Assembly: GCF_014207235.1 (NCBI RefSeq)
Contig: NZ_JACHDA010000004.1
Coordinates: forward strand, 62,001 to 126,000
DNA from: Sphingopyxis sp. JAI128
GTDB lineage: Bacteria; Pseudomonadota; Alphaproteobacteria; Sphingomonadales; Sphingomonadaceae
Reading direction: 5' to 3'
DNA length: 64,000 nucleotides
Part shown: positions 1 through 64,000 of the stretch, piece by piece
Layout: every line of letters begins with the position of its first letter
Numbering within the stretch: position 1 is the first letter of the stretch
Notes under the pieces: model-generated
Database searches by the model: none
What the model saw: only the letters and a program-made list of their open reading frames with translations
What the model was told of the DNA's origin: nothing
Made by a program: the position numbers and the translations under genes

Positions 1-267
1 CGGATCGGACAGCGCGACCTTGCCTTCTTCGACCAGCATCATGAAGGCGATGCTGGTGATCGGCTTGGTCATGCTCGCGATGCGGAAGATCGCATCGTCT
101 TTCAGCGCTTCGCCCGGCCGTCCGTCGCCGATGCACGAGCGATGCGCGATCTCGCCGCGCCGCGATACGAGCGTTGCCGCATGTGGCAGGCGGCCGGTGT
201 CGATATATTTTGCCCCGAGAAAGGCGGGGATGCGGCCCAGCCGCGTCGTGTCGAATCCGTGGGTCAT
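1..267 (-). CDS. Serine hydrolase of the class C beta-lactamase/esterase family (partial)
   Basis: N-terminal 89 codons of a penicillin-binding-protein-like serine hydrolase; the rest lies left of the window. The S-x-x-K catalytic motif is visible as SMTK at residues 65-68 (Ser65 nucleophile, Lys68 general base), preceded by FRIA and followed by [15 protein letters not shown], typical of the beta-lactamase/EstB-type family. No signal peptide is seen, so a cytoplasmic esterase is more likely than a resistance beta-lactamase. The ATG sits 13 nt after the stop of the upstream SDR gene, so it is probably the last or a late gene of the catabolic operon. An esterase or lactonase role in that pathway is inference. 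Confidence 0.8.
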
Positions 268-280
268 GCAGCGCTGCCTA

Positions 281-1087
281 TCAGTGCGAGGTCTGGCCGA
301 GCAACTGGCGCGTGACCGGGTGCGAGCTGGTGAGGCCGCCGTCGACCGCGATCGCCTGCCCGTTGACATAGCTCGCCTGGTCGCTGGCAAGGAACAGCGC
401 GACATTGGCGAGCTCCTCGGGCTGCGCGGCGCGGCGCAGCGGGTTGAGCTGGCCGAGCTTGTGCGTGACCTCCTTGGCCTTTGCATAATCGAAGGTCGGC
501 TTGGTCATCCCGGTTTCGGTCAGGCCGGGACAGACGGCATTGACGCGCACGCCGCTCGTCGACAGCTGCTGCGCCGCGACCTTGGCGAGGTTGATCACCC
601 CCGCTTTCGACGCCGAATAGGCGCCCGGGCCCGCACCCGAATTGATCCCCGCGACGCTCGCGGTCAGTACGATCGCGCCGCCGCGGCCTTGGTCGACCAT
701 CGCCTTGCCGGCGTGTTTCACCATCAGCGCGGGGCCGATCAAATTGACGCGCAGCGTCTCGGCCCACGCATCGGGATCGAAATCGAAGATGCCGCCCATG
801 TCACCGATGATCCCGGCGTTGGCGAAGGCGACGTCGAGCGCGCCATAGCTGTCCTTCGCGGCCGCGACCAACGACGCAACATCGGCTTCGACGCCCGCGT
901 CGATTTCGAGCGCGACGGCCTCGCCGCCCGCATCCTTCACCATTTGCGCGGTTTCATGTACCGCCGCGCTCTTGTCGCCGATGACGAGTTTCGCGCCCTC
1001 GGCGGCGAAGCGCAGCGCGCTCGCACGCCCGATACCCGAACCGGCACCCGTGATGATCGCAACCTTGCCGTCCAACGCGCCCATCAT
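281..1087 (-). CDS. SDR-family NAD(P)-dependent oxidoreductase
   Basis: Classical short-chain dehydrogenase of 268 residues, the usual size. The cofactor motif TGAGSGIG is at 13-20, NAG at 90-92, and the catalytic set is Ser144, Tyr157 and Lys161 (YSASK). The C-terminal IAVDGG signature is present. Asp38 after the second beta strand (VIGD) suggests NAD(H) preference. The ATG at 1087 overlaps the TGA of the upstream SDR gene (ATGA), so I chose it over a longer open frame; the two are translationally coupled. It probably oxidises a hydroxyl or hydroxyacyl group on the substrate of the surrounding acyl-CoA operon. The exact substrate is unknown. Confidence 0.9.
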
Positions 1088-1860
1088 GCGCCTCCCGAAA
1101 TCGTGGCTCCGCCATCGCACACGATGGTCTGGCCGGTGGTGAATGCCCCCGCCTTGCTGGCGAGGAAGACCGCGGCGCCCGCGATCTCGTGCGGCTCGCC
1201 GATCCGCTTCAGGGTCGAGGCGGCGGTCGATCGTTTGAGGTTTTCCGGATTTTCCCACAAGGCGCGCGCCATATCGGTGCGCACCAGCCCCGGCGCGATG
1301 CAATTGACGCGCACCCCGCGCGGCCCGAACTCGACCGAGAAATTGCGCGCGACCTGCATGTCGGCGGCTTTGGAAATGCCGTAGGCGCCGATGATCGGCG
1401 ATCCTTTCAGCCCGCCGATCGAGCTGATGATCGTGATCGACCCCTCGCCGCGTTCGAGCATTTCGGGCGCGACCATGGTGATCAGCCAGTGGTTCGACAG
1501 GATATTATTGTCCATGATCTTGCGAAACTGATCATCGGTAATGCCAAGGCCGGGGCCATAATAGGGATTCGACGCCGCGTTGCAGACGAGCGCGGTGATC
1601 TTCCCGAACGCCGCGCGCGTCGCGTTGACGAGGTTCTGGAGGTCGTCCTTCGACGAGATATTGGCGACAACCGAAATCGCGGTGCCGTCGCCAAAGCGTG
1701 CGTTGATCTCCGCCGCAGTCGCGTCGCACGCATCCTGCTTGCGGCTCGAAATCACGACTTTCGCGCCCTGCTCGGCCATCGCCTCCGCCGTCGCCTTGCC
1801 GATGCCGCGCGACGATCCGGTGATCAGCGCGACCTGCCCGGTCATGTCGAACAGGCTCAT
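1084..1860 (-). CDS. SDR-family oxidoreductase
   Basis: Classical SDR of 258 residues. TGSSRGIG is at 14-21 and the Ser147, Tyr160 and Lys164 catalytic residues are present, with a CDGG C-terminal signature. Arg40 after the second strand (ISSR) suggests NADP(H) use. Its ATG overlaps the stop of the kinase gene upstream by 4 nt (1857-1860), and its own stop overlaps the next SDR, so three consecutive genes are coupled. The human ACAD11-like kinase upstream suggests a role in hydroxyacyl-CoA metabolism. The substrate is inferred only from context. Confidence 0.9.
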   Translation of the reverse strand: MSLFDMTGQVALITGSSRGIGKATAEAMAEQGAKVVISSRKQDACDATAAEINARFGDGTAISVVANISSKDDLQNLVNATRAAFGKITALVCNAASNPYYGPGLGITDDQFRKIMDNNILSNHWLITMVAPEMLERGEGSITIISSIGGLKGSPIIGAYGISKAADMQVARNFSVEFGPRGVRVNCIAPGLVRTDMARALWENPENLKRSTAASTLKRIGEPHEIAGAAVFLASKAGAFTTGQTIVCDGGATISGGA

Positions 1861-2924
1861 GCGCCGGCCTTTCGGGCGAAGTCCCACGCCTTTTCGGCGA
1901 GCGGGCGGACGCGTTCGGACATGTCCTTCGCATGCTGCGACGAGGCGGTGCCCTCGATCACGCGCTTCTTGATGCCCTGGATGATCCCCGCGAGGCGGAA
2001 GAAGTTGTACGCGAAATACCAGTTCATGTCGGGCACGCCGTCGCGGCCGGTGGCTTGGCAATAGCGCTCGACCATCTCGCCCAGTTCGGGAATCCCCAGC
2101 GCCTTGCGATCGAGATCCTCGACCCCCGAACGCCCGCCATTTTCGGTCACCCACGCCATTGCGACATAGGTGAAATCGGCGAGCGGATCGCCCAAGGTCG
2201 ACAGTTCCCAGTCGAGTACCGCGAGCACCTCCGGCCGGTCCTTCGCAAAGATCATATTGTCGATGCGGTAATCGCCGTGGACAACGCTGGTGCGCGTCTG
2301 TTCGGGCAAGGTCGCGGGCAGCCACGCGATCAGCTGCTCCATCTCGTCCATCGTCTCGGTTTCGGACAGGCGGTACTGCTTGGTCCAGCGATCGACCTGG
2401 CGGCCGAAATAATTGCCGGGCTTGCCGAAGTCGCCGAGCCCCGCCGCCTCGATATCGACGCTGTGCAGCGCGGCGAGCGTATCGATCATCGCCTCATAGG
2501 TCGCGCGGCGGTTCTCTGGCGTCGATCCCGGCATCGCGCCGTCCCAGATCGTGTGGCCGTCGACCATCCCCATCACATAAAACCAGCTGCCGACCACCGT
2601 ATCATCGGTGCACAGCCCATATTGGCGCGCGACGGGGAAACCCATTTTATGCAAGCCCGCCTGCACCTTATATTCGCGGTCGACCGCATGCGCCGAGGGA
2701 AGCAGCGGGCCGAACGGTTTGCGGCGCAGCACATAATTGCCCGACGGCGCCGAAATCTTGTACGTCGGGTTCGACTGGCCGCCGGCGAACTTGCCTTGGG
2801 TCAGCGGCCCTTCGAAGCCCTCGACATTCGCTTCCATCCACGCGGTCAGCTTCGCCTCGTCGAGCACGTCGGCGCCTTCGGGCGCGACGGTGCCGCTAAA
2901 GGCCTTTTGCGCGTCCAGGGTCAT
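1857..2924 (-). CDS. APH-family kinase, ACAD10/ACAD11 N-terminal domain-like
   Basis: 355-residue aminoglycoside-phosphotransferase-fold kinase. Visible motifs are GGQSNPTY (48-55), VLRRKP (65-70, ATP-binding Lys), catalytic HGDYRIDN (216-223) and the metal-binding DWELSTLGDP (238-247). From memory this is closely similar along its whole length to the N-terminal domain of mammalian ACAD11, including LLPSAHA and RLSETETMDEMEQLIAWLP. In that family, and in bacterial LvaA, the kinase phosphorylates the 4-hydroxyl of 4-hydroxyacyl-CoA so that an ACAD partner can eliminate phosphate. An ACAD11-like dehydrogenase lies two genes upstream in the same operon (4175-5464). An antibiotic-resistance role is unlikely. 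Confidence 0.88.
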   Translation of the reverse strand: MTLDAQKAFSGTVAPEGADVLDEAKLTAWMEANVEGFEGPLTQGKFAGGQSNPTYKISAPSGNYVLRRKPFGPLLPSAHAVDREYKVQAGLHKMGFPVARQYGLCTDDTVVGSWFYVMGMVDGHTIWDGAMPGSTPENRRATYEAMIDTLAALHSVDIEAAGLGDFGKPGNYFGRQVDRWTKQYRLSETETMDEMEQLIAWLPATLPEQTRTSVVHGDYRIDNMIFAKDRPEVLAVLDWELSTLGDPLADFTYVAMAWVTENGGRSGVEDLDRKALGIPELGEMVERYCQATGRDGVPDMNWYFAYNFFRLAGIIQGIKKRVIEGTASSQHAKDMSERVRPLAEKAWDFARKAGA

Positions 2925-2970
2925 ATGCTCCTCCCCATCTTCGACGGGGAGGACTGGGGGACGTGCGCGC

Positions 2971-4062
2971 TCACTGGTCGAATACGATCACCGACCGTGC
3001 GGCGTCGCCTTTCCTCATCTTGTCGAACCCCTCGTTGACCTTGGCGAGCGGAATCGTCTCGGCGACGATACTGTCGAGGTCGAGCAACCCGCGCAGGTAG
3101 AAATCGACGAGCCGCGGGATATCCACCGGGAAGCGGTTGCCGCCCATGATCGCGCCCTGCAATTTCTTTCCCGAAAGCAGGTCCATCGCCGACAGGCCGA
3201 CCTTTTCGGCCAGCGGCATCATGCCGAGGATCGTCGCGGTGCCGCCGCGGCGCAGCGACGCGACCGCGAGGCTGGCCGAGGCCGGGCGCCCGACCGCTTC
3301 GATCGCATGGTCGACGCCGCCCTTGCTGATTTCGAGAATCTGTTTCGCCGCATCGTCCGACAACGCATCGACCACATCGGTCGCGCCCAGCTTCTTTGCG
3401 AGTTCGCGTTTCTCGGGAACCGGGTCGGCGGCGATGATGCGCCCCGCGCCCGCGATCTTCGCGGCGTTGATCGTCGCGAGCCCGACGCCGCCGCAGCCGA
3501 CGACCGCGACGGTCTCGCCCGGCGTCACCTTGCACGCGTTGAAGATCGTCCCCGCGCCCGTCGTCACCGCGCAGCCGATCACCGCGGCGCGGTCGAGCGG
3601 CATGTCGGGATCGATCGCGACGCACGCATGTTCGTGGACCAGCATGACTTCCGAAAAGGCCGACAGGTTGAGCATCTGGTTGACCGGCGACCCGTCGGGG
3701 CGCGTGATGCGCGGCGCCGATCCCGCCGGACGCCGTGTGTCGCCGCCCATGCACAAAGACATGCGCCCGGTGACGCAATATTCGCAGTGGCCGCAGAAGG
3801 CGCTGAGGCAGGTGACGACCGCGTCGCCGACCTTCACCGTCCGCACTTCGCTGCCGACCGCCTCGACGATCCCCGCCGCCTCATGGCCGGGGATGGCGGG
3901 GAGGGGGTGCGGATAGGCGCCGTCGATGAAATGCAGGTCCGAATGGCAGAGCCCGCACGCGGCGGTGCGGATGCGCACCTCGTGCGGGCCGCAGTCGGCA
4001 ACAACGACATCCTCGACGGACAAGGGCTTGCCCGGTTCGATCAGGATCGCGGCTTTGGTCAT
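2971..4062 (-). CDS. Zn-dependent alcohol dehydrogenase (MDR superfamily)
   Basis: 363-residue medium-chain dehydrogenase. Catalytic zinc ligands are Cys39 (GLCHSD) and His60-Glu61 (GHE), plus the Cys in VIGCAVTTG. The structural zinc set Cys90, Cys93, Cys96 and Cys104 is intact. The Rossmann motif VGCGGVG is followed by an AADP stretch, suggesting NAD+. It belongs with class III or aryl/long-chain alcohol dehydrogenases. The start is supported by GGAG seven bases upstream. It lies between the kinase and the ACAD of the operon, and probably oxidises an alcohol intermediate or a substrate hydroxyl to a carbonyl. Confidence 0.9.
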   Translation of the reverse strand: MTKAAILIEPGKPLSVEDVVVADCGPHEVRIRTAACGLCHSDLHFIDGAYPHPLPAIPGHEAAGIVEAVGSEVRTVKVGDAVVTCLSAFCGHCEYCVTGRMSLCMGGDTRRPAGSAPRITRPDGSPVNQMLNLSAFSEVMLVHEHACVAIDPDMPLDRAAVIGCAVTTGAGTIFNACKVTPGETVAVVGCGGVGLATINAAKIAGAGRIIAADPVPEKRELAKKLGATDVVDALSDDAAKQILEISKGGVDHAIEAVGRPASASLAVASLRRGGTATILGMMPLAEKVGLSAMDLLSGKKLQGAIMGGNRFPVDIPRLVDFYLRGLLDLDSIVAETIPLAKVNEGFDKMRKGDAARSVIVFDQ

Positions 4063-4079
4063 TCAAATCTCCGTTCGGT

Positions 4080-4172
4080 CCCTCTCCCGCTGACGGGAGG
4101 GGCTAGGGGAGGGCATGTCGAATATGACGCGGAACAGGCCCTCCCCCGGCCCCTCCCGCAGGCGGGAGAGGG
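4080..4172. repeat. GC-rich inverted repeat, copy 1 of the CCCCTCCCGC family
   Basis: Two 35-nt arms (4080-4114 and 4138-4172) are near-perfect reverse complements, and each arm contains a smaller hairpin of CTCCCGC/GCGGGAG type. It fills the gap between the ADH start and the ACAD stop. Related copies lie at 10374-10488 and 58479-58579. In the mRNA it would fold into a strong structure between two co-directional genes, so it could stabilise or attenuate the transcript. Confidence 0.85.
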
Positions 4173-4174
4173 GG

Positions 4175-5464
4175 CTAGCGTGATACCCCGATATCGCCCG
4201 ACGAAAAGCCGGGCTCGCTCGCTTCGCTATGCTTGGCGAATTCGATCCGCGCGATCGCGCGTTCGTGAACCTCGTCGGGACCGTCGGCCAGGCGCAAGGT
4301 GCGCTGGTGGGCATAGGCCTTGGCGAGCCCGAAATCCTCGCTGACGCCGGCGCCGCCATGCGCCTGGATCGCATCGTCGATGATCTTGAGCGCCATGTTC
4401 GGCGCTTGCACCTTGATCATCGCGATCTCGGCCGCGGCGGTCTTGTTCCCGACCTTGTCCATCATGTCGGCGGCCTTCAGGCACAGCAGCCGCGTCATCT
4501 CGATATCGATGCGCGCGCGCGCCAGCCGGTGCTCCCAGATGCTGTATTCGGCGACCTTCTTGCCGAACGCGACGCGCGACTGCAGGCGCCTCGCCATCTT
4601 GGCGATCGCTTCCTCGGCGACGCCGATCGTGCGCATGCAATGATGGATACGCCCCGGCCCGAGCCGCCCCTGCGCGATCTCGAACCCGCGCCCCTCGCCG
4701 AGCAGCATCGCCTCCTCGGCGTTGACGCGCACGTCCTTCAGCTCGATTTCCATATGGCCGTGCGGCGCATCGTCATAACCGAAGACGGGCAGGTGGCGCA
4801 GGATGTTCACGCCGGGGGCGTTCAGCGGCATCAGCACCATCGACTGCTGCGCGTGGCGCTTCGCGGCAAAGTCGGTCTTGCCCATCACGATCGCGACCTC
4901 GCAGCGCGGATCGCCCGCGCCCGACGACCACCATTTGCGGCCGTTGATGACATAGTCGTCGCCGTCGCGCTCGATCCGCGTCTCGATGTTCGTCGCGTCG
5001 GACGAGGCGACGCGCGGTTCGGTCATCAGGAAGGCCGACCGGATCTCGCCGTTCATCAGCCGGCCGAGATATTTGTCCTTCTGCGCGCGCGTGCCGTACC
5101 GGTGGAACACCTCCATATTGCCGGTGTCGGGCGCCGAACAGTTGAACACTTCGCTCGCGAAACCGACGCGGCCCATTTCCTCGGCACAGAGCGCATATTC
5201 GAGGTTGGTGAGGCCGGGACCCTCGAACTCGAACGTCTCGTCGACATGGTGGTGCGCCGCGCTGCGCGGCGGCATGAACAGGTTCCAGATGCCGGCTTCC
5301 CTGGCCTCGGCCTTCAGGTCCTCGACGATCTGGATGACCTTCCAGCGGTCGCCCGCCTTGTCCTGCTCGTTATAGGTCGGGACCGCGGGGCGCACCTTGC
5401 GCTCGATGAAGTCGCGCACCCGGTCGCGCCAATAGACCTGCCGGTCGGTGAGATCGAAATCCAT
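4175..5464 (-). CDS. Acyl-CoA dehydrogenase, ACAD10/ACAD11 C-terminal domain-like
   Basis: 429-residue FAD-dependent acyl-CoA dehydrogenase. The stretch [14 protein letters not shown], the run of [10 protein letters not shown], and [11 protein letters not shown] near the C-terminus closely resemble the ACAD domain of mammalian ACAD11. The FAD/substrate signatures FLMTEP and GGAGVSED are also visible. Together with the APH kinase in the same operon it forms a split version of ACAD11, whose job is to remove a 4-phosphoryl group from phosphorylated 4-hydroxyacyl-CoA. I chose the ATG giving MDFDLTDRQ, with AAGGA upstream, rather than a 20-residue longer frame lacking homology. A 16-bp inverted repeat lies 15 bp upstream of the start. 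Confidence 0.92.
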
Positions 5465-5479
5465 CTCCGCATCCTTCCC

Positions 5480-5495
5480 TTTACGTTCACGTAAA
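5480..5495. promoter_or_regulatory. Candidate operator, 7+2+7 inverted repeat upstream of the ACAD operon
   Basis: The sequence tttacgttcacgtaaa has 7-bp perfect arms around a 2-nt centre. It lies 15 bp before the ACAD start, in the 110-bp gap after the MFS gene. A similar site is at 7998-8013 in front of another ACAD gene. Inverted repeats of this general form are used by acyl-CoA-responsive TetR- or MerR-type regulators in proteobacteria. Which regulator binds is unknown, and no matching regulator gene lies nearby. Confidence 0.6.
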
Positions 5496-5574
5496 CCTTT
5501 GGACCGATTCGCCGGCCTTGCCAAGTCCTGCGGTCCTAAAATTACCTCATTTGGTCATCGCGCGCAGTTTTCGC

Positions 5575-7035
5575 TTATGGATGCGCGCCGGTGGCATCGG
5601 GTTCGCCGCGCGCCGCATCGTCGAGCAGCGCCAGCCGCGCCTCATGGTCGGCGCGCGAGATCGGAAATTTGCGCATCACGATCAGCCCCAGCGTGCCGAT
5701 CACCAGCACCGCGAGCGCATAGCCGAGCGCAAGGTCGCCCAGCACCGTGCCCCCGACCTCGCCCGGCTTGGCGTTCGCGGGGAAGGCGGCAAAGGACAGG
5801 ATCTGCCCCGCGAAGAAGATGCCGATCCCCGTCGCGCATTTTTGCATGAAGAAATAGCCCGCGAAGAACAGCCCTTCCGACCGCCGCCCGGTCTCGCCCT
5901 GCGACGCTTCGACGACATCGGCCATCATCGACGAGGACAGGATCATCAGGATGATCGAAAATGTGTTGGCGACAAAGACCAGCGCGAACATCGCCGTCGC
6001 GCTCGGTTTCCCCGGCAGGCCGGGAAAAACGCCCTGGATCCATGCGAAATACATGCCGCAATTGACCAGCAGCGCGATCGCACCCGCGAGGATCGCCCCG
6101 TCGCGCTTGCCGAGCCAGGCCGAGATCGGCGCGACGAGCAGGAAGGCCGCGATCATCGTCCCGAACAGCAGGAAGACATAGGCGATCATCTCGCCCTGGT
6201 TCAGCTGCCAGAAGAAACCGAGCAGATAATTGGTCATCGAGAAGGTGATGCCCTGGTTGATGAAACCGAACAGCGCGGCAAAGGTCAGCCACAGAAAGGC
6301 CCGGTTCGACAGCGTATCGCCCATGTCGCGCAGCACCTGCCGCAGCGTCGTCACCGGCTTGACGTCGGCAAGATTCGACACCGCGATCCGGCTATGCTGG
6401 CCGGCCGCCGAAATCATCACCGCGCCCGCCATCATCAACGCGCCGGCCAGCGCATAGGGGAAATAGCCGTCGGGATCGACGAGCCCCTTCGGCCCGCCGA
6501 AAAAGGCGCCATAGGCGAGCAGCAGGATGAGCAGGCCGCCGCCCCATCCGAACAGGTAGCGATAGCGCATGACGATCGTGCGCTCGTCATAATCGGCGGT
6601 GAGTTCGGGGACGATCGCGACCGAGGGCACTTCGCACATCGACACGAGCGAACGCACGATGATCGCGAAACCGATCAGCCAGGCGACGGTCATCGCGTCG
6701 CTCATCTCGGGCGGGCTCCACAGCAGCATCCACGCGATCGCGAGCGGGATCGGCGCGCCGTAAAGCCAGGGCAGGCGGCGGCCCCAGCGGCTGCGGGTGC
6801 GGTCGGTGAGTTCGCCGATCACCGGATCGACGAACGCGTCGGCGATCAGCGCGACCATGATCGCGGTCCCGACGATACCCGCGTCGAGCCCGACCACCTG
6901 GTTGTAGAAGAGCAGCAGGAAGGTCGAAAAGCCGTTATCCTTGACGCCATAGGCGATGCTGCCAAGCCCGTGGGTGACCTTCAGCCAGACCGGCAGGCGT
7001 TCGGCTTTGGGCGCCGCAACGCTCGCCGCGCTCAC
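5575..7035 (-). CDS. MFS transporter of the GPH (glycoside-pentoside-hexuronide:cation symporter) type
   Basis: 486-residue polytopic inner-membrane protein with about 12 hydrophobic segments. The early loop DRTRSRWGRRLPWLYGAP (residues about 79-96) is a good match to the GPH signature D-x-T-R-S-R-x-G-R-R-x-P. The GTG start at 7035 overlaps the stop of the upstream SDR gene (GTGA), so the pair is translationally coupled; longer frames run into the SDR and lack homology. It probably imports the substrate or an intermediate of the catabolic island by cation symport. Sugar specificity should not be assumed, because relatives near lipid catabolic genes are common in sphingomonads. Confidence 0.88.
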   Translation of the reverse strand: MSAASVAAPKAERLPVWLKVTHGLGSIAYGVKDNGFSTFLLLFYNQVVGLDAGIVGTAIMVALIADAFVDPVIGELTDRTRSRWGRRLPWLYGAPIPLAIAWMLLWSPPEMSDAMTVAWLIGFAIIVRSLVSMCEVPSVAIVPELTADYDERTIVMRYRYLFGWGGGLLILLLAYGAFFGGPKGLVDPDGYFPYALAGALMMAGAVMISAAGQHSRIAVSNLADVKPVTTLRQVLRDMGDTLSNRAFLWLTFAALFGFINQGITFSMTNYLLGFFWQLNQGEMIAYVFLLFGTMIAAFLLVAPISAWLGKRDGAILAGAIALLVNCGMYFAWIQGVFPGLPGKPSATAMFALVFVANTFSIILMILSSSMMADVVEASQGETGRRSEGLFFAGYFFMQKCATGIGIFFAGQILSFAAFPANAKPGEVGGTVLGDLALGYALAVLVIGTLGLIVMRKFPISRADHEARLALLDDAARGEPDATGAHP

Positions 7036-7889
7036 GCGGCGGCCCCGGCTTTCGCCGCTTCCTCCATTGCGAGCAGCGCGTCGAACATGCCCGGCGTTTC
7101 CTTGTCCCACGCGTGGCGCTGGCCGATCGTCAGCCCGCCGTCGACGAGCAGGTGCGTGCCCGTCATGAAGGAGCTTTCTTCGCTCGCCAGGTACGCGACC
7201 GCGTTCGCGATATCCTCGGGCTGGCCGCCGCGCGCGACGGGCTGCGCATTCGCGCTCATCTGCGCAATCACGTCATTCGCCTGCGCCTTGAGTTCGCCGG
7301 GCACCTCGAGCGAGGCGGTGAAGATATTGGTGTTGATGAAGCCGGGGCAGATCGCGTTCACGCGGATGCCATATTGCGCCAGATCGGTGGCGGCGACCTT
7401 GCTCAGGTGCAGCACGCCCGCCTTGGCGACGGCATAGGCGATCGGCGAATAGCCGGCACCGAGCGCGGCGACGCTCGCGGTGTTGACGATGCTCGCGCCT
7501 TTGCGGCCCTTCATATGCGGCGCGGCGTAGCGGATGCCCATCGCGACCGATTTGAGGACGAGGTCCATCGTGCGGTCCCAGCCTTCGGGACTGATCTCGT
7601 CGATCGGCGCGCGGTCGCCGCCCGCGGCGGCATTGTTGAACACGATGTCGATCCCGCTCGCTTTCGCCGCAGCGGCATTCATCAGCGCTTCGATATCGGC
7701 GGGCACGGTGACGTCGCAGCGCACGAAATCGATCTTGCCGTTCGATTGTTCGGCGAGCGCTTTCCCGCCCGCCTCGTCGATGTCGGCGGCAAAGACATGC
7801 GCGCCTTCGCTCGCCAGTTTCAGCACCGTGGCTTTGCCGATACCCGATGCCGCGCCGGTGACGACGGCGACCTTGCCTGCGAATCGCAT
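7032..7889 (-). CDS. SDR-family NAD(P)-dependent oxidoreductase
   Basis: 285-residue classical SDR. TGAASGIG is at 11-18, NNAAAG replaces the usual NNAG, and Ser139, Tyr152 and Lys156 are the catalytic residues. VDGG is followed by about 30 extra residues at the C-terminus. Asp36 after the second strand (AADID) indicates NAD(H). The ATG at 7889 follows GGGAG by seven bases; an upstream GTG nine codons earlier has no such site. It is coupled to the MFS gene downstream and is divergent from the ACAD pair at 8059 across a 169-bp control region. Confidence 0.9.
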   Translation of the reverse strand: MRFAGKVAVVTGAASGIGKATVLKLASEGAHVFAADIDEAGGKALAEQSNGKIDFVRCDVTVPADIEALMNAAAAKASGIDIVFNNAAAGGDRAPIDEISPEGWDRTMDLVLKSVAMGIRYAAPHMKGRKGASIVNTASVAALGAGYSPIAYAVAKAGVLHLSKVAATDLAQYGIRVNAICPGFINTNIFTASLEVPGELKAQANDVIAQMSANAQPVARGGQPEDIANAVAYLASEESSFMTGTHLLVDGGLTIGQRHAWDKETPGMFDALLAMEEAAKAGAAA

Positions 7890-7964
7890 ATCTCTGCTCC
7901 CGTTTTCTTTTGCCACTTAGCTTAGGCGCGAAGCGGCCCCCGTCAACGGCCCTCGACCTTCCGT

Positions 7965-7976
7965 TACGGCGCCGTA
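7965..7976. promoter_or_regulatory. 12-bp perfect palindrome in divergent control region
   Basis: tacggcgccgta lies between the divergent SDR (7889, minus) and ACAD (8059, plus) genes, 21 bp to the left of another inverted repeat. It could be an operator, but short GC-rich palindromes are frequent at this base composition, so the call is tentative. Confidence 0.3.
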
Positions 7977-7997
7977 GCGTCGGTCCGGCGCGCTAAG

Positions 7998-8013
7998 TTG
8001 ACGCTTGCGTAAA
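7998..8013. promoter_or_regulatory. Candidate operator resembling the site at 5480
   Basis: The 16-mer ttgacgcttgcgtaaa is a near-palindrome that shares the TT-ACG...CGTAAA frame and spacing of the repeat at 5480-5495. It lies 45 bp before the ATG of the plus-strand ACAD pair. Two sites of the same design in front of two ACAD transcription units suggest one regulator acting on both. This is inference from sequence only. Confidence 0.5.
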
Positions 8014-8058
8014 GTGGCGAAGCGGACGTAGATTCGGGCAGAGAAGAGGAGCCTGAAG

Positions 8059-9240
8059 ATGAGCGATCTGGACGCTTTCCGCACCGAGGTGCGCGAATGG
8101 CTGGAAACCAATTGTCCCCCCGAAATGCGCGAGCCCGTGCGCGACGAGGATGATGTCTGCTGGGGCGGGCGGAAATTCAAATTCAAGAATGCGGCCCAAA
8201 AGGCATGGCTCGATGCCTGTGTTGCCAAGGGCTATACCGTCCCCGACTGGCCCAGGCCTTATGGCGGCGCCGGGCTCACCCCCGAACAGACCAAGATCCT
8301 CAAGCAGGAAATGAAGCGCATCAAGGCGCGCTCGCCGCTCGACAGCTTCGGCATCTGGATGCTTGGGCCCGCGCTGCTCAAATTCGGCACCGAGGAGCAG
8401 AAGGTCCATTATCTGAACCCGATCGCGCGCGGCGAAATCCGCTGGTGCCAGGGCTATTCGGAACCCGGTTCGGGCAGCGACCTCGTCAGTCTGCAGACCT
8501 TCGGCGAGGACAAGGGCGATCATTGGGTGGTCAACGGGTCGAAGATCTGGACCAGCTACGCCGACAAGGCCGACTGGATCTTCTGCCTCGTCCGCACCGA
8601 CAAAACGAACAAATATCAGGGCATCACCTTCATGCTCTTCGACATGGAGAGCAAGGGCGTCACGACCAAGCCGATCCTGCTGATCAGCGGAAATTCGCCC
8701 TTCTGCGAAACCTTCTTCGACGATGTCGAGGTGCCGAAGTCGCAGTTCATTGGAGAAATCAACCGCGGCTGGGACGTCGCCAAATATCTTCTCGGCCACG
8801 AACGCGAGATGATCTCGGGCGGCGGCGCTGGCGGCGACATGGTCAGCATCGGCGGCGCGTTTGCCAAGGCGTTCGGCAAAAATGCCGCGGGCGAGCTCGA
8901 CGACCCGATCCTGCGCGCCGAAATGGCAGCGTTCGATACCGACGTCTTTGCCTACAGGGCTATGGGCGAACGCTTCATGGACATGTGGAAAACCGGTCGC
9001 GCCCATCCCGCGTCGTCGAACATGATGAAATATGTCGGCACCGAACTCAACAAGCGGCGGCACGAGCTCGTCATGGCAGGGGGCGGCAGCGACGCGCTCG
9101 AATGGGACAGCGAAGAAAGCAAGGGCGGCGCCCGCGCGCGCAGCTGGTTGCGCACCAAGGCCAATTCGATCGAGGGCGGGACGAGCGAAGTCATGCTCAA
9201 CGTCATCGCCAAGCGTATCCTCGACCTGCCCGGAGCCTGA
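8059..9240 (+). CDS. Acyl-CoA dehydrogenase, probable alpha subunit of a heteromeric pair
   Basis: 393-residue ACAD starting after GAGGAG. FAD- and substrate-side signatures WCQGYSEPGSGSD and NGSKIWTSYA are clear. The C-terminal IEGGTSEVMLN shows Gly where medium-chain ACADs carry their catalytic Glu (YEGT), and the R-x-x-FG FAD-contact motif of standard ACADs is missing around LGHEREMISGG. The missing motif is present in the next gene (RKQFGKLI). This complementary pattern is known for alpha2beta2 ACADs such as ChsE1-ChsE2 and FadE28-FadE29 of steroid side-chain degradation. The downstream ACAD starts 3 nt after its stop. Confidence 0.9.
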   Translation: MSDLDAFRTEVREWLETNCPPEMREPVRDEDDVCWGGRKFKFKNAAQKAWLDACVAKGYTVPDWPRPYGGAGLTPEQTKILKQEMKRIKARSPLDSFGIWMLGPALLKFGTEEQKVHYLNPIARGEIRWCQGYSEPGSGSDLVSLQTFGEDKGDHWVVNGSKIWTSYADKADWIFCLVRTDKTNKYQGITFMLFDMESKGVTTKPILLISGNSPFCETFFDDVEVPKSQFIGEINRGWDVAKYLLGHEREMISGGGAGGDMVSIGGAFAKAFGKNAAGELDDPILRAEMAAFDTDVFAYRAMGERFMDMWKTGRAHPASSNMMKYVGTELNKRRHELVMAGGGSDALEWDSEESKGGARARSWLRTKANSIEGGTSEVMLNVIAKRILDLPGA

Positions 9241-9243
9241 CCC

Positions 9244-10362
9244 ATGCCCTTGTATCACAATGACGACCAGGCGATGCTCAAGGACAGCGTCGCGCCCTTC
9301 GTCGCCGAACAGGCGCCGGTGTCGCACCTGCGCAAATTGCGCGACTCTGCCGACGCAACCGGCTTCTCGCGCGACCTGTGGGCGCAGTTCACCGAAATGG
9401 GCCTGCCCGGCATGCTCGTTCCCGAGGCGCATGGCGGGCTTGGCATGGGGCATATGGAGGCGGGCATCGTGCTCGAGGAAATCGGCCGCAACCTGACCCC
9501 GTCGCCCTTCCTCGCGACCAGCGTCGGCGCGGTCGCTGCGCTCGCCAAGGCGGGCGGCACGCAGGCGGGCCGCTGGCTCCCCGCGATCGCTTCGGGCGAG
9601 GCAATCGTCGCGCTCGCGATCGACGAGAGCGCGAAGCACCGCCCCGACCGCATCGCGACCACCGCGACGCGCGCGGGCAACGGCTTCCGTCTCGACGGCA
9701 AGAAAAGCTTCGTCCTCCACGGCCATGTCGCCGACATGAGCATCGTCGCGGCAAAGACCGACGGCGGCATCACCCTGTTCGCGGTGCCGAAGGATGCGAA
9801 AGGCGTCACCGCCGACCCGCGCCGCCTCGTCGACTCGAGCCTCGCGAGCCATGTCACGCTCGACGGCGTCGAGGTCGATGCCGACGCGGTGATCGGCGAG
9901 GTCGATGCGGGTAGCGAGATTCTCGACGCCCTGCTCGCCGCCACCCGTACCGGCGCCGCCGCCGAAATGGTCGGCGTCGGGCAGGGCGCGATGGACATGA
10001 CCGTCAATTACCTCAAGGAGCGCAAGCAGTTCGGAAAGCTGATCGGCGAGTTCCAGGGCCTCCAGCACCGTGCCGCGCATCTCTATGGCGAAATGGAAGT
10101 CGCGCGCGCAACGGTGATGAAGGCACAGCAGTTGCTCGACGAGGGCAATGAAGGCGCGAAGCTGATGGTATCGGTCGCCAAGGCCAAGGCAGGGCGCGCG
10201 GCTAACTTGGCCGTCCGCGAGGGCGTGCAGATGCACGGCGGCATCGGCATGACCGACGAATATGACATCGGCCTCTACATGAAACGCGACCGCGCGCTGG
10301 CGGAGTATATGGGCGATGTCCATTATCACATCGACCAGGTCGCGCGCATGAACGGCTATTGA
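9244..10362 (+). CDS. Acyl-CoA dehydrogenase, probable beta subunit of a heteromeric pair
   Basis: 372-residue ACAD-fold protein. The C-terminal half carries the FAD/dimer motif RKQFGKLI and the QMHGGIGMTDEYDIGLYMKR signature. The N-terminal half is divergent: the usual TEP-GSG-D substrate-side motif is replaced by LAIDES. That fits a subunit that completes the FAD site of its partner at 8059-9240, only 3 nt upstream. The homology to side-chain ACAD pairs suggests a branched or ring-bearing acyl-CoA as substrate, but this cannot be decided from sequence. Confidence 0.88.
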   Translation: MPLYHNDDQAMLKDSVAPFVAEQAPVSHLRKLRDSADATGFSRDLWAQFTEMGLPGMLVPEAHGGLGMGHMEAGIVLEEIGRNLTPSPFLATSVGAVAALAKAGGTQAGRWLPAIASGEAIVALAIDESAKHRPDRIATTATRAGNGFRLDGKKSFVLHGHVADMSIVAAKTDGGITLFAVPKDAKGVTADPRRLVDSSLASHVTLDGVEVDADAVIGEVDAGSEILDALLAATRTGAAAEMVGVGQGAMDMTVNYLKERKQFGKLIGEFQGLQHRAAHLYGEMEVARATVMKAQQLLDEGNEGAKLMVSVAKAKAGRAANLAVREGVQMHGGIGMTDEYDIGLYMKRDRALAEYMGDVHYHIDQVARMNGY

Positions 10363-10373
10363 GTCGAACCTAT

Positions 10374-10488
10374 CCCCTCCCGCTTGCGGGAGGGGCAGCG
10401 AGAGTTGCGAGCTTGCTCGCTACTCGCAGCGGGGTGGGCAACCGCACCGTCGCTGGCCCACCTTAACCCCTCCCGCAAGCGGGAGGGG
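10374..10488. repeat. GC-rich inverted repeat, copy 2 of the CCCCTCCCGC family
   Basis: Two short perfect hairpins, 10374-10395 and 10467-10488, share the same CCCCTCCCGC..GCGGGAGGGG sequence. They flank a middle part with its own ggtgggc/gcccacc inverted repeat (10433-10439, 10456-10462). The element lies between the ACAD pair and the SDR at 10506. It belongs to the same family as 4080-4172 and 58479-58579. Confidence 0.85.
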
Positions 10489-10505
10489 AATATCGGAGAA
10501 CGACA

Positions 10506-11309
10506 ATGAACCTCAATGACATGTTCGGCCTCGACGGCCGCATCGCGCTCGTCACCGGCGGGTCGCGCGGCATCGGCAAGATGATCGTCGAGGGCTATCT
10601 CGCCGCGGGCGCCGCGCGCGTTTATATCTCGGCGCGCAAGACCGCGCAGATCGAGGAAGCCGTCGCCGATTTCGAGACGCGCTACCCCGGCAAGGTCGTC
10701 GGGCTTCCCGTCGATCTCGCGACCGTTGAGGGCTGCCGCGCGCTCGCGAAAGAACTGGAAGCGCGCGAAGAGCGCCTCGACATCCTCGTCAACAACGCCG
10801 GCGCGGCGTGGGGCGAACCCTTCGAAGGTTTCCCCGAGGCCGGCTGGGACAAGGTGATGGACATCAACGTCAAATCGCCCTTCTTCCTGACGCAGGCGCT
10901 CCACGGACTGCTGAAAGCGGGCGGCACGCACGACCGCCCGGCGAAGGTGATCAACATCGGCTCGATCGACGGCATGCGCCTCAACCCGTGGGAAACCTAC
11001 AGCTACCACGCCTCGAAGGCGGCGATCCTCTACCTCACCAAGCGTATGGCGGCGCGGCTCGTCACCGACCACATCCTCGTCACCGCGATCGCGCCGGGCG
11101 CCTTCCAGTCGGACATGAACAAGGCCGCGCGCGACCATGGCGACGCGGTGGCGAAGAGCATCCCGGTCAAGCGGATCGGCGTGCCCGAGGATATGGCGGG
11201 TACTGCGATCTTCCTCGCGTCGAAGGCGGGCGACTATGTCGTCGGCGATACCATCACCGTCGATGGCGGCTTGGTGCATGGCGACCTGAAGACGAGCATC
11301 GACGCCTGA
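10506..11309 (+). CDS. SDR-family oxidoreductase
   Basis: 267-residue classical SDR. TGGSRGIG is at 17-24, NNAG at 96-99, and Ser153, Tyr167 and Lys171 (YHASK) form the active site; VDGG is near the C-terminus. ISARK after strand 2 suggests NADP(H). This kind of SDR is often annotated as RhlG-like or gluconate dehydrogenase-like, but the substrate is not readable. The CGGAG site eight bases upstream supports the ATG. It is the last gene of the plus-strand ACAD unit, separated from it by a repeat element. Confidence 0.88.
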   Translation: MNLNDMFGLDGRIALVTGGSRGIGKMIVEGYLAAGAARVYISARKTAQIEEAVADFETRYPGKVVGLPVDLATVEGCRALAKELEAREERLDILVNNAGAAWGEPFEGFPEAGWDKVMDINVKSPFFLTQALHGLLKAGGTHDRPAKVINIGSIDGMRLNPWETYSYHASKAAILYLTKRMAARLVTDHILVTAIAPGAFQSDMNKAARDHGDAVAKSIPVKRIGVPEDMAGTAIFLASKAGDYVVGDTITVDGGLVHGDLKTSIDA

Positions 11310-11328
11310 CGCCACTCTTTTCTTCCTC

Positions 11329-11354
11329 GTCGCCCCGGACTTGATCGGGGTCCA
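11329..11354. repeat. Half copy of the CCCCGGACTTGATCCGGGG repeat
   Basis: This 26-nt segment after the SDR stop matches, with one base missing, the left arm of the inverted repeat at 31461-31531. Its ccccg...cgggg arms could form a small hairpin after the SDR gene and help end the transcript. No U-tract follows. Confidence 0.6.
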
Positions 11355-11413
11355 CGATTGACTCGGCAATCCCCAAGGTGTATTACATAGATAATGCACC
11401 AAGGAGATTGACC

Positions 11414-11932
11414 ATGCGTTCCGCCTTCCTGATTCCCCCGCTGATGCTCCTCGCCGCCTGCGGGTCGGAAGAGAAGAAGGCGGAGGGGGCCACCGAAGTG
11501 TCGATCGACGCTGGCGGCGAGCATGGCGGCGTCCAGATCAAGGCGGGCAAGGACGGCGGCAAGATCAAGATCGGCGGCGAAGGCGGTGGGATCGACATCG
11601 ACGTCCCCGACTTCGTCGATCTCGATATCGAAAGCGATTTCGATATCGACGGGGTCAAGCTCTATCCGGGCAGCAAGGTCACCAGCGTCGACGTCGACGC
11701 GACCGACAAGGATGGCGCCGACAAGGCGACGGTCAAGCTCGGCTTTACCTCGCCCGCGGCGCCGGCCAAGGCCGCCGACTGGATGGCGGGCGAATTTGCG
11801 AAGAAGGGCGTCGCGGTCACGCGCAGCGGCGACACGCTCGCGGGCAAGGACAAGGACGGCGACGATTTCCGCATCGACTTCGCCCCCGACGGCGCGAACG
11901 CCAAGGGCGAAGTGGTGATCACGAAGGTCTGA
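11414..11932 (+). CDS. Predicted lipoprotein, acidic Gly/Asp-rich, function unknown
   Basis: 172-residue exported lipoprotein with lipobox LAAC at 13-16 (Cys16). It is followed by an acidic, glycine-rich section in which GG-x-I-x-I/D-I-D patterns recur (about 36-75), then a compact C-terminal domain. The pattern resembles adhesin-like or repeat-rich periplasmic proteins, but no named family is recognised. The ATG follows AAGGAG by seven bases; a 12-codon longer frame lacks this site and a signal peptide. It probably stands as a single gene between the SDR and the convergent ppc. Confidence 0.8.
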   Translation: MRSAFLIPPLMLLAACGSEEKKAEGATEVSIDAGGEHGGVQIKAGKDGGKIKIGGEGGGIDIDVPDFVDLDIESDFDIDGVKLYPGSKVTSVDVDATDKDGADKATVKLGFTSPAAPAKAADWMAGEFAKKGVAVTRSGDTLAGKDKDGDDFRIDFAPDGANAKGEVVITKV

Positions 11933-11978
11933 CGGTCAGACCGACACCGAAACAAGCGGGAAAGGGTAGGGTCAGGCC

Positions 11979-14657
11979 TTACCCGCTATTCCTCAGCGCC
12001 GTCGCGATCGCGTTGATCGTCAGCTGGATGCCCTCGGCGATGCGCGGATCGGTCTCGCCCGCGCGGTGGCGCTTCATCAGTTCGATCTGCAGCAGGTTGA
12101 GCGGCTCGATATAGGGCAGTCGTAGCCGGATCGACGCCTCGAGCGCCGGATTCTTCTCGAGTAATCGCGTCTGCCCGGTGATTTCGAGCAGCCCGTCGTG
12201 TGCGCGGTGCCAGCCGTCGCGGATGCGCGCGAAGATCGCGTCGTGCCCGTCGACATCGCTCGCGAGCGCGGCATAGCGCGCCGCAATCCCCATGTCGGAC
12301 TTGGCGAGCACCATTTCCATATTGCCGAGCAGCGCGGCAAAAAAGGGCGAGCTTTGCGCCATGTCGGCAAGCAGCGCCTTGTCGCTGAAGCCCGCGAAAG
12401 CCTCGCCCGTCCCGTACCAGCCGGGCAGCATCGTGCGCGCCTGCGCCCAGCTGAACACCCAGGGGATCGCGCGCAGATGCTCGATCGCGGTGCTCTTTTT
12501 GCGGCTCGACGGGCGCGATCCGATCTTGAGCGTCGCAATCTCGGCGATCGGCGTCATCGCGCGGAAGAAATCCTTGAACGCCGGCGTGCCGTATACAAGG
12601 TCGCGATAGGCGGCAAAGGCGGTGTCCGACAAAGCGTCCATCGCGGCCGTGAAGCGCTCGCTCGCATCGCCGCCAAGGCTCTCGGGCTCGAGGCTCGCGA
12701 GCAGGCTCGCCGACACCATCGCTTCCAGATTGGTCGCCGCGCTGTCGATCGTGCCATATTTGGCGGCGATCACCTCGCCCTGTTCGGTGATGCGGATGCG
12801 GCCCTGCACCGTGCCCGCGGGCTGCGCGCGGATCGCGGCAAAGGCGCTGCCGCCGCCGCGCCCGACCGCGCCGCCGCGACCGTGGAACAATTGCATCGCG
12901 GTGTCGGCTTCGTCGAACACGGGGGTCAGCGCCTGCGACGCCTGATGCAGCCCCCAGGTCGAGGTGAAATAGCCGCCGTCCTTGTTCGAATCGGAATAGC
13001 CGATCATCACTTCCTGATGCCCACGCACGCCGACCTGCGGGCCGATTTCGGGCATCGCGAAATAGCGTCGCATGATATCGGGCGCGCGGCTCAAATCGTC
13101 GATTGTCTCGAACAAGGGCACGACCATCAGATTGCTGGCGCCCGCGTGGGTGCCGCTGCGCCACAGCCCGCCTTCGCGCGCGAGCACATGCACTTCGAGC
13201 AGGTCGGACAGGTCCTGCGCCATGCTGATGATCCACTGGCAGATCGCATCCTTGCCGAGCCGCGCGCGCACGTCGGCTGCGGCATGGACGATGGCAAGCT
13301 CGCCCGCGGTTTCTTCGCTCCATTCGTGCCATGGTGCGGCGAGCGGCCGGTCGCTCGCGAGTTCGTCGGTGAGCAGCGCGACGCGCGCCGCTTCGTCGAG
13401 CGCCAGATAATCGTCGCACACGCCCGCGACCTTGAGCAGTTCGGCGAGCACGCGTTCGTGCACCGCGCTGTTCTGCCGCATGTCGAGCGTCGCGAGATGG
13501 AACCCGAACACCTCGACCGCGCGGATCAGCCGTCCGAGCGCGCCGATGCCTGCGAGCTGCCCTTTGCCGCTCGCCGACAGGCCGTTCGCGATGGTGACGA
13601 GGTCGCGGCGGAAATCGGCGGGGGTGGCATAGGCCTCACCTTTCAGCGCGGCAGGGCGCGGCGGCGCCTTGCCGGTGATCGCCAGATAAGTGGCCGACAG
13701 CCGCGCATAGATGCCCGACAGCGCACGGCGATAGGGTTCGTCGCTGCGGCTCGGCGCCCCGTCGCCGCTCGCTTCGGCCAGCGCTTTGACCGCCTCGGTC
13801 ACCGGCGCGAGCGCCGACGACACCGACAGTTCGGCGCCGAGCGCGTGGACCTGATCGATATAATGGCCAATCACCGCGGCGGCGTTGCGGCTTGTCGCCA
13901 TGCGCAGCGTCTCGGCGGTGACGAAGGGGTTTCCGTCGCGGTCGCCGCCGATCCAGCTGCCCACGCGCAGGAAGGACGCGGGGCGCGTTCCCAGCTCCTT
14001 TTCCCAGCGCGCATAGAGCTTGGGGACCACGGGCAGAAAGACGTCGCGCAAATAGGTGAGCGCATTGTCGATCTCGTCGGCGACGAACAGTTTTTGCGTG
14101 CGCAGCGGGCGCGTCTGCCACAGGAGAACGACCTGCCGCCGGATCGCTTCTTCGATCACGTCGCCCTCGGGCGTCTCGTCGAGCCCGGCATCGCGCATCC
14201 GCATCAGCTCGGCGACGCGGTTCTTGTGGTCGAGCACCGACTTGCGGCGCACTTCGGTCGGATGCGCGGTCAGCACGGGGGCAACAAGCGATGCGTCCAG
14301 CAGCGCCGCGACCGCGTCGTCGTCGATCCCGTCGGCCTTCAGCTTTTCGAGCGCCGCCGCGACCGTCGCTTCGGGTTCGGCCGCGACGCCCTGCCGATCC
14401 TCGGCAAGGTTGGCAAGCATCGAGAAGAGCATGAAGCCGCGCACGAAGGAAATCGTGTCGTCGAGGCTCAGCGCATCGAGCCCCGGGTCGATCGCTTCGG
14501 CCCCCGCGATGCCGCGGTGCCGATCGACGCTCGACGAGCGGATATATTCGGTCTGGCGGAACAATTTGTCGCCGCCATAAGCGCGGATGACGTCGCCGAG
14601 GATCCGCCCCAAATAGCGGATGTCGGGATTTTGCGAGATCTGGATAGGCGGGCCCAT
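11979..14657 (-). CDS. ppc: Phosphoenolpyruvate carboxylase
   Basis: 892-residue PEP carboxylase, which converts PEP and bicarbonate to oxaloacetate to refill the TCA cycle. Catalytic His132 is in LTAHPTEVRRKS, and the signatures GYSDSNKDGG and FHGRGGAVGRGGG are intact. The C-terminus ends ALRNSG, close to the conserved RNTG. The start is uncertain: ATG at 14657 gives MGPPIQISQNPDIRYLG, and an in-frame ATG at 14702 would add 15 basic residues. Neither has a good ribosome-binding site, and both lie in the arms of one long hairpin (14656-14702), which may control translation. Confidence 0.95.
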   Translation of the reverse strand: MGPPIQISQNPDIRYLGRILGDVIRAYGGDKLFRQTEYIRSSSVDRHRGIAGAEAIDPGLDALSLDDTISFVRGFMLFSMLANLAEDRQGVAAEPEATVAAALEKLKADGIDDDAVAALLDASLVAPVLTAHPTEVRRKSVLDHKNRVAELMRMRDAGLDETPEGDVIEEAIRRQVVLLWQTRPLRTQKLFVADEIDNALTYLRDVFLPVVPKLYARWEKELGTRPASFLRVGSWIGGDRDGNPFVTAETLRMATSRNAAAVIGHYIDQVHALGAELSVSSALAPVTEAVKALAEASGDGAPSRSDEPYRRALSGIYARLSATYLAITGKAPPRPAALKGEAYATPADFRRDLVTIANGLSASGKGQLAGIGALGRLIRAVEVFGFHLATLDMRQNSAVHERVLAELLKVAGVCDDYLALDEAARVALLTDELASDRPLAAPWHEWSEETAGELAIVHAAADVRARLGKDAICQWIISMAQDLSDLLEVHVLAREGGLWRSGTHAGASNLMVVPLFETIDDLSRAPDIMRRYFAMPEIGPQVGVRGHQEVMIGYSDSNKDGGYFTSTWGLHQASQALTPVFDEADTAMQLFHGRGGAVGRGGGSAFAAIRAQPAGTVQGRIRITEQGEVIAAKYGTIDSAATNLEAMVSASLLASLEPESLGGDASERFTAAMDALSDTAFAAYRDLVYGTPAFKDFFRAMTPIAEIATLKIGSRPSSRKKSTAIEHLRAIPWVFSWAQARTMLPGWYGTGEAFAGFSDKALLADMAQSSPFFAALLGNMEMVLAKSDMGIAARYAALASDVDGHDAIFARIRDGWHRAHDGLLEITGQTRLLEKNPALEASIRLRLPYIEPLNLLQIELMKRHRAGETDPRIAEGIQLTINAIATALRNSG

Positions 14658-14713
14658 GCGCCGCTTGCTGCACCTGCGAAGGTGCAGGGTCAAGCGGCGC
14701 ATAGCTATGCGCC
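14656..14713 (-). promoter_or_regulatory. Nested hairpin and 18-bp palindrome covering the ppc start
   Basis: Outer arms 14656-14667 and 14691-14702 are a perfect 12-bp inverted repeat. Inner arms 14668-14675 and 14680-14687 are a perfect 8-bp repeat with a 4-nt loop and a 3-nt bulge. Overlapping this, 14696-14713 is a perfect 18-bp palindrome. The hairpin spans both candidate ppc start codons, so in mRNA it would hide the start. It may alternatively terminate the upstream lipoprotein transcript, though no U-tract follows. Confidence 0.65.
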
Positions 14714-14730
14714 AAACCAGCAGCGTTATA

Positions 14731-15153
14731 TCAGTTCGTCTTGACGAGGGTTAGCATGCCCATATCGATCGTGCGCCGATCGTCGAACGCAACAGAGTTG
14801 CGCGAGTCGGTGATGAACATCAGCCTGCCCGTCGCATCGGTGATCCGCGCCGAAACCGCATAGCTGTGGCGCGGGTCGAGCGAGCGTTGGTCGACCGTCA
14901 TTGTGAAAGCAAAGGGCACCTGCCGCCCGTCGGCAGTGAACGACTGACGCGCGATCGTTTTCGACGGCGCATCCATCAGGCTGACGTCGGCAAGCGTGAT
15001 TTCGATCTGCGCCGTCGGCGGCAACGCGATGCGCTCGCGATAGGTGATGCTGCCGGTGACCGATACGGGCTGCTCGGCCGGCGTGGTCGCGCAGGCGGCG
15101 AGCAACGGAGCGGCGATCGCACTTGCGGCGAGGATGCGGGTGATGCGAACCAT
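14731..15153 (-). CDS. YbaY-family lipoprotein
   Basis: 140-residue predicted lipoprotein (lipobox LAAC, Cys21) followed by a single beta-sandwich domain. The sequence V-x-GS-I-x-YRERIALPP-x-A-x-I-x-I-x-L-x-D is the hallmark of the YbaY/YscW lipoprotein family, often described as outer-membrane lipoproteins or secretin pilot-like proteins. The ATG at 15153 follows GGAGG closely and starts the signal peptide; the longer open frame upstream has no homology. It lies upstream of ppc on the same strand, separated from it by the hairpin region. Confidence 0.85.
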   Translation of the reverse strand: MVRITRILAASAIAAPLLAACATTPAEQPVSVTGSITYRERIALPPTAQIEITLADVSLMDAPSKTIARQSFTADGRQVPFAFTMTVDQRSLDPRHSYAVSARITDATGRLMFITDSRNSVAFDDRRTIDMGMLTLVKTN

Positions 15154-15235
15154 GATATTCCTCCGTTTGCGATGGTTGGCGAGGCGCCTAATGCCATCGA
15201 GGTGAACCCATGCTGTCGCGTCGGTTGTGCCTCCG

Positions 15236-15802
15236 TCAGCCTTCGAGTTCAACATCCCAGTAAAGCCAGTCGATCCAGCTCGTGTGCAGGTAATTCGGGG
15301 GGAAAGCCCGGCCATTGTCCTGCAACTGCCAGCTCGTCGGACGCCACGGCTGGCGATAGAGCGGCATATGCGCCTGCTGCGGGGTGCGCCCGCCTTTTTT
15401 CAGGTTGCACGGGGCGCAGGCGGTCGCGACATTTTCCCACGTCGTGCGCCCGCCCAACCGGCGCGGCACGACATGATCGAAGGTCAGGTCCTTGCCCGAC
15501 CCGCAATATTGGCATGCAAAACGGTCGCGCAGGAACAGGTTGAAGCGCGTGAACGCCGGATGCTCCGACGGCTTCACATATTGGCGGAGCGCGATGACGC
15601 TCGGGATCGGCATCGTCCGCGTCGGCGAATGGATTTCGCGTTCGTAATTTTCGACGATGGTGACCCGGTCGAGGAACACCGCCTTCACCGCGGTTTGCCA
15701 GGGCCAGAGGCTCAGCGGATAATAGCTCAGCGGCGTATAGTCGGCGTTGAGAACGAGCGCCGGACAGCTATCGGGATGCCGGGCAAGATCGGGATGGAAC
15801 AT
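15236..15802 (-). CDS. HNH endonuclease family protein
   Basis: About 188 residues with an HNH nuclease zinc domain in the second half: CQYC, then DLTFDHVVPRRLGG (catalytic His), then NVATACAPCNLKKG. The N-terminal part, LVLNADYTPLSYYPLSLWPW, is typical of a widespread bacterial HNH family next to housekeeping genes, whose role is unknown; it is not a homing-endonuclease remnant by any visible sign. Start is uncertain: MFHPDLARH (15802) or 15 codons earlier (15847); neither has a strong Shine-Dalgarno. It is divergent from gluQRS. Confidence 0.85.
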   Translation of the reverse strand: MFHPDLARHPDSCPALVLNADYTPLSYYPLSLWPWQTAVKAVFLDRVTIVENYEREIHSPTRTMPIPSVIALRQYVKPSEHPAFTRFNLFLRDRFACQYCGSGKDLTFDHVVPRRLGGRTTWENVATACAPCNLKKGGRTPQQAHMPLYRQPWRPTSWQLQDNGRAFPPNYLHTSWIDWLYWDVELEG

Positions 15803-15971
15803 GGCTAGATAACGCTGCCCCCATTGCTTCACGGGATGGCGCGCCACTGCCTCCCGCGCGTGACACTGTCATTACATGCCCTATCAGATTCTGCCGTCAA
15901 GGGGCTTCTGTCCGCAAGATATGGAATGTTTCGCTTTGACTTGGCACAGCATATGGATTCATTGCGGGCGC

Positions 15972-16823
15972 ATGCTGACGCGTTTCGCCCCCAGCCCGAC
16001 CGGCGAGCTCCACCTGGGCCATGCCTATAGCGTGGTGTGCGCGTACGCCGCCGCGCGCGCCGCGGGTGGCGACTTCCGTCTCCGTATCGACGACATCGAC
16101 GGCAGCCGCTCGCGCGAGGACTATGTCGCGGGCTCGCTCGCCGACCTCGCCTGGCTCGGGATCGACTGGGACGGCGCCCCGGTGCGCCAGTCCAACCGGC
16201 TCGGCTGCTATGCCGCCGCGCTCGACGATCTGCGCGCGCGCGGTTTCGTCTACCCCTGTTTCTGCACCCGCGCCGACATCGCCGCCAGCCTGTCGGCGCC
16301 GCACGGTCCGTCCGGTGCGATCTATCCCGGCACATGCCGTGGCCTGTCCGCGGCGACACGCGACCGGCGCGTGGCGGCGGAGCCCCATTGCTGGCGCCTC
16401 GATATGGCGCGTGCGGTGGCGGAGGCGGGCGATCTCGCCTGGGAAGAGCAAGGTCAGGGGCACCGCGTCGCCGACCCCGCCGCGCACGGCGATATCGTCC
16501 TCGCGCGCAAGGATGCGCCCGCCTCCTATCACCTCGCAAGCACGCTCGACGACGCAGCCATGGGGATAACGCACGTCGTTCGCGGCGCCGACCTGATCGC
16601 CTCGACCGACGTCCACCGGCTGCTGCAGGCGCTGCTCCGGCTGCCGACGCCGATCTACCGCCATCACGCGCTCGTTTGCGGCGCGGACGGCAAAAGGCTC
16701 GCCAAGCGCGATGCGGCGGCATCGCTGAAGTCGCTGCGCGAAGCGGGCATCGATGGCCGCGTGCTTGCCGCCGATCTGGCGGGCGACCGGCTTCCCGCTG
16801 GCTATTCGCTGCAAAATCCCTAA
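15972..16823 (+). CDS. gluQRS: Glutamyl-Q tRNA(Asp) synthetase
   Basis: 283-residue truncated glutamyl-tRNA synthetase paralogue that attaches glutamate to the queuosine base of tRNA(Asp). The class I HIGH motif is HLGH after FAPSPTGELHLGH, and the KMSKS-like motif is KRLAKRD. The CFC...Y-x3-C zinc set (YPCFCTR ... YPGTC) is present. It lacks the anticodon-binding domain of GltX, as expected. The ATG before LTRFAPSPTG matches family starts; a longer frame adds 32 unmatched residues. A queuosine-precursor transporter gene is also in the window at 24753. Confidence 0.93.
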   Translation: MLTRFAPSPTGELHLGHAYSVVCAYAAARAAGGDFRLRIDDIDGSRSREDYVAGSLADLAWLGIDWDGAPVRQSNRLGCYAAALDDLRARGFVYPCFCTRADIAASLSAPHGPSGAIYPGTCRGLSAATRDRRVAAEPHCWRLDMARAVAEAGDLAWEEQGQGHRVADPAAHGDIVLARKDAPASYHLASTLDDAAMGITHVVRGADLIASTDVHRLLQALLRLPTPIYRHHALVCGADGKRLAKRDAAASLKSLREAGIDGRVLAADLAGDRLPAGYSLQNP

Positions 16824-16832
16824 ATAGGGGCT

Positions 16833-17057
16833 ATGGAAATCCTGCTCGTCCTTGGCGTCGTGATCGCCGCCGGCTTCGTCCTCTTCTCGCTCGCGCGGGG
16901 GCTCTTCTATTTCTCGCAAGGGCATAAGGCCCAGGTCGACGGCACCGCGCACGAAAATCAGGTGATGCAGAACAAGATGATGATGGCGCGCGTCAAATGG
17001 CAGGCGATCACCATCATTCTGCTCGTGCTGATCGGCTTGCTCGCCGCGGGCGGATGA
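16833..17057 (+). CDS. HIG1-domain twin transmembrane protein
   Basis: 74-residue inner-membrane protein with two transmembrane helices (about 3-27 and 56-73) and a central loop QNKMMMARVKWQ that matches the HIG1 domain motif. Mitochondrial relatives associate with respiratory supercomplexes, and bacterial ones are presumed to do the same; this is family knowledge, not shown here. AGGGG lies just before the ATG. It starts 10 nt after gluQRS and is probably cotranscribed with it. Confidence 0.85.
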   Translation: MEILLVLGVVIAAGFVLFSLARGLFYFSQGHKAQVDGTAHENQVMQNKMMMARVKWQAITIILLVLIGLLAAGG

Positions 17058-17079
17058 TTCTGACGATGCGGCGCCGAAC

Positions 17080-17138
17080 CGCTCCCCCATCCGGCTCCCT
17101 ACAGGGTACACGGGTTCGGGAGGCCGGGTGGGGGAGCG
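17080..17138. repeat. Inverted repeat between HIG1 and adenosyltransferase genes
   Basis: Arms 17080-17099 and 17118-17138 are about 20 nt each and nearly complementary (CGCTCCCCCA... with ...TGGGGGAGCG). It resembles, in layout only, the unit at 28906-28982. It would form a stable hairpin in RNA from either strand. Confidence 0.75.
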
Positions 17139-17162
17139 GGCCGGCGCAGGAACCCCGATAAC

Positions 17163-17744
17163 ATGGTCAAACTCAACAAGATCTACACGCGGACCGGCGA
17201 CGACGGCACCACCGGCCTTGTCGACGGCTCGCGCATCGCCAAGTCCGACGCGCTGATGGCGGCGATCGGTGACGTCGACGAAGCGAACAGCGTGCTCGGA
17301 ATCGCCGCCGCCGCGCTCGATCCGGCGAGCGACGAGGCCGCGATGCTCACCCGCATCCAGAACGAGCTGTTCGATCTCGGCGCGGACCTTGCGACCCCGC
17401 CCGACATCCAGTTCGGTTTCGGCCCGCACGAAATGGCATTACGCATCGTACCGAGCCAGATCGCGCGGCTGGAGGACGAGATCGACGCGATGAACGCGGC
17501 GCTGGACGCGCTCAAAAGCTTCGTCCTCCCCGGCGGCACTGAAGCCGCGGCACGGCTTCACCTCGCGCGCGCGGTGACGCGCCGCGCCGAACGCGCCGCG
17601 GTCGCGGCGGGGGCGACGCGCAAGCTCAACCCGCTCGCGCTCAGCTATCTCAACCGCCTGTCGGACCATCTCTTCGTGCTCACGCGGCACCTCAACGCCG
17701 CGGCGGGCGGTGACATTCTCTGGAAACCCGGCGCGACGCGTTAA
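17163..17744 (+). CDS. Cob(I)alamin adenosyltransferase, PduO type
   Basis: 193-residue ATP:corrinoid adenosyltransferase that makes adenosylcobalamin. The N-terminal VKLNKIYTRTGDDGTTGLVDG is the ATP-binding P-loop-like motif of the PduO family, and RRAERAAV plus LNRLSDHLFVLTRHLN near the C-terminus are standard family motifs. Length is typical. It is a single gene behind the hairpin at 17080, and cytoplasmic. PduO-type enzymes commonly supply methylmalonyl-CoA mutase or ribonucleotide reductase; no such partner is in the window. Confidence 0.93.
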   Translation: MVKLNKIYTRTGDDGTTGLVDGSRIAKSDALMAAIGDVDEANSVLGIAAAALDPASDEAAMLTRIQNELFDLGADLATPPDIQFGFGPHEMALRIVPSQIARLEDEIDAMNAALDALKSFVLPGGTEAAARLHLARAVTRRAERAAVAAGATRKLNPLALSYLNRLSDHLFVLTRHLNAAAGGDILWKPGATR

Positions 17745-17884
17745 TCTTCGTTGCCCCGCGCATGCATCCGAATTCGCGACGGCGATAAAGCGTTGTTCCC
17801 TAAATGTTCTAGACTTTGCCCCATGCTGCAACCATAATCGGGTGAACCGCGAAACCGAATCGCACCTCGGGGGATTGTCTCAGC

Positions 17885-19150
17885 ATGGCCAGCCGCACTG
17901 ACGCTTCTGCTCGCACCGACCCGATCGAAGCGCTGACCCGCCGCTTCGTCGCGACGCGGGGATTGTCGCTCGATCTTGTCGCGACGCTGTCCGACGCCGA
18001 TGCCAGCGCGCAATCGATGCCCGACGCCTCTCCGGCCAAATGGCACCTCGCGCACACGACATGGTTCTTCGAAACCTTCATTCTGCGCGACCATGTCGCG
18101 GGCTATCGTCTTTTCGACGAGCGCTACCCCTATCTCTTCAACAGCTATTATGAGGCCGAGGGGCCGCGCCATGCGCGCCCGCAGCGCGGCCTGCTGACGC
18201 GCCCTTCGCTGGACGAAATCCGCGACTGGCGTGCGCATGTCGATGCGGCTGTGGGGGACGCTTTGCAGGATCTGTCTCCCGCGGCTCTCACGCTCGTCGA
18301 GCTCGGCATCCATCACGAGCAGCAGCATCAGGAATTGCTGCTTACCGACATCAAACATCTTTTTGCGCAAAACCCGCTCGGCCCGGCGGTGTGGGACGCG
18401 CCGATCGCGCGTGAAGTTCGGCAGTTTTCCGCCATGAACTGGGTCAAGGGCGCTGAAGGGATTGTCGCGACCGGCGACGGCGGCGACGGTTTCGCCTTCG
18501 ACTGCGAGGGACCGCGCCACGAAGCGCTGCTCGCGCCGCACGCGCTCGCCAGCCGTCCGGTAACCAACGGCGAATGGCACGAATTCATCGCCGACGGCGG
18601 CTATCGCACGCCTTCGCTCTGGCTCAGCGACGGCTGGGCATGGGCGCAGGCCGACGGTATCGAGACGCCTGCCTATTGGCGGGACAACCAATATTTCACG
18701 CTTGCGGGCTGGCGGGACATCGATCCCGGCGCGCCCGTCACGCACATCAGCTTTTTCGAGGCCGACGCCTTCGCGGCATGGGCCGGCGCGCGCCTGCCCA
18801 CCGAATTCGAGTGGGAAGCCGCGGCGGCATCCTTCGACCCGCATGGCGGCCAGCAGCTCGACGCAGCCGGAGCCGTCCAGCCTGTCGCGGCGGGAGGCGA
18901 CACCGATCTGCAACAGATGTTCGGCAGCGTGTGGGAATGGACCGGCAGCGCCTATCGTCCCTATCCCGGCTTCCGCACCGCGCCGGGCGCGGTCGGCGAA
19001 TATAATGGCAAGTTCATGAGCGGCCAGTTCGTACTCCGGGGCGGCAGCTGCGCGACGCCGCGCGGCCATTTGCGCGCGTCATACCGCAATTTCTTCTATC
19101 CCCACCAGCGCTGGCAGTTCACTGGCCTGCGCCTAGCGAAAGATCTTTGA
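17885..19150 (+). CDS. egtB: Ergothioneine biosynthesis protein EgtB
   Basis: 421-residue non-haem iron sulfoxide synthase, which joins a thiol donor to hercynine. The N-terminal DinB-like part holds the iron ligands: His in KWHLAHTTWFFE (54-57 region) and the HxxxHxE set at 144-150 (HEQQHQE). The C-terminal formylglycine-generating-enzyme-like domain runs from about 215 to the end with VWEWTGSAY and RGGSCATPRGHLRASYRNFF. The start follows a GGGGGA stretch. It is immediately followed by egtD. Enzymes of this kind may use cysteine or gamma-glutamylcysteine; which one cannot be told here. Confidence 0.93.
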   Translation: MASRTDASARTDPIEALTRRFVATRGLSLDLVATLSDADASAQSMPDASPAKWHLAHTTWFFETFILRDHVAGYRLFDERYPYLFNSYYEAEGPRHARPQRGLLTRPSLDEIRDWRAHVDAAVGDALQDLSPAALTLVELGIHHEQQHQELLLTDIKHLFAQNPLGPAVWDAPIAREVRQFSAMNWVKGAEGIVATGDGGDGFAFDCEGPRHEALLAPHALASRPVTNGEWHEFIADGGYRTPSLWLSDGWAWAQADGIETPAYWRDNQYFTLAGWRDIDPGAPVTHISFFEADAFAAWAGARLPTEFEWEAAAASFDPHGGQQLDAAGAVQPVAAGGDTDLQQMFGSVWEWTGSAYRPYPGFRTAPGAVGEYNGKFMSGQFVLRGGSCATPRGHLRASYRNFFYPHQRWQFTGLRLAKDL

Positions 19151-19152
19151 CC

Positions 19153-20139
19153 ATGGGTGTTGTGCGCAACCTTCGCCAGGTTTCGGCCGACGACGCCGGT
19201 GTCGACATCGCCTTCCGCGCCGACGTCCACGCCGGGCTGTCGCAAGATCAAAAGGCGATCCCCGCGCGCTGGTTCTACGACGCGATCGGGTCGGCGCTGT
19301 TCGAGGACATTACGGCGCTCCCCGAATATTATCCGACGCGCAGCGAGACCGACCTTCTGATGCGCCACGCCGCGGACATTGCCGCGGCGATCGGTCCGGC
19401 GCGTGCGGTCGTCGAACTCGGCTCGGGCAGCTCGGCCAAGACACCGTTGCTCCTCGATGCGATCGACCCCGCGGCCTACGTGCCGGTCGATATTTCGGGC
19501 GACTTCCTGCGCGACAGCGCCGAGGCGCTTGCAGCGCGTTTCCCAGGACTCGCCATCTATCCGGTGGAGGCGGATTTTACGCAGCGCGTCGAACTGCCGC
19601 GCGAAATTTGCTCCATCCCCAAACTGGGCTTTTTTCCCGGCTCGACGATTGGTAACATGGTGGCGCGAACCGCGATCGACCTGCTTCGCAACTGGCGCAG
19701 CGCGCTCGGCGACGGGTCGCTGATGCTGATCGGCATCGATCGCATCAAGGATGTCGGCACCCTCGAACTCGCTTATGACGATCCGGCGGGAGTGACCGCA
19801 GCGTTCAACCTCAACCTGCTCGAAAGGATCAACCGGGAATTGGGTGGCGACATCCCGGTCGAGAATTTCACGCATCGCGCGGTGTGGGACGATGTCCATG
19901 CGCGAATCGAAATGCATCTCGTCGCCGCATGCGACATGGACTTCACGATCGATGGCCGTGCCTATCATATGGCGAAAGGCGAGACGATCCACAGCGAAAA
20001 CAGCCATAAATATGGACCGCGCGACGCGAACCTGCTCCTCCGCGCGAGCGGCTGGACGCCCGTCGCGACGTGGGACGATGCCGACCCCGGTTTCGCGCTG
20101 ATCCTGGCAAAGGCGACCGAGTTCCGTTCGGCACCCTGA
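19153..20139 (+). CDS. egtD: L-histidine N-alpha-methyltransferase EgtD
   Basis: 328-residue SAM-dependent methyltransferase that trimethylates histidine to hercynine, the first step of ergothioneine synthesis. FYDAIGSALFEDIT and ELGSGSSAKTPLLLDA are the N-terminal substrate- and SAM-binding motifs, and FPGSTIGN and IHSENSHKY are family signatures. It starts 2 nt after egtB, so the genes are one operon. The other actinobacterial genes (egtA, egtC, egtE) are not nearby, as is usual for the compact proteobacterial arrangement. Confidence 0.94.
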   Translation: MGVVRNLRQVSADDAGVDIAFRADVHAGLSQDQKAIPARWFYDAIGSALFEDITALPEYYPTRSETDLLMRHAADIAAAIGPARAVVELGSGSSAKTPLLLDAIDPAAYVPVDISGDFLRDSAEALAARFPGLAIYPVEADFTQRVELPREICSIPKLGFFPGSTIGNMVARTAIDLLRNWRSALGDGSLMLIGIDRIKDVGTLELAYDDPAGVTAAFNLNLLERINRELGGDIPVENFTHRAVWDDVHARIEMHLVAACDMDFTIDGRAYHMAKGETIHSENSHKYGPRDANLLLRASGWTPVATWDDADPGFALILAKATEFRSAP

Positions 20140-20211
20140 AGCTCCGCCCTTGACGCGAGGGCCGCAAGCCGTAGGGGCACGGACAGAGGGCTTCAAGCGA
20201 AAGGGCATATC

Positions 20212-21078
20212 ATGATCGTCGGCGTTATCGGGGCGGGACAGATGGGCGCGGGGATCGCGCAGGTTTCGGCGGGCGCTGGTCACGACGTCCTCCTGTCCGA
20301 CATCGACATCGCGCGTGCCGAAGCGGGCAAGGCCGGCATCGCCAAGGCGCTCGGCCGGCTCGTGTCGAAAGAAAAGATGGCGCAGGCCGATGCCGACGCG
20401 CTGCTCGCTCGCATTGCACCCGTCGCCGACCACGCCGCCTTCGCGCCCGCCGACTTGGTGATCGAGGCGGCGACCGAGCGTGAGGACATCAAGCGTACGA
20501 TTTTCGCCAGCGTCGGCCAGCATCTCTCGTCCACCGCGATCCTCGCGTCAAATACCAGTTCGATCCCGATCACCCGCCTCGCGCAGGCCGCGCCCGAGCC
20601 GGCGCGCTTCATCGGCGTTCATTTCTTCAACCCGGTGCCCGTGATGGGACTGATCGAGCTGATCCGCGGTCTCGCGACGAGCGACGATACCCTCGCGAAG
20701 GTTGAGGCCTATGGCCGCGGGCTCGGCAAGGAAATCGTCCACGCGAACGACGCGCCGGGCTTCATCGTCAACCGCGTGCTGATGCCGCTGATCAACGAAG
20801 CAGTATTCGCGCTCGGCGAAGGCGTCGCGACGATGCAGGATATCGACACTGGCTGCCGGCTTGGCCTCAATCACCCGATGGGGCCGATCACGCTCGCAGA
20901 CTTCATCGGCCTCGACACCTGCCTAGAAATCATCCGCGTGCTCTACAGCGGCACCGGCGATCCGAAATTCCGTCCCGCGCCTCTGCTGGTCCAATATGTC
21001 GATGCCGGCTGGCTCGGGAAAAAGGCCGGGCGCGGCTTCTACGACTGGAGGGGCGAGGCACCCGTGCCGACGCGGTGA
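20212..21078 (+). CDS. hbd: 3-hydroxybutyryl-CoA dehydrogenase
   Basis: 288-residue NAD-dependent 3-hydroxyacyl-CoA dehydrogenase. The Rossmann motif GVIGAGQMGAGIA opens the protein, GVHFFNPVPVMGLIE carries the catalytic His, and NDAPGFIVNRVLMP and NHPMGPITLADFIGLD are the conserved C-terminal signatures. Length matches Hbd/PaaH-type enzymes rather than the large FadB fusion. Roles include beta-oxidation and polyhydroxybutyrate metabolism. Its last codon overlaps the GTG of the next gene. Confidence 0.93.
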   Translation: MIVGVIGAGQMGAGIAQVSAGAGHDVLLSDIDIARAEAGKAGIAKALGRLVSKEKMAQADADALLARIAPVADHAAFAPADLVIEAATEREDIKRTIFASVGQHLSSTAILASNTSSIPITRLAQAAPEPARFIGVHFFNPVPVMGLIELIRGLATSDDTLAKVEAYGRGLGKEIVHANDAPGFIVNRVLMPLINEAVFALGEGVATMQDIDTGCRLGLNHPMGPITLADFIGLDTCLEIIRVLYSGTGDPKFRPAPLLVQYVDAGWLGKKAGRGFYDWRGEAPVPTR

Positions 21079-21677
21079 GCGGTTTCGACGCCCCGACCCT
21101 TGCCTTCTATGCGGCCGAGGCACCGGTTTATGCCGCGTCGGGCCCATCGGGTGCCTCGCGCCACCTCGATTTCTTCCTCGACCGATTGCCGCAAGGAGCC
21201 GCGGTCCTCGAGCTCGGGTGCGGCGGCGGGCGTGACGCCGCGCATATGATCGCGCGCGGTTTCACGGTCGAGCCGACCGACGGCACGGCCGAGATTGCGG
21301 CACAGGCCGAGGCGCGGCTAGGAAGGCCGGTCCGCGTGATGCGCTTCGATGAGCTTTCCGCTGCCGACCGCTACGACGCGATATGGGCCTCGGCCAGCCT
21401 GCTCCATGTGCCGCGCTGCGATCTTCCGGGCGTGCTCGCGCGCATCCATCGCGCGCTGAAGCCCGGTGGACTGCACTTCGCGAGCTACAAGGGCGGAGGA
21501 TGCGAGGGGCGCGACCGTTTCGGGCGCTATTTCAACTATTTTTCTTCCAGGGAACTCGAGGCCGTATATCGTGAAGCTGCGCGCTGGGATGGCCTCGAAC
21601 TTACCGAAAGCCTTGGTGGCGGCTATGACGGCGTGCAGGGGCCGTGGGTTCAGATCACCGCTCGCCGCCCGATATAG
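21075..21677 (+). CDS. Class I SAM-dependent methyltransferase
   Basis: 200-residue methyltransferase with motif I VLELGCGGGRDAAHM (about 43-57), an acidic residue in EPTDGTAE, and motif III LKPGGLHFASYKGG. The layout is close to TehB-like and small-metabolite methyltransferases. The start is a GTG that overlaps the previous stop (GTGA), giving MSGFDAPTLAFYAAEAPVY, where the AFY-x9-Y pattern is common in this family. Substrate is unknown. Confidence 0.85.
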   Translation: MSGFDAPTLAFYAAEAPVYAASGPSGASRHLDFFLDRLPQGAAVLELGCGGGRDAAHMIARGFTVEPTDGTAEIAAQAEARLGRPVRVMRFDELSAADRYDAIWASASLLHVPRCDLPGVLARIHRALKPGGLHFASYKGGGCEGRDRFGRYFNYFSSRELEAVYREAARWDGLELTESLGGGYDGVQGPWVQITARRPI

Positions 21678-21736
21678 CTCCCAAGGGAGCCGAAAGGCAT
21701 CGGGCGCGTTGGATATGCGAGATTATAGGGGATGAT

Positions 21737-22231
21737 ATGCTCATGCGTGACAAGTTCTTGTTCTTTCTGGCGGCAATCTTGCTGGCCGGGACCTCCTCCG
21801 CCAATGCCCAGCAGGGCGCACCGGAAGAATCGACGATCAAGGACACCGCCAACGAGGTGACCGAGCCTTTCGACGGCAAGGAAGTCCCGCCTAAGCTGCT
21901 GGCGATCCAGGAGGATCCCTATTCGCTCCACGGAATGGGCAAATGCGCTGCGATCATTCGCGAAGTTGCCGAACTGAACGATGTTCTGGGCGCTGACGTC
22001 AACGAACAGGTCGATAAGAGCCGGGCGAAGAAGCGCGAGGAAACCGCCGGTCGCGTCGCCGGGACGGTTGCGGGGTCGATCATTCCCTTTCGAGGCTTGA
22101 TCGGCGAGGTGACCGGCGCCAACGCCGAAAGGCGACGCTACGCACTCGCTGTTTATGCGGGGACCGTGCGTCGCGGTTTCCTGAAAGGCGTTGGGCTCGA
22201 GCGCGGCTGCAAGACACCCGCCCGGCCCTGA
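21737..22231 (+). CDS. Exported protein of unknown function
   Basis: 164 residues beginning with a signal peptide (hydrophobic FLFFLAAILLAG, likely cleavage after ANAQ). The mature part has a charged middle (KSRAKKREETAGRVAGT) and a glycine-rich hydrophobic patch (AGTVAGSIIPFRGLIGEVTGA), then one Cys near the C-terminus (LERGCKT). Two Cys in the mature protein could form a disulfide. I do not recognise the family. ATG at 21737 was chosen because AGGGG lies six bases upstream. It starts a group of small exported proteins reaching to 23178. Confidence 0.75.
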   Translation: MLMRDKFLFFLAAILLAGTSSANAQQGAPEESTIKDTANEVTEPFDGKEVPPKLLAIQEDPYSLHGMGKCAAIIREVAELNDVLGADVNEQVDKSRAKKREETAGRVAGTVAGSIIPFRGLIGEVTGANAERRRYALAVYAGTVRRGFLKGVGLERGCKTPARP

Positions 22232-22240
22232 TCCCGGCTT

Positions 22241-22558
22241 TCAGAGCGGCGTGTTGACGGTGCGGCAGCTTTCGGGCGCCGAGCGCAGCGCGGTGTTCCA
22301 CGTCACCTCGTTGCCGTTCCGCTGGAGCCGCGCGCCCTTCTTGTTTTCATAGACTGCGCCGCCCGTCGATGGCGTCTGCTTCAGGACCATCGAGTTCCTG
22401 CCGTTGACGCGCACGATCGCCCCGTTGCCAATATAATCGACCTTCAGCTTCGTACCTCGATTGCAGTCATAGCTGGTGCCGGTATTGCGCGGCATCGACG
22501 AGCAGGCTGTAAGAGCGAGAAGCGTGATGGCCGTCGTATAAACCGTGATCGTCTTCAT
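22241..22558 (-). CDS. MliC/PliC-like lysozyme-inhibitor lipoprotein
   Basis: 105-residue lipoprotein (lipobox LTAC, Cys19). The mature domain begins YDCNRGTKLKVDYIGNGA and continues with V-x-L-KQTPSTGGAVYENKKGA, the pattern of the membrane-bound C-type lysozyme inhibitor family, including the paired Cys (YDCN and ESC). These sit in the outer membrane facing the periplasm and protect peptidoglycan from host or predator lysozyme. The ATG follows GGGGAG. It is next to a beta/gamma-crystallin-like exported protein on the same strand, 14 nt downstream of it. Confidence 0.82.
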   Translation of the reverse strand: MKTITVYTTAITLLALTACSSMPRNTGTSYDCNRGTKLKVDYIGNGAIVRVNGRNSMVLKQTPSTGGAVYENKKGARLQRNGNEVTWNTALRSAPESCRTVNTPL

Positions 22559-22572
22559 TTTCGGTCTCCCCC

Positions 22573-23178
22573 TCAATAGCCGGAGCGAACGCAAAGCACG
22601 TCGGCGAGGTAGACCCGCCCGCTGACCGTCTCCATATGCTCGCGCGCCGACCCGTTCCAGCCAATCGACCGGCACCAGTTGTCGGCCGTCTGCGCGGCGC
22701 AATTCGCGGTTGCCGACCCGCGGGGACAGGCGAGCACCCGATTATTGCGGTCCGACGGCTGGGTGTGGAATTCGGCAAAATTTCCGCGCGCAACCTGATC
22801 GTTGGCGGGCAGACCCGGGTTCGCACCGCCGCCGGTCGGCCGCATCGACTGGACGGTCACCCCGCGCAGGACATTGTTGAGCATCGGCGTATCGCGTTCG
22901 ACGGTGCGACACCTGCCGCGATAGCGCGTCTTTTCGCACAATTCCCAGTGTCCGTGGGGCACGCGGATCGAATTGACCGGCCAGCTGAGACCGAGATTGG
23001 GTTTCTCCTCGCTGATAAAAACCGCGGGGCCGCGATAGCCTGCGTCACGGTAGATGGTGGCTTCGGATGGGCGGTACTGCTCGGTCCCGACCGACTGGGC
23101 ATATGAGCTGGAGAGGAATCCCGCTCCGACCGACGCCGCTACCACGGCCAGAATCGACAAAGGATAAGAGGTTTTCAT
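22573..23178 (-). CDS. Exported beta/gamma-crystallin-like (peptidase-inhibitor I36-like) protein
   Basis: 201-residue secreted protein with a signal peptide (cleavage near SSSYAQS). A single Greek-key unit follows: ATIYRDAGYRGPAVFISEE and WPVNSIRVPHGHWELCEKTRYRGRC match the Y/F-x6-G-x-x beta/gamma-crystallin pattern. Several Cys in the second half (ACPRGSATANC, NWCRS, VLCV) suggest disulfides. Family members are calcium-binding or peptidase inhibitors; which applies is not clear. ATG at 23178 follows GGGAGG. Confidence 0.75.
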   Translation of the reverse strand: MKTSYPLSILAVVAASVGAGFLSSSYAQSVGTEQYRPSEATIYRDAGYRGPAVFISEEKPNLGLSWPVNSIRVPHGHWELCEKTRYRGRCRTVERDTPMLNNVLRGVTVQSMRPTGGGANPGLPANDQVARGNFAEFHTQPSDRNNRVLACPRGSATANCAAQTADNWCRSIGWNGSAREHMETVSGRVYLADVLCVRSGY

Positions 23179-23292
23179 CACAGCCTCCCATTTTTCGGAT
23201 GCGACCCGGGATTTCTTATGTTCCGAGTTTACGGCATTTGCAGAGGGCTTGCAAATTCTCCCAATTTCGTCAGCGCGATGGGCGGCGGTGCA

Positions 23293-24627
23293 TCATGGCG
23301 CCGTTTCGGATGGCAACGCGGGCGCGAAGTCCGGCGCGGTGGCTGGTACGGCGGGAGCCGCGGGTGCGGGTTTGGCAAGCGGCGGCGCGACGCCGAGCAT
23401 CAGTCCGGCAAGCGCCGCCGACATCAGGTTCGACAGGCTGCCCGCGAGCAGCGCTTTGAGGCCGAGCTTGGCGATCATCGGACGCTGGTTTGGCGCAAGC
23501 CCGCCGGTCACGGCCATCTGGATCGCGATCGAGCTGAAATTCGCGAAGCCGCAGAGCGCAAAGGTCGCAATCGCGACCGCCGCCATCGACATCCCGCCCT
23601 GCGCCCGGCCAAGATCGATGAAGGCTACGAATTCGTTGAGCACGACCTTGCTGCCGAACAGTCCGCCCACGGTGGCGCTCTCCTCCCAAGGCACGCCCAT
23701 CAGCCACATGACGGGGCGGAAGATCGCGCCGATAATCGCTTGAAACGACAGGGCTTCATAGCCGAACCAGCCCCCGATGCCGGCAAGAATACCGTTGGCG
23801 AGCGCGACGAGCGCGACGAAGGCCATCACCATCGCGCCAACCGCCACGGCGAGTTTGACGCCGGTCTGCGCGCCCTGCGCCGCCGCCATGATGATGTTCG
23901 CCGGCTTCTCTTCGTCATGGCTAGCTTCGGGCATTACGACGGGCTCGATGCCGATATCCTTCGGATCGTCGGGCATCATGATCTTTGCCATCAAAATGCC
24001 GCCGGGCGCCGACATGAAGCTCGCGGCGAGCAGATAGGGCAGGAGGTGCGGACCGATCATCCCCGCATAAGCGCCGAGGATTGTCCCCGCGACGCCGGCC
24101 ATGCCGACCGTCATGACGGTGAACAGCTGCGAGGGCGTGAGGCCCGCGAGATAGGGCCGGATGACGAGCGGCGATTCGGACTGGCCGACAAAGATGTTCG
24201 CTGCGGCCCCCAGGCTTTCGACCTTGGTGATGCCGGTGACTTTCTGGATTGCACCGCCGACCCATTTGATGATCAACTGCATGATGCCAAGATAATAGAG
24301 CACCGAGATGAGTGAGGCGAAGAAGATGATGACGGGCAGCGCGCCGATCGCGAACACCGCCTTGCCATAAGGCGCCTGAGTCAGCACGTCTCCGAACAGG
24401 AAACGCGTGCCTTCGTCGGCATAGCTCAAGAGGTTCGACACGCCGTTCGACATCGTCTGGATCACCGCGCGCCCCCACGGTGTACCGATGACGAGTATGG
24501 CAAAGCCGGCCTGAAGCAGGAAGGCGGGGACGACGATGCGCGGGCGAATCCAGCGCCGGTTCGATGAAAAAAGCACGGCAATCGCGAGCAATGCGATGAT
24601 GCCGACCAAACCGATAAGGCGTTCCAT
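23293..24627 (-). CDS. nupC: Concentrative nucleoside transporter (NupC family)
   Basis: 444-residue inner-membrane protein with about ten hydrophobic segments. GQSESPLVIRPYLAGLTPSQLFTVM and the following glycine-rich stretch hold the nucleoside-binding motif of CNT-family symporters, and VPWEES plus LNEFVAF are the second substrate/cation loop. It imports nucleosides with protons or sodium. The proline- and alanine-rich C-terminal tail (about 415-444) has no family counterpart. It is a single gene, with the divergent yhhQ start 126 bp away. Confidence 0.92.
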   Translation of the reverse strand: MERLIGLVGIIALLAIAVLFSSNRRWIRPRIVVPAFLLQAGFAILVIGTPWGRAVIQTMSNGVSNLLSYADEGTRFLFGDVLTQAPYGKAVFAIGALPVIIFFASLISVLYYLGIMQLIIKWVGGAIQKVTGITKVESLGAAANIFVGQSESPLVIRPYLAGLTPSQLFTVMTVGMAGVAGTILGAYAGMIGPHLLPYLLAASFMSAPGGILMAKIMMPDDPKDIGIEPVVMPEASHDEEKPANIIMAAAQGAQTGVKLAVAVGAMVMAFVALVALANGILAGIGGWFGYEALSFQAIIGAIFRPVMWLMGVPWEESATVGGLFGSKVVLNEFVAFIDLGRAQGGMSMAAVAIATFALCGFANFSSIAIQMAVTGGLAPNQRPMIAKLGLKALLAGSLSNLMSAALAGLMLGVAPPLAKPAPAAPAVPATAPDFAPALPSETAP

Positions 24628-24752
24628 GATGCTGATGCGTCCCCCGCAAGTGAATAGGCCTGTCTAGCGGGCTTTGGCGGTGGGGCAAGAGCCGCCCGGC
24701 AGACGCTTGTTTCTCGACTTTCCAGTCCGGGCAAAAGCGACTATCGGGCGGC

Positions 24753-25430
24753 ATGACCGAACCGACCTCGGCGGCGCTGCCGCGCACGCTTTCACCTTCG
24801 CTCTTCCTTTTCTCGATCGTTTACGGCGGCATGGTCGTGCTTGCCGGCGTGCTCGGGAACAAGCAGGTCGCGCTGGGTAGCTGGCTTGCCGTCGAGGCCG
24901 GCATTTTTGCCTTCCTGATGCTCGTCGCGCTATCGAGCGCGGTGTCCGAACTCCACGGGCAATCGGTCGCGAACCGGCTCGTGCTGTGGGGTTTTGTGCC
25001 GTTGGTGTTGTCGATCATGCTGACCGCGCTGGTCCTCGCGCTTCCGGCGTCGGGTGAAATGCAGCCCGAGCGACTGGCGGCGTTCGATATGATCCTGGGG
25101 CAAAGCCCGCGCCTGATGGCGGCGGGGATCGTTGCCTATGGCACCTCGCAATTCCTGAACGTCACGATCTTCTCCAAGCTGCGGGGCCGCGAGGGCCCGG
25201 GCACGGGGGCGACCTGGCTGGCGATCCGCGGTGCGATCGCCAGCGCGCTGAGCCAGATTGTCGATACGTTGCTGTTCGTCACGATCGCCTTTTTCGGCGT
25301 GTTTCCGATTGCCAATCTGATGGGAGGCCAGATGCTCGCGAAGGTCGCGCTGTCGGTGCTGGTCATTCCCTTCATCATCACCGGGCTGGTCGCGCTTGGG
25401 CGCAGCCTCGATGCGAAGACTGCCGGATGA
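24753..25430 (+). CDS. yhhQ: Queuosine precursor transporter (VUT family, YhhQ)
   Basis: 225-residue membrane protein with six hydrophobic helices. The segments SSAVSELHG and [15 protein letters not shown] are hallmarks of the YhhQ/VUT (DUF165) family, which imports preQ0/preQ1 for queuosine synthesis. It overlaps argB by 4 nt (ATGA), so both are cotranscribed and translationally coupled. A gluQRS gene, acting on queuosine-modified tRNA, lies at 15972. Confidence 0.9.
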
Positions 25431-26335
25431 TGCCTGTGACCGATCCATCGAAAATGCCCGACCTTCTTGCCAAGGCTGAAACGCTCGTCGAGGCGCTGCC
25501 CTATCTGCAGCGCTATGCCGGCGAGACCTTCGTGATCAAATATGGCGGCCATGCAATGGGCGATCCCGAGGCGCAGCGCGACTTTGCGGAGGACGTGGTG
25601 CTGCTCAAGGCGGTCGGCATCAACCCTGTCGTGGTGCACGGCGGCGGACCGCAGATCGGCCGGATGCTGAAACAACTCGGGATCGAATCGACCTTCGTCG
25701 GGGGGCTGCGCGTCACCGATGCCGCGACCGCGGAAGTCGCCGAAATGGTCCTTGCGGGCAAGATCAACAAGGAAATCGTGAGCTGGATCGCGGGACTCGG
25801 CGGCCGCGCTGTTGGCATTTCGGGCAAGGATGCCAATCTTGTCCTGGCGGAAAAGGTCCGCCGCAGCGAACCCGATCCCAATTCGGGGATCGAGCGCCAT
25901 GTCGACCTTGGCTTTGTCGGCGAACCCGTCGCGGTCGATCCGACGATCCTCACCAATTTGACGAACGACAATTTCATTCCGATCGTGGCGCCCGTCGCGC
26001 TCGGCGCCGACGGCGCGACCTATAATATCAACGCCGACACGATGGCGGGCGCCATCGCGGGGGCGCTTGGCGCGAAACGCTTTTTCCTGCTGACCGATGT
26101 CGCCGGCGTACTCGACAAATCCGGCGCGCTGCTGACCGACCTCGACCGCGCGGCGATCGAAGCGCTCAAGGCCGACGAGACGATTACCGGCGGCATGATC
26201 CCCAAGGTGGAAACCTGCGTGGTCGCGGTGGATGCGGGCGTCGAGGCGGCGGTCATCCTCGACGGGCGTATCCCGCACGCGATGCTGCTGGAAATTTTCA
26301 CCGCAAGGGGTGCGGGGACGCTCATTCACCGTTAA
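25427..26335 (+). CDS. argB: Acetylglutamate kinase
   Basis: 302-residue ArgB, the second step of arginine biosynthesis (N-acetylglutamate to its gamma-phosphate). Signatures include [31 protein letters not shown] and [14 protein letters not shown], then [13 protein letters not shown]. The long N-terminal helix before ALPYLQRY is typical of arginine-sensitive, hexameric ArgB, so feedback inhibition is likely. The ATG overlaps the yhhQ stop; the second ATG one codon later is equally possible. No other arg gene is near. Confidence 0.96.
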
Positions 26336-26370
26336 AAGCGCTTTTCTCGACCTTCTGGCCGGAGCCCCCA

Positions 26371-26679
26371 ATGTATCTGATGTTTCTTCAAATCCTGTCG
26401 ATCTTGCTCAATATCCTGTGGTGGATCATCATCGTGCAAGCCGTAATGTCGTGGCTGATCGCATTCAACGTCATCAACACGCATAATGACTTCGTGAACC
26501 AGCTCTGGCAGGTACTTGAAAGGATCACCGAACCGCTCTACCGCCCCTTCCGCCGCATCATGCCCGATTTCGGGGGGCTCGACCTGACGCCGATGGTGGT
26601 GTTGATCCTGATCATCATCCTGCAGGGGCCGGTGATTTCCTATCTCTATACACTCGGCATGAACAGCGGGGCGATCTGA
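26371..26679 (+). CDS. yggT: YggT family membrane protein
   Basis: 102-residue protein with two hydrophobic segments (about 4-30 and 66-90) separated by [37 protein letters not shown], the conserved YggT motif. Function in bacteria is uncertain; cyanobacterial and chloroplast relatives (CCB3) help attach haem, and others are implicated in osmotic tolerance or division. It starts an operon with folD 1 nt later. A CGGAG lies before the ATG. Confidence 0.92.
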
Positions 26680-26680
26680 C

Positions 26681-27580
26681 GTGGCCGAAGGCGCGCGGAT
26701 AATCGACGGCAAGGCGTTCGCGGCGGGCCTGCGCGCACGGATCGCCGATGCGGTTCCGGCATTCGAGGCGGCGACGGGCCGCGCGCCCGGCCTTGCGGTC
26801 GTGCTGGTCGGCAACGATCCGGCGAGCGCGGTCTATGTCGGATCGAAGGGCAAGGCGACCGTCGCGGCCGGCATGGCGAGTTTCGAACATCGTCTGCCCG
26901 CGACCGCGACGCAGGCCGAGGTCGAAGCCTTGCTGCGGCAGCTCAATACCGATGCGGCAGTCGATGGCATCCTGCTGCAACTGCCGCTGCCCGGCCATCT
27001 CGACGAACAGGCGGCAGTGGCGGTGATCGATCCCGACAAGGACGTCGACGGGTTGACCCCGGTCAGCGCGGGGCGGCTTGCGCTCGGTATAGCGGGCATG
27101 GTGCCCTGCACCCCCTATGGCTGCCTGTTGCTGCTTCAGGACCGGCTCGGCGACCTGTCGGGCAAGGACGCGATTGTCGTCGGACGCTCGATCCTCGTCG
27201 GCAAGCCGATGGGCCAATTGCTGCTCGGCGCCAATTGCACGGTGACGATGGCGCACAGCCGGACGAAGGATCTGCCGGCGCTCGTCCGCCGCGCCGACAT
27301 CGTCGTGGCAGCGGTCGGCCGCGCCGAGATGGTCAAGGGCGACTGGATCAAGCCTGGCGCGATCGTGATCGACGTCGGCATCAATCGCCTTCCGGCCGTG
27401 CAGGGCGAAACGAAGGGCCGGCTGGTCGGCGACGTCGACTATGCCGAGGCAGCGGCGGTTGCCGATGCGATCACGCCGGTGCCCGGCGGCGTCGGCCCGA
27501 TGACCATCGCTTGCCTGCTGCGCAACACGCTCGTCGCTGCGCATCGCCGCGCGGGGCTTGCCGATCCGGAGGGTTTTTGA
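26681..27580 (+). CDS. folD: Bifunctional methylenetetrahydrofolate dehydrogenase/cyclohydrolase
   Basis: 299-residue FolD that interconverts methylene- and formyl-tetrahydrofolate. The catalytic Tyr and Lys lie in VYVGSKGK, and [37 protein letters not shown] and [11 protein letters not shown] are all intact. The start is GTG directly after the yggT stop. Its TGA overlaps the next gene by one base, so coupling is likely. Confidence 0.96.
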
Positions 27581-28251
27581 TGCGTGTTTGGCCGGTCGCC
27601 CTTGTCGCTGCATCGATGCTTGCGGGCTGTGCGGCACCGCATGACGAGTTCCGCAATCGGCCGCTCGCCGCGAACCCCAGCGCTTTCGTGGCTGCCGAAA
27701 TCGGCTTTGCCCGGCTCGCGCAAGAGAAGGGGCAGTGGACTGCGTTCCGCGAAACCGCGCATCCCGATGCCGTCATGTTCGTGCCCGAGCGCGTCAAGGC
27801 GGAAGGCTGGCTGAAATCGCAGAAGGACCCGGCCGAGGCGGTGAAGTGGCAACCGCACGCCGTCTATGTCAGCTGCGACGGCAATGCCGGCGTTACGACG
27901 GGCGCCTGGCAAAAGGGTCCGGCGCACGGCTATTTCACGACGGTTTGGCTCCGGGACGAGAAAGGCCGGATCCGCTGGGCTCTCGACCATGGCGACGCGT
28001 TGGCGACGCCGCGCGAAGCGCCCGATTTTATCGCGTCGAAGCTCGCGGCCTGCGGGTCGCGGCCTGCGGTGCCGATCGAGGCAGGCGGCGAGGGCGAGGA
28101 TATGGCGGTCGGCCTGTCGGGGGACCAGACACTGAGCTGGACCTCGACCGTTCGCGCCGACAAGTCGCGCCGCATCACCATCCGTTTGTGGGACGGCAAG
28201 ACGATGGCGACCGTCGTCGATGACCAGGTCGCGGCGCCCAAACAGTCATGA
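27580..28251 (+). CDS. Predicted lipoprotein of unknown function
   Basis: 223-residue lipoprotein (lipobox LAGC, Cys17). The mature protein starts with a segment resembling SnoaL/DUF4440-type folds: A-x-E-x-x-FARLAQEKGQWTAFRE, then VSCDGNAGVTTGAWQ, then TTVWLRDEKGRIRWALDHGD. A C-terminal beta extension follows (about 165-223). Such domains often bind small hydrophobic ligands, but no function is assigned. ATG overlaps the folD stop by one base and its own stop overlaps marC by four. Confidence 0.75.
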   Translation: MRVWPVALVAASMLAGCAAPHDEFRNRPLAANPSAFVAAEIGFARLAQEKGQWTAFRETAHPDAVMFVPERVKAEGWLKSQKDPAEAVKWQPHAVYVSCDGNAGVTTGAWQKGPAHGYFTTVWLRDEKGRIRWALDHGDALATPREAPDFIASKLAACGSRPAVPIEAGGEGEDMAVGLSGDQTLSWTSTVRADKSRRITIRLWDGKTMATVVDDQVAAPKQS

Positions 28252-28877
28252 TCGACCTTTTCATCTCGGCCTTTGTCACGCTGTTCGTCGTGATCGACCC
28301 GCCGGGTTGCGCGCCGATCTATGCCAGCCTGACGGGTGGCGCGAGCGCGCAGCAGCGCCGGTCGATGGCGATCCGCGCGACGATCATCGCGGGATTCATC
28401 CTCGTTTTCTTCGCGATGTTCGGCGAAGCGCTTTTGAGCTTCCTTCACATCGATCTCGACAGTTTCCGCATCGCGGGCGGGATCATGCTGTTCATCATCG
28501 CGATCGACATGGTGTTCGAAAAGCGCACCGAACGGCGCGAGCAGCGCGCCGAAAAGGTGATGGCAACGCCCGAGATCGAAGATGTGTCGGTGTTCCCGAT
28601 GGCGATGCCGATGCTCGCCGGGCCGGGGTCGATCGCGTCGGTGATGCTGCTCGTGTCGCAGAACAATGGCCTTGAGCGCGCCTTCATCATCTTTGGCGCG
28701 CTGCTGCTCGTGCTACTACTCACCCTCGCCGCGCTGCTCGCCGCCGGACCGCTGATGCGGCTGATCGGCAACAAGGGCGAGGCGGTGATTACCCGCCTGC
28801 TCGGCGTGCTGCTCGCGGCGCTCGCGGCGCAGTTCGTCATCGACGGGCTCAAAGCCAGCTTCCCGAGTCTGGCCTAA
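28248..28877 (+). CDS. MarC-family integral membrane protein
   Basis: 209 residues with six hydrophobic helices. FVTLFVVIDPPGCAPIYASLT at the N-terminus and MAMPMLAGPGSIASVMLL in the middle are the family hallmarks (FVxxDPxGxxPxF and PLxxGPG). MarC-type proteins were once tied to multiple antibiotic resistance but have no proven transport role. It is the last gene of the yggT-folD-lipoprotein group; its ATG overlaps the lipoprotein stop. It ends just before a hairpin. Confidence 0.92.
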   Translation: MIDLFISAFVTLFVVIDPPGCAPIYASLTGGASAQQRRSMAIRATIIAGFILVFFAMFGEALLSFLHIDLDSFRIAGGIMLFIIAIDMVFEKRTERREQRAEKVMATPEIEDVSVFPMAMPMLAGPGSIASVMLLVSQNNGLERAFIIFGALLLVLLLTLAALLAAGPLMRLIGNKGEAVITRLLGVLLAALAAQFVIDGLKASFPSLA

Positions 28878-28881
28878 CGAT

Positions 28882-28902
28882 GCTTTCCGCTTTGCGGAAA
28901 GC
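28882..28902 (+). terminator. Perfect 9-bp hairpin after marC
   Basis: gctttccgc and gcggaaagc are separated by a 3-nt loop, starting 5 nt after the marC stop. No U-tract follows, so this may be a Rho-dependent pause or an mRNA 3'-end stabiliser rather than a classical intrinsic terminator. Confidence 0.5.
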
Positions 28903-28905
28903 GGC

Positions 28906-28982
28906 GGCACCGGCCCTCTCCTCCTTCTAACCTCCCACAGGATACGATATCGGGAGGCGGCGAGGGGGAGAGGGCCGGTGCC
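28906..28982. repeat. Long inverted repeat with 16-bp perfect outer arms
   Basis: Outer arms 28906-28921 and 28967-28982 are perfectly complementary. An inner pair cctccc/gggagg (28931-28936, 28952-28957) also pairs. It lies between convergent marC and the OmpA lipoprotein gene, so it could end transcription from both sides. Confidence 0.8.
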
Positions 28983-28984
28983 CC

Positions 28985-29004
28985 TTCCCGACGTCAGTCG
29001 GGAA
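28985..29004. terminator. 8-bp hairpin at the 3' end of the OmpA lipoprotein gene
   Basis: ttcccgac and gtcgggaa flank a 4-nt loop, 5 nt past the stop of the minus-strand gene. It directly abuts the long inverted repeat at 28906-28982. There is no strong U-tract in either direction, so termination is a tentative role. Confidence 0.4.
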
Positions 29005-29009
29005 AAATA

Positions 29010-29699
29010 TTAGCGCGCCGCGTTGACGTCGGCCTGCGTGACCGGCGCGATGCGGATTTCGACGCGGCGGTTGCACTGATAATCGGCCTCGCTGCGTTCG
29101 GGCGAGCATTTGAGCTGCGATTCGCCGTAACCGAGCGTCGCCATGCGCGCGCGCTGGATGCCGCGGCCGGCGAGATAGTCGGCGACCGATGCGGCGCGGC
29201 GTTCGGACAGGCCTTGGTTATAGCTGTCGCTGCCGGTCGAATCGGTGTGGCCATACACGTCGATATAGGTGCTGGGATATTCGGCGAGCGTCGAGGCGAC
29301 ATTGTCGAGCGCGCTGCGGAACTGCGATTTGACCATCGCGCTGTTGAGATCGAAGGTTACGTCGCCGGGCATGTTGAGCACGAGCTGGTCGCCCTGGCGT
29401 TCAACGTCGATGCCGGTGCCCGCGGTGCGTTCGCGCAGCTTCTTTTCCTGCTGGTCCATATAGTAACCAACGCCCGCACCGGCGACCGCGCCGATGCCTG
29501 CCCCGACGATTTCTTCGGTCCGGCTGTTGCGGCCGCCGATCAGGTCGCCGAGCAGATAGCCGCCGAGCGCGCCGCCGACGCCGCCGATCGCGGCCTTCGA
29601 GATCTTCCGTTCGCCGGTCACGGGGTCGGTGACGCAGCCGGTCAGCGCGATCGCGCCGATGCTGGTCAAAATGGTGAGCTTGATTGTCCTGCTGTTCAT
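29010..29699 (-). CDS. OmpA-family outer-membrane lipoprotein
   Basis: 229 residues: lipobox LTGC (Cys22), a glycine-zipper section (about 36-80, GGVGGALGGYLLGDLIGG and GAGIGAVAGAGVG), then an OmpA-like peptidoglycan-binding domain from about 105. That domain shows YGHTDSTGSDSYNQGLSERRAASVADYL with the diaminopimelate-binding Asp and Arg. It anchors the outer membrane to the cell wall. The architecture is common in alphaproteobacteria (YiaD-like). It is divergent from the CNNM gene with a 221-bp control region. Confidence 0.92.
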   Translation of the reverse strand: MNSRTIKLTILTSIGAIALTGCVTDPVTGERKISKAAIGGVGGALGGYLLGDLIGGRNSRTEEIVGAGIGAVAGAGVGYYMDQQEKKLRERTAGTGIDVERQGDQLVLNMPGDVTFDLNSAMVKSQFRSALDNVASTLAEYPSTYIDVYGHTDSTGSDSYNQGLSERRAASVADYLAGRGIQRARMATLGYGESQLKCSPERSEADYQCNRRVEIRIAPVTQADVNAAR

Positions 29700-29793
29700 T
29701 ATGTCGCTCCCTTTATCGCGCGGATGCCTTTGGCTTGCGGCATCCCACGCCTGTGTGCCGATAACATATGGCCGGCGATCTGGTTCCCGAATT

Positions 29794-29827
29794 CGGCTGA
29801 ATGATCGCTGAGCCTCCCATTCAGCCG
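29794..29827. promoter_or_regulatory. Perfect 10-bp inverted repeat in a divergent control region
   Basis: cggctgaatg (29794-29803) and cattcagccg (29818-29827) are separated by 14 nt. The pair lies between the divergent OmpA lipoprotein (start 29699) and CNNM (start 29921) genes. It could be an operator or an RNA hairpin. I recognise no known binding motif. Confidence 0.4.
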
Positions 29828-29920
29828 TGCGCCATTGTGCAATGCCGCGGCTTTAGCTTATAGGGAGAGTATGACCGAAGCTGACAGGGGCCGGGCGCCG
29901 ACGCGCCGTACGACCGCCCG

Positions 29921-31243
29921 ATGACCCCTTTTCCCTGGTCGGATGTTGTGATCATCCTGATCCTCATCCTCTTCAATGGCGTTTTCGCCATGTCCGAACT
30001 CGCGATCGTTTCGGCGCGCGGCCCCCGGTTGCAGGCGGCCGAAAAGCGCGGCAGCCGCGGAGCGACGATCGCGCGGCAGCTGGCGTCCGACCCCGGCCGC
30101 TTCCTGTCGACGGTGCAGGTCGGCATCACGCTGATCGGCGTGCTGACCGGCGCCTATTCGGGTGCGAGCCTGGGCCAGCCCGTCGCCGACCGGCTGGCCG
30201 CCTGGCTCAGCCTCGAGGCGGAGACGGCGGAGGCGGCGGGGTTCGCCACGGTGATCGCGCTTACCACCTATTTTTCGCTGATCGCCGGCGAGCTGGTGCC
30301 CAAGCAGTTTGCGCTGCGTTCGCCCGAACGGATCGCGATCGTCATGGCGGTGCCGATGTACTGGCTGGCGCGCATTGCCGCGCCGCTCGTCTGGTTGCTC
30401 GACAATAGTTCGGGCCTCGTCTTTCGCCTGCTCGGGCTCAAACGCGAATCGGAAGACCGGGTGACGGCCGAGGAACTGCACCTGATCGTCGCCGAAGCGT
30501 CGAAGTCGGGCGTGATCGAGGAAAGCGAACGCGCGATTATTTCGGGCGTTGTGCGCCTTGCCGACCGTCCGGTTCGCGAGGTGATGACGCCGCGCAAGGA
30601 CGTCGACTGGATCGACGTTTCGCTCGACGCGCGCGCCGTCCGCGACAAGCTGGTCGAAACGCCGCACAGCCGCCTGCCGGTGGCGCGCGGTTCGGTCGAC
30701 GCTATCGTCGGTGTGGTGCAGGCGCGCGATATCGCGGCGGCATTGTTCCGCGGCGAGGCGATCGACCTGGAACAATTGATGCGCCCGGCCAAGGTCATCC
30801 ACGACCAGATCGACGCAATGGACGCGCTCGAAGGGTTGCGCGCCGCCGAAGTGCCGATGCTGCTCGTCCACGACGAATATGGCCATTTCGACGGGCTGGT
30901 GACCCCCGCCGACCTGCTTTCGGCGATCGCAGGTGAATTCGCGTCGGACCAGGATATCGGCAGCGAGCCCTTCGTCGTCGAGCGCGACGACGGCAGCCTG
31001 CTCATCGCGGGATCGATGCCCGCCGACCAGATGGCCGAGCGGCTGGGGATCGAACTGGGCGAGGACCGCGATTATGCGACTGCCGCGGGCCATGTCCTCG
31101 CGATCCTGAAGCACCTGCCGACCGAGGGGGAAAAATTCACCGACCGGGGCTGGCATTTCGAGATCGTCGATATGGACGGGCGCAAGATCGACAAGCTGCT
31201 CGTCACCGAATTGTCGAAGCCGAAGGATGGCGAGGACGAATAG
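29921..31243 (+). CDS. CNNM/CorC-type hemolysin-family membrane protein
   Basis: 440 residues. An N-terminal DUF21/CNNM transmembrane domain (1 to about 190, with FNGVFAMSELAIVSAR and ITLIGVLTGAYSGASLG) is followed by a CBS pair (about 215-335, VREVMTPRKDV) and a CorC/HlyC C-terminal domain (about 345-435, GSMPADQMAERLGIEL). The family takes part in magnesium or cobalt efflux and resistance; hemolysin is a historical label. No partner gene is in the operon. A stem-loop follows the stop codon. Confidence 0.92.
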   Translation: MTPFPWSDVVIILILILFNGVFAMSELAIVSARGPRLQAAEKRGSRGATIARQLASDPGRFLSTVQVGITLIGVLTGAYSGASLGQPVADRLAAWLSLEAETAEAAGFATVIALTTYFSLIAGELVPKQFALRSPERIAIVMAVPMYWLARIAAPLVWLLDNSSGLVFRLLGLKRESEDRVTAEELHLIVAEASKSGVIEESERAIISGVVRLADRPVREVMTPRKDVDWIDVSLDARAVRDKLVETPHSRLPVARGSVDAIVGVVQARDIAAALFRGEAIDLEQLMRPAKVIHDQIDAMDALEGLRAAEVPMLLVHDEYGHFDGLVTPADLLSAIAGEFASDQDIGSEPFVVERDDGSLLIAGSMPADQMAERLGIELGEDRDYATAAGHVLAILKHLPTEGEKFTDRGWHFEIVDMDGRKIDKLLVTELSKPKDGEDE

Positions 31244-31271
31244 GCGGGGCTTAAAGCCACAAAAGCCCCGC
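31244..31271 (+). terminator. Stem-loop just after the CNNM gene
   Basis: 9-bp perfect arms gcggggctt / aagccccgc with a 10-nt loop begin immediately after the stop codon. A U-tract is missing, so the function as terminator is probable but not certain. Confidence 0.6.
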
Positions 31272-31392
31272 ATGGACGCCTTCAAAATGTGTCCTTTGAG
31301 GCTTTAAGCGGCGCGAGAGGGGCTGGAAGAATGGGACCGTGGCGGCGCGCAGGCGGGATGTTCTGTTCCATCGACCAGCTTGAAGCACGATC

Positions 31393-31582
31393 GGATAATG
31401 TAGGAAAGCGTTATCAGACGTCGGATTTGGGGTGGTTAGCCGTCACAGTCAGCCTCCCTCGTCACCCCGGACTTGATCCGGGGTCCACGACTTCGACGCC
31501 GCGATGGATCCCGGATCCAGTCCGGGATGACGAGGGGTGGAATATCCTCCCCATGGCTGCGCCACAGGGAGGATCTTATGGC
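31393..31582. repeat. Composite intergenic repeat, copy 1
   Basis: This fills most of the 361-bp gap 31244-31604, which has no gene. It contains, in order, ggataatgtaggaaag (from 31393), ggatttggggtggt (from 31423), an inverted repeat (31461-31531), and a 37-nt block (31546-31582) identical to 54731-54767. The block has its own 8-bp hairpin (atcctccc/gggaggat). Its order and parts match copy 2 at 54555-54767, with different material in the middle. Confidence 0.85.
31461..31531. repeat. Inverted repeat with 27-nt arms, CCCGGACTTGATCCGGG family
   Basis: Arms 31461-31487 and 31505-31531 are reverse complements with four mismatches over 27 positions. Each arm begins with GTCA(C/T)CCCGGACT. A single arm-like copy sits at 11329-11354. 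It is inserted within the composite repeat at 31393-31582, which suggests nesting of one repeat in another. Confidence 0.8.
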
Positions 31583-31604
31583 AACTATCGGCCGTCAGCC
31601 GCCG

Positions 31605-32417
31605 TCAAAGCTCGCCGCCGAGCGCGCCATATTTCGCTTCGAAGCCGGCCTTGTCGCCGCGGGCGAGATAGCCCGCCTGATCGACGATATTGTCGCGCGC
31701 GATGCGGCCTTGGAACGCGCCGAGTTCAGGGTCGATCCGGGCGATGTCGGCGTCGGTCCAGTCGGCGATCTGCCGGAAACTGGTGACGCCGAGGCCGCTT
31801 AGCAGCCCCGCGAGCTTGGGGCCGACGCCTTTGAGCAATTGCAGATTGTCGGGGCCGGTTTTCGCGGGGGCGGGTGCAGGCTTTGCCGCAGGCGGCGGCG
31901 GGACGGTCGGCTCCTCGGGGATCGCGGCTGTCTCAGCCGGCTTCGGTTTCGCGGCGGCCTTTTTGGGTGCGGCCTTGGTTGCCGCCTTTGCCGCCGGTTT
32001 GGCAGCGGCTTTCCGGGCCGGTTCCTTGGCCGCGGGCTTCTTCGCGGCTGGCTTGGGTTCCGCCATCGGTTCCGGTGCCGTTGCCGGGGCTTTGGCGGCG
32101 GGCTCCGGATTGACGATCGGGGCGGGTTCCGGCGCCGGAGGCGGTGCCTTGGAGGCCGGTTCCGGCGCGGGCGGCGGAGCGGTCGAAGGTGCGGCCGGCG
32201 GCGTCTTGGATTCGAGCGGTTTGAAGCGCGCCGGTTCGGCTGCGATGATTTCGGGCTTCGCCGGCGCGAGCGGCTTGGCAGGCTTGGCGGGTTCGACCGT
32301 CGGCGGCGCAATCTCTTCGGGTTTCGACCGGCCGAACAACCACCAGAGCAAAACGACCGCAACGACGAGGCCGACGACCGCGATGATGTAATTTTCCTGA
32401 AGCCAGGCCATGTTCAT
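31605..32417 (-). CDS. Membrane-anchored helix-hairpin-helix protein with Ala/Pro/Lys-rich linker
   Basis: 270 residues. One transmembrane helix near the N-terminus (IIAVVGLVVAVVLLWWLFG) is followed by a long low-complexity region (about 35-190) of Ala, Pro, Lys and Glu with AAKPAAK-type repeats, and a C-terminal helix-hairpin-helix domain (NLQLLKGVGPKLAGLLSGLGV). The last part matches the predicted flap-endonuclease-like/HhH domain often seen in alphaproteobacteria. It could tether DNA or a helicase to the membrane, but this is speculation. ATG at 32417 has AGGAG upstream. Confidence 0.8.
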   Translation of the reverse strand: MNMAWLQENYIIAVVGLVVAVVLLWWLFGRSKPEEIAPPTVEPAKPAKPLAPAKPEIIAAEPARFKPLESKTPPAAPSTAPPPAPEPASKAPPPAPEPAPIVNPEPAAKAPATAPEPMAEPKPAAKKPAAKEPARKAAAKPAAKAATKAAPKKAAAKPKPAETAAIPEEPTVPPPPAAKPAPAPAKTGPDNLQLLKGVGPKLAGLLSGLGVTSFRQIADWTDADIARIDPELGAFQGRIARDNIVDQAGYLARGDKAGFEAKYGALGGEL

Positions 32418-32544
32418 CTCCACTCCTGATTTTGGAGCAGCCTATGCCGCCGCACCGGCGGGGTCCAGCCCCACGAACGGATCATCATGATTTTCGTCGC
32501 CATTTCCGCTTTGCGAGGGTCGACGGCGGAGGGCGAAGCGGCGT

Positions 32545-33822
32545 TTATTCCGCTTCGCGGGCGACTTCGCGCCAGCCGATATCGCGGCGGCAGAAGCCGC
32601 TGGGGAAATCGAGCTTGTCGACCCCGGTATAGGCGCGCGCCTTCGCTACGGTCACGCTTTTCCCCGTTGCGGTGACGTTGAGCACGCGGCCGCCGGCGGC
32701 GACGAGGGTGCGGTCGTCGCGCGCCGTTCCGGCGTGGAAAACGCGCACGCCGCCCGCTTCGGCATCGGCGATGCCGCGGATCGCGCCGCCCTTTTCGGGA
32801 GTGCCCGGATAGCCGTTCGCCGCCATCACGACGGTGAGGGCATAGTCGCGCGAAAAGGCCGGGGGTTCGGCTGTGGCGAGCGTCCCGGTAGCGGCGGCGT
32901 GGAGCAGCGCGGCGAAATCGCCCTTGAAGCGCATCATCAGCACCTGGCATTCGGGGTCGCCGAAGCGGCAATTATACTCGATCAGCTTCGGGCCTTCGGC
33001 GGTGAGCATCAGCCCGGCGAACAGCACGCCGACATAGGGCGTGCCCTCGGCGGCGAGCGTTGCCACGGTCGGGCGGATGATGCGGTCCATCACCTGGGTT
33101 TCGAGTTCGGCAGTGAGCACCGGCGCGGGGCTGTAGGCGCCCATGCCGCCGGTGTTCGGGCCCACATCGCCGTCGCCGACACGCTTGTGGTCCTGCGCGC
33201 TGCCGAAGGCGATGACGTCCTTGCCGTCGGAGAGCGCGAAGAAGCTCGCTTCCTCGCCGATCATAAATTCCTCGATGACCACTTCGGCGCCCGCGCTACC
33301 GAAGGCGCCGTCGAACATGTCGTCGATCGCGGCTTCGGCATCCTCGCGCGTCTCGGCAATGATCACGCCCTTGCCCGCAGCGAGGCCGTCGGCCTTGATC
33401 ACGACGGGGATCGCAAAGCCTTCGAGCACGGTGCGCGCTTCCTCGGCGCCGGTGCAGCGGACATAGGCGGCGGTCGGGATCGACGCGCGCGCGCAGAGAT
33501 CCTTGGTAAAGCCCTTCGAGCCTTCGAGCCGCGCGGCGGCGGCGCTTGGGCCAAAGGCAGGAACGCCGATCGTGCGCAGGCGGTCGGCGAGGCCCGCGAC
33601 GAGCGGGGCTTCGGGGCCGACGACGACGAAGTCGATCGCATGCGCCTTGACGAAGGCGATCAGGCCGTCGATGTCGTCGACCGAAATCGGCACGCATTCG
33701 GCGTAGAGTTCGATCCCCGGGTTGCCCGGGGCGGCATAGAGCTTGGCGCAGCTTGGCGATTGTGCCAACTGCCAGCTGAGCGCATGTTCGCGGCCTCCCG
33801 ATCCGACCAGCAGGATATTCAT
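32545..33822 (-). CDS. purD: Phosphoribosylamine-glycine ligase
   Basis: 425-residue ATP-grasp enzyme, second step of purine synthesis. N-terminal [19 protein letters not shown], the ATP-grasp motif [16 protein letters not shown], and [24 protein letters not shown] are all intact, as is [24 protein letters not shown] at the C-terminus. The ATG at 33822 shares the CATG of the divergent xseA start. AGGGA lies seven bases upstream, inside the xseA coding sequence. Confidence 0.96.
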
Positions 33823-35248
33823 GTCTGTCCCTTTTCCCGATACGGCGTCCGACGATGGCACCGAAGCGCGGCTGTTAGCCGAGGCGACGCCCGGCGACAA
33901 CGCCCCGGCGCTGTCGGTCAGCCAATTGTCGGCGGCGATCAAGCGCACGGTCGAGGACGGCTTCGCGCGCGTGCGCGTGCGTGGCGAGCTGTCGGGGGCG
34001 AAGCGCGCGGCGTCGGGACATTTCTATGCGGCGCTGAAGGACGATAATGCGCTGATCGACATGGTGATGTGGAAAGGGCAGGCAGCGCGCCTCGCCTTCC
34101 GGCCCGAGGACGGGATCGAGGTGATCGCTTGCGGGCGGCTCACCACCTATCCGGGGCGCTCCAAATATCAGCTCGTCGTCGACACGCTCGAGGTCGCGGG
34201 CGAGGGCGCCCTGATGCTGCTCTTCGAAAAATTGAAGGCGCGGCTCGGTGCCGAGGGGCTGTTCGACCGCGAACGCAAGTACGACCGGCTACCCTATCTG
34301 CCGCGCACGATCGGGGTGGTGACCTCGCCGACGGGCGCGGTGATCCGCGACATCCTCCACCGGCTGGCCGACCGCTGCCCGACGCATGTCATCGTCTGGC
34401 CCGTACTGGTGCAGGGCGACGGCGCAGCAGCGCAGGTCGCGAATGCGGTCCGCGGGTTCGACGGGCTGGCGCCCGGCGGGCCGGTTCCGCGTCCCGACCT
34501 CGTCATCGTCGCGCGCGGCGGCGGGTCGATCGAGGATCTGTGGGCGTTCAACGAAGAGGTCGTCGTGCGCGCAATCGCCGACTGCCGCATCCCGACGATC
34601 AGCGCGGTGGGGCACGAGACCGACGTGACGCTCGCCGACTATGCCGCCGACGTGCGCGCGCCGACGCCGACCGCCGCGGCGGAGATGGCGGTGCCGGTGC
34701 GCGCCGAATTGCATGCGCAGCTCGCGACATGGAACGGACGGATCATCGGTGCGGCGAACCGGCACCAGGCGTTGGCGGGCGAGCGGCTGACCGCGCTCGC
34801 GCGCCACCTGCCGAAGCGCGAGGCGCTTTACGCGCCGCAGCGCCAGCGGCTCGACGATGCGGGCGAGCGGCTCGACCGCAGCCAGCGCCACCGGCTGACG
34901 GTCGTTTCGGAGCGGCTTGCGACGCGCGGCGCGGCGCTGCGGCCCGCGCTGCTCGCGCGGCGCTGGGACCGCGACCGGGCGCAACTCGAGGGGCTGGGGC
35001 GGCTGCTGACCTCGCTCGATCCGCGCGCGCTGCTGTCGCGCGGCTATGCGATGGTGCGCGACGGCGGCGGCGCGATCGTGACGACCGCCGTGACGGCGCG
35101 CGACGCCGGGCATCTGCAATTGCAGTTTGCCGATGGCGAGGTGCCCGTTGTGGTGAGCGGCGAGCGTTCGCCGCCTCCCGCGACGTCCAGGCGACCCCCC
35201 AAGGTGCCGCCGGCAGCGCCCGGACGGGGGCAGGGCGAGCTCTTCTGA
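33821..35248 (+). CDS. xseA: Exodeoxyribonuclease VII large subunit
   Basis: 475 residues, XseA: N-terminal OB fold (about 30-125, [30 protein letters not shown]) then the catalytic Exonuc_VII_L domain ([55 protein letters not shown]) and a C-terminal coiled coil. It degrades single-stranded DNA with XseB, which is not in the window. The start codon overlaps that of purD head to head (CATG at 33820-33823) and AGGA precedes it. Confidence 0.94.
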
Positions 35249-35324
35249 ACCCGGCGGGGGTGGCCGAGCGGCGGGATGCTGCTATAGTCGTCGGAACGAT
35301 GGACCCCCGAATGGACAGAAAATC

Positions 35325-35537
35325 ATGTTGATTGCCAGCCGCAACCGCCTTGCCCGCCTGCAATACGGGCCGAACGGGTTTCGTGTCCTTGCACCCGGCG
35401 ACCATGTTCTGTGCGCGGTGAGCGGCGTGCCGATCGGGCTCGACGAGCTGCGTTACTGGTCGGTCGCGCGGCAGGAGCCTTATGCAACCGCCGAGATATC
35501 GGTGAAGGCCGAGCTGGACGCCGCGCGCCAGGCATGA
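35325..35537 (+). CDS. DUF2093 domain protein
   Basis: 70 residues: RLARLQYGPNGFRVLAPGDHVLCAVSG...LRYWSVARQEPYATAEISVK matches the small DUF2093 family found mainly in alphaproteobacteria. Function is unknown; no signal peptide or membrane segment. The stop overlaps the ATG of the M23 peptidase (ATGA), so the two are coupled, which is a common arrangement with peptidoglycan or outer-membrane genes. Confidence 0.88.
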   Translation: MLIASRNRLARLQYGPNGFRVLAPGDHVLCAVSGVPIGLDELRYWSVARQEPYATAEISVKAELDAARQA

Positions 35538-36472
35538 GCTTTGTGAAGGATTGGCCGCGGCACGGAGCGGCGCTCGCGGTGCTGATCGCCGCCGCCGGTT
35601 GCGTTCCGGCGGCAGGAACCGGAGCGACGCCCGCGCCGGGGCCGTCGGTCGAACCTGTCCCCGCGAAAGGCCCGGCGCCCGCGCCAATGCCGCCGCGCGC
35701 GCCGCTGCGCCCCGATTTCACGCTTTCGGGAGTCGCCGAACAGGGCGCGGTCGTGGTCGGGCAGGTGCCGAGCGACACGCGCGCGCTGGCGCTCGATGGC
35801 TTGCCGATCCCGGTCGCCGCCGATGGCGGCTTTCTGATTGCATTCGACCGCGATGCGCCCGCTGCCGCGCGGCTCGTCGCGACGCTCGCTGACGGGCGCG
35901 AGGTCGTCCGGACGATCGCGGTTGCGCCCGGTCGCTGGCGGATCGAACATATCGACGCGCCCTATCGCGGCAGCGCGTCGAGCGACGCGGAATTCCAGCG
36001 CCGCCGCCCCGCCGAACTTGCTCAGATCGCCGCGGCGCGAGCTACGCCGGTTGCCTCAGACGGGTGGCGGCAGGCGTTTCGCTGGCCGGTCGCGGGGCGG
36101 TTGTCGGGCTTTTTCGGCTCGCAGCGCGTCTATCAGGGCAAGCCCGGCAGCTATCACAGCGGCACCGACATCGCGGTGCCCGCGGCCACGCCCTTCGTCG
36201 CGCCGGCCGACGGCGTGGTGACGCTGGCGGCGAGTACGCCTTTCACGCTCGAAGGCAATCTGTTGATCGTCGATCATGGCATGGGTCTGTCGAGCGCGTT
36301 CCTCCATTGCCAGCGGCTCGACGTGAAGGTCGGTGACCGCGTTGCCCGAGGGCAGCAATTGGGCACCGTCGGGCGTACAGGCCGCGCGACCGGGCCGCAT
36401 CTGCACTGGGGTTTGAAGTGGCAGGGCGCGCGGCTCGACCCCGCGAAACTGGCGGGGCCGATGGTCCGCTGA
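35534..36472 (+). CDS. M23-family peptidoglycan endopeptidase, lipoprotein
   Basis: 312 residues: lipobox-like AAGC (Cys23), a Pro/Ala-rich linker (about 26-60), a beta-rich N-terminal region, then a C-terminal LytM/M23 domain. Zn ligands are GSYHSGTD (His, Asp) and GPHLHWGL (the HxH motif), so it should be active. It probably cleaves peptidoglycan crosslinks in the periplasm. The upstream DUF2093 gene overlaps by 4 nt. Confidence 0.9.
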   Translation: MSFVKDWPRHGAALAVLIAAAGCVPAAGTGATPAPGPSVEPVPAKGPAPAPMPPRAPLRPDFTLSGVAEQGAVVVGQVPSDTRALALDGLPIPVAADGGFLIAFDRDAPAAARLVATLADGREVVRTIAVAPGRWRIEHIDAPYRGSASSDAEFQRRRPAELAQIAAARATPVASDGWRQAFRWPVAGRLSGFFGSQRVYQGKPGSYHSGTDIAVPAATPFVAPADGVVTLAASTPFTLEGNLLIVDHGMGLSSAFLHCQRLDVKVGDRVARGQQLGTVGRTGRATGPHLHWGLKWQGARLDPAKLAGPMVR

Positions 36473-36734
36473 CGCTCACGGATCTCCGCGTGAATTCGTA
36501 ACCGTTGAAACAAAATGTCGCGCTGGCGGTGCTTGCCGCCCCTTGTGTTTCGCCGTGTTCCGCACTTGTTGCAAATACGTCACAATGACTTTTGAAACGA
36601 CGGAAAGCGGCGGGAATTTCCTTTACTCCAGATGAACGAAGAGCCATCCCGCACGCTATCGGGGCATTTGCGCGCGCATTTTTCGCGCGTCGGGGGTCCG
36701 GGTAGTTCATCCATCAGTAGCAAGGGACTGCACT

Positions 36735-39700
36735 GTGAAGAAAACTCAACATTCCAAGCTGAAGCTCGGCGTTGCGCCACTCGTCATGAGCGTCGCCCTG
36801 GTTTCGGCTCCTGCCTTCGCGCAGGACGCGCCGGCGGCCGAGGAAGGCGACGCTCCCATTGTCGTCACCGGTACGCGCATCCCGCAGCCCAATCTGGAAT
36901 CGGTCAGCCCGGTCACTGTTGTCAGCGGCGAAGATATCAAGCTGCAAGGTACGACCAAGATCGAGGATATGCTGAATTCGCTGCCTTCGGTTTTTGCCAG
37001 CCAGGCATCGACCCTGTCGAACGGCGCCGATGGCACGGCCTCGGTCGATCTTCGCGGCCTTGGAACCGCACGCACGCTCAGCCTGGTCAACGGCCGGCGC
37101 CTGATTCCCGGCGATCCGGGGCCGAGCAGCGGTTCGGCGGCTGACATCAACATCATTCCTTCGGCGATCCTGAAGCGCGTCGATGTGCTGACGGGCGGTG
37201 CCTCGTCGACCTATGGCGCCGACGCTGTGGCCGGCGTGGTCAACTTTATCGTTGATACGGAATTCACCGGCATTCGGGTCGATGGCCAGTACAGCTTTTT
37301 CCAGCACAACAATAACAACAAGCTGATGCCGCCGCTGCTCGATGCGCGCGCTGCAACAAGCGCCGGTTATGGCTATCCGCGCGGCAGCGTTGCCGATGGC
37401 GGCACGGTCGATGCCACCGTGATGATGGGCAGCGGCTTTGACGACGGTCGCGGTCATGCGATGGTTTATTTCGGCTATCGCAAGGCGAACCCGATCGTTC
37501 AGTCGAATCGCGACTATAGCGCGTGTACGCTGCAGAATACGCGTGCCGGTGCGAACCAGTGCGGTGGCTCGGCCACGTCGCCCGAAGGCAATGTGCTCGT
37601 TTTCGAAAACGGCACGTCGACCTTCTATACGTTTGAACCCAATGGTGGCTTCCGCAACGGAAACACGCTGTTCAACTTTGCGCCGACCAACTATTTCCAG
37701 CGCAGCGACGAACGCTATACCGCCGGCCTGTTCGCGAACTACGAGATCAATGACTCGATCAAACCCTATATGGAGTTCATGTTCATGGACGACCGCACGG
37801 TCGCCCAGATCGCTCCGTCGGGCAATTTCGGCAACACGCTGACCATCAACAGCGACAACCCGCTCATCTCGGATGCGCAGCGCGATATCATTTTTGCGCA
37901 GGAAAATCTGATCAACGGCTTTTTGGGAACCTTCCCGCTTGCCGGCGGCGCACCCTATAACCCGAACCCGGGCGCTGCACCGATCGATTTCGTCGATCCG
38001 ACGACGGGCAACACCTATAACAAGGCCTATTTCCAGCTGCTGCGCCGCAATACCGAAGGCGGATCGCGCCGTTCGGACCTGCAGCACACCAGCTTCCGCG
38101 GTGTTCTCGGCGTCAAGGGCGATCTGAGCCCGGTATGGTCGTATGACGCCTATTATCAATATGGCCGCGTCAATTACAGCCAGGTCTATTCGAACGAGTT
38201 TTCCGCGGCACGCCTGACCCGGGCGCTCGACGTCGTGGCCGATCCCAACGGCGGCGCGCCGGTCTGTCGTTCCGTCCTCGACGGCTCGGATCCGACCTGT
38301 GTTCCCTATAATGTCTTCGCCGGGCTTGGCGGGGCCAGCCCCGAGGCCGTGGCTTATTTGAGCGCCACGGGTTTCCAAAAGGGTCAGACGTCTGAGCAGG
38401 TCGCTTCGGCATCGTTGACCGGCCAATTGGGCGAATATGGGTTCAAGTCGCCCTGGGCGGAAGACGGCATTGCGATCAACGTCGGCGTCGAATGGCGCCG
38501 TGAATCGCTCGAACTGCTCACCGACAATGCGTTCCAGACCGGCGATTTGACGGGTCAGGGCGGCGCGACGCTGCCGCTGTCGGGCAATTTCCGGGTCTAT
38601 GACTTCTTTGCCGAGGCCAGTGTCCCGATCGTTCAGAACAGCTTCATTGACGATCTGTCGTTCAGCGGCGGATATCGTCATTCGTCGTACAAAACGAGCT
38701 CGGGCAACTCCTACAAGACCGATACCTACAAGCTGGCGCTCGAATTCGCTCCGGTGAGCGATATTCGTTTCCGCGGTGCATACAACCGGGCGGTCCGCGC
38801 ACCGAATATCCAGGAACTGTTTGCAACGCCGACCGTGGCCCTGAACGGGTCGGGCGATCCGTGCGCAGGCATCACGATCACGGCAACCGATTATGGTTGT
38901 CTGGCGCAGGGCCTGGTCGTTGGTCAGCGGACGGCTGCAAACCCGGCGGGTCAGTATAACGGTTTCATTGGCGGCAATCAGGACCTGCAGCCCGAAACCG
39001 CGACGACCAAGACGCTGGGTGTCGTATTGCGCCCCAGCTTCCTGCCGCGCTTTAACCTGACGGTCGACTATTTCGACATCAAGGTGGCCGACGCCATTCG
39101 CGCCTTTGGACAGGATTCGACGCTGGCCGATTGCGTTGCCAACGCAACGGCAACCTTCACGCCGGATTCCTGCGACCTGGTCAATCGCGACGCAGCGGGT
39201 TCGCTTTGGTTGACCCCGGGCGGTTATGTGGTCGATCTGCCGAACAATGTCGGTTCGCTGCGGACCAAGGGTATCGAGATCAACAGCGCCTATTCGCATG
39301 AGCTTGGCGACTTCGGCACCTTGTCGCTCAGCTTTATCGGCACGTATCTCGATAAATATCTGGTCAATAATGGCCTGACCGAACCCTATGACTGCGCAGG
39401 CCTCTATGGCCCGACGTGCAGCGCGGGCGGGACGACGCAAAGCGGCGCGCCGTTGCCGAAATGGCGCCACAAGCTGCGTACGACGCTGAAAACGAACAGC
39501 GGTATCGGTCTGTCGGTGCAATGGCGTCAGGTCGGGAAGGTGAAGGCGGAAACGCTGTCGGACAATCCGTCGCTTGCCGGTGATTTCAATTTTGAACCGG
39601 GCCTGCGCGTCAAGGCACAGAATTATTTCGATCTGGCCGCGACGTTCGATGTCGGTGACAGCTTCATTTTCCGGCTGGGCGCCAACAATATCTTCGACAA

Positions 39701-39845
39701 GGAGCCGCCGCTGATCACCTCGGGCAGCGGCTCGCGTCCGGGCTCGAACCTCTGCCCGACCGGTCCGTGTAACGGCAACACCTATCCCGCGACCTGGGAT
39801 TCGCTGGGCCGTTATTTCTATGCCGGCGCCACGCTGGAATTCTAA
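36735..39845 (+). CDS. TonB-dependent outer-membrane receptor
   Basis: 1036 residues. Signal peptide (cleaves near AFAQD), then TonB-box-like IVVTGTRIP and a plug domain (about 50-180, LPSVFASQ, ASVDLRGLGTARTLSLVNGRRL, GGASSTYGADAVAGVVNFI), then a 22-strand beta barrel ending in ATLEF. FRGAYNRAVRAPNIQELF is the typical strand near the middle of the barrel. A 262-bp region without genes precedes it. GTG is the start. The terminator at 39868 closes the transcript before the TPR-sulfotransferase gene. Ligand unknown. Confidence 0.94.
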   Translation: MKKTQHSKLKLGVAPLVMSVALVSAPAFAQDAPAAEEGDAPIVVTGTRIPQPNLESVSPVTVVSGEDIKLQGTTKIEDMLNSLPSVFASQASTLSNGADGTASVDLRGLGTARTLSLVNGRRLIPGDPGPSSGSAADINIIPSAILKRVDVLTGGASSTYGADAVAGVVNFIVDTEFTGIRVDGQYSFFQHNNNNKLMPPLLDARAATSAGYGYPRGSVADGGTVDATVMMGSGFDDGRGHAMVYFGYRKANPIVQSNRDYSACTLQNTRAGANQCGGSATSPEGNVLVFENGTSTFYTFEPNGGFRNGNTLFNFAPTNYFQRSDERYTAGLFANYEINDSIKPYMEFMFMDDRTVAQIAPSGNFGNTLTINSDNPLISDAQRDIIFAQENLINGFLGTFPLAGGAPYNPNPGAAPIDFVDPTTGNTYNKAYFQLLRRNTEGGSRRSDLQHTSFRGVLGVKGDLSPVWSYDAYYQYGRVNYSQVYSNEFSAARLTRALDVVADPNGGAPVCRSVLDGSDPTCVPYNVFAGLGGASPEAVAYLSATGFQKGQTSEQVASASLTGQLGEYGFKSPWAEDGIAINVGVEWRRESLELLTDNAFQTGDLTGQGGATLPLSGNFRVYDFFAEASVPIVQNSFIDDLSFSGGYRHSSYKTSSGNSYKTDTYKLALEFAPVSDIRFRGAYNRAVRAPNIQELFATPTVALNGSGDPCAGITITATDYGCLAQGLVVGQRTAANPAGQYNGFIGGNQDLQPETATTKTLGVVLRPSFLPRFNLTVDYFDIKVADAIRAFGQDSTLADCVANATATFTPDSCDLVNRDAAGSLWLTPGGYVVDLPNNVGSLRTKGIEINSAYSHELGDFGTLSLSFIGTYLDKYLVNNGLTEPYDCAGLYGPTCSAGGTTQSGAPLPKWRHKLRTTLKTNSGIGLSVQWRQVGKVKAETLSDNPSLAGDFNFEPGLRVKAQNYFDLAATFDVGDSFIFRLGANNIFDKEPPLITSGSGSRPGSNLCPTGPCNGNTYPATWDSLGRYFYAGATLEF

Positions 39846-39867
39846 GCGCGGCTTGATGGTTTAAGTG

Positions 39868-39904
39868 GGGCGGCGGTTCTTCGGACCCGCCGCCCTTTCT
39901 TTTT
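39868..39904 (+). terminator. Rho-independent terminator after the TonB receptor
   Basis: GC-rich 9-bp stem gggcggcgg / ccgccgccc with a 10-nt loop is followed directly by tttctttttt. This is a textbook intrinsic terminator. It lies 23 bp after the receptor stop and 68 bp before the next ATG. Confidence 0.9.
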
Positions 39905-39971
39905 AAGCAACCACTGCTAGCACCAGAAGGACGGTGCTCTGGCATGGGCGCCTTGTTCTGGAACGTCTCGA

Positions 39972-41975
39972 ATGCCGATGCTCGATTCCCTCACCGCCGA
40001 CACTCTCCGACAAGCAATGGTCATGTTGCAATCGGGGCAGGCAGAACCAGCGCGCGCGCTGGCTGCGGATGCGCTTCTGAAGGGTGGCGATCCCGTCGCG
40101 CTCAATGCATTCATCGGCATGCTTCTGGGACGAAATGGCGACCCTGCGGGTGCTGTGCGTCATTTGTTGGTCGCACATAAGGAGCGGCCGCAGGACCTGA
40201 TTATCGCGTGCAACCTGATTTCCACCCAGATCGAGGCAGGCGACCTGCAAGGTGCCCTGGCGGTTGCAACGCGCGAGCGTGCCTTTTCCGATTCCACGGC
40301 GCGGGTCGCTCGATACCGCGGATATCTGGCGCAGACGTTGGGCCAGTTTGAGGCGGCGGCCGAAGCCTATGACTATGTGATCGGAAAATTCCCCGACGAT
40401 TTTGAAAGCTGGAACAATCTGGGCAACGCCCGCCAGCTCCTAGGCGATGTCGATGGCGGCATCGCCGCGCTGGAACGGGCCGTCGCGCTCGACCCGACGG
40501 CGCCTCCAGCCAGGATCAATCTGGCATCCGCATTGACGGCGGGCGGACGCGACGAGGAGGCCGAACGGATTCTCAGGACGGCGGCGAGCGATTTTCCCGA
40601 CGACGCGCGTGTGCTTTACGAATTATATGGGATTCTCAAACGCCGTCGGCGCGATGGCGAAGCGCTATCGCTTCTGGAGGATGCGGCGCGGCTTGATCCC
40701 GGAAACGCCGAGGTGCAGTTCAAGCTCGCGGTCGAATATGGCGCGGCGATGCGTATGGACGATGCCGAGCGTGCCTATTTGAACGCGGTCGACAGTGCCC
40801 CCCAAATGTCCGAGGCTTACCTGGGTCTCGCCATCCAGTTCGAGCATAGCAATCGCGAAGGCGATTTGGCGCCGTTGATCGAGCGGGGCGAGAAGCATGG
40901 ACTGTCGCCCGCGACGCTTGCGTTCATGCGGGCGCTCGAGCATCGGCGCGCTGGACGTTTTTCCGAAGCACTCGATTGTTTGTCCGCCGTCCCGGAAACG
41001 ATGGAACCCGAACGGACGACGCATATTCGCGCTACCCTGTTTGACCGCCTTGGCCGTTTTGACGAGGCTTTCGGCGCGTTCGAGGACACTGCCAGACTGC
41101 ATCAGGCGGATCCACGCGATCCGCTTGCAAGGGCGGAGGAGTCGCGCGAAGAATTGACGCGGGAGGTCGCATTGCTGGTCCCGCAATGGATCGATGGCTG
41201 GCGGCCGGTTACCTTGGAACCGGACCGGCCGGACCCGGTATTTCTGGTTGGATTTCCGCGATCGGGCACCACCCTGCTCGATACGATCTTGATGGGGCAT
41301 CCCGACACCACGGTGATGGAGGAAAAGCCTTATCTGAATGTGATCGACAGGGCACTGGGCGGCATTTCTGCGCTGCCCCGTTTGGACGCGGATGGAATTG
41401 CGCGCGCGCGCGCGCAATATTTCGCCGCGGTCGATGAAGGCGAACGGCCGGGCACAGCGCCTTTGCTGATCGATAAATCGCCGCTGTTTCTGCAGAAAGT
41501 CCCGTTGATCAAGCGTCTGTTTCCCGAGGCGCGTTTCATATTGGCCTTGCGCCATCCATGCGACGTGCTGCTGAGTTGCTTTATGAGCAACTTCCGCCTC
41601 AATTCGGCGATGGCAAATTTTCTGCGGCTAGAGGATGCCGCAGCCTATTATGATCTCACGTTTCAGCATTGGGAGCGTTCGAAGGCGCTTTTTCCTGTCC
41701 CGGTCCACACCATCGTCTATGAGCGGCTGATCGCGGACGTGGAGCAAGAGATCCGTCCGCTTTTCGATTTTCTCGAACTCGGTTGGGATGCCAAGGTTCT
41801 CGATCACCAGCGTACGGCCAAGGCGCGGGGTCTCATTACGACAGCCAGCTATTCGCAGGTCGCCGAACCCATTTACACGCGCGCTAGCGGACGCTGGATG
41901 CACTATCGAGACAAATTGGAACCGATCCTGCCGACTCTGGCGCCTTGGGTGGAGCATTTCGGCTACTCGCTCTAG
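39972..41975 (+). CDS. TPR-repeat protein with C-terminal sulfotransferase domain
   Basis: 667 residues. About 390 N-terminal residues form TPR repeats (for example SWNNLGNARQLLGDVDGGIAALERAVALDP). The C-terminal third is a PAPS-dependent sulfotransferase: 5'-phosphosulfate loop FPRSGTTLL (428-436), 3'-phosphate motif ILALRHPCDVLLSCF. Such fusions often follow TonB receptors in sphingomonads and caulobacters; the acceptor is not known. ATG at 39972 or two codons later; no clear ribosome site. The preceding terminator suggests its own promoter. Confidence 0.9.
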   Translation: MPMLDSLTADTLRQAMVMLQSGQAEPARALAADALLKGGDPVALNAFIGMLLGRNGDPAGAVRHLLVAHKERPQDLIIACNLISTQIEAGDLQGALAVATRERAFSDSTARVARYRGYLAQTLGQFEAAAEAYDYVIGKFPDDFESWNNLGNARQLLGDVDGGIAALERAVALDPTAPPARINLASALTAGGRDEEAERILRTAASDFPDDARVLYELYGILKRRRRDGEALSLLEDAARLDPGNAEVQFKLAVEYGAAMRMDDAERAYLNAVDSAPQMSEAYLGLAIQFEHSNREGDLAPLIERGEKHGLSPATLAFMRALEHRRAGRFSEALDCLSAVPETMEPERTTHIRATLFDRLGRFDEAFGAFEDTARLHQADPRDPLARAEESREELTREVALLVPQWIDGWRPVTLEPDRPDPVFLVGFPRSGTTLLDTILMGHPDTTVMEEKPYLNVIDRALGGISALPRLDADGIARARAQYFAAVDEGERPGTAPLLIDKSPLFLQKVPLIKRLFPEARFILALRHPCDVLLSCFMSNFRLNSAMANFLRLEDAAAYYDLTFQHWERSKALFPVPVHTIVYERLIADVEQEIRPLFDFLELGWDAKVLDHQRTAKARGLITTASYSQVAEPIYTRASGRWMHYRDKLEPILPTLAPWVEHFGYSL

Positions 41976-41996
41976 CAACCTGGCGTTCCGGGCACG

Positions 41997-44576
41997 TTAC
42001 ACTGGCACAAGTTTCAGCGCGCCGTCGCCTTCGTCGACCCGGATCGTCGATCCGTCCCTCACATCGCCTTTCAGGATCAGGTCGGCGAGCGGGTCCTGCA
42101 GATATTTCTGCACCGCACGCTTCAGCGGCCTGGCGCCATAGACGGGATCGTAACCGACGCGGCCGAGCCACGCCCGCGCGGCGTCGGTCAGGTCGAGCGT
42201 CACCTTGCGGTCGGCGAGCAGTTTCTGGACGCGCGCGACCTGGATGTCCACGATCCCGGCCATATGCTGCTGCGCAAGGCGGTTGAAGAGCACGATCTCG
42301 TCGAGCCGGTTCAGGAACTCGGGCCGGAAATGCGCGCGCACCACTTCCATCACCGCAGGTTCGGCCTGTTCGACCGGCGCGTCGTCGGGCAGCGCGGCGA
42401 TCGCCTGGCTACCGAGGTTCGACGTCAGGATGATCAGCGTGTTGGTGAAATCGACCGTGCGACCCTGTCCGTCGGTCAGGCGCCCGTCGTCGAGCACCTG
42501 GAGCAGGATGTTGAACACGTCGGCGTGGGCTTTCTCGACCTCGTCGAACAGCACGACCTGATAGGGCCGTCGGCGCACCGCTTCGGTGAGCGTGCCGCCC
42601 TCTTCATAACCGACATAGCCCGGAGGCGCGCCGACGAGCCGCGCGACGCTGTGCTTTTCCATGAATTCGGACATGTCGATGCGCACCATCGCATTGTCGT
42701 CGTCGAACAGGAAACGGGCGAGCGCCTTGGTGAGCTCGGTCTTGCCGACGCCCGTGGGGCCGAGGAAGAGGAACGAGCCCAAGGGCCGGTTCGGGTCCTG
42801 CAACCCGGCGCGGGCGCGGCGCACCGCGGTCGACACGGCGCGGACCGCTTCGTCCTGCCCGATGACGCGCTTTTCGAGCGTGCTTTCCATCGAAAGTAGT
42901 TTTTCGCGCTCGCCCGCCAGCATGCGATCGACAGGGATGCCGGTCCATTTGCTCACCACCGCCGCGATGTCGTCGGCGGTGACTTCTTCGCGCAGCATCG
43001 CGTTGCCCGCAGCGGCCTCGGCGTCGGCGAGCTGCTTTTCGAGGCCGGGAATCGTTCCGTAGGATAGTTCGCCCGCTTTCGCGAGATCGCCGGCGCGCTG
43101 CGCCTGGTCGAGCGCCGAACGCGCCGCGTCGAGTTCTTCCTTGATCTTTGCCTCGGCGTGGATCTTGTCCTTCTCGGCTTGCCACTTCTGGGTGAGGCCG
43201 GCCGATTGCTGCTCGAGATTTGCGAGTTCGGCCTGCAAGGCCTGAAGCCGGTCGTTCGACGCGGCGTCGCTTTCCTTGCCGAGCGCCGATTCCTCGATCT
43301 TCATCTGGATGATGCGGCGGTCGAGGCTCTCGATCTCCTCGGGCTTCGATTCGACCTCCATGCGGATGCGGCTCGCCGCCTCGTCCATCAGGTCGATCGC
43401 CTTGTCGGGCAGGAAACGGTCGGAGATATAACGGTTCGACAGGGTCGCCGCGGCGACGATCGCGCCGTCGGTGATCCGCACCCCATGGTGCAGCTCATAT
43501 TTCTCCTTGATGCCGCGCAGGATCGAGATCGAATCCTCGACCGTCGGTTCGCCGACGAAGACGGGCTGGAAACGCCGCTGGAGCGCGGGGTCCTTTTCGA
43601 CATGCTTGCGATATTCGTCGAGCGTCGTCGCGCCGATGCAATGGAGTTCGCCGCGCGCCAATGCGGGTTTGAGAAGGTTCGAGGCGTCCATCGCGCCTTC
43701 GGATTTGCCCGCGCCGACCAGCGTGTGCATCTCGTCGATGAACAGGATGATTTCGCCTTCGGCGGCCTTCACATCGTCGAGCACGCCCTTGAGCCGCTCC
43801 TCGAACTCGCCGCGATATTTGGCCCCCGCGATCAGCGCGCCCATGTCGAGCGCGAGCAGGCGGCGGTCCTTCAAACTGTCGGGCACATCGCCGTTGACGA
43901 TGCGCAGTGCCAGGCCCTCGGCGATCGCGGTCTTGCCGACGCCGGGCTCGCCGATCAGCACCGGGTTGTTCTTGGTCCGGCGCGCGAGGATCTGAACGGT
44001 GCGGCGGATTTCCTCGTCGCGGCCGATCACGGGGTCGAGCTTGCCCTCGCGCGCGACGTCGGTGAGGTCGCGGGCGAATTTCTTGAGCGCTTCGTAGCGA
44101 TCCTCGGCCGAGGCGGTGTCGGCGGTGCGGCCGCCGCGCAGCGCGTTGATCGCGGCGTTCAGCGCATCGGCCTTCACGCCGGCATCGGCAAGGACCTTGC
44201 CGACGGGCGTGCCGGTCGAAAGCACCATCGCGAGCAGCAGCCGTTCGACGGTGACATAGCCATCGCCCGCCTTGGTCGCGACCTGTTCGGCCTGATCGAG
44301 CAGGCGCACCGCATCATTGTCGAGCCCCGGCGTCGCCTGCGCGCCCGATCCCGAAACGGCGGGAACCTTGGCGAGCAGGGCGTCGATGCCTTGCACCGCG
44401 CGCGCTGCGTCGCCGCCGCTCTTCGCGATCAGCCCGGCGGCCATGCCTTCATTATCTTCGAGCAACGCCTTGGCGATATGCTCGGGACCGATTCGCTGAT
44501 GGTTCAGGCGGATCGCGATCGTCTGCGCCGCCTGCAAAAAGCCCTTGGCGCGGTCGGTAAATTTTTCGAGGTTCAT
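41997..44576 (-). CDS. clpB: ATP-dependent disaggregase ClpB
   Basis: 859 residues, full length for ClpB: N domain, AAA1 (Walker A GEPGVGKT at 209-216), a coiled-coil middle domain (about 410-530), AAA2 (Walker A GPTGVGKT near 605). It works with DnaK/DnaJ to rescue aggregated proteins after heat shock. The start follows AAAGGGG. Upstream there is a CTTG...CTATCT arrangement with 18-nt spacing that resembles a sigma-32 promoter, and a 7-bp inverted repeat at 44610-44629. Confidence 0.96.
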
Positions 44577-44609
44577 GCTGGATAAGCCCCTTTCTCACCC
44601 GGCAAGATA

Positions 44610-44629
44610 GTGTTGCCATTGTGCAACAC
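44610..44629 (-). promoter_or_regulatory. Inverted repeat within the candidate heat-shock promoter of clpB
   Basis: gtgttgc and gcaacac are perfect 7-bp arms with a 6-nt spacer, 34 bp upstream of the clpB ATG. On the coding strand CTTG lies at its left edge and CTATCT at its right edge, as in sigma-32 promoters of alphaproteobacteria. It may be an operator or only chance symmetry in a promoter; no CIRCE-like element is present. Confidence 0.35.
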
Positions 44630-44647
44630 AAGGGTTTCCCTCCCATT

Positions 44648-44730
44648 CCCGTTCGCATCGAGCGAAGTCGAGATGGCCCATAGGCCGTGCATGCCTTCGG
44701 GGGGTCTCGACTTCGCTCGACACGAGCGGG
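44648..44730. repeat. Inverted repeat with GTCGAGCGAAGTCGAGA arms
   Basis: Arms 44648-44673 and 44705-44730 are about 26 nt and nearly complementary (cccgttcgcatcgagcgaag and its partner). It sits between the M17 peptidase and clpB genes. A weaker relative is at 52756-52880. This kind of repeat could end the M17 transcript. Confidence 0.8.
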
Positions 44731-44740
44731 AGTACAGTGC

Positions 44741-46315
44741 CTAGTCCCCGCTCCGCGCGAACTGGTCGAGCAGCCGCACGCCAAAGCCGCTCATTCCCTT
44801 CGGTACCAGCGGGCTTGCCTTGTCGGCCTGGTTGACGCCCGCGATGTCGAGATGCGCCCAGGGGGTCGCCTCGTCGACGAAGAAGCCGATGAAATGCGCG
44901 CCCAGGCTGGCGCCCGGACCCTGGCCGGGGGCGATGTTGCGGATATCGGCGATGTCCGATTTCAGCTTTGCGGCGTAATTTTCGTGGAGCGGCATGCGCC
45001 ACAATTCTTCGCCGCTGGCCGTCCCCGCCACGAGCAGCGCGCCGGCGAGCTTTTCGTCGCGGGCAAACAGGCCCGCATATTGATCGTCGAGCGCCCCGAC
45101 GATCGACCCGGTGAGCGTCGCGATGTTGACGATCGCGCGCGGCTTGTAGGCCTGTGCGACATATTCATTCGCGTCGGCGAGGACGAGGCGGCCTTCGGCG
45201 TCCGAATTGAGCATTTCGATCGTCTTGCCCGACATCGTGCGTGTGATGTCGCCGGGGCGCTGGGCATTGCCGTCGGGCATATTCTCGGCGAGCGCCGCGA
45301 CCGCGACGACATGGACGGGCGCGCGCGATCTGGCGAGCGACAGCGCGGCGCCGACGACCGATGCTGCGCCCGACATGTCGCCCTTCATGTCCCACATGCC
45401 CGCGCCGGGTTTCAGCGAGATGCCGCCCGAGTCGAAGGTGATGCCCTTGCCGACGAAGGCGACCGGCGCATCGGGCGCGCCCGCGCCGCGATAGCGCACC
45501 GCGAGCAGGCGTGAGCCGCGCGGGCTGCCCTGTCCGACCCCGACGAGCGTGCCCATGCCGAGCCTCCGCATCGCAGCTTCGTCGAGAACCTCGATGCTGA
45601 CCCCGGGCGTGCCGGCAAAGGCTTCGCGGACGCGCGCGACGAAGCTTTCGGGATAGATGACATTCGCGGGTTCGTTCGCGAGGTCGCGTGACAGGCGCAC
45701 CCCGTCGGCAAGCGGTTTCCAGCGGTTTGCGAAGGCGGCCTCGGCGACCGACGGATCGGCGCCGACGAGCGTCACCGCGCCGGTGGGCGGCGCCTTTTTG
45801 TCGACGGTCTTGTAGCGGTCGAAGCGATATTGGCCGAGCGCGAAGCCATAAGCGACGTCGGCGGCCGCGCGGTCGCCAAAGGCGCCCGCGATCGTCACCG
45901 GCTGCGGCTCGCTTTTGAGTTCCTGCGCCGCCTTGCCGCCGGCTTCGGCCAGCGCGAGCGACGAGGGCGTCGGCCCCGCACCGACAAGCAGGATGCGTGG
46001 ATGCGCGCCGATACCGCGCAGCGACAGCGTCGACCCCGTCTTGCCGTCGAAGTCCGCACTCGCAATCGCCGCGGTTACCGCCTGACGTTCGGCGGCGCTC
46101 AGCGCGACGCCGTCGAGCGGGGGCAGCGTCGCATCGGCCATGACGATCACCAGCGCCGCGCCGGCGGGGGCGTTGGCGGCAAAAGCGATCGCCCGCTCGG
46201 CGCTGTTTGCGGCGCTTGCCGGGACGACGCCCGATCCCGTTACCGCCTGCGCCATCGCCGCGGGGGCGAGCGCGAGCGACAGGCAGGCGGAAAGGAGCAG
46301 GCTTTTCATGCGCAT
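44741..46315 (-). CDS. Secreted leucyl aminopeptidase, M17 family
   Basis: 524 residues. Signal peptide (MKSLLLSACLSLALAPAAMAQ), N-terminal M17-type domain, then the metal-binding catalytic domain with VGKGITFDSGGISLKPG (Lys, Asp), MKGDMSGAA and NSDAEGRLVLADA (the hallmark). Signal peptides are unusual for M17, which is normally cytoplasmic PepA, but common among sphingomonads. It should cleave N-terminal residues in the periplasm. The start ATG at 46315 is followed two codons later by another; GGGGAAGA lies upstream. It is divergent from the acylase. Confidence 0.92.
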   Translation of the reverse strand: MRMKSLLLSACLSLALAPAAMAQAVTGSGVVPASAANSAERAIAFAANAPAGAALVIVMADATLPPLDGVALSAAERQAVTAAIASADFDGKTGSTLSLRGIGAHPRILLVGAGPTPSSLALAEAGGKAAQELKSEPQPVTIAGAFGDRAAADVAYGFALGQYRFDRYKTVDKKAPPTGAVTLVGADPSVAEAAFANRWKPLADGVRLSRDLANEPANVIYPESFVARVREAFAGTPGVSIEVLDEAAMRRLGMGTLVGVGQGSPRGSRLLAVRYRGAGAPDAPVAFVGKGITFDSGGISLKPGAGMWDMKGDMSGAASVVGAALSLARSRAPVHVVAVAALAENMPDGNAQRPGDITRTMSGKTIEMLNSDAEGRLVLADANEYVAQAYKPRAIVNIATLTGSIVGALDDQYAGLFARDEKLAGALLVAGTASGEELWRMPLHENYAAKLKSDIADIRNIAPGQGPGASLGAHFIGFFVDEATPWAHLDIAGVNQADKASPLVPKGMSGFGVRLLDQFARSGD

Positions 46316-46462
46316 GGTTCGATCTTCCCCGTTGTTCAACAACCTGCGTCTTGCATAACCGGGCCCATCCCGACCGCAAATCCGGCTCGACGAACGACAG
46401 TCGCTTGCCATCGGACGACATGGCCGTCACAAGTCGCGCGAAAGAGCATTAGAGGACCAGAG

Positions 46463-48619
46463 ATGCTGCGACGGATTTTGCTGGGTTTCCTGGTGCTGCT
46501 GGTCATGACCGCAGCCTCGCTCGCACTCTGGGAACCGATGACCGCCGAGGCGCCGGCCGCGCCGAATTTCAAGCCGGCGGATGTTCGTATCGCGCGCGAC
46601 AAGTTCGGCGTGCCGCACATCTTTGGCAAGACCGACGCCGATGTCGCTTATGGCGTCGCCTACGCCCACGCCGAGGATGATTTTTCGACGCTGCAGGAAG
46701 TGCTGGCGATGACGCGCGGGCGCGCGGGGGCCATGCTGGGACAGGACGGGGCGAAGATCGATTATGCCGCGGCGCTGCTCGATGCCCGGGCGACGACAAA
46801 GCGCGATTGGCCGCGGCTGCCCGACGATGTGAAGCAGCTGTTCACGGCCTATGCCGCGGGGCTCAACCATTATGCCGACAAGCATCCCGACGAAGTGCGG
46901 CTGTCGGGGCTGTTTCCCGTCACGGGCGAGGATGTCGTTGCGGGCTTCGTATTGCGGTCGCCCTTTTTCTTCGGGCTCGATTCGGTTCTGGGCTCGCTGG
47001 TCGAGGACAAGCCGATCGGGCGCGAGGGCGGTCCCGCGCTCGACGCGACAGGCAAGCTCGTGCCGCGCGAGTTGACGCCGGTCGGCCGCGACCCGGCTGA
47101 CAATGGCTCCAATGCGATGGCGGTCGCGCCGGCGCGATCGACCGACGGCGCGACGCGGCTCGTTTCCAATTCGCATCAGCCGTGGACCGGCGGCGTCGCC
47201 TGGTACGAACTCGTCGTCCATTCGGAGGAAGGCTGGGATTTCGCGGGCGCGAATTTCCCCGGCTCGCCCTATCCCTTCCTCGGCCATAATAAATATCTCG
47301 GCTGGACCAACACGGTGAACCGGCCCGACCTGATCGATGTCTATCGGTTGACCCTCGACGACAGCGGCGAGAATTACCGCTTCGACGGCGCGTGGCGTCC
47401 GCTCGAGAAAAGGCGCATCTGGCTGAAGGTCAGGGTCGGCCCGTTCGTGCTGCCGATCCCGCGCACCATTTACCGCTCGGTCCACGGGCCGGTGGTGAAG
47501 AATGACAAGGGCGCCTTCGCGATCCGTTACGCGGGGATCGACCAGGCGAACATGGTCACCCAATATTACCGCCTCAACAAGGCCAGGGATTTCGCCGAAT
47601 GGCGCGCGGCGATGGCGGGGCAGGGCGTGCCCGCGACCAATTTCATCTATGCCGATGCCAAGGGCAATATCGGGCTCTTCTACAATGCGATGTTCCCCGA
47701 CCGGCCGGCGGGATATAATTGGCGCGGCGTGCTACCCGGCGACACGTCGGCGGACCTGTGGACAAAGACGCTGCCGTTCGACCGCGTGCCAGCGCTGGTC
47801 AACCCGCGCTCGGGCTATGTCATGAACGCGAACAACACGCCGTGGGTCGCGGCGGGGCCGGGCGACGAACTCGACGCCGCCGCCTTCTCGCCGCTGCTCG
47901 GGATCGAGGACGACATGACCAACCGCGCGACGCGGCTGATCACCTTGTTCGAGGCGTCGGGGCAGATCGACGAGGCACGGCTGAAGGCGATCAAATATGA
48001 CACCGCCTATGCGAAGACCGGCTATGCGAAGCATTGGATGGACCGGCTGCTCGCGCTCGATACCAGCGACGATCCGGCGCTGGCGCGGGCGCAGGCGTTG
48101 CTGCGCCAGTGGGATTGGGACCTCGACGGCCGGGGTAAGGGCGACGCGCTGGCGCTGATGGTGCTGCGCCCGGCGAACGGCCGTCATTACCAGCGCCGCG
48201 CCGCGCCCGATCCGCGCGTCGTGCTGAAGGAAACGGTCGCGCATCTGCAAGACTATTTCGGCGGGCTGGATCCCAAACTCGGGACCGTGCTTCGGTTGCG
48301 GCACGGGGAGGGTGCAAATCGCGTCGACCTGCCGCTCGACGGCGGCAACGACACCGTGCGCGCATCGACCTTGTGGGACGCGGAACCCGATGGGCGGCTG
48401 AAGGTCCGGCACGGCGACAGCTTCATCATGTTCGTGACGTGGGACCGGGCGGGGCGCGTGCGTTCCGAATCGATCCAGCCGTTCGGCGCCGCGACGACGC
48501 GCCCGGACAGCCCGCATTACAACGATCAGGCGCCGCTGTTCGTGGCGCACAAGCTGAAGCCCGTGCTGTTCGACCCGGCGGCGCTGAAGGCGAGCGGCGC
48601 GCGATTCTATCGGCCTTGA
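46463..48619 (+). CDS. Penicillin acylase-family Ntn hydrolase
   Basis: 718 residues with a signal anchor (RRILLGFLVLLVMTAASLALW). The nucleophile is Ser216 in NGSNAMAV, the residue freed by self-cleavage of a spacer; HQPW and LGWTNTVNRPDLIDVY are other conserved substrate-pocket motifs. The family includes penicillin and cephalosporin acylases and AHL quorum-quenching acylases (QuiP, PvdQ-like). Which amide is cut cannot be told. AGAGGA precedes the ATG. It shares a 147-bp divergent region with the M17 gene. Confidence 0.92.
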   Translation: MLRRILLGFLVLLVMTAASLALWEPMTAEAPAAPNFKPADVRIARDKFGVPHIFGKTDADVAYGVAYAHAEDDFSTLQEVLAMTRGRAGAMLGQDGAKIDYAAALLDARATTKRDWPRLPDDVKQLFTAYAAGLNHYADKHPDEVRLSGLFPVTGEDVVAGFVLRSPFFFGLDSVLGSLVEDKPIGREGGPALDATGKLVPRELTPVGRDPADNGSNAMAVAPARSTDGATRLVSNSHQPWTGGVAWYELVVHSEEGWDFAGANFPGSPYPFLGHNKYLGWTNTVNRPDLIDVYRLTLDDSGENYRFDGAWRPLEKRRIWLKVRVGPFVLPIPRTIYRSVHGPVVKNDKGAFAIRYAGIDQANMVTQYYRLNKARDFAEWRAAMAGQGVPATNFIYADAKGNIGLFYNAMFPDRPAGYNWRGVLPGDTSADLWTKTLPFDRVPALVNPRSGYVMNANNTPWVAAGPGDELDAAAFSPLLGIEDDMTNRATRLITLFEASGQIDEARLKAIKYDTAYAKTGYAKHWMDRLLALDTSDDPALARAQALLRQWDWDLDGRGKGDALALMVLRPANGRHYQRRAAPDPRVVLKETVAHLQDYFGGLDPKLGTVLRLRHGEGANRVDLPLDGGNDTVRASTLWDAEPDGRLKVRHGDSFIMFVTWDRAGRVRSESIQPFGAATTRPDSPHYNDQAPLFVAHKLKPVLFDPAALKASGARFYRP

Positions 48620-48713
48620 AAGCCGCGAATTGCTGTCCTAGACAATTGATACAGTGCCGTGCGGCACCCGGCCGACAGCAGGCCCGTCTTGCGCTCCTGC
48701 AAAGAGGATTTTC

Positions 48714-51593
48714 ATGCCCCGTTTTCATCGTTTCGCCCTGGCCCTCGCGGTCACCACCTCGCTCGTTGCCGCGGGCCCCGCGCTGGCCAAGGCGAAAGCC
48801 GCTGACCCCGCGCCGATCTCCGAACTCGTGAAGGCGGTCGACATCCCCTATCAGAGCTTCACGCTCGACAATGGCTTGCGCGTGATCGTGCACGAGGACC
48901 GCAAGGCGCCGGTCGTCGCGGTATCGGTGTGGTACCGCGTCGGATCGAAGCATGAGCCCAAGGGCAAGACGGGCTTTGCGCATCTGTTCGAACATCTGAT
49001 GTTCAACGGGTCCGAAAACGCGCCGGGCGATTTCTTCGAGCCGTTGCAGCAGGTCGGCGCGACCGACAGCAACGGGACGACCAACGTCGATCGCACCAAC
49101 TATTTCGAAACGGTGCCGACCGGTGCGCTCGACCGCGCGCTGTTCCTCGAAAGCGACCGCATGGGGCATTTGCTGGGGGCGGTGACGCAGGAAAAGCTCG
49201 ATAACCAGCGCGGCGTCGTCCAGAATGAGAAGCGGCAGGGCGACAATAACCCCTATGGCCTGTTGCGGTACGAGATTTTCGAAAATCTCTTTCCGACCGG
49301 CCATCCCTATCACCACAGCACGATCGGATCGATGGCCGACCTCGACGCCGCGAGCCTCGACGATGTGAAGAAATGGTTCACCGACAATTATGGCCCGAAC
49401 AATGCGGTGCTCGTGCTGGCTGGCGACGTCGATGTCGCCACGGCCAAGGCGAAGGTGCAGGAATGGTTCGGCGATATTCCCCGCGGCCCCGCGGTCGCGA
49501 TGCCCGCAACGCCAGTGCCGACGCTGCCCGCGCCGCTGGCCAAAGAGGTCAAGGACCAGATTCCGACGACGCGCATCTATCGCATGTGGGCGATCCCGGG
49601 GCTGAACGATCCCGAGGCGGTGCCGCTCCAGATGGCCATGGGCGTGCTAGGCGGTCTGTCGTCGTCGCGCCTCGACAATGCGCTGGTTCGCCGCGACCCG
49701 GTCGCCGTCAGCGTTTCGGCCTTTGCCCAACCGTTCGAGGATGCGGGCATCCTGCTGGTCCAGGCCGACGTCAAGGACGGGGTCGACCCCGCGCATGTCG
49801 GCAAGCGCCTCGATGAGGAAATCGCGAGCTTCCTCGCGAGCGGCCCGACCGCCGACGAATTGCAGCGGACCGCCGCGAGCTATCTGGCCGGCACGATTTC
49901 GGGGCTCGAATCGGTCGGCGGGTTCGGCGGCAAGGCGGTGACGCTGGCCGAGGGCGCGCTCTATTCGAACGATCCCGCTTATTACAAGGTCGAGCTCGAC
50001 CGGATGGCAAAGGCCACCCCCGAACAGGTGAAGGCGGTCGCGCAGAAGTGGCTGTCGCGTCCCGCTTTCTCGCTGACCTACACGCCCGGCGAGCGCACCG
50101 AGGGGGGCGAGAATCGCGGCGGCGCGGTGAAGGACGGCAAGGTCGCCGCGGCGATCCAGCCCGATCGTTACTGGAATCCCGACCTTGGCGACACCGGCCC
50201 GGCCATCAGCGGCGCGACTTCCTTTGCCGACCGCTCGACGCTGCCGGCCGTCGCCGACCTCACCGCGCTCGATTTCCCCGCGATCGAACGAACGAAGCTG
50301 AGGAATGGTGTCGAGGTCGTCTTCGCGCGCCGCTCGGCGGTGCCCACGGTGAATGTCGCGGTCAGCTTCGATGCGGGTTATGCCGCCGATCCGCACAGCG
50401 CTTTGGGCACGCAATCGCTGATGCTCAGCCTGATGGACGAGGGGACGACAAGCCTCGATTCGATCGCCTTTGCCGAAGCGAAGGAGCGGCTCGGCGCGCA
50501 GATCGACGCGAGCGCCAATGCCGACGAAACGGTGTTCAGCCTGTTCGCGCTGAAGCCCAATCTTGGCGCTTCGCTCGGCCTGCTCGCCGACTATATCCGC
50601 AACCCCGCCTTCGACGGCAAGGAACTGGAGCGCGTCCGCGCGCAGCAACTCAACCGGCTGAAAGCCGAACGCAGCAATCCCAATGCGCTGGCATCGCGCG
50701 TCCTGTTGCCCGTGCTCTACGGCGCCGAGCACCCCTATGGCATCCCGCCGTCGGGTCTTGGCAATGAAGCGGCGGTGAAAGCGGCAACGCGCGACGATCT
50801 CGCGGCATTCCATGCGACGTGGATCCGCCCCGACAATGCGCGGATCTTCGTCGTCGGCGACACCACGCTGGCCGAAGTGAAGAAGCAGCTCGACGCCACG
50901 CTCGGCCAGTGGAAGGCGCCCGCCACCGCGAAGCCGGTCAAGCATTTCGAAATCGCGATCCCGGCGCCGAGCCCGCGCATCCTGCTCGTCGACCGGCCGA
51001 AATCGCCGCAGTCGGTGATCCTCGCCGGCCGCGTCCTCGACGCGAAGGGCGGCGACAGTCTCGAGGCGCTGCGCACCGCCAACGATATTTTCGGTGGCAA
51101 TTTCCTGTCGCGTTTCAACATGAACCTGCGCGAGACCAAGGGCTGGTCCTATGGCGTGCGCACGCGCATTTCGAGCGACAAGGACCGCATCGCATGGGTC
51201 GCCGCCGCGCCGGTCCAGGCCGATCGCACCGGCGATTCGATCAAGGAACTGCAGAGCGAACTGACGGCCTTTCTCGGCACCAAGGGAGTCACCGCCCAGG
51301 AACGCGAATGGAGCACCAATGGCAGCATTCGTGAATTGCCCGGCAGCTTCGAAACGTCGGGGGACGTCCTGAGCGGGGTGCGGAACATCGTGAAATTCGG
51401 CCGGCCCGACAATTATTATGAGTCGCTGCCGGCGACCTACGAAGGGATGACTCTCGCCCAGATCGACGCGGCTGCTCGCAAGATGCTCAGCACCGACGAC
51501 CTCGTCTATGTCGTGGTCGGCGACGCCGCGGTGGTGAAACCGCAGCTTGACGGATTGGGTCTGCCCGTGGAAACGGTGTCTCCCGCTAACTAA
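48714..51593 (+). CDS. Secreted M16 zinc protease with two domains
   Basis: 959 residues: signal peptide, active N-terminal M16 half with HLFEH at 90-94 (HxxEH, zinc His and catalytic Glu), and an inactive C-terminal half (about 520-950). The insulinase-like pair makes a clamshell that cuts peptides. Residues DNNPYGLLRYEI and GLSSSRLDNALVR are family motifs. It probably acts in the periplasm, degrading peptides taken up or misfolded. It follows the acylase gene by 94 nt and may share its transcript. Confidence 0.93.
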   Translation: MPRFHRFALALAVTTSLVAAGPALAKAKAADPAPISELVKAVDIPYQSFTLDNGLRVIVHEDRKAPVVAVSVWYRVGSKHEPKGKTGFAHLFEHLMFNGSENAPGDFFEPLQQVGATDSNGTTNVDRTNYFETVPTGALDRALFLESDRMGHLLGAVTQEKLDNQRGVVQNEKRQGDNNPYGLLRYEIFENLFPTGHPYHHSTIGSMADLDAASLDDVKKWFTDNYGPNNAVLVLAGDVDVATAKAKVQEWFGDIPRGPAVAMPATPVPTLPAPLAKEVKDQIPTTRIYRMWAIPGLNDPEAVPLQMAMGVLGGLSSSRLDNALVRRDPVAVSVSAFAQPFEDAGILLVQADVKDGVDPAHVGKRLDEEIASFLASGPTADELQRTAASYLAGTISGLESVGGFGGKAVTLAEGALYSNDPAYYKVELDRMAKATPEQVKAVAQKWLSRPAFSLTYTPGERTEGGENRGGAVKDGKVAAAIQPDRYWNPDLGDTGPAISGATSFADRSTLPAVADLTALDFPAIERTKLRNGVEVVFARRSAVPTVNVAVSFDAGYAADPHSALGTQSLMLSLMDEGTTSLDSIAFAEAKERLGAQIDASANADETVFSLFALKPNLGASLGLLADYIRNPAFDGKELERVRAQQLNRLKAERSNPNALASRVLLPVLYGAEHPYGIPPSGLGNEAAVKAATRDDLAAFHATWIRPDNARIFVVGDTTLAEVKKQLDATLGQWKAPATAKPVKHFEIAIPAPSPRILLVDRPKSPQSVILAGRVLDAKGGDSLEALRTANDIFGGNFLSRFNMNLRETKGWSYGVRTRISSDKDRIAWVAAAPVQADRTGDSIKELQSELTAFLGTKGVTAQEREWSTNGSIRELPGSFETSGDVLSGVRNIVKFGRPDNYYESLPATYEGMTLAQIDAAARKMLSTDDLVYVVVGDAAVVKPQLDGLGLPVETVSPAN

Positions 51594-51619
51594 CATCAGT
51601 TTCAGTAAGGAGAGCCGCA

Positions 51620-51922
51620 ATGTCTCAAGTCGATGGCAGCTATGATTGCGTCACCAAGTCGCCGATGGGCGACCAGAAATCGGTTTTCACCGTCAAGAGC
51701 GACGGCGGCAGCTTCACCGGCCAGAACGCCGGCGCGATGGGGTCGCTCGACGTCGAAAATGGCAAGGTCGACGGCAACAAGCTGACCTGGACCATGAACA
51801 TGAAGGTGCCGATGCCGATGACGCTCGAATGCGAAGCGACGATCGACGGCGACGCGCTGACCGGCACGATCAAGGCCGGTGCGTTCGGTTCGATGGCGAT
51901 GACCGGCACGCGCCAGGGCTGA
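51620..51922 (+). CDS. Small conserved protein of unknown function
   Basis: 100 residues, predicted all beta (lipocalin-like or similar): YDCVTKSPMGDQKSVFTVKSDGGSFTGQNAGAMGSLDVENGKVDGNKLTWTM. No signal peptide or membrane segment. AAGGAG precedes the ATG. I recall similar short proteins in sphingomonads, and larger enzymes with this domain, without assigned function. The terminator at 51943 closes it. Confidence 0.75.
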   Translation: MSQVDGSYDCVTKSPMGDQKSVFTVKSDGGSFTGQNAGAMGSLDVENGKVDGNKLTWTMNMKVPMPMTLECEATIDGDALTGTIKAGAFGSMAMTGTRQG

Positions 51923-51942
51923 CGCCTGCCCACTGCAAAAAG

Positions 51943-51973
51943 AAGGGGCCGTCCGATCGGGCGGCCCTTTTTG
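51943..51973 (+). terminator. Rho-independent terminator after the small protein gene
   Basis: aaggggccgtcc pairs with gggcggcccttt over about 12 positions (one G-U wobble outside, one at the base) with a 4-nt loop gatc. It is followed by ttttg. It lies 20 bp after the stop at 51922. Confidence 0.88.
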
Positions 51974-52032
51974 TGTCCAGCGTGCGGGCGGAGGAACCGC
52001 CGTCGCGGGGACGACGGCTGCTGTCGGCGTCT

Positions 52033-52746
52033 TTACCCGCCGTAGCGGGCCAAAACCTCTTCCACCCACCCCGGCACCAATTCGGTCGCCGGGCCGTGGC
52101 GCGCCTCGTCGAACCAGTGGCTGCCCTGGCTCGGTTCCATGTTGAGTTCGAGCGTGCGTGCGCCCGCCGCGCGCGCTTCGCGCACGAAACCTGCGGCGGG
52201 ATAAACCGCGCCCGATGTGCCGATCGACACGAACAGGTCGGCACGGTTCAGCGCGGAATAAATCTCTTCCATCCGGTACGGCATTTCGCCGAACCAGACG
52301 ATGTCGGGGCGCAGCGCACCCGCGGCGCCGCAACCGGGACAGGCGGGACGGCCCAGCAAAGGGCCCCTCCACGGCATGCGATGGTCGCATCGGGTGCACC
52401 AGGCGTTCAGATGCTCGCCGTGCATGTGGATCAGCCGCTTCGCGCCCGCGCGTTCGTGCAGGTCGTCGACATTTTGCGTGACGATCAGCAACTCGCCCGG
52501 CCATTCTGCATCGAGCCGGGCGAGCGCGTCGTGCGCGGCGTTCGGCGCCTTGGTCTGGATCGCCGCGCGCCGCATGTCGTAGAATCGCAGGACGAGGTCG
52601 GGGTCGCGGGCAAAGGCTTCGGGCGTCGCGACATCCTCGACGCGGTGCTGTTCCCACAGGCCGCCGGCGTCGCGAAACGTATCGATCCCGCTTTCGGCCG
52701 AAACGCCTGCGCCGGTCAGGATGACGATATTCGGGATAGGGTCCAT
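52033..52746 (-). CDS. cobB: NAD-dependent protein deacylase (sirtuin, CobB-like)
   Basis: 237 residues: GAGVSAESGI (12-21), QNVDDLHERAG (91-101), His109 as base, and zinc ligands Cys117, Cys120, Cys136, Cys139. Tyr56 and Arg59 (YDMR) are the pair that lets class III sirtuins remove succinyl or malonyl groups as well as acetyl. It likely desuccinylates or deacetylates metabolic enzymes such as acetyl-CoA synthetase. Single gene, divergent from dapB; a repeat fills the gap. Confidence 0.94.
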   Translation of the reverse strand: MDPIPNIVILTGAGVSAESGIDTFRDAGGLWEQHRVEDVATPEAFARDPDLVLRFYDMRRAAIQTKAPNAAHDALARLDAEWPGELLIVTQNVDDLHERAGAKRLIHMHGEHLNAWCTRCDHRMPWRGPLLGRPACPGCGAAGALRPDIVWFGEMPYRMEEIYSALNRADLFVSIGTSGAVYPAAGFVREARAAGARTLELNMEPSQGSHWFDEARHGPATELVPGWVEEVLARYGG

Positions 52747-52755
52747 AGCTCCCTG

Positions 52756-52880
52756 TAACCGTTCGCGTCGAGCCCTTCGACCGTCTTTTGCAGGCGCTCG
52801 GGATAAACGGCGCCCTTGGGATGAAGTCGAGATTCAGTCGGTCCGGGCCTGGATCGCGGGGTGTCTCGACTTCGCGCGAC
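52756..52880. repeat. Degenerate GTCGAG/CTCGAC inverted repeat between cobB and dapB
   Basis: aagtcgaga (52824-52832) and tctcgactt (52864-52872) are perfect inverted arms. Flanking gttcgcgtcgag and gacttcgcgcgacac resemble the unit at 44648-44730. The 173-bp gap holds nothing else recognised. Confidence 0.6.
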
Positions 52881-52919
52881 ACCAGCGGCTAAAGGGAGTG
52901 GCAATATAGGGGACGCATC

Positions 52920-53657
52920 ATGACCAGCATCGGCATTATCGGCAGCGCAGGACGGATGGGCGTCGCGCTGGCCGCCGCGATATCGGAGGCGGGGCAACGC
53001 AGCTGCGGCATCGACAAGGGAGGCAATGTCGTGCGGCTGGCATCGGACGCCGATGTGCTCGTCGATTTTTCTTCGCCCGCCGCGCTCGAAGCGACGCTCG
53101 ACGCATGCGTCGCGGCGCGGACGCCGATCGTCATCGGAACCACCGGACTCGAGGAACGCCATCATTATCTGATCGACGATGCCGCCAGAGACATCGCGGT
53201 GCTCCAGACCGGCAACACGTCGCTCGGCGTGACGCTGCTCGCGCACCTTGTCCGCGAGGCGGCGGCGCGGCTCGACTCCGAATGGGATATCGAAATCCTC
53301 GAAATGCACCATGGCCGCAAGATCGACGCGCCCAGCGGCACCGCGCTGCTGCTTGGGCAGGCGGCGGCCGAGGGCCGGGCGATCGATCTCGCAACCTGTT
53401 CGGAACGCGGCCGCGACGGCCTCACCGGCGCACGCGGCCATGGCAAGATCGGTTTCGCAAGCCTGCGCGGCGGCACCGTCGCGGGCGACCATGACGTCAT
53501 TTTCGCGGGCCCCGAAGAGATGATCACCCTTTCGCACCGCGCCGAAAACCGCATGATCTTTGCGCGCGGCGCGGTGCGCGCGGCGCTGTGGCTCATTGGC
53601 CAAAAGCCCGATCGCTATACGATGCCGCAGGTGCTGGGACTGTCCTCCGCGCAATGA
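52920..53657 (+). CDS. dapB: 4-hydroxy-tetrahydrodipicolinate reductase
   Basis: 245 residues, lysine/meso-diaminopimelate pathway. IGIIGSAGRMG (nucleotide site), GTTGLEE, and the substrate-binding EMHHGRKIDAPSGTALLLG with catalytic His are intact. The short G-x-G...ADVLVDFSSP region is typical. The stop overlaps the next ATG by four (ATGA), so it is translationally coupled to nth. Confidence 0.95.
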   Translation: MTSIGIIGSAGRMGVALAAAISEAGQRSCGIDKGGNVVRLASDADVLVDFSSPAALEATLDACVAARTPIVIGTTGLEERHHYLIDDAARDIAVLQTGNTSLGVTLLAHLVREAAARLDSEWDIEILEMHHGRKIDAPSGTALLLGQAAAEGRAIDLATCSERGRDGLTGARGHGKIGFASLRGGTVAGDHDVIFAGPEEMITLSHRAENRMIFARGAVRAALWLIGQKPDRYTMPQVLGLSSAQ

Positions 53658-54310
53658 AAAAGGCCGATATCTTCGAATTCTACCGCCGTCTTGCCGAGTT
53701 GAACCCGAGCCCCGAAACCGAGCTCGAATATGGCAATGTCTATCAACTGCTCGTCGCGGTGGTGCTGTCGGCGCAGGCGACCGACGTCGGGGTGAACAAG
53801 GCAACGCGGACGCTGTTCCAGGACGTGAAAACGCCGCAGCAAATGATCGACCTCGGCGAGCAAGGGCTCAAGCAGCATATCAAGACGATCGGCCTGTTCA
53901 ACGCGAAGGCAAAAAACGTCATCGCGCTCAGCGAAATCCTCGTGCGCGATTATGGCGGCGAGGTTCCCGCCGACCGCGACGCGCTGGTCGAACTTCCCGG
54001 CGTCGGGCGAAAAACCGCCAATGTCGTGATGAATTGCGCCTTTGGGGCGGAAACTTTCGCGGTGGACACGCATATCTTCCGCGTTGGCAATCGCACCGGC
54101 CTTGCGCCCGGCAAGACGGTGCTGGCGGTCGAAAAGAAGCTGGACAAGGAAACCCCCGCACCCTTCCGCGTCGGCGCGCACCACTGGCTGATCCTCCACG
54201 GCCGCTATATCTGCAAGGCGCGTACGCCCGAATGCTGGCGCTGTCCGGTCGACGACCTCTGCCGGTACAGGCCTAAGACACCCGCGCCGAAAGCGAACAA
54301 GGCGGCGTGA
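53654..54310 (+). CDS. nth: Endonuclease III
   Basis: 218 residues: HhH motif with catalytic Lys in LPGVGRKTANVVM, catalytic Asp in VDTHIFRVGNR, and 4Fe-4S cluster C-x6-C-x2-C-x5-C (CKARTPECWRCPVDDLC) at the C-terminus. It removes oxidised pyrimidines from DNA. The ATG overlaps the dapB stop; the longer frame inside dapB has no homology. Confidence 0.96.
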   Translation: MKKADIFEFYRRLAELNPSPETELEYGNVYQLLVAVVLSAQATDVGVNKATRTLFQDVKTPQQMIDLGEQGLKQHIKTIGLFNAKAKNVIALSEILVRDYGGEVPADRDALVELPGVGRKTANVVMNCAFGAETFAVDTHIFRVGNRTGLAPGKTVLAVEKKLDKETPAPFRVGAHHWLILHGRYICKARTPECWRCPVDDLCRYRPKTPAPKANKAA

Positions 54311-54554
54311 CGGGACGGACGGCTGTAGGGTAGGGGCGGAAATTGCCGCCTTCGGTTGTCGCGCGCCGATCCCGCAATCCGCTTGGCCGGCGGCTGCGCG
54401 GCATTCCAAAGGTCAGGAAAGGTCAGCCTTGTGCAGCCCCCATTTGTCGTACCCGGCTGACTTGCCGCGCGCGGTTCGTGCGCGCATCCATAAACCGGGA
54501 AACGCGTGCCTTTGCCGACATGGAGAAAGAGCCGGGACGAAAGCTGGCACGGCT

Positions 54555-54767
54555 GGATAATGTAGGAAAGGCCTTTTTTCGCCTTGCGGATGGCGGATTT
54601 GGGGTGGTGAGCCGACGTTAAAAATCCTCCCTGTCGCGTAGCGATGGGGAGGGGGACCGCGTCCACAGGGCGTGGTGGAGGGGCCGCAGCGTCGCGCCAT
54701 TTGCCCCTCCGTCAGCGCTTCGCGCTGCCACCTCCCCATGGCTGCGCCACAGGGAGGATCTTATGGC
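54555..54767. repeat. Composite intergenic repeat, copy 2
   Basis: It occupies much of the gap 54311-54851, in which no gene, RNA or ORF is supported; the first 240 bp (54311-54554) show nothing recognised. It contains ggataatgtaggaaag at 54555, ggatttggggtggtgagccg near 54595, then a nested inverted repeat: arms 54624-54652 and 54731-54759 (29 nt, five mismatches) with inner arms gtggaggggc/gcccctcc. The right block 54731-54767 is identical to 31546-31582. Confidence 0.85.
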
Positions 54768-54851
54768 CACTACCGGCCGAAACTCGCCGTCGTGCCGCAC
54801 GGAACAGATTGACGCTTGCCGTCTGCCTTTATCACGGCATAGTCCGTTGCC

Positions 54852-56225
54852 ATGCGCATGCCTTACACCCCCATCGCTCTCGCCGCCGCCCTGCTCGCCG
54901 CCGCGCCCGTCCATGCCAAGCCCGCCGACGCCGATGCGGCGAAGAAAATCCTGAAGGACAGTATCGCGATCCCGACGGTCGAAGGGCGCGGCAAAGTGCC
55001 CGAGCTGGCGGCCTATTATGCCGGCGTGCTCAAAGCCGCGGGTTACGCCGACGCCGATATCGAGATCACGCCGATGGGCGAGACCGCGACCTTCGCCGCG
55101 ACACTCCACGGCACGACGAAGCAAAAGCCGATTGTTTTGCTCGGTCATATGGACGTGGTCGAGGCGGATCCGAAGGACTGGACGCGCGATCCCTTCGTCC
55201 CGGTCGAGGAGAATGGCTATATTTTCGGCCGTGGGTCGGAGGACAATAAATTCGACGTCTCGATGATGGTCGCGACGATGGCGCAGCTGAAGAAGGACGG
55301 GTTCAAGCCGAAGCGATCGATCATCCTGGCGCTTTCGGGCGACGAGGAAACGCAGATGGCGACGACGCGCGCGCTCGCGGCGAAATATAGGAACGCCGAA
55401 TTTGCATTGAATGGCGACGGCGGCGGCGGGCTGATCGGCGAGGACGGCAAGCCGCAATATTATGGGCTCCAGGCGGGCGAGAAAACCTACGCCGACTTCA
55501 CGCTCGAGGTGACCAACCCCGGCGGCCACAGCTCGCGCCCGTCGGACGTCAATGCGATCGTCCAGCTCGCCAACGCGCTCGCCAAGGTCGGCGCCTATCG
55601 CTTCGCGCCGCAGCAGAACGAACTGACCAGGGTCGGCATGCCGATCGTCGCCGACCAGGTCGGCGGCGAGATCGGCGCGGCGCTGAAAGCCTTTGCCGCG
55701 AACCCATCGGATGCGAAAGCGATTGCGACGATCCGCGCCGACCCCGAATATGTCGGCCAGATCGGTACGACCTGCGTGCCGACTTTGGTCAAGGGCGGCC
55801 ACGCCGAAAATGCGCTGCCCCAGCGTGCGAGTGCCAACATCAACTGCCGTATCTTTCCCGGCGTTCCGGTCGAAACGGTGCGCGCCGAACTCGAAAAGCT
55901 GATCGCCGACCCGGCGGTGAAGGTGAACCCCGATCCCGACGCGAGCGCCAGCGACGCCTCGCCGCTGCGCGCCGACGTGATGGCGGCGGTGACGAAGGCG
56001 GTGCATGCGCGCGCGCCGGGCCTGCCGATCATCCCGTCGATGAGCGCGGGCGCAACCGACAGCTATCATTTCCGCATCCAGGGCGTGCCGAGCTACGGCG
56101 TCGCGGGCCTTTTCTCGAAGGCCAGCGACAGTTTCGCGCACGGGCTCAACGAACGCGTCCCCGTCGACGCGATCGCGCCCGCGCTCGCGCATTGGGACAG
56201 CCTGCTGCGCGACCTGTCGAAATAG
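54852..56225 (+). CDS. Secreted M20-family metallopeptidase
   Basis: 457 residues. Signal peptide (PYTPIALAAALLAAAPVHA), M20 catalytic domain with LGHMDVVEA (zinc His, catalytic Asp) and LALSGDEET (Glu general base), an inserted dimerisation domain (about 210-330) and NPGGHSSRP. The substrate is probably a small peptide or acyl amino acid in the periplasm. Two ATGs two codons apart are possible starts. It is preceded by the long repeat gap. Confidence 0.92.
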   Translation: MRMPYTPIALAAALLAAAPVHAKPADADAAKKILKDSIAIPTVEGRGKVPELAAYYAGVLKAAGYADADIEITPMGETATFAATLHGTTKQKPIVLLGHMDVVEADPKDWTRDPFVPVEENGYIFGRGSEDNKFDVSMMVATMAQLKKDGFKPKRSIILALSGDEETQMATTRALAAKYRNAEFALNGDGGGGLIGEDGKPQYYGLQAGEKTYADFTLEVTNPGGHSSRPSDVNAIVQLANALAKVGAYRFAPQQNELTRVGMPIVADQVGGEIGAALKAFAANPSDAKAIATIRADPEYVGQIGTTCVPTLVKGGHAENALPQRASANINCRIFPGVPVETVRAELEKLIADPAVKVNPDPDASASDASPLRADVMAAVTKAVHARAPGLPIIPSMSAGATDSYHFRIQGVPSYGVAGLFSKASDSFAHGLNERVPVDAIAPALAHWDSLLRDLSK

Positions 56226-56231
56226 TCGGCG

Positions 56232-56399
56232 TTATGCCGCCAATTCGGCCTCGGGCGCCGCGCGCAGCCGCGCGGCGTCGTGCCGCGGCGGCAGACCAAA
56301 GGCGCGACGGTAATCGCGATTGAAGTGGGACGGACTTTCGTAGCCGACGCGGAAGCCCGCGCTGGCTGCGTCCATCGCCTCCGCAACCATCAAGCGCGT
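56232..56399 (-). pseudogene. 3' remnant of an AraC-family regulator
   Basis: The last 55 codons of an AraC/XylS C-terminal HTH domain: [37 protein letters not shown] matches the second HTH helix and tail. Upstream of Arg54 (counting from the stop) the match ends abruptly at 56396-56399. The longer minus-strand frame to 56651 runs antisense to the SDR remnant and is not AraC. It is therefore a truncated, probably dead, gene. Confidence 0.85.
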
Positions 56400-56424
56400 G
56401 CCTCCAGCAAGCGCAGCCGCGTGC

Positions 56425-56664
56425 ACCGACGGCATTCGCCAGGAACATCGCGACGTCCGCGCGACGATCATTTCGCCCGGTGTGGTCGAATCCGATCTCG
56501 GCCATGATATCACCGATCCGGGCAGCGCCGCCGCGATGGCGGAGTTCCGAAGCATCGCGATCACTCCCGACGCGATCGCCCGCGCGATCCGCTTCGCGGT
56601 CGAACAGCCCGACGATGTCGATGTCAGCGAGATCATCGTGCGCCCGGTCAAGGGCCTCTTCTGA
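56425..56664 (+). pseudogene. 3' remnant of an SDR-family oxidoreductase
   Basis: The sequence [25 protein letters not shown] then [26 protein letters not shown] is the C-terminal part of an SDR. The Rossmann motif, the Tyr-x3-Lys and most of the protein are missing to the left. An ATG at 56398 gives an open frame, but its first nine residues lack homology. Together with the AraC remnant it looks like the result of a deletion that removed both 5' halves of a divergent pair. Confidence 0.8.
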
Positions 56665-56683
56665 GCCTACGTCGGCGGCGTTG

Positions 56684-57277
56684 CTAGTCGAGCAGCGCCG
56701 CCACGGCCTTTTCGATCATCGTCACCGCCGCCTCGGCGCCGAAGCTGTCGGCGTCGAGCGACAGTTCCAGCCACAGGCCGTCGACCATCGCGGTGAGCAT
56801 GATCGCCAGCCGCGCAGCGTCCGATGCACCGCACGCGGCCAATAATTCGCAAAGCCGGGCGCGATAGCCCGCATAGCTTTGCGCATGGATGGCCGCCATG
56901 CGCGCGTCGCTTCGCGCGAGCGCCCAAAAGGCGGTCCACGCGCCGAGCAGTTCGGGGTCGGTGACCGGCGGGCGGAAGCTGGCGGTGAGATAGGCGGTCA
57001 GCCGCGCGCGCGGATCGGCGCCGGCTGCGTCCTCCGCGGCTGCGAAAATCGCGTCCATCCGGTCGCTGGTGGCCTGATAGGTCGCGGCGACCAGATCGTC
57101 GATGCCGCCGAAATAATGGCGCAGCAGCCCCGGCGACACCCCCGCCTTTGCGCAGATCGCACGGACGTTTGTTCCCGCAAGGCCATGTTCCGCGAGCACC
57201 GCGGCGGTCGCCTCGATCAGGTCCGCCCGGCGGGCGTCGGCGCTTTCGCGCGTAAAGGCTTGGCGAGCGGGCTGCAT
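56684..57277 (-). CDS. TetR-family transcriptional regulator (BetI-like)
   Basis: 197 residues: N-terminal HTH (TAAVLAEHGLAGTNVRAICAKAGVSPGLLRHYFGG) and a C-terminal ligand domain with LLGAWTAFWALARSD, typical of the BetI-like group. The start is directly beside the 22-bp inverted repeat at 57279-57300, which it very likely binds to repress itself and the divergent Rieske gene. The ligand is unknown; it is probably the substrate or a product of the Rieske pathway. Confidence 0.92.
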   Translation of the reverse strand: MQPARQAFTRESADARRADLIEATAAVLAEHGLAGTNVRAICAKAGVSPGLLRHYFGGIDDLVAATYQATSDRMDAIFAAAEDAAGADPRARLTAYLTASFRPPVTDPELLGAWTAFWALARSDARMAAIHAQSYAGYRARLCELLAACGASDAARLAIMLTAMVDGLWLELSLDADSFGAEAAVTMIEKAVAALLD

Positions 57278-57278
57278 A

Positions 57279-57300
57279 TTGTTATACGTTTGTATAACAA
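57279..57300. promoter_or_regulatory. TetR operator, perfect 9-bp inverted repeat with 4-nt spacer
   Basis: ttgttatac and gtataacaa flank gttt. It fills the gap between the TetR start (57277) and the Rieske ATG (57311). AT-rich symmetry in GC-rich DNA, in the one gap between a TetR gene and a divergent enzyme gene, makes an autoregulatory operator the clear reading. Confidence 0.88.
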
Positions 57301-57310
57301 GGAATGAGCC

Positions 57311-58474
57311 ATGGCAACTGCACCGCTTCGCGATTCGAATCTGGACCCGCTCGACGGTTGGTCATTGCCTGCGTGGACATACCGCGACCCCGATTTCTAC
57401 AATGCTGAAATTGAGCGGATTTTCCGCCCGAGCTGGCAGGTCGTGTGTCACGACAGCGATATCCCGAACGTCGGCGACTGGCACAGCATCGACTATTGCG
57501 GCGAGAGCGTGATTCTGGTGCGCGGCGCCGATCGCGCGGTGCGCGCCTTCACCAATGTCTGCCGCCATCGCGGCTCGCGCCTCGTCGACGGCGCGGCGGG
57601 CTGCGCGAAAAAGCTCGTCTGTCCCTATCACGCCTGGACTTACGAACTCGACGGCCGGCTGAGCGGCGTGCCCGATTCGGCGAGCTATCCCACGCTCGAC
57701 AAGGGCAAGGCGGGGCTCGTCGCCGTCGGCCTCGAACAATGGCGCGGCTTCTGGTTCATCCGGCTCGAGGATGACGGTGGCCCGTCGGTCGCGGCGATGA
57801 TGGCGCCCTATGAGGCGATGATCGAACCCTATCGTTTCGAGGACCTCGGCGCGCTCGGCCGCGTCACGCTCCGCCCGCGCGACGTGAACTGGAAAAATGT
57901 CGGCGACAATTATTCGGACGGGCTCCACATTCCCGTCGCGCATCCCGGCCTCACCCGCCTGTTCGGCAAAAGCTATGGCGTCGAGGCCGAAGACAATGTC
58001 GACCGCATGTGGGGCGACCTGATCGACCGGCCTTCGGTGAACTGGTCCGAACGCATGTACCAGCGCTTGCTGCCGCCGGTGCCGCACCTGCCCGAAGACC
58101 GGCAGCGTCACTGGCTCTATTTCAAGCTCTGGCCCAATGTCGCCTTCGACATCTACCCCGACCAGGTCGATTTCATGCAATGGCTGCCGACCGGGCCGAC
58201 GAGTTGTCTGATTCGCGAAATTTCTTACGTGCTGCCCGATGAGCGGCGCGAGATGAAGGCGGCGCGTTATCTCAACTGGCGCATCAACCGGCAGGTCAAC
58301 GCCGAGGATACGGCGTTGATCACCCGCGTCCAGATGGGAATGCAGTCGAAAAGCTTTTCGATGGGGCCGCTCAGCGACAAGGAAGTGTGCCTCAAGCATT
58401 TCGGCGCGCGGATGCGCGACATCATTCCCGAGGCACGGCTGGAGCAGGCGCCGAAGGCGGGTTGGAGCCGGTAA
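57311..58474 (+). CDS. Rieske-type aromatic-ring-hydroxylating or demethylating oxygenase, alpha subunit
   Basis: 387 residues: Rieske cluster Cys84-x-His86 and Cys104-x2-His107 (CRHRG, CPYHAW), then the mononuclear iron site with Asp199, Asp203, His206 and His211 (DNYSDGLHIPVAH). Length and layout fit choline/carnitine monooxygenase-like and other single-component alpha subunits. A reductase is needed for electron supply and none is in the window. AAGGA precedes the ATG. TetR-controlled; the substrate is unknown. Confidence 0.93.
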   Translation: MATAPLRDSNLDPLDGWSLPAWTYRDPDFYNAEIERIFRPSWQVVCHDSDIPNVGDWHSIDYCGESVILVRGADRAVRAFTNVCRHRGSRLVDGAAGCAKKLVCPYHAWTYELDGRLSGVPDSASYPTLDKGKAGLVAVGLEQWRGFWFIRLEDDGGPSVAAMMAPYEAMIEPYRFEDLGALGRVTLRPRDVNWKNVGDNYSDGLHIPVAHPGLTRLFGKSYGVEAEDNVDRMWGDLIDRPSVNWSERMYQRLLPPVPHLPEDRQRHWLYFKLWPNVAFDIYPDQVDFMQWLPTGPTSCLIREISYVLPDERREMKAARYLNWRINRQVNAEDTALITRVQMGMQSKSFSMGPLSDKEVCLKHFGARMRDIIPEARLEQAPKAGWSR

Positions 58475-58478
58475 AACA

Positions 58479-58579
58479 CCCCTCCCGCTCGCGGGAGGGG
58501 TTAGGGGAGGACCTGTTTCCTCCGGTCGATTGTCAGTGGGACAGGCCCTCCCCCGGCCCCTCCCGCAAGCGGGAGGGGA
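58479..58579. repeat. GC-rich inverted repeat, copy 3 of the CCCCTCCCGC family
   Basis: Left hairpin from 58479 (ccctcccgctcgcgggaggg) and right hairpin ending at 58579 (cccctcccgcaagcggga followed by gggg) pair with each other through their ccctcccc/ggggaggg parts. The right end supplies the GGGAGGGGAG that acts as the ribosome-binding site of the gene at 58582. Confidence 0.88.
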
Positions 58580-58581
58580 GA

Positions 58582-59802
58582 ATGAAGAGCGATCCTCCAG
58601 TCATCATCGTCGGCGGCGGCCCCGCCGGCATGGTCGCGGGGCTGCTCTTCGCGCGAGCGGGTGTTCCGGTCACCATTCTCGAAAAGCACGCCGATTTCCT
58701 CCGCGATTTCCGCGGCGATACCGTGCATCCCTCGACGCTCGAACTGTTCGACGAGATCGGGCTGCTTGAGGAGTTGCTGAAGGAGCCGCACGCAGCGATC
58801 GATACGATGACGCTCCACCTGCTTGGGCAGCAATATACGATTGCGACGATGAAGCATCTCCCGGTCGCGGCGCGCTTCGTCGCGATGATGCCGCAATGGG
58901 ATCTGCTCGATTTCATCGCGGGGCAGGGCAGGCGTTACCCGACCTTCGACCTGCGCATGTCGACCGAGGCGACGGGGCTCATCTATGACGCCGGCGGACG
59001 CGTCAGCGGTGTGACGCTCGCGAGCGGCGAGGTCTTGCCCGCGTGGCTCGTCATCGCCGCCGACGGGCGCCGCTCGGTGCTGCGCGATGCCGCCGAATTG
59101 CCGCTCGAAGATTTGGGCGCACCGATGGACGTGCTGTGGTTCCGCGTCCCCGTGCCTGCGGGGATGGACATGCCCGAAGTCGCCCTCGGCACGATCGACA
59201 AGGGCGGCATGGTCGTCGCGATCCCGCGCGGCGATTATTGGCAGTGCGCGCAGATTATCGGAAAGGGCGGCTTCGCGCCGATCGAGGCGGAAGGCATCGA
59301 GGCCTTTCGCCAGCGGATGATCGAGATCGCGCCCGGCCTCGCCGCCGGGACAGACGCGATCAAAAGCTTCGGCGATGTGAAATTGCTTTCGGTCGCGCTC
59401 GACCGGCTGACGCGCTGGTCGCGTCCCGGGCTGCTCGCGATCGGCGACGCCGCGCACGCGATGTCGCCCGTCGGCGGCGTGGGCATCAACCTTGCGGTGC
59501 AGGATGCCGTTGCCGCGGCGAATATCCTCGCCGCCCGGCTCGCCGGGGGCGCCGATCCCGATCCGTGGCTCGCCCGCGTGCAGGCGCGCCGCTGGAAACC
59601 GACGGTGCGGATGCAGGCGCTCCAGCGCTTCGCGCATCGGCGCATCATCGAACCGATGCTCCGCGGCGAAATTACCCGCGTGCCCCTCGCGGTGCACCTG
59701 CTCGACCGCATCCCGCTGCTCCGCCGCATCCCAGGCCGCATTCTCGGCCTCGGCTTCGGCCGGCAGCATGTCCAATCCCCGCTAGCGAAAGACTTTTCAT
59801 GA
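58582..59802 (+). CDS. FAD-dependent monooxygenase (PHBH/UbiH-like)
   Basis: 406 residues: N-terminal GxGxxG (IIVGGGPAGM), Glu34 (ILEKH) for FAD ribose, the DG motif ADGRRSVLR, and GDAAHAMSPVGGVGINLAVQDA near 285-306. It is a class A flavin monooxygenase that hydroxylates or oxidises with NAD(P)H and O2. The ATG was chosen because the repeat ends two bases before it and gives a ribosome site. It overlaps the next gene by ATGA. Rieske gene upstream implies a shared aromatic or cyclic substrate. Confidence 0.9.
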   Translation: MKSDPPVIIVGGGPAGMVAGLLFARAGVPVTILEKHADFLRDFRGDTVHPSTLELFDEIGLLEELLKEPHAAIDTMTLHLLGQQYTIATMKHLPVAARFVAMMPQWDLLDFIAGQGRRYPTFDLRMSTEATGLIYDAGGRVSGVTLASGEVLPAWLVIAADGRRSVLRDAAELPLEDLGAPMDVLWFRVPVPAGMDMPEVALGTIDKGGMVVAIPRGDYWQCAQIIGKGGFAPIEAEGIEAFRQRMIEIAPGLAAGTDAIKSFGDVKLLSVALDRLTRWSRPGLLAIGDAAHAMSPVGGVGINLAVQDAVAAANILAARLAGGADPDPWLARVQARRWKPTVRMQALQRFAHRRIIEPMLRGEITRVPLAVHLLDRIPLLRRIPGRILGLGFGRQHVQSPLAKDFS

Positions 59803-61403
59803 CCAAAGCCTATGACGCGCTGATTATCGGCGCCGGCCACAATGGCCTCGTCTGCGCCTTCTATCTCGCCAAGGCGGGGCTGAAGGTGCGCATTGTCGAG
59901 GCGCGCGATGTCGTCGGCGGAGCCGCGGTGACCGAGGAATTCGCGCCGGGCTTCCGCAATTCGGTCGCGAGCTACACGGTCAGCCTGCTCCAGCCGAAGG
60001 TGATCGCCGACATGAAGCTCGCCGACCATGGCTACCGCGTGATCGAGCGGCCGATCAGCAATTTCCTGCCGCAGGAGGATGGCGGCTATTTGAAGCTCGG
60101 CGGCGGGCTCGAACGCACGCAGGCCGAGTTTCGCAAGTTCAGCGCGCGCGACGCCGAGGTGCTACCCCATTATTATGACGCACTCGAAAATGTCGCCGAA
60201 CTGCTCCGCGACCTCGCGCTTCGCGTGCCACCCAATGTCGGCGAGGGCCTCCGCACCTTGCTCGACGGTGCGCGGCAGGGGCGGCGTTTCGCGACGCTCA
60301 GCCTCGAACAGCAGCGCGACGTGCTCGACCTGTTCACAAAGTCGGCGCGCACGATGCTGGATAGCTGGTTCGAAAGCGAGGCGGTCAAGGCCGCCTTCGG
60401 CTTCGACGCGGTCGTCGGAAACTACGCCAGCCCCGACACGCCGGGCAGCGCCTATGTCCTCCTCCACCACGTCTTTGGCGAGGTGAACGGCAAGAAGGGC
60501 GCGTGGGGGCACTGCGTCGGCGGCATGGGCAAGATTACCGAGATCATGGCGAAGGTCTGCCGCGATCATGGCGTCGAGATCAGCCTGGAAAGCCCGGTAG
60601 CGAAAGTGCTCGTCGACGACGGCAAGGCGGTCGGGGTCAAGCTCGTCGGCGGCGAGGAAATCGCCGCGGCGCGCGTGATCGCCAACGTCGGGCCGAAGCT
60701 GCTTTACGAACGGATGATGGACGCAAGCGACCTTCCCGCGGACTTCGAGCGCCGAATTAAGGGCTTCAAGGCAGGCAGCGGCACCTTCCGCATGAATGTC
60801 GCGCTCAGCGAGTTGCCCAAATTCACCTGCCTGCCCGAACCCGGCGAGCATCATCAGTCGGGGATCATCCTTGCGCCGACGCTCGATTATATGGACCGCG
60901 CCTTCCTCGACGCGAAGCAGCACGGTTGGTCGAAAGCGCCGATCGTCGAGATGCTGATCCCGTCGACCGTCGACGACAGCCTCGCGCCGCCGGGCCAGCA
61001 TATCGCCAGCCTCTTTTGCCAGCAATTCGCGCCCGAATTGCCTGACGGCCGCGATTGGGACGACGAGGAGGAAGCGGCCGCCGACTGCATCATCGACACC
61101 GTCGAGCAGCATGCGCCGGGTTTCAGGACGAGCATCATCGCCCAGACCCGCCTGTCTCCCAAGGGGCTTGAACGCAAGTTCGGCCTCGTCGGCGGCGATA
61201 TCATGCACGGCAATATGAGCCTCGACCAGCTCTGGGCCGCGCGCCCGGTGCTCGGCAATGGAGGCTATCGCGGGCCCGTGAAGGGCCTTTATATGTGCGG
61301 CGCGGGCACGCACCCCGGCGGCGGCGTCACCGGCGCGCCGGGGCACAATGCGGCGCGGGTGATCCTACGCGACCGGAGCCTCTTCGCGCCGCGCTGGCGC
61401 TGA
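59799..61403 (+). CDS. NAD(P)/FAD-dependent oxidoreductase, phytoene-desaturase-like
   Basis: 534 residues. N-terminal IIGAGHNGLVCAFYLAKAG and a C-terminal CGAGTHPGGGVTGAPGHNAARVIL fit the CrtI/RetSat-like amine oxidase group. A role in carotenoid synthesis is unlikely because no crtB or crtE is near; it is translationally coupled to the flavin monooxygenase, so it probably desaturates or oxidises the same compound. The 3' end overlaps the convergent permease gene by 39 nt. Confidence 0.9.
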   Translation: MTKAYDALIIGAGHNGLVCAFYLAKAGLKVRIVEARDVVGGAAVTEEFAPGFRNSVASYTVSLLQPKVIADMKLADHGYRVIERPISNFLPQEDGGYLKLGGGLERTQAEFRKFSARDAEVLPHYYDALENVAELLRDLALRVPPNVGEGLRTLLDGARQGRRFATLSLEQQRDVLDLFTKSARTMLDSWFESEAVKAAFGFDAVVGNYASPDTPGSAYVLLHHVFGEVNGKKGAWGHCVGGMGKITEIMAKVCRDHGVEISLESPVAKVLVDDGKAVGVKLVGGEEIAAARVIANVGPKLLYERMMDASDLPADFERRIKGFKAGSGTFRMNVALSELPKFTCLPEPGEHHQSGIILAPTLDYMDRAFLDAKQHGWSKAPIVEMLIPSTVDDSLAPPGQHIASLFCQQFAPELPDGRDWDDEEEAAADCIIDTVEQHAPGFRTSIIAQTRLSPKGLERKFGLVGGDIMHGNMSLDQLWAARPVLGNGGYRGPVKGLYMCGAGTHPGGGVTGAPGHNAARVILRDRSLFAPRWR

Positions 61404-62711
61404 GGCGCGCATCAACAGATAGATCGGGAGCCCCGCTGCGGTCATCAGCAGGCTCCAGGCACTCGCCTCCAAGCCTGCGCCGTAAAAGGCCCAGCAGCTA
61501 TAGAAAAAGCCCGCGATGGTGGCAGCGGCAAATCCTGCCGAGACCTTGAGGGTGCCCCGCCGCTCGAGGACCAGCGCCGCGAGCGAGCCGACGATATAGA
61601 GGATGATCGCGGTCGATGTCGTGACCTTCACCATGAATGCGAACAGGTCGGCGAGCCCGCGCGAATAATTGGCATAGACGATCAGGCTGGCGAGCCCGCT
61701 CGACACCAGCTGGGTGACCCACGGCGACGCATAGTCATTGTCGCGGCCGAAGGCCGGCGGCAGCAGGCGGCGATGCGCAAGGTCGCGGGGGATGTCGCCC
61801 TGCAGCAGCACGAAGCCGTTGAGCGCGCCAAGTGCTGCAATCGCCGCAAACAGCGCGACGATGTCGCCGGCGGCCGGGCTGACGAGGCGGCCGAAGAAGG
61901 TCGCATAGGCCGCGTTCGATTGGTGCAGCACATCGAGCGGCACCAGCAGCGTCACCGTCGTGCATGACAAGAGATAGAGCAGGCCGACCGCGGCTGCCGC
62001 GATTATTGTCGCGCGCGGGACGGTGCGCTCGGGATCCTTGACGCGGTCGCTGACAACGCATGCGCTTTCGAAACCGAGCAGCGCGAACAGGGTCAGCGTC
62101 GCCGCCGAGCTGACCCCCGACAGGCTGACCGGTTCGGTCCCCGCCATCGTCGGCGGCGGCGCGGCGCCGCTGCCGAGCGCCCAGACGCCGACGATCACCG
62201 CGCCGATCACGGGGATCAGTTTGAGGCCGAGGGTAAGGAGCTGCGCGCCGCCGGCGCGGCGGACGCCGAACAGGTTGACGAGGGTGAAGAACCAGATGCA
62301 GCCGATCGCGATCCACGCGGGCGCTGCGCCCTGTTCGCCGAGCCACGGCATCAGGATCGACATATTGCTGATCGCCGCGACCGCAAGCGTCGCCACCACC
62401 GTCCAGCAACTGATCCAGTAACTCCATGCGACGATGAAACCCGTCCCGGGGCCGAAAGCCGCGGCGCCATAGGTGAAGGCGGCGCAGCCCTCGGGCAGCC
62501 GCTTCGCCAGCCGCGCAAACACGACCGCGAGGCACAGCGTGCCCGCGATCGACACGCCCCAGCCGATCACCGCGTTCCAGCCGAGCGGTGCCAGATCGCG
62601 CGGGAGCAGGAACACCCCCGACCCGATCATGTTGCCCATGCCGAGTGCGACGCACATCAAAAGGCCGAGCTTTTGGCCCGGCCTTTCGCTGTTGATCGTC
62701 CTATCGGTCAC
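61365..62711 (-). CDS. APC-family amino acid/amine permease
   Basis: 448 residues, about 12 hydrophobic segments. LGMGNMIGSGVFLLP matches the N-terminal APC helix with the GSG substrate-binding turn, and LFALLGFESACVVSDRVKDPERTVPRA is the conserved helix 6-7 region. It resembles YjeM/AdiC-type transporters of amino acids or amines. It begins 4 nt after the TonB receptor stop, so both are one operon, and converges with the oxidoreductase gene. An amine-containing substrate for the cluster is possible. Confidence 0.92.
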   Translation of the reverse strand: MTDRTINSERPGQKLGLLMCVALGMGNMIGSGVFLLPRDLAPLGWNAVIGWGVSIAGTLCLAVVFARLAKRLPEGCAAFTYGAAAFGPGTGFIVAWSYWISCWTVVATLAVAAISNMSILMPWLGEQGAAPAWIAIGCIWFFTLVNLFGVRRAGGAQLLTLGLKLIPVIGAVIVGVWALGSGAAPPPTMAGTEPVSLSGVSSAATLTLFALLGFESACVVSDRVKDPERTVPRATIIAAAAVGLLYLLSCTTVTLLVPLDVLHQSNAAYATFFGRLVSPAAGDIVALFAAIAALGALNGFVLLQGDIPRDLAHRRLLPPAFGRDNDYASPWVTQLVSSGLASLIVYANYSRGLADLFAFMVKVTTSTAIILYIVGSLAALVLERRGTLKVSAGFAAATIAGFFYSCWAFYGAGLEASAWSLLMTAAGLPIYLLMRASAPARREEAPVA

Positions 62712-62715
62712 CCGG

Positions 62716-64000
62716 TCAGAAATCCTTGCTCACCTTGATCCCGACCAGCCGCGGGCGGATGACATTGTCGTAAAAGACGCCGCCGGTGTTGCTGATCCCG
62801 TCGGGGTCGCCGCAGATCGATTCGCCGCACTGGACCGCGCTGTTGATGACGCCATTGCTGTTGAACAAATTGGTCGCAAAGGCCTCGGCACTCCATCCTT
62901 CGCCCTTGACCCCGACGCTGACGTCGGCGGTGGTATAGGCCTTGAAATTGCCGACGATGCCGTTTTCGAAGGTGCGTATGTCCGACCGGCGCTTGCCGAC
63001 ATGGTTGACGGCGAACTGGACGTGCGCATCCAGATCGCCCATCGGCCATTCATAGCGCGCCACCGCATTGCCCTTGAATTTCGGCGTGACGGGCAGGCGC
63101 GAGCCCGACGGCGCGAGCAGGTCGTTCGTCTGGCCCGGCGGGTCGATCGTGCAGTCGAATTGGGGGTTGGCGATCGCGCAGAAGTCGCGGCGGATCGTCG
63201 CGTCGTTATAGCTCCCGCCAAGGTTGAGCGAGAAACCGCCCGCGCGATAGCCGAGATCGAGTTCGATCCCCCGAATGCGCGCGATGCCCGCGCTGCGAAT
63301 TTCGGTGAGGCCGTTGGCACCGAGGAAGGACAGCTGGATGTCGTTCCAATCCTCCTGATACACCGCGCCGTTGAAGCGCACCGGACCGAAATTGGTTTTC
63401 CAGCCGAACTCGTAATTGTCGAGCGTGTCGGGACCATAGGGCGGCAGCGTGCCACGGCGGTTGATGCCGCCGGGACGGAAGCCGCGCGACCAGGTCGCAT
63501 AGACCAGCGCGTCTTCGTTGATCTTGTAGGTCAGGTTGAGTTTGTGGATGAAATCGGTGTCGCTCGTGCTCTTGTCGAGGTTGGTGCAAGGGCTTCCCGA
63601 TATTTGCGGCGGGCCGAAACAGCCCGCAACGCCAGTGCTGCCGCTGAAACCGTCGGAATAGCCGAAGAAGCCGACGAGGCTGTTGTCGAACTTGTACACG
63701 CGGCCGCCGCCGGTCAGCGTGAGCTGGTCGGTGATGTCGAAACTGATCTCGCCGAACGCCGCATAATCGCGGTCCACGCGCAGCTGCTTCGTCAGCCAGA
63801 TATCGCTGTCGGTGCCGGGGACGGTGATCGCGTCGGCGATGTTGTCGATGATATAATTCTGTTCGATGTTGTGCGACTGGCGTTGCCAGAACACGCCGCC
63901 GATGAAGCGGATACGCGCGTCGGCGGGCGACGCGACGCGGACTTCGGCAAAGCTGCGCTTGTAGCGGTCTATTCCCTGAATATATTGGTTCGGGCTGACC
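62716..64000 (-). CDS. TonB-dependent outer-membrane receptor (C-terminal part)
   Basis: The last about 427 residues of a TonB receptor barrel; the N-terminal part is beyond the window. The frame is open across the right edge (VSPNQYIQGIDRYKRSF...). YATWSRGFRPGGINRRGTLPPYGPDTLDNYEFGWK is the conserved late-barrel strand of this receptor group and VGIKVSKDF is the C-terminal signature ending in Phe. It is cotranscribed with the APC permease. A role in importing the cluster's substrate is inferred. Confidence 0.92.
   Translation of the reverse strand, partial: VSPNQYIQGIDRYKRSFAEVRVASPADARIRFIGGVFWQRQSHNIEQNYIIDNIADAITVPGTDSDIWLTKQLRVDRDYAAFGEISFDITDQLTLTGGGRVYKFDNSLVGFFGYSDGFSGSTGVAGCFGPPQISGSPCTNLDKSTSDTDFIHKLNLTYKINEDALVYATWSRGFRPGGINRRGTLPPYGPDTLDNYEFGWKTNFGPVRFNGAVYQEDWNDIQLSFLGANGLTEIRSAGIARIRGIELDLGYRAGGFSLNLGGSYNDATIRRDFCAIANPQFDCTIDPPGQTNDLLAPSGSRLPVTPKFKGNAVARYEWPMGDLDAHVQFAVNHVGKRRSDIRTFENGIVGNFKAYTTADVSVGVKGEGWSAEAFATNLFNSNGVINSAVQCGESICGDPDGISNTGGVFYDNVIRPRLVGIKVSKDF

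Follow-up and report, generated by a model that had tools for sequence, protein, structure and literature searches.

The 64,000-nucleotide stretch of Sphingopyxis sp. JAI128 analysed here, referred to as the window, carries two minus-strand genes encoding an APH-fold kinase and an acyl-CoA dehydrogenase (ACAD), with a gene for a zinc-dependent alcohol dehydrogenase (Zn-ADH) lying between them (Table 1). The coordinates and strand assigned to the kinase and ACAD genes in the initial annotation are correct, and the motifs quoted there are present in both sequences. The transporter and ACAD genes are separated by 110 bp, the ACAD and Zn-ADH genes by 112 bp and the Zn-ADH and kinase genes by 46 bp; the 112 bp gap contains two palindromes. 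Gene order, strand and conservation suggest that the operon is read as a single transcript. A sigma-70-type scan of positions 1-8200, which is blind to other types of promoter, returned no promoter.

Table 1. Genes and sequence features of the locus, in window coordinates.
Feature	Position	Strand	Remarks
ACAD10/11-type acyl-CoA dehydrogenase (predicted phosphate-eliminating type)	4175..5464	-	429 aa
APH-fold kinase, ACAD10/11 type	1857..2924	-	355 aa
Zn-dependent medium-chain alcohol dehydrogenase	2971..4062	-	363 aa; Pfam PF00107/PF08240
SDR1	1084..1860	-	end overlaps kinase gene
SDR2	281..1087	-	overlaps SDR1
Beta-lactamase-family serine hydrolase	1..267	-	N-terminal 89 aa inside window; SMTK motif
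MFS_2 type transporter	5575..7035	-	Pfam PF13347, E 4.2e-104
SDR3	7032..7889	-	overlaps transporter gene
Divergent PimC-like ACAD, large subunit	8059..9240	+	TIGR03204, 275 bits, below cut-off of 623.85; conserved neighbour
Divergent PimD-like ACAD, small subunit	9244..10362	+	TIGR03203, 227.6 bits, below cut-off of 652.7; conserved neighbour
SDR4	10506..11309	+	conserved neighbour
Kinase catalytic loop VHGDYRIDN	2256..2282	-	D218 (= mouse D220), N223 (= N225)
ACAD residues 267-278, codons	4631..4666	-	equivalents of mouse R626, R631, H634, C, M, R637 (alignment to mouse ACAD11)
ACAD D394, codon	4283..4285	-	equivalent of catalytic D753 (alignment to mouse ACAD11)
ACAD insertion, about 12-15 residues (about 69-83)	5216..5260	-	directly after WNLFMP; specific to window-like clade

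The best PDB sequence matches of the ACAD are human ACAD11 (2wbi, E 2.8e-126) and 8v3u (E 7.9e-126). Scores of 425 bits for 2wbi, 424 for 8v3u, 421 for 8v3v and 400 for 4hr3 are followed by only 134 for the next structure, 4iv6, and the protein is 55-56% identical to mouse and human ACAD11. In a tree built from 34 of the 80 named loci, hand-picked for spread, it falls inside the set containing human and mouse ACAD11 (49 rows, 91/89), while PimC, PimD and an isobutyryl-CoA-dehydrogenase-like ACAD fall apart from that set. The deep nodes of this tree, as of the kinase tree, are unsure because of long outgroup branches. The predicted fold gives the same picture: the four best PDB chains are ACAD11 chains and 4hr3 (E <= 7.1e-37, with 2.2e-38 for 2wbi), followed by the ACAD11 structure 8v3v (4.0e-24) and then by other ACADs from 2.2e-23. 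Twenty NCBIfam families match the ACAD, each below its cut-off, the best being acryloyl-CoA reductase at 153 bits against 640.

The roles of R626, R631, H634, the adjoining Cys and Met, R637 and the catalytic D753 in ACAD11 are described in the available text of PMC12440821. Equivalents of R626 (residue 267), of the HCMR motif formed by H634 to R637 (residues 275-278) and of D753 (residue 394) are kept in the window ACAD and absent from PimC, PimD and the isobutyryl-CoA-dehydrogenase-like ACAD, the outgroup from the same genome. The presence of HCMR in 80 of 80 loci is a biased count and was set aside, the scan pattern GPGRIHHC including part of the motif. The alignment also shows conservation of the proline in WNLF-P; in human ACAD11, Pro463 is the cavity-forming proline. 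The clade-specific insertion, modelled with a confidence of about 53-83 per ten-residue block, may change the specificity of the enzyme.

For the kinase, the first sequence match is 3dxp (E 5.5e-117) and the second the mouse ACAD11 kinase domain (8v3v, E 2.2e-70), to which it is 39% identical. For both proteins the nearest sequences are thus ACAD11 or bacterial counterparts of its halves, and with E-values of this order the kinship is far above chance. The equivalent of the CoA-contacting R176 is R175, a position occupied by Gln in two unrelated APH proteins of the genome; the equivalents of D220 and N225 are common to the kinase and to both of these. No Arg is found at the number of the published CoA contact R86 in the chain numbering used, and the Arg preceding the alphaC Glu is conserved. 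In a tree of 28 of the 60 extracted kinases, hand-picked for spread, the node uniting the window and mouse kinases (84/75) also draws in OWN_L008, a very long-branched row that represents an unrelated APH of the same genome. The fold search again places 3dxp first (E 2.1e-32); the ACAD11 kinase domain 8v3v ranks sixth (E 1.5e-9), below Rv3168 and a 25-hydroxysteroid kinase (9fsg, 19% identity).

A Pfam APH domain and a weak NCBIfam match to APH(3') might suggest an aminoglycoside resistance enzyme sitting by chance in a catabolic operon. This role was rejected as extremely improbable, as the APH(3') score of 32.6 bits is far under the cut-off of 205, the strongest kinship is with 3dxp and the ACAD11 kinase, and the position of the gene is fixed in the genus. 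In public annotation the protein is simply a 'phosphotransferase family protein' or an 'aminoglycoside phosphotransferase', and the pathway is therefore easily overlooked.

The best reading of the pair, and the one proposed in the initial annotation, is a split ACAD10/11 performing 4-hydroxyacyl-CoA phospho-dehydration. We put its probability at about 0.82, a figure which covers the kinase-ACAD chemistry only. The assignment as a split ACAD10/11 is supported by sequence and residues and, for the ACAD, also by tree and fold; the reading as a whole draws on the protein families and their active-site residues, the fold of the ACAD, linkage throughout the genus and co-occurrence across the class. 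The function of the family, kinase-ACAD dehydration of 4-hydroxyacyl-CoA, is described in the available parts of PMC12440821 and PMC11342911. By extension, we infer both the reaction itself and its 4-position in Sphingopyxis. The kinase would use ATP to phosphorylate the 4-hydroxyl, converting 4-hydroxyacyl-CoA to 4-phosphoacyl-CoA, and the ACAD would then expel the phosphate to give 2-enoyl-CoA by means of FAD, an aspartate serving as base and a phosphate pocket lined by Arg, His and Arg, with zero net oxidation. The 2-enoyl-CoA would enter beta-oxidation, probably through a FadB-like hydratase/3-hydroxyacyl-CoA dehydrogenase encoded just past the window. Only tentatively can an actual substrate of the pair be suggested.

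Whether the two genes are always together, a question raised in the initial annotation, has different answers for the genus and for the class. In a sample of 36 Sphingopyxis genomes, 16 of which were read as regions, the pair is linked in 35 with a gap of 1106-1401 bp; in the remaining genome the genes lie on two contigs. In contrast, the genes are within 10 kb of one another in just 20 of the 39 alphaproteobacterial genomes possessing both, the 19 others including cases of contig breaks. Among the 95 genomes surveyed in this class, with at most 18 candidates scored per genome, both genes are found in 39, neither in 53, the kinase only in three and the ACAD only in none at the thresholds used (Fisher p 1.6e-23). 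For the 48 genomes in which the first look gave 15 or more ACAD candidates the corresponding numbers are 34, 11, three and none (p 1.6e-8). The ACAD therefore goes with the kinase even where the genes are far apart. As against no ACAD-only genome in the class at these thresholds, two of the 20 ACAD-positive genomes of the order have no kinase match at E 1e-30.

These two genomes, and the existence of ACAD11-like genes with no kinase nearby, would fit an ACAD which has gone back to being a conventional FAD/ETF-linked acyl-CoA dehydrogenase, the target of the kinase being unrelated and the neighbourhood historical. The retention of the phosphate-pocket residues, the count of 0 of 95 ACAD-only genomes (thresholds used) and the genus-wide linkage argue against such a reversion, which is very improbable.

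Some observations count against the phospho-dehydration reading. Many ACAD11-like genes have no nearby kinase: beside the 19 of 39 in the class, this applies to 19 of 80 loci over the available flank, some contigs being short, and to four of ten annotated plasmid regions (L181, L183, L184 and L221). There were 12 plasmid regions, of which nine were compared, L184 being left out and L219 and L220 unannotated. The sixth place of ACAD11 in the kinase fold search, the limited support at the kinase-tree node and the unrelated APH under it, the ACAD insertion and the failure to recognise a ligase or thiolase (see below) also tell against it.

Comparison with known systems reveals both parallels and differences. 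Mammalian ACAD11 and ACAD10 have homologous kinase and ACAD halves, and the catalytic Asp of both, together with equivalents of R176, N225, R626, HCMR and D753, are kept in Sphingopyxis. Here, however, the halves are two separate proteins in the order ACAD-ADH-kinase and the fusion in one polypeptide is absent; relative to ACAD11, the ACAD has its extra insertion after WNLFMP and the kinase lacks a HAD domain in a Pfam search. Kinase and ACAD are likewise separate in Burkholderia, whose split orthologues substitute for the ACAD10 domains in vitro according to the accessible text of PMC11342911. A Burkholderia guangdongensis pair (L174), used as a stand-in for the tested sequences, is 52% (kinase) and 63% (ACAD) identical to the window proteins. 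Its kinase gene is immediately upstream of the ACAD gene (69 bp), whereas in Sphingopyxis the ACAD gene comes first and the Zn-ADH gene intervenes. The plasmid clusters of Novosphingobium capsulatum (L182) and Sphingobium TomMM15 (L216) are each a one-strand run of ACAD-APH-SDR1-SDR2-FadB-CoA ligase-other ACAD(s)-thiolase. The order of the first five genes is as here, with products 53-70% identical. Homologues of the Zn-ADH and hydrolase were not found in either stretch, and both include a CoA ligase and a thiolase, unlike Sphingopyxis, beside whose operon neither was recognised in gene lists read by eye.

The lva operon of Pseudomonas putida (LvaABCDE) shares with the locus a logic of kinase, ACAD and SDR, as far as can be judged from the available part of PMC6692424, where LvaD is the SDR which reduces levulinyl-CoA. 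The likeness is one of gene content. The accessory genes differ, no ligase is recognised, and there is no room for a gene of the size of lvaB next to either partner because the spaces around the ACAD and kinase genes amount to 110, 112 and 46 bp and an overlap. No lva operon was recognised in the plasmid kinase search among the best 60 of 247 records. A levulinate-type pathway, in which SDR1 or SDR2 would act like LvaD and convert a 4-ketoacyl-CoA to the 4-hydroxyacyl-CoA used by the kinase and ACAD, gains some credence from the company kept by SDR1: a homologue of at least 50% is found close to 15 of the 29 ACADs of the window-like group and to two of 51 others (five of 51 with a looser length cut). 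The short gaps and the ligase unrecognised beside the pair make it unlikely, as does the reported identity of just 29% between LvaA and the ACAD10/11 kinases (PMC11342911, in part), compared with the 39% between the window and mouse kinases.

Somewhat better placed, though still a minority possibility, is another class of substrate handled by the same chemistry, such as an acyl-CoA that bears a hydroxyl and is cyclic, branched or derived from a terpenoid or a steroid side chain, in place of a straight 4-hydroxy fatty acid, with the PimC/PimD-like ACADs carrying out other rounds of the breakdown. The recurrence of these ACADs and FadB near the pair, the TonB receptors in some annotated regions and the place of the 25-hydroxysteroid kinase among the next fold matches of the kinase are in keeping with it. 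Conversely, the mapped pocket residues are kept, the nearest relatives of known activity use linear 4-hydroxyacyl-CoAs, and 5- or 6-hydroxyhexanoate yielded no phosphoacyl product in cells with ACAD10 (PMC11342911). This possibility and the levulinate-type pathway concern the substrate; each is compatible with the kinase-ACAD chemistry, and both can be true together with it.

Around the pair, a conserved set of genes encodes the Zn-ADH, the SDRs, the serine hydrolase, the PimC/PimD-like ACADs and the FadB-like enzyme. The FadB-like gene comes next after the hydrolase gene in all 16 genus loci read, and here lies just outside the window. The best NCBIfam family for the Zn-ADH is NDMA-dependent ADH (317.9 bits, below the cut-off of 440). 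Going by gene order, this enzyme, the SDRs and the hydrolase may serve the pathway of the pair, as initially proposed; by analogy with LvaD and levulinyl-CoA, SDR1, SDR2 and the Zn-ADH might perhaps interconvert a 4-keto form or some other oxidised species. The hydrolase, 400 aa long in the genome, is of the Pfam Beta-lactamase family (E 8.7e-62). Its best NCBIfam match, methyl acetate hydrolase, stays below the cut-off (152.5 against 550), and the lactone opening initially suggested for it is no more than conceivable, as is the release of the acid from an ester. Oleate hydratase was discarded as a widespread supplier of 4-hydroxy acids in the genus: the Pfam cut-off was reached in 0 of 60 genomes.

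Both 4-hydroxyacyl-CoA phospho-dehydration and split bacterial pairs performing such chemistry are already published. The novelty is thus less than first suggested, since split Burkholderia orthologues replaced the ACAD10 domains in vitro (PMC11342911, available text). For the surrounding gene set no paper appeared among the titles listed in the literature searches, a weak absence given that subscription papers were mostly outside coverage; the S. granuli TFA genome paper mentions none of acyl-CoA dehydrogenase, steroid, pimel and phosphotransferase. The interest lies in this conserved gene set rather than in the already known dehydration chemistry.

On its contig 6 the same genome holds a much diverged ACAD, termed the C6 type (row OWN_C1_generic in the ACAD tree), which is 32% identical, keeps the mapped phosphate-site residues and is encoded by a gene overlapping that of a kinase. 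It is tempting to speculate, albeit with more doubt than confidence, that bacteria make general use of kinase-driven dehydration through several ACAD subfamilies rather than a single enzyme for 4-hydroxy acids, and that among these the window operon and the C6-type pair would be substrate-specialised branches, the substrate of the latter not being a linear 4-hydroxyacyl-CoA. The specialisation of the window operon would reside in an insertion peculiar to it, close to the substrate cavity, and in its set of Zn-ADH, SDRs and hydrolase.

The analysis links ACAD11, a lipid enzyme of animals, with an operon present in all sampled Sphingopyxis genomes. Judged from sequence, the pair very probably strips the hydroxyl from 4-hydroxy fatty acids and so renders them degradable. 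Should the accessory genes prove to work together with the pair, the genus would provide a handy genetic system in which to discover natural 4-hydroxy acids or lactones, and enzymes of lactone chemistry.

The kinase and acyl-CoA dehydrogenase (ACAD) of the window represent a real and well-conserved split form of ACAD10/11, residing in a lineage-specific operon (Table). The initial annotation held that the two proteins resemble the two domains of ACAD11, and this is borne out by matches to solved structures and by mapped residues. By sequence, the four closest solved relatives of the ACAD are the ACAD11 structures 2wbi, 8v3u and 8v3v together with M. abscessus 4hr3 (400–425 bits), the fifth scoring only 134 bits. 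For the APH-fold kinase the best solved matches are 3dxp at 394 bits, the kinase domain of mouse ACAD11 at 241 bits and 9o56 at 201 bits. Key residues of mouse ACAD11 were taken from PMC12440821. In the alignments, R267, R272, H275, C276, M277, R278 and D394 of the window ACAD correspond to R626, R631, H634, C, M, R637 and D753, and R175, D218 and N223 of the kinase to R176, D220 and N225, the published R86 lying outside the mapped set. The PimC-, PimD- and isobutyryl-CoA-dehydrogenase-like ACADs of the genome have R631 and lack the remaining mapped ACAD residues, while two unrelated APHs share the catalytic Asp and Asn of the window kinase and carry Gln at R176. A clade-specific ACAD insertion of some 12–15 residues directly after WNLFMP is found in 16/16 genus loci read, and many relatives from Sphingomonas, Erythrobacter and Caulobacter share it in the alignment. 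AlphaFold confidence is lower at this insertion, which may influence substrate choice.

Phylogenetic and structural comparisons place the ACAD more sharply than the kinase. In a tree of 59 rows, the window ACAD falls within an alphaproteobacterial group of 20 rows with strong support (100/99), which nests in a 49-row set with human and mouse ACAD11 (91/89); the PimC-, PimD- and isobutyryl-CoA-dehydrogenase-like ACADs fall outside this set. Among 80 named loci, the nearest ACAD orthologue is that of S. granuli (L132, 88%). In the kinase tree (50 rows), the mouse kinase domain is placed among bacterial kinases, and the node uniting it with the window kinase (84/75) also includes an unrelated APH whose branch is very long, so that a common clade for the two kinases is tentative. 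The AlphaFold models have mean pLDDT values of 84.5 (ACAD) and 86.3 (kinase). Structure prediction supports the proposed kinship with ACAD10/11 for the ACAD, with 2wbi as best fold match (E 2.2e-38) and a clear drop after the top four chains. For the kinase, ACAD11 ranked sixth (E 1.5e-9), the list being headed by 3dxp (2.1e-32), then Rv3168 (2.1e-13) and a 25-hydroxysteroid kinase.

The mammalian kinase places a phosphate on the 4-hydroxyl of 4-hydroxyacyl-CoA, and this phosphate is then removed by the ACAD half, giving 2-enoyl-CoA with no outside electron acceptor (PMC11342911 and PMC12440821). PMC11342911 also reports that 5- or 6-hydroxyhexanoate gave no product in the cells tested, and that either half can be replaced by Burkholderia proteins. 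Split kinase/ACAD pairs of this kind are already known, and the window adds one more. Homology and the mapped residues argue strongly that this pair performs kinase–ACAD phospho-dehydration: the kinase would phosphorylate the 4-hydroxyl of 4-hydroxyacyl-CoA, and the ACAD would then expel the phosphate to yield 2-enoyl-CoA without an external electron acceptor. Among the accessory genes, SDR1 or SDR2 might play the part of LvaD, and the hydrolase might open lactones.

Features of the window and of related loci (L013, L014 and L015 belong to the same genome)
Feature	Region	Coordinates	Strand	Remarks
SDR3	window	7032-7889	-	
MFS_2 transporter	window	5575-7035	-	
ACAD	window	4175-5464	-	
ACAD insertion	window	5216-5260		after WNLFMP
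Zn-ADH	window	2971-4062	-	
Kinase (APH)	window	1857-2924	-	
SDR1	window	1084-1860	-	
SDR2	window	281-1087	-	
Beta-lactamase-family hydrolase	window	1-267	-	
FadB-like hydratase/3-hydroxyacyl-CoA dehydrogenase	outside window edge			next after hydrolase
PimC-like ACAD, PimD-like ACAD, SDR4	window	from 8059	+	opposite direction
Palindrome pair	window	4084-4168		ACAD-ADH gap
Palindrome pair	window	10377-10485		PimD-SDR4 gap
Palindrome pair	window	58482-58575		58.5 kb
Second kinase-ACAD pair	L014 (contig 6)	3577-4749; 4739-5803	+; +	genes overlap
Orphan HCMR ACAD	L013 (contig 5)	9391-10959		~50%
HAMR ACAD	L015 (contig 2)	9111-10436		~34%
ACAD11-like gene	L181 (pMI2)	14001-15239		near linX and linA

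Both orthologues (at least 82% identity) occur in 36/36 sampled Sphingopyxis genomes, with partial matches in G009 (ACAD) and G030 (kinase), and the pair lies on one contig in 35 of them with a gap of 1106–1401 bp, G026 having it on two contigs. Neighbourhoods were read as regions in 16 of the 36 genomes, L060 being cut by a contig end. ACAD-ADH-APH, SDR2, hydrolase and FadB are retained in all 16, the transporter and the divergent PimC/PimD/SDR4 genes in 15, and SDR1 and SDR3 each in 14. SDR1 and the transporter may have been exchanged, since identity is just 61–62% for SDR1 in three loci and 44–50% for the transporter in five. The 4.10 Mb, 15-contig Sphingopyxis source genome, of which the window spans 62001-126000 on contig 4, also has paired CTCCCGC-NN-GCGGGAG palindromes, 69–93 bp between partners, at three places in the window, one of the six palindromes carrying a mismatch. 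The genome holds 27 exact sites, several of them paired, and none of a reversed control; the pairs look like a REP/BIME-type element.

Beyond the genus, kinase and ACAD occur together in counts valid at the thresholds stated and with Fisher p-values that ignore shared descent: of 24 further genomes from the order (ACAD E 1e-90, kinase E 1e-30), 18 have both, two the ACAD only and four neither (p 0.0014); among 95 of the class, one per genus with the window's included (1e-100 and 1e-45), 39 have both, none the ACAD only, three the kinase only and 53 neither (p 1.6e-23); and in a lifestyle control of 48 class genomes in which first-look ACAD candidates numbered 15 or more, the corresponding figures are 34, 0, 3 and 11 (p 1.6e-8). 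The two genes lie within 10 kb in just 20 of the 39 class genomes having both, and the association therefore goes beyond mere position. Synteny, which the initial annotation had proposed as a check, holds in the genus and only in part more widely. Two kinases of this type lie no more than 3 kb apart in 5/42 kinase-bearing class genomes (G066, G088, G108, G127 and G150), where one could be a partner subunit.

A kinase match was found in the flank examined at 61 of the 80 named ACAD loci, and at 57 with a stricter cut (20/29 window-like loci and 37/51 others). Accessory genes of at least 50% identity are mostly limited to window-like loci (SDR1 15, SDR2 15 and Zn-ADH 13 of 29, the counts at the other 51 loci being 2, 0 and 0, with SDR1 rising to 5/51 under a looser length cut). 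The wide core is therefore kinase plus ACAD, and the accessory genes are a lineage-specific set. In another family of the order (L076, L078, L079, L082), a kinase of ~32–35% identity shares a region with PimC, PimD and an ACAD11-like ACAD. A role in beta-oxidation is very likely, because the ACAD-APH-SDR1-SDR2-FadB clusters on N. capsulatum and Sphingobium TomMM15 plasmids continue into CoA ligase, more ACADs and thiolase. Counting against a beta-oxidation pair, however, the kinase is absent near the ACAD in 4 of 10 annotated plasmid regions read, namely the lin plasmid pMI2, Novosphingobium EMRT-2, Cupriavidus pHG1 and Comamonas; two further regions were without annotation. On pMI2, a conjugative plasmid of Sphingobium sp. 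MI1205, no kinase lies in the 14 kb either side of the ACAD11-like gene.

The phosphate-site residues recur elsewhere in the window's genome. They are present in the L013 and L015 ACADs, near which no APH-family gene was found. In the second kinase–ACAD pair, whose neighbours appear CaiB- and SDR-like by eye, the diverged contig 6 ACAD is 32% identical to that of the window and retains equivalents of R626, R631, H634, C, M, R637 and D753. Near relatives of this ACAD occupy 38 places in 60 genomes, with a kinase within 2 kb at eight; the other 30, some near contig ends, show none within 2 kb at E 1e-30. This diverged ACAD with the same phosphate-site residues is a more surprising lead than the window pair itself.
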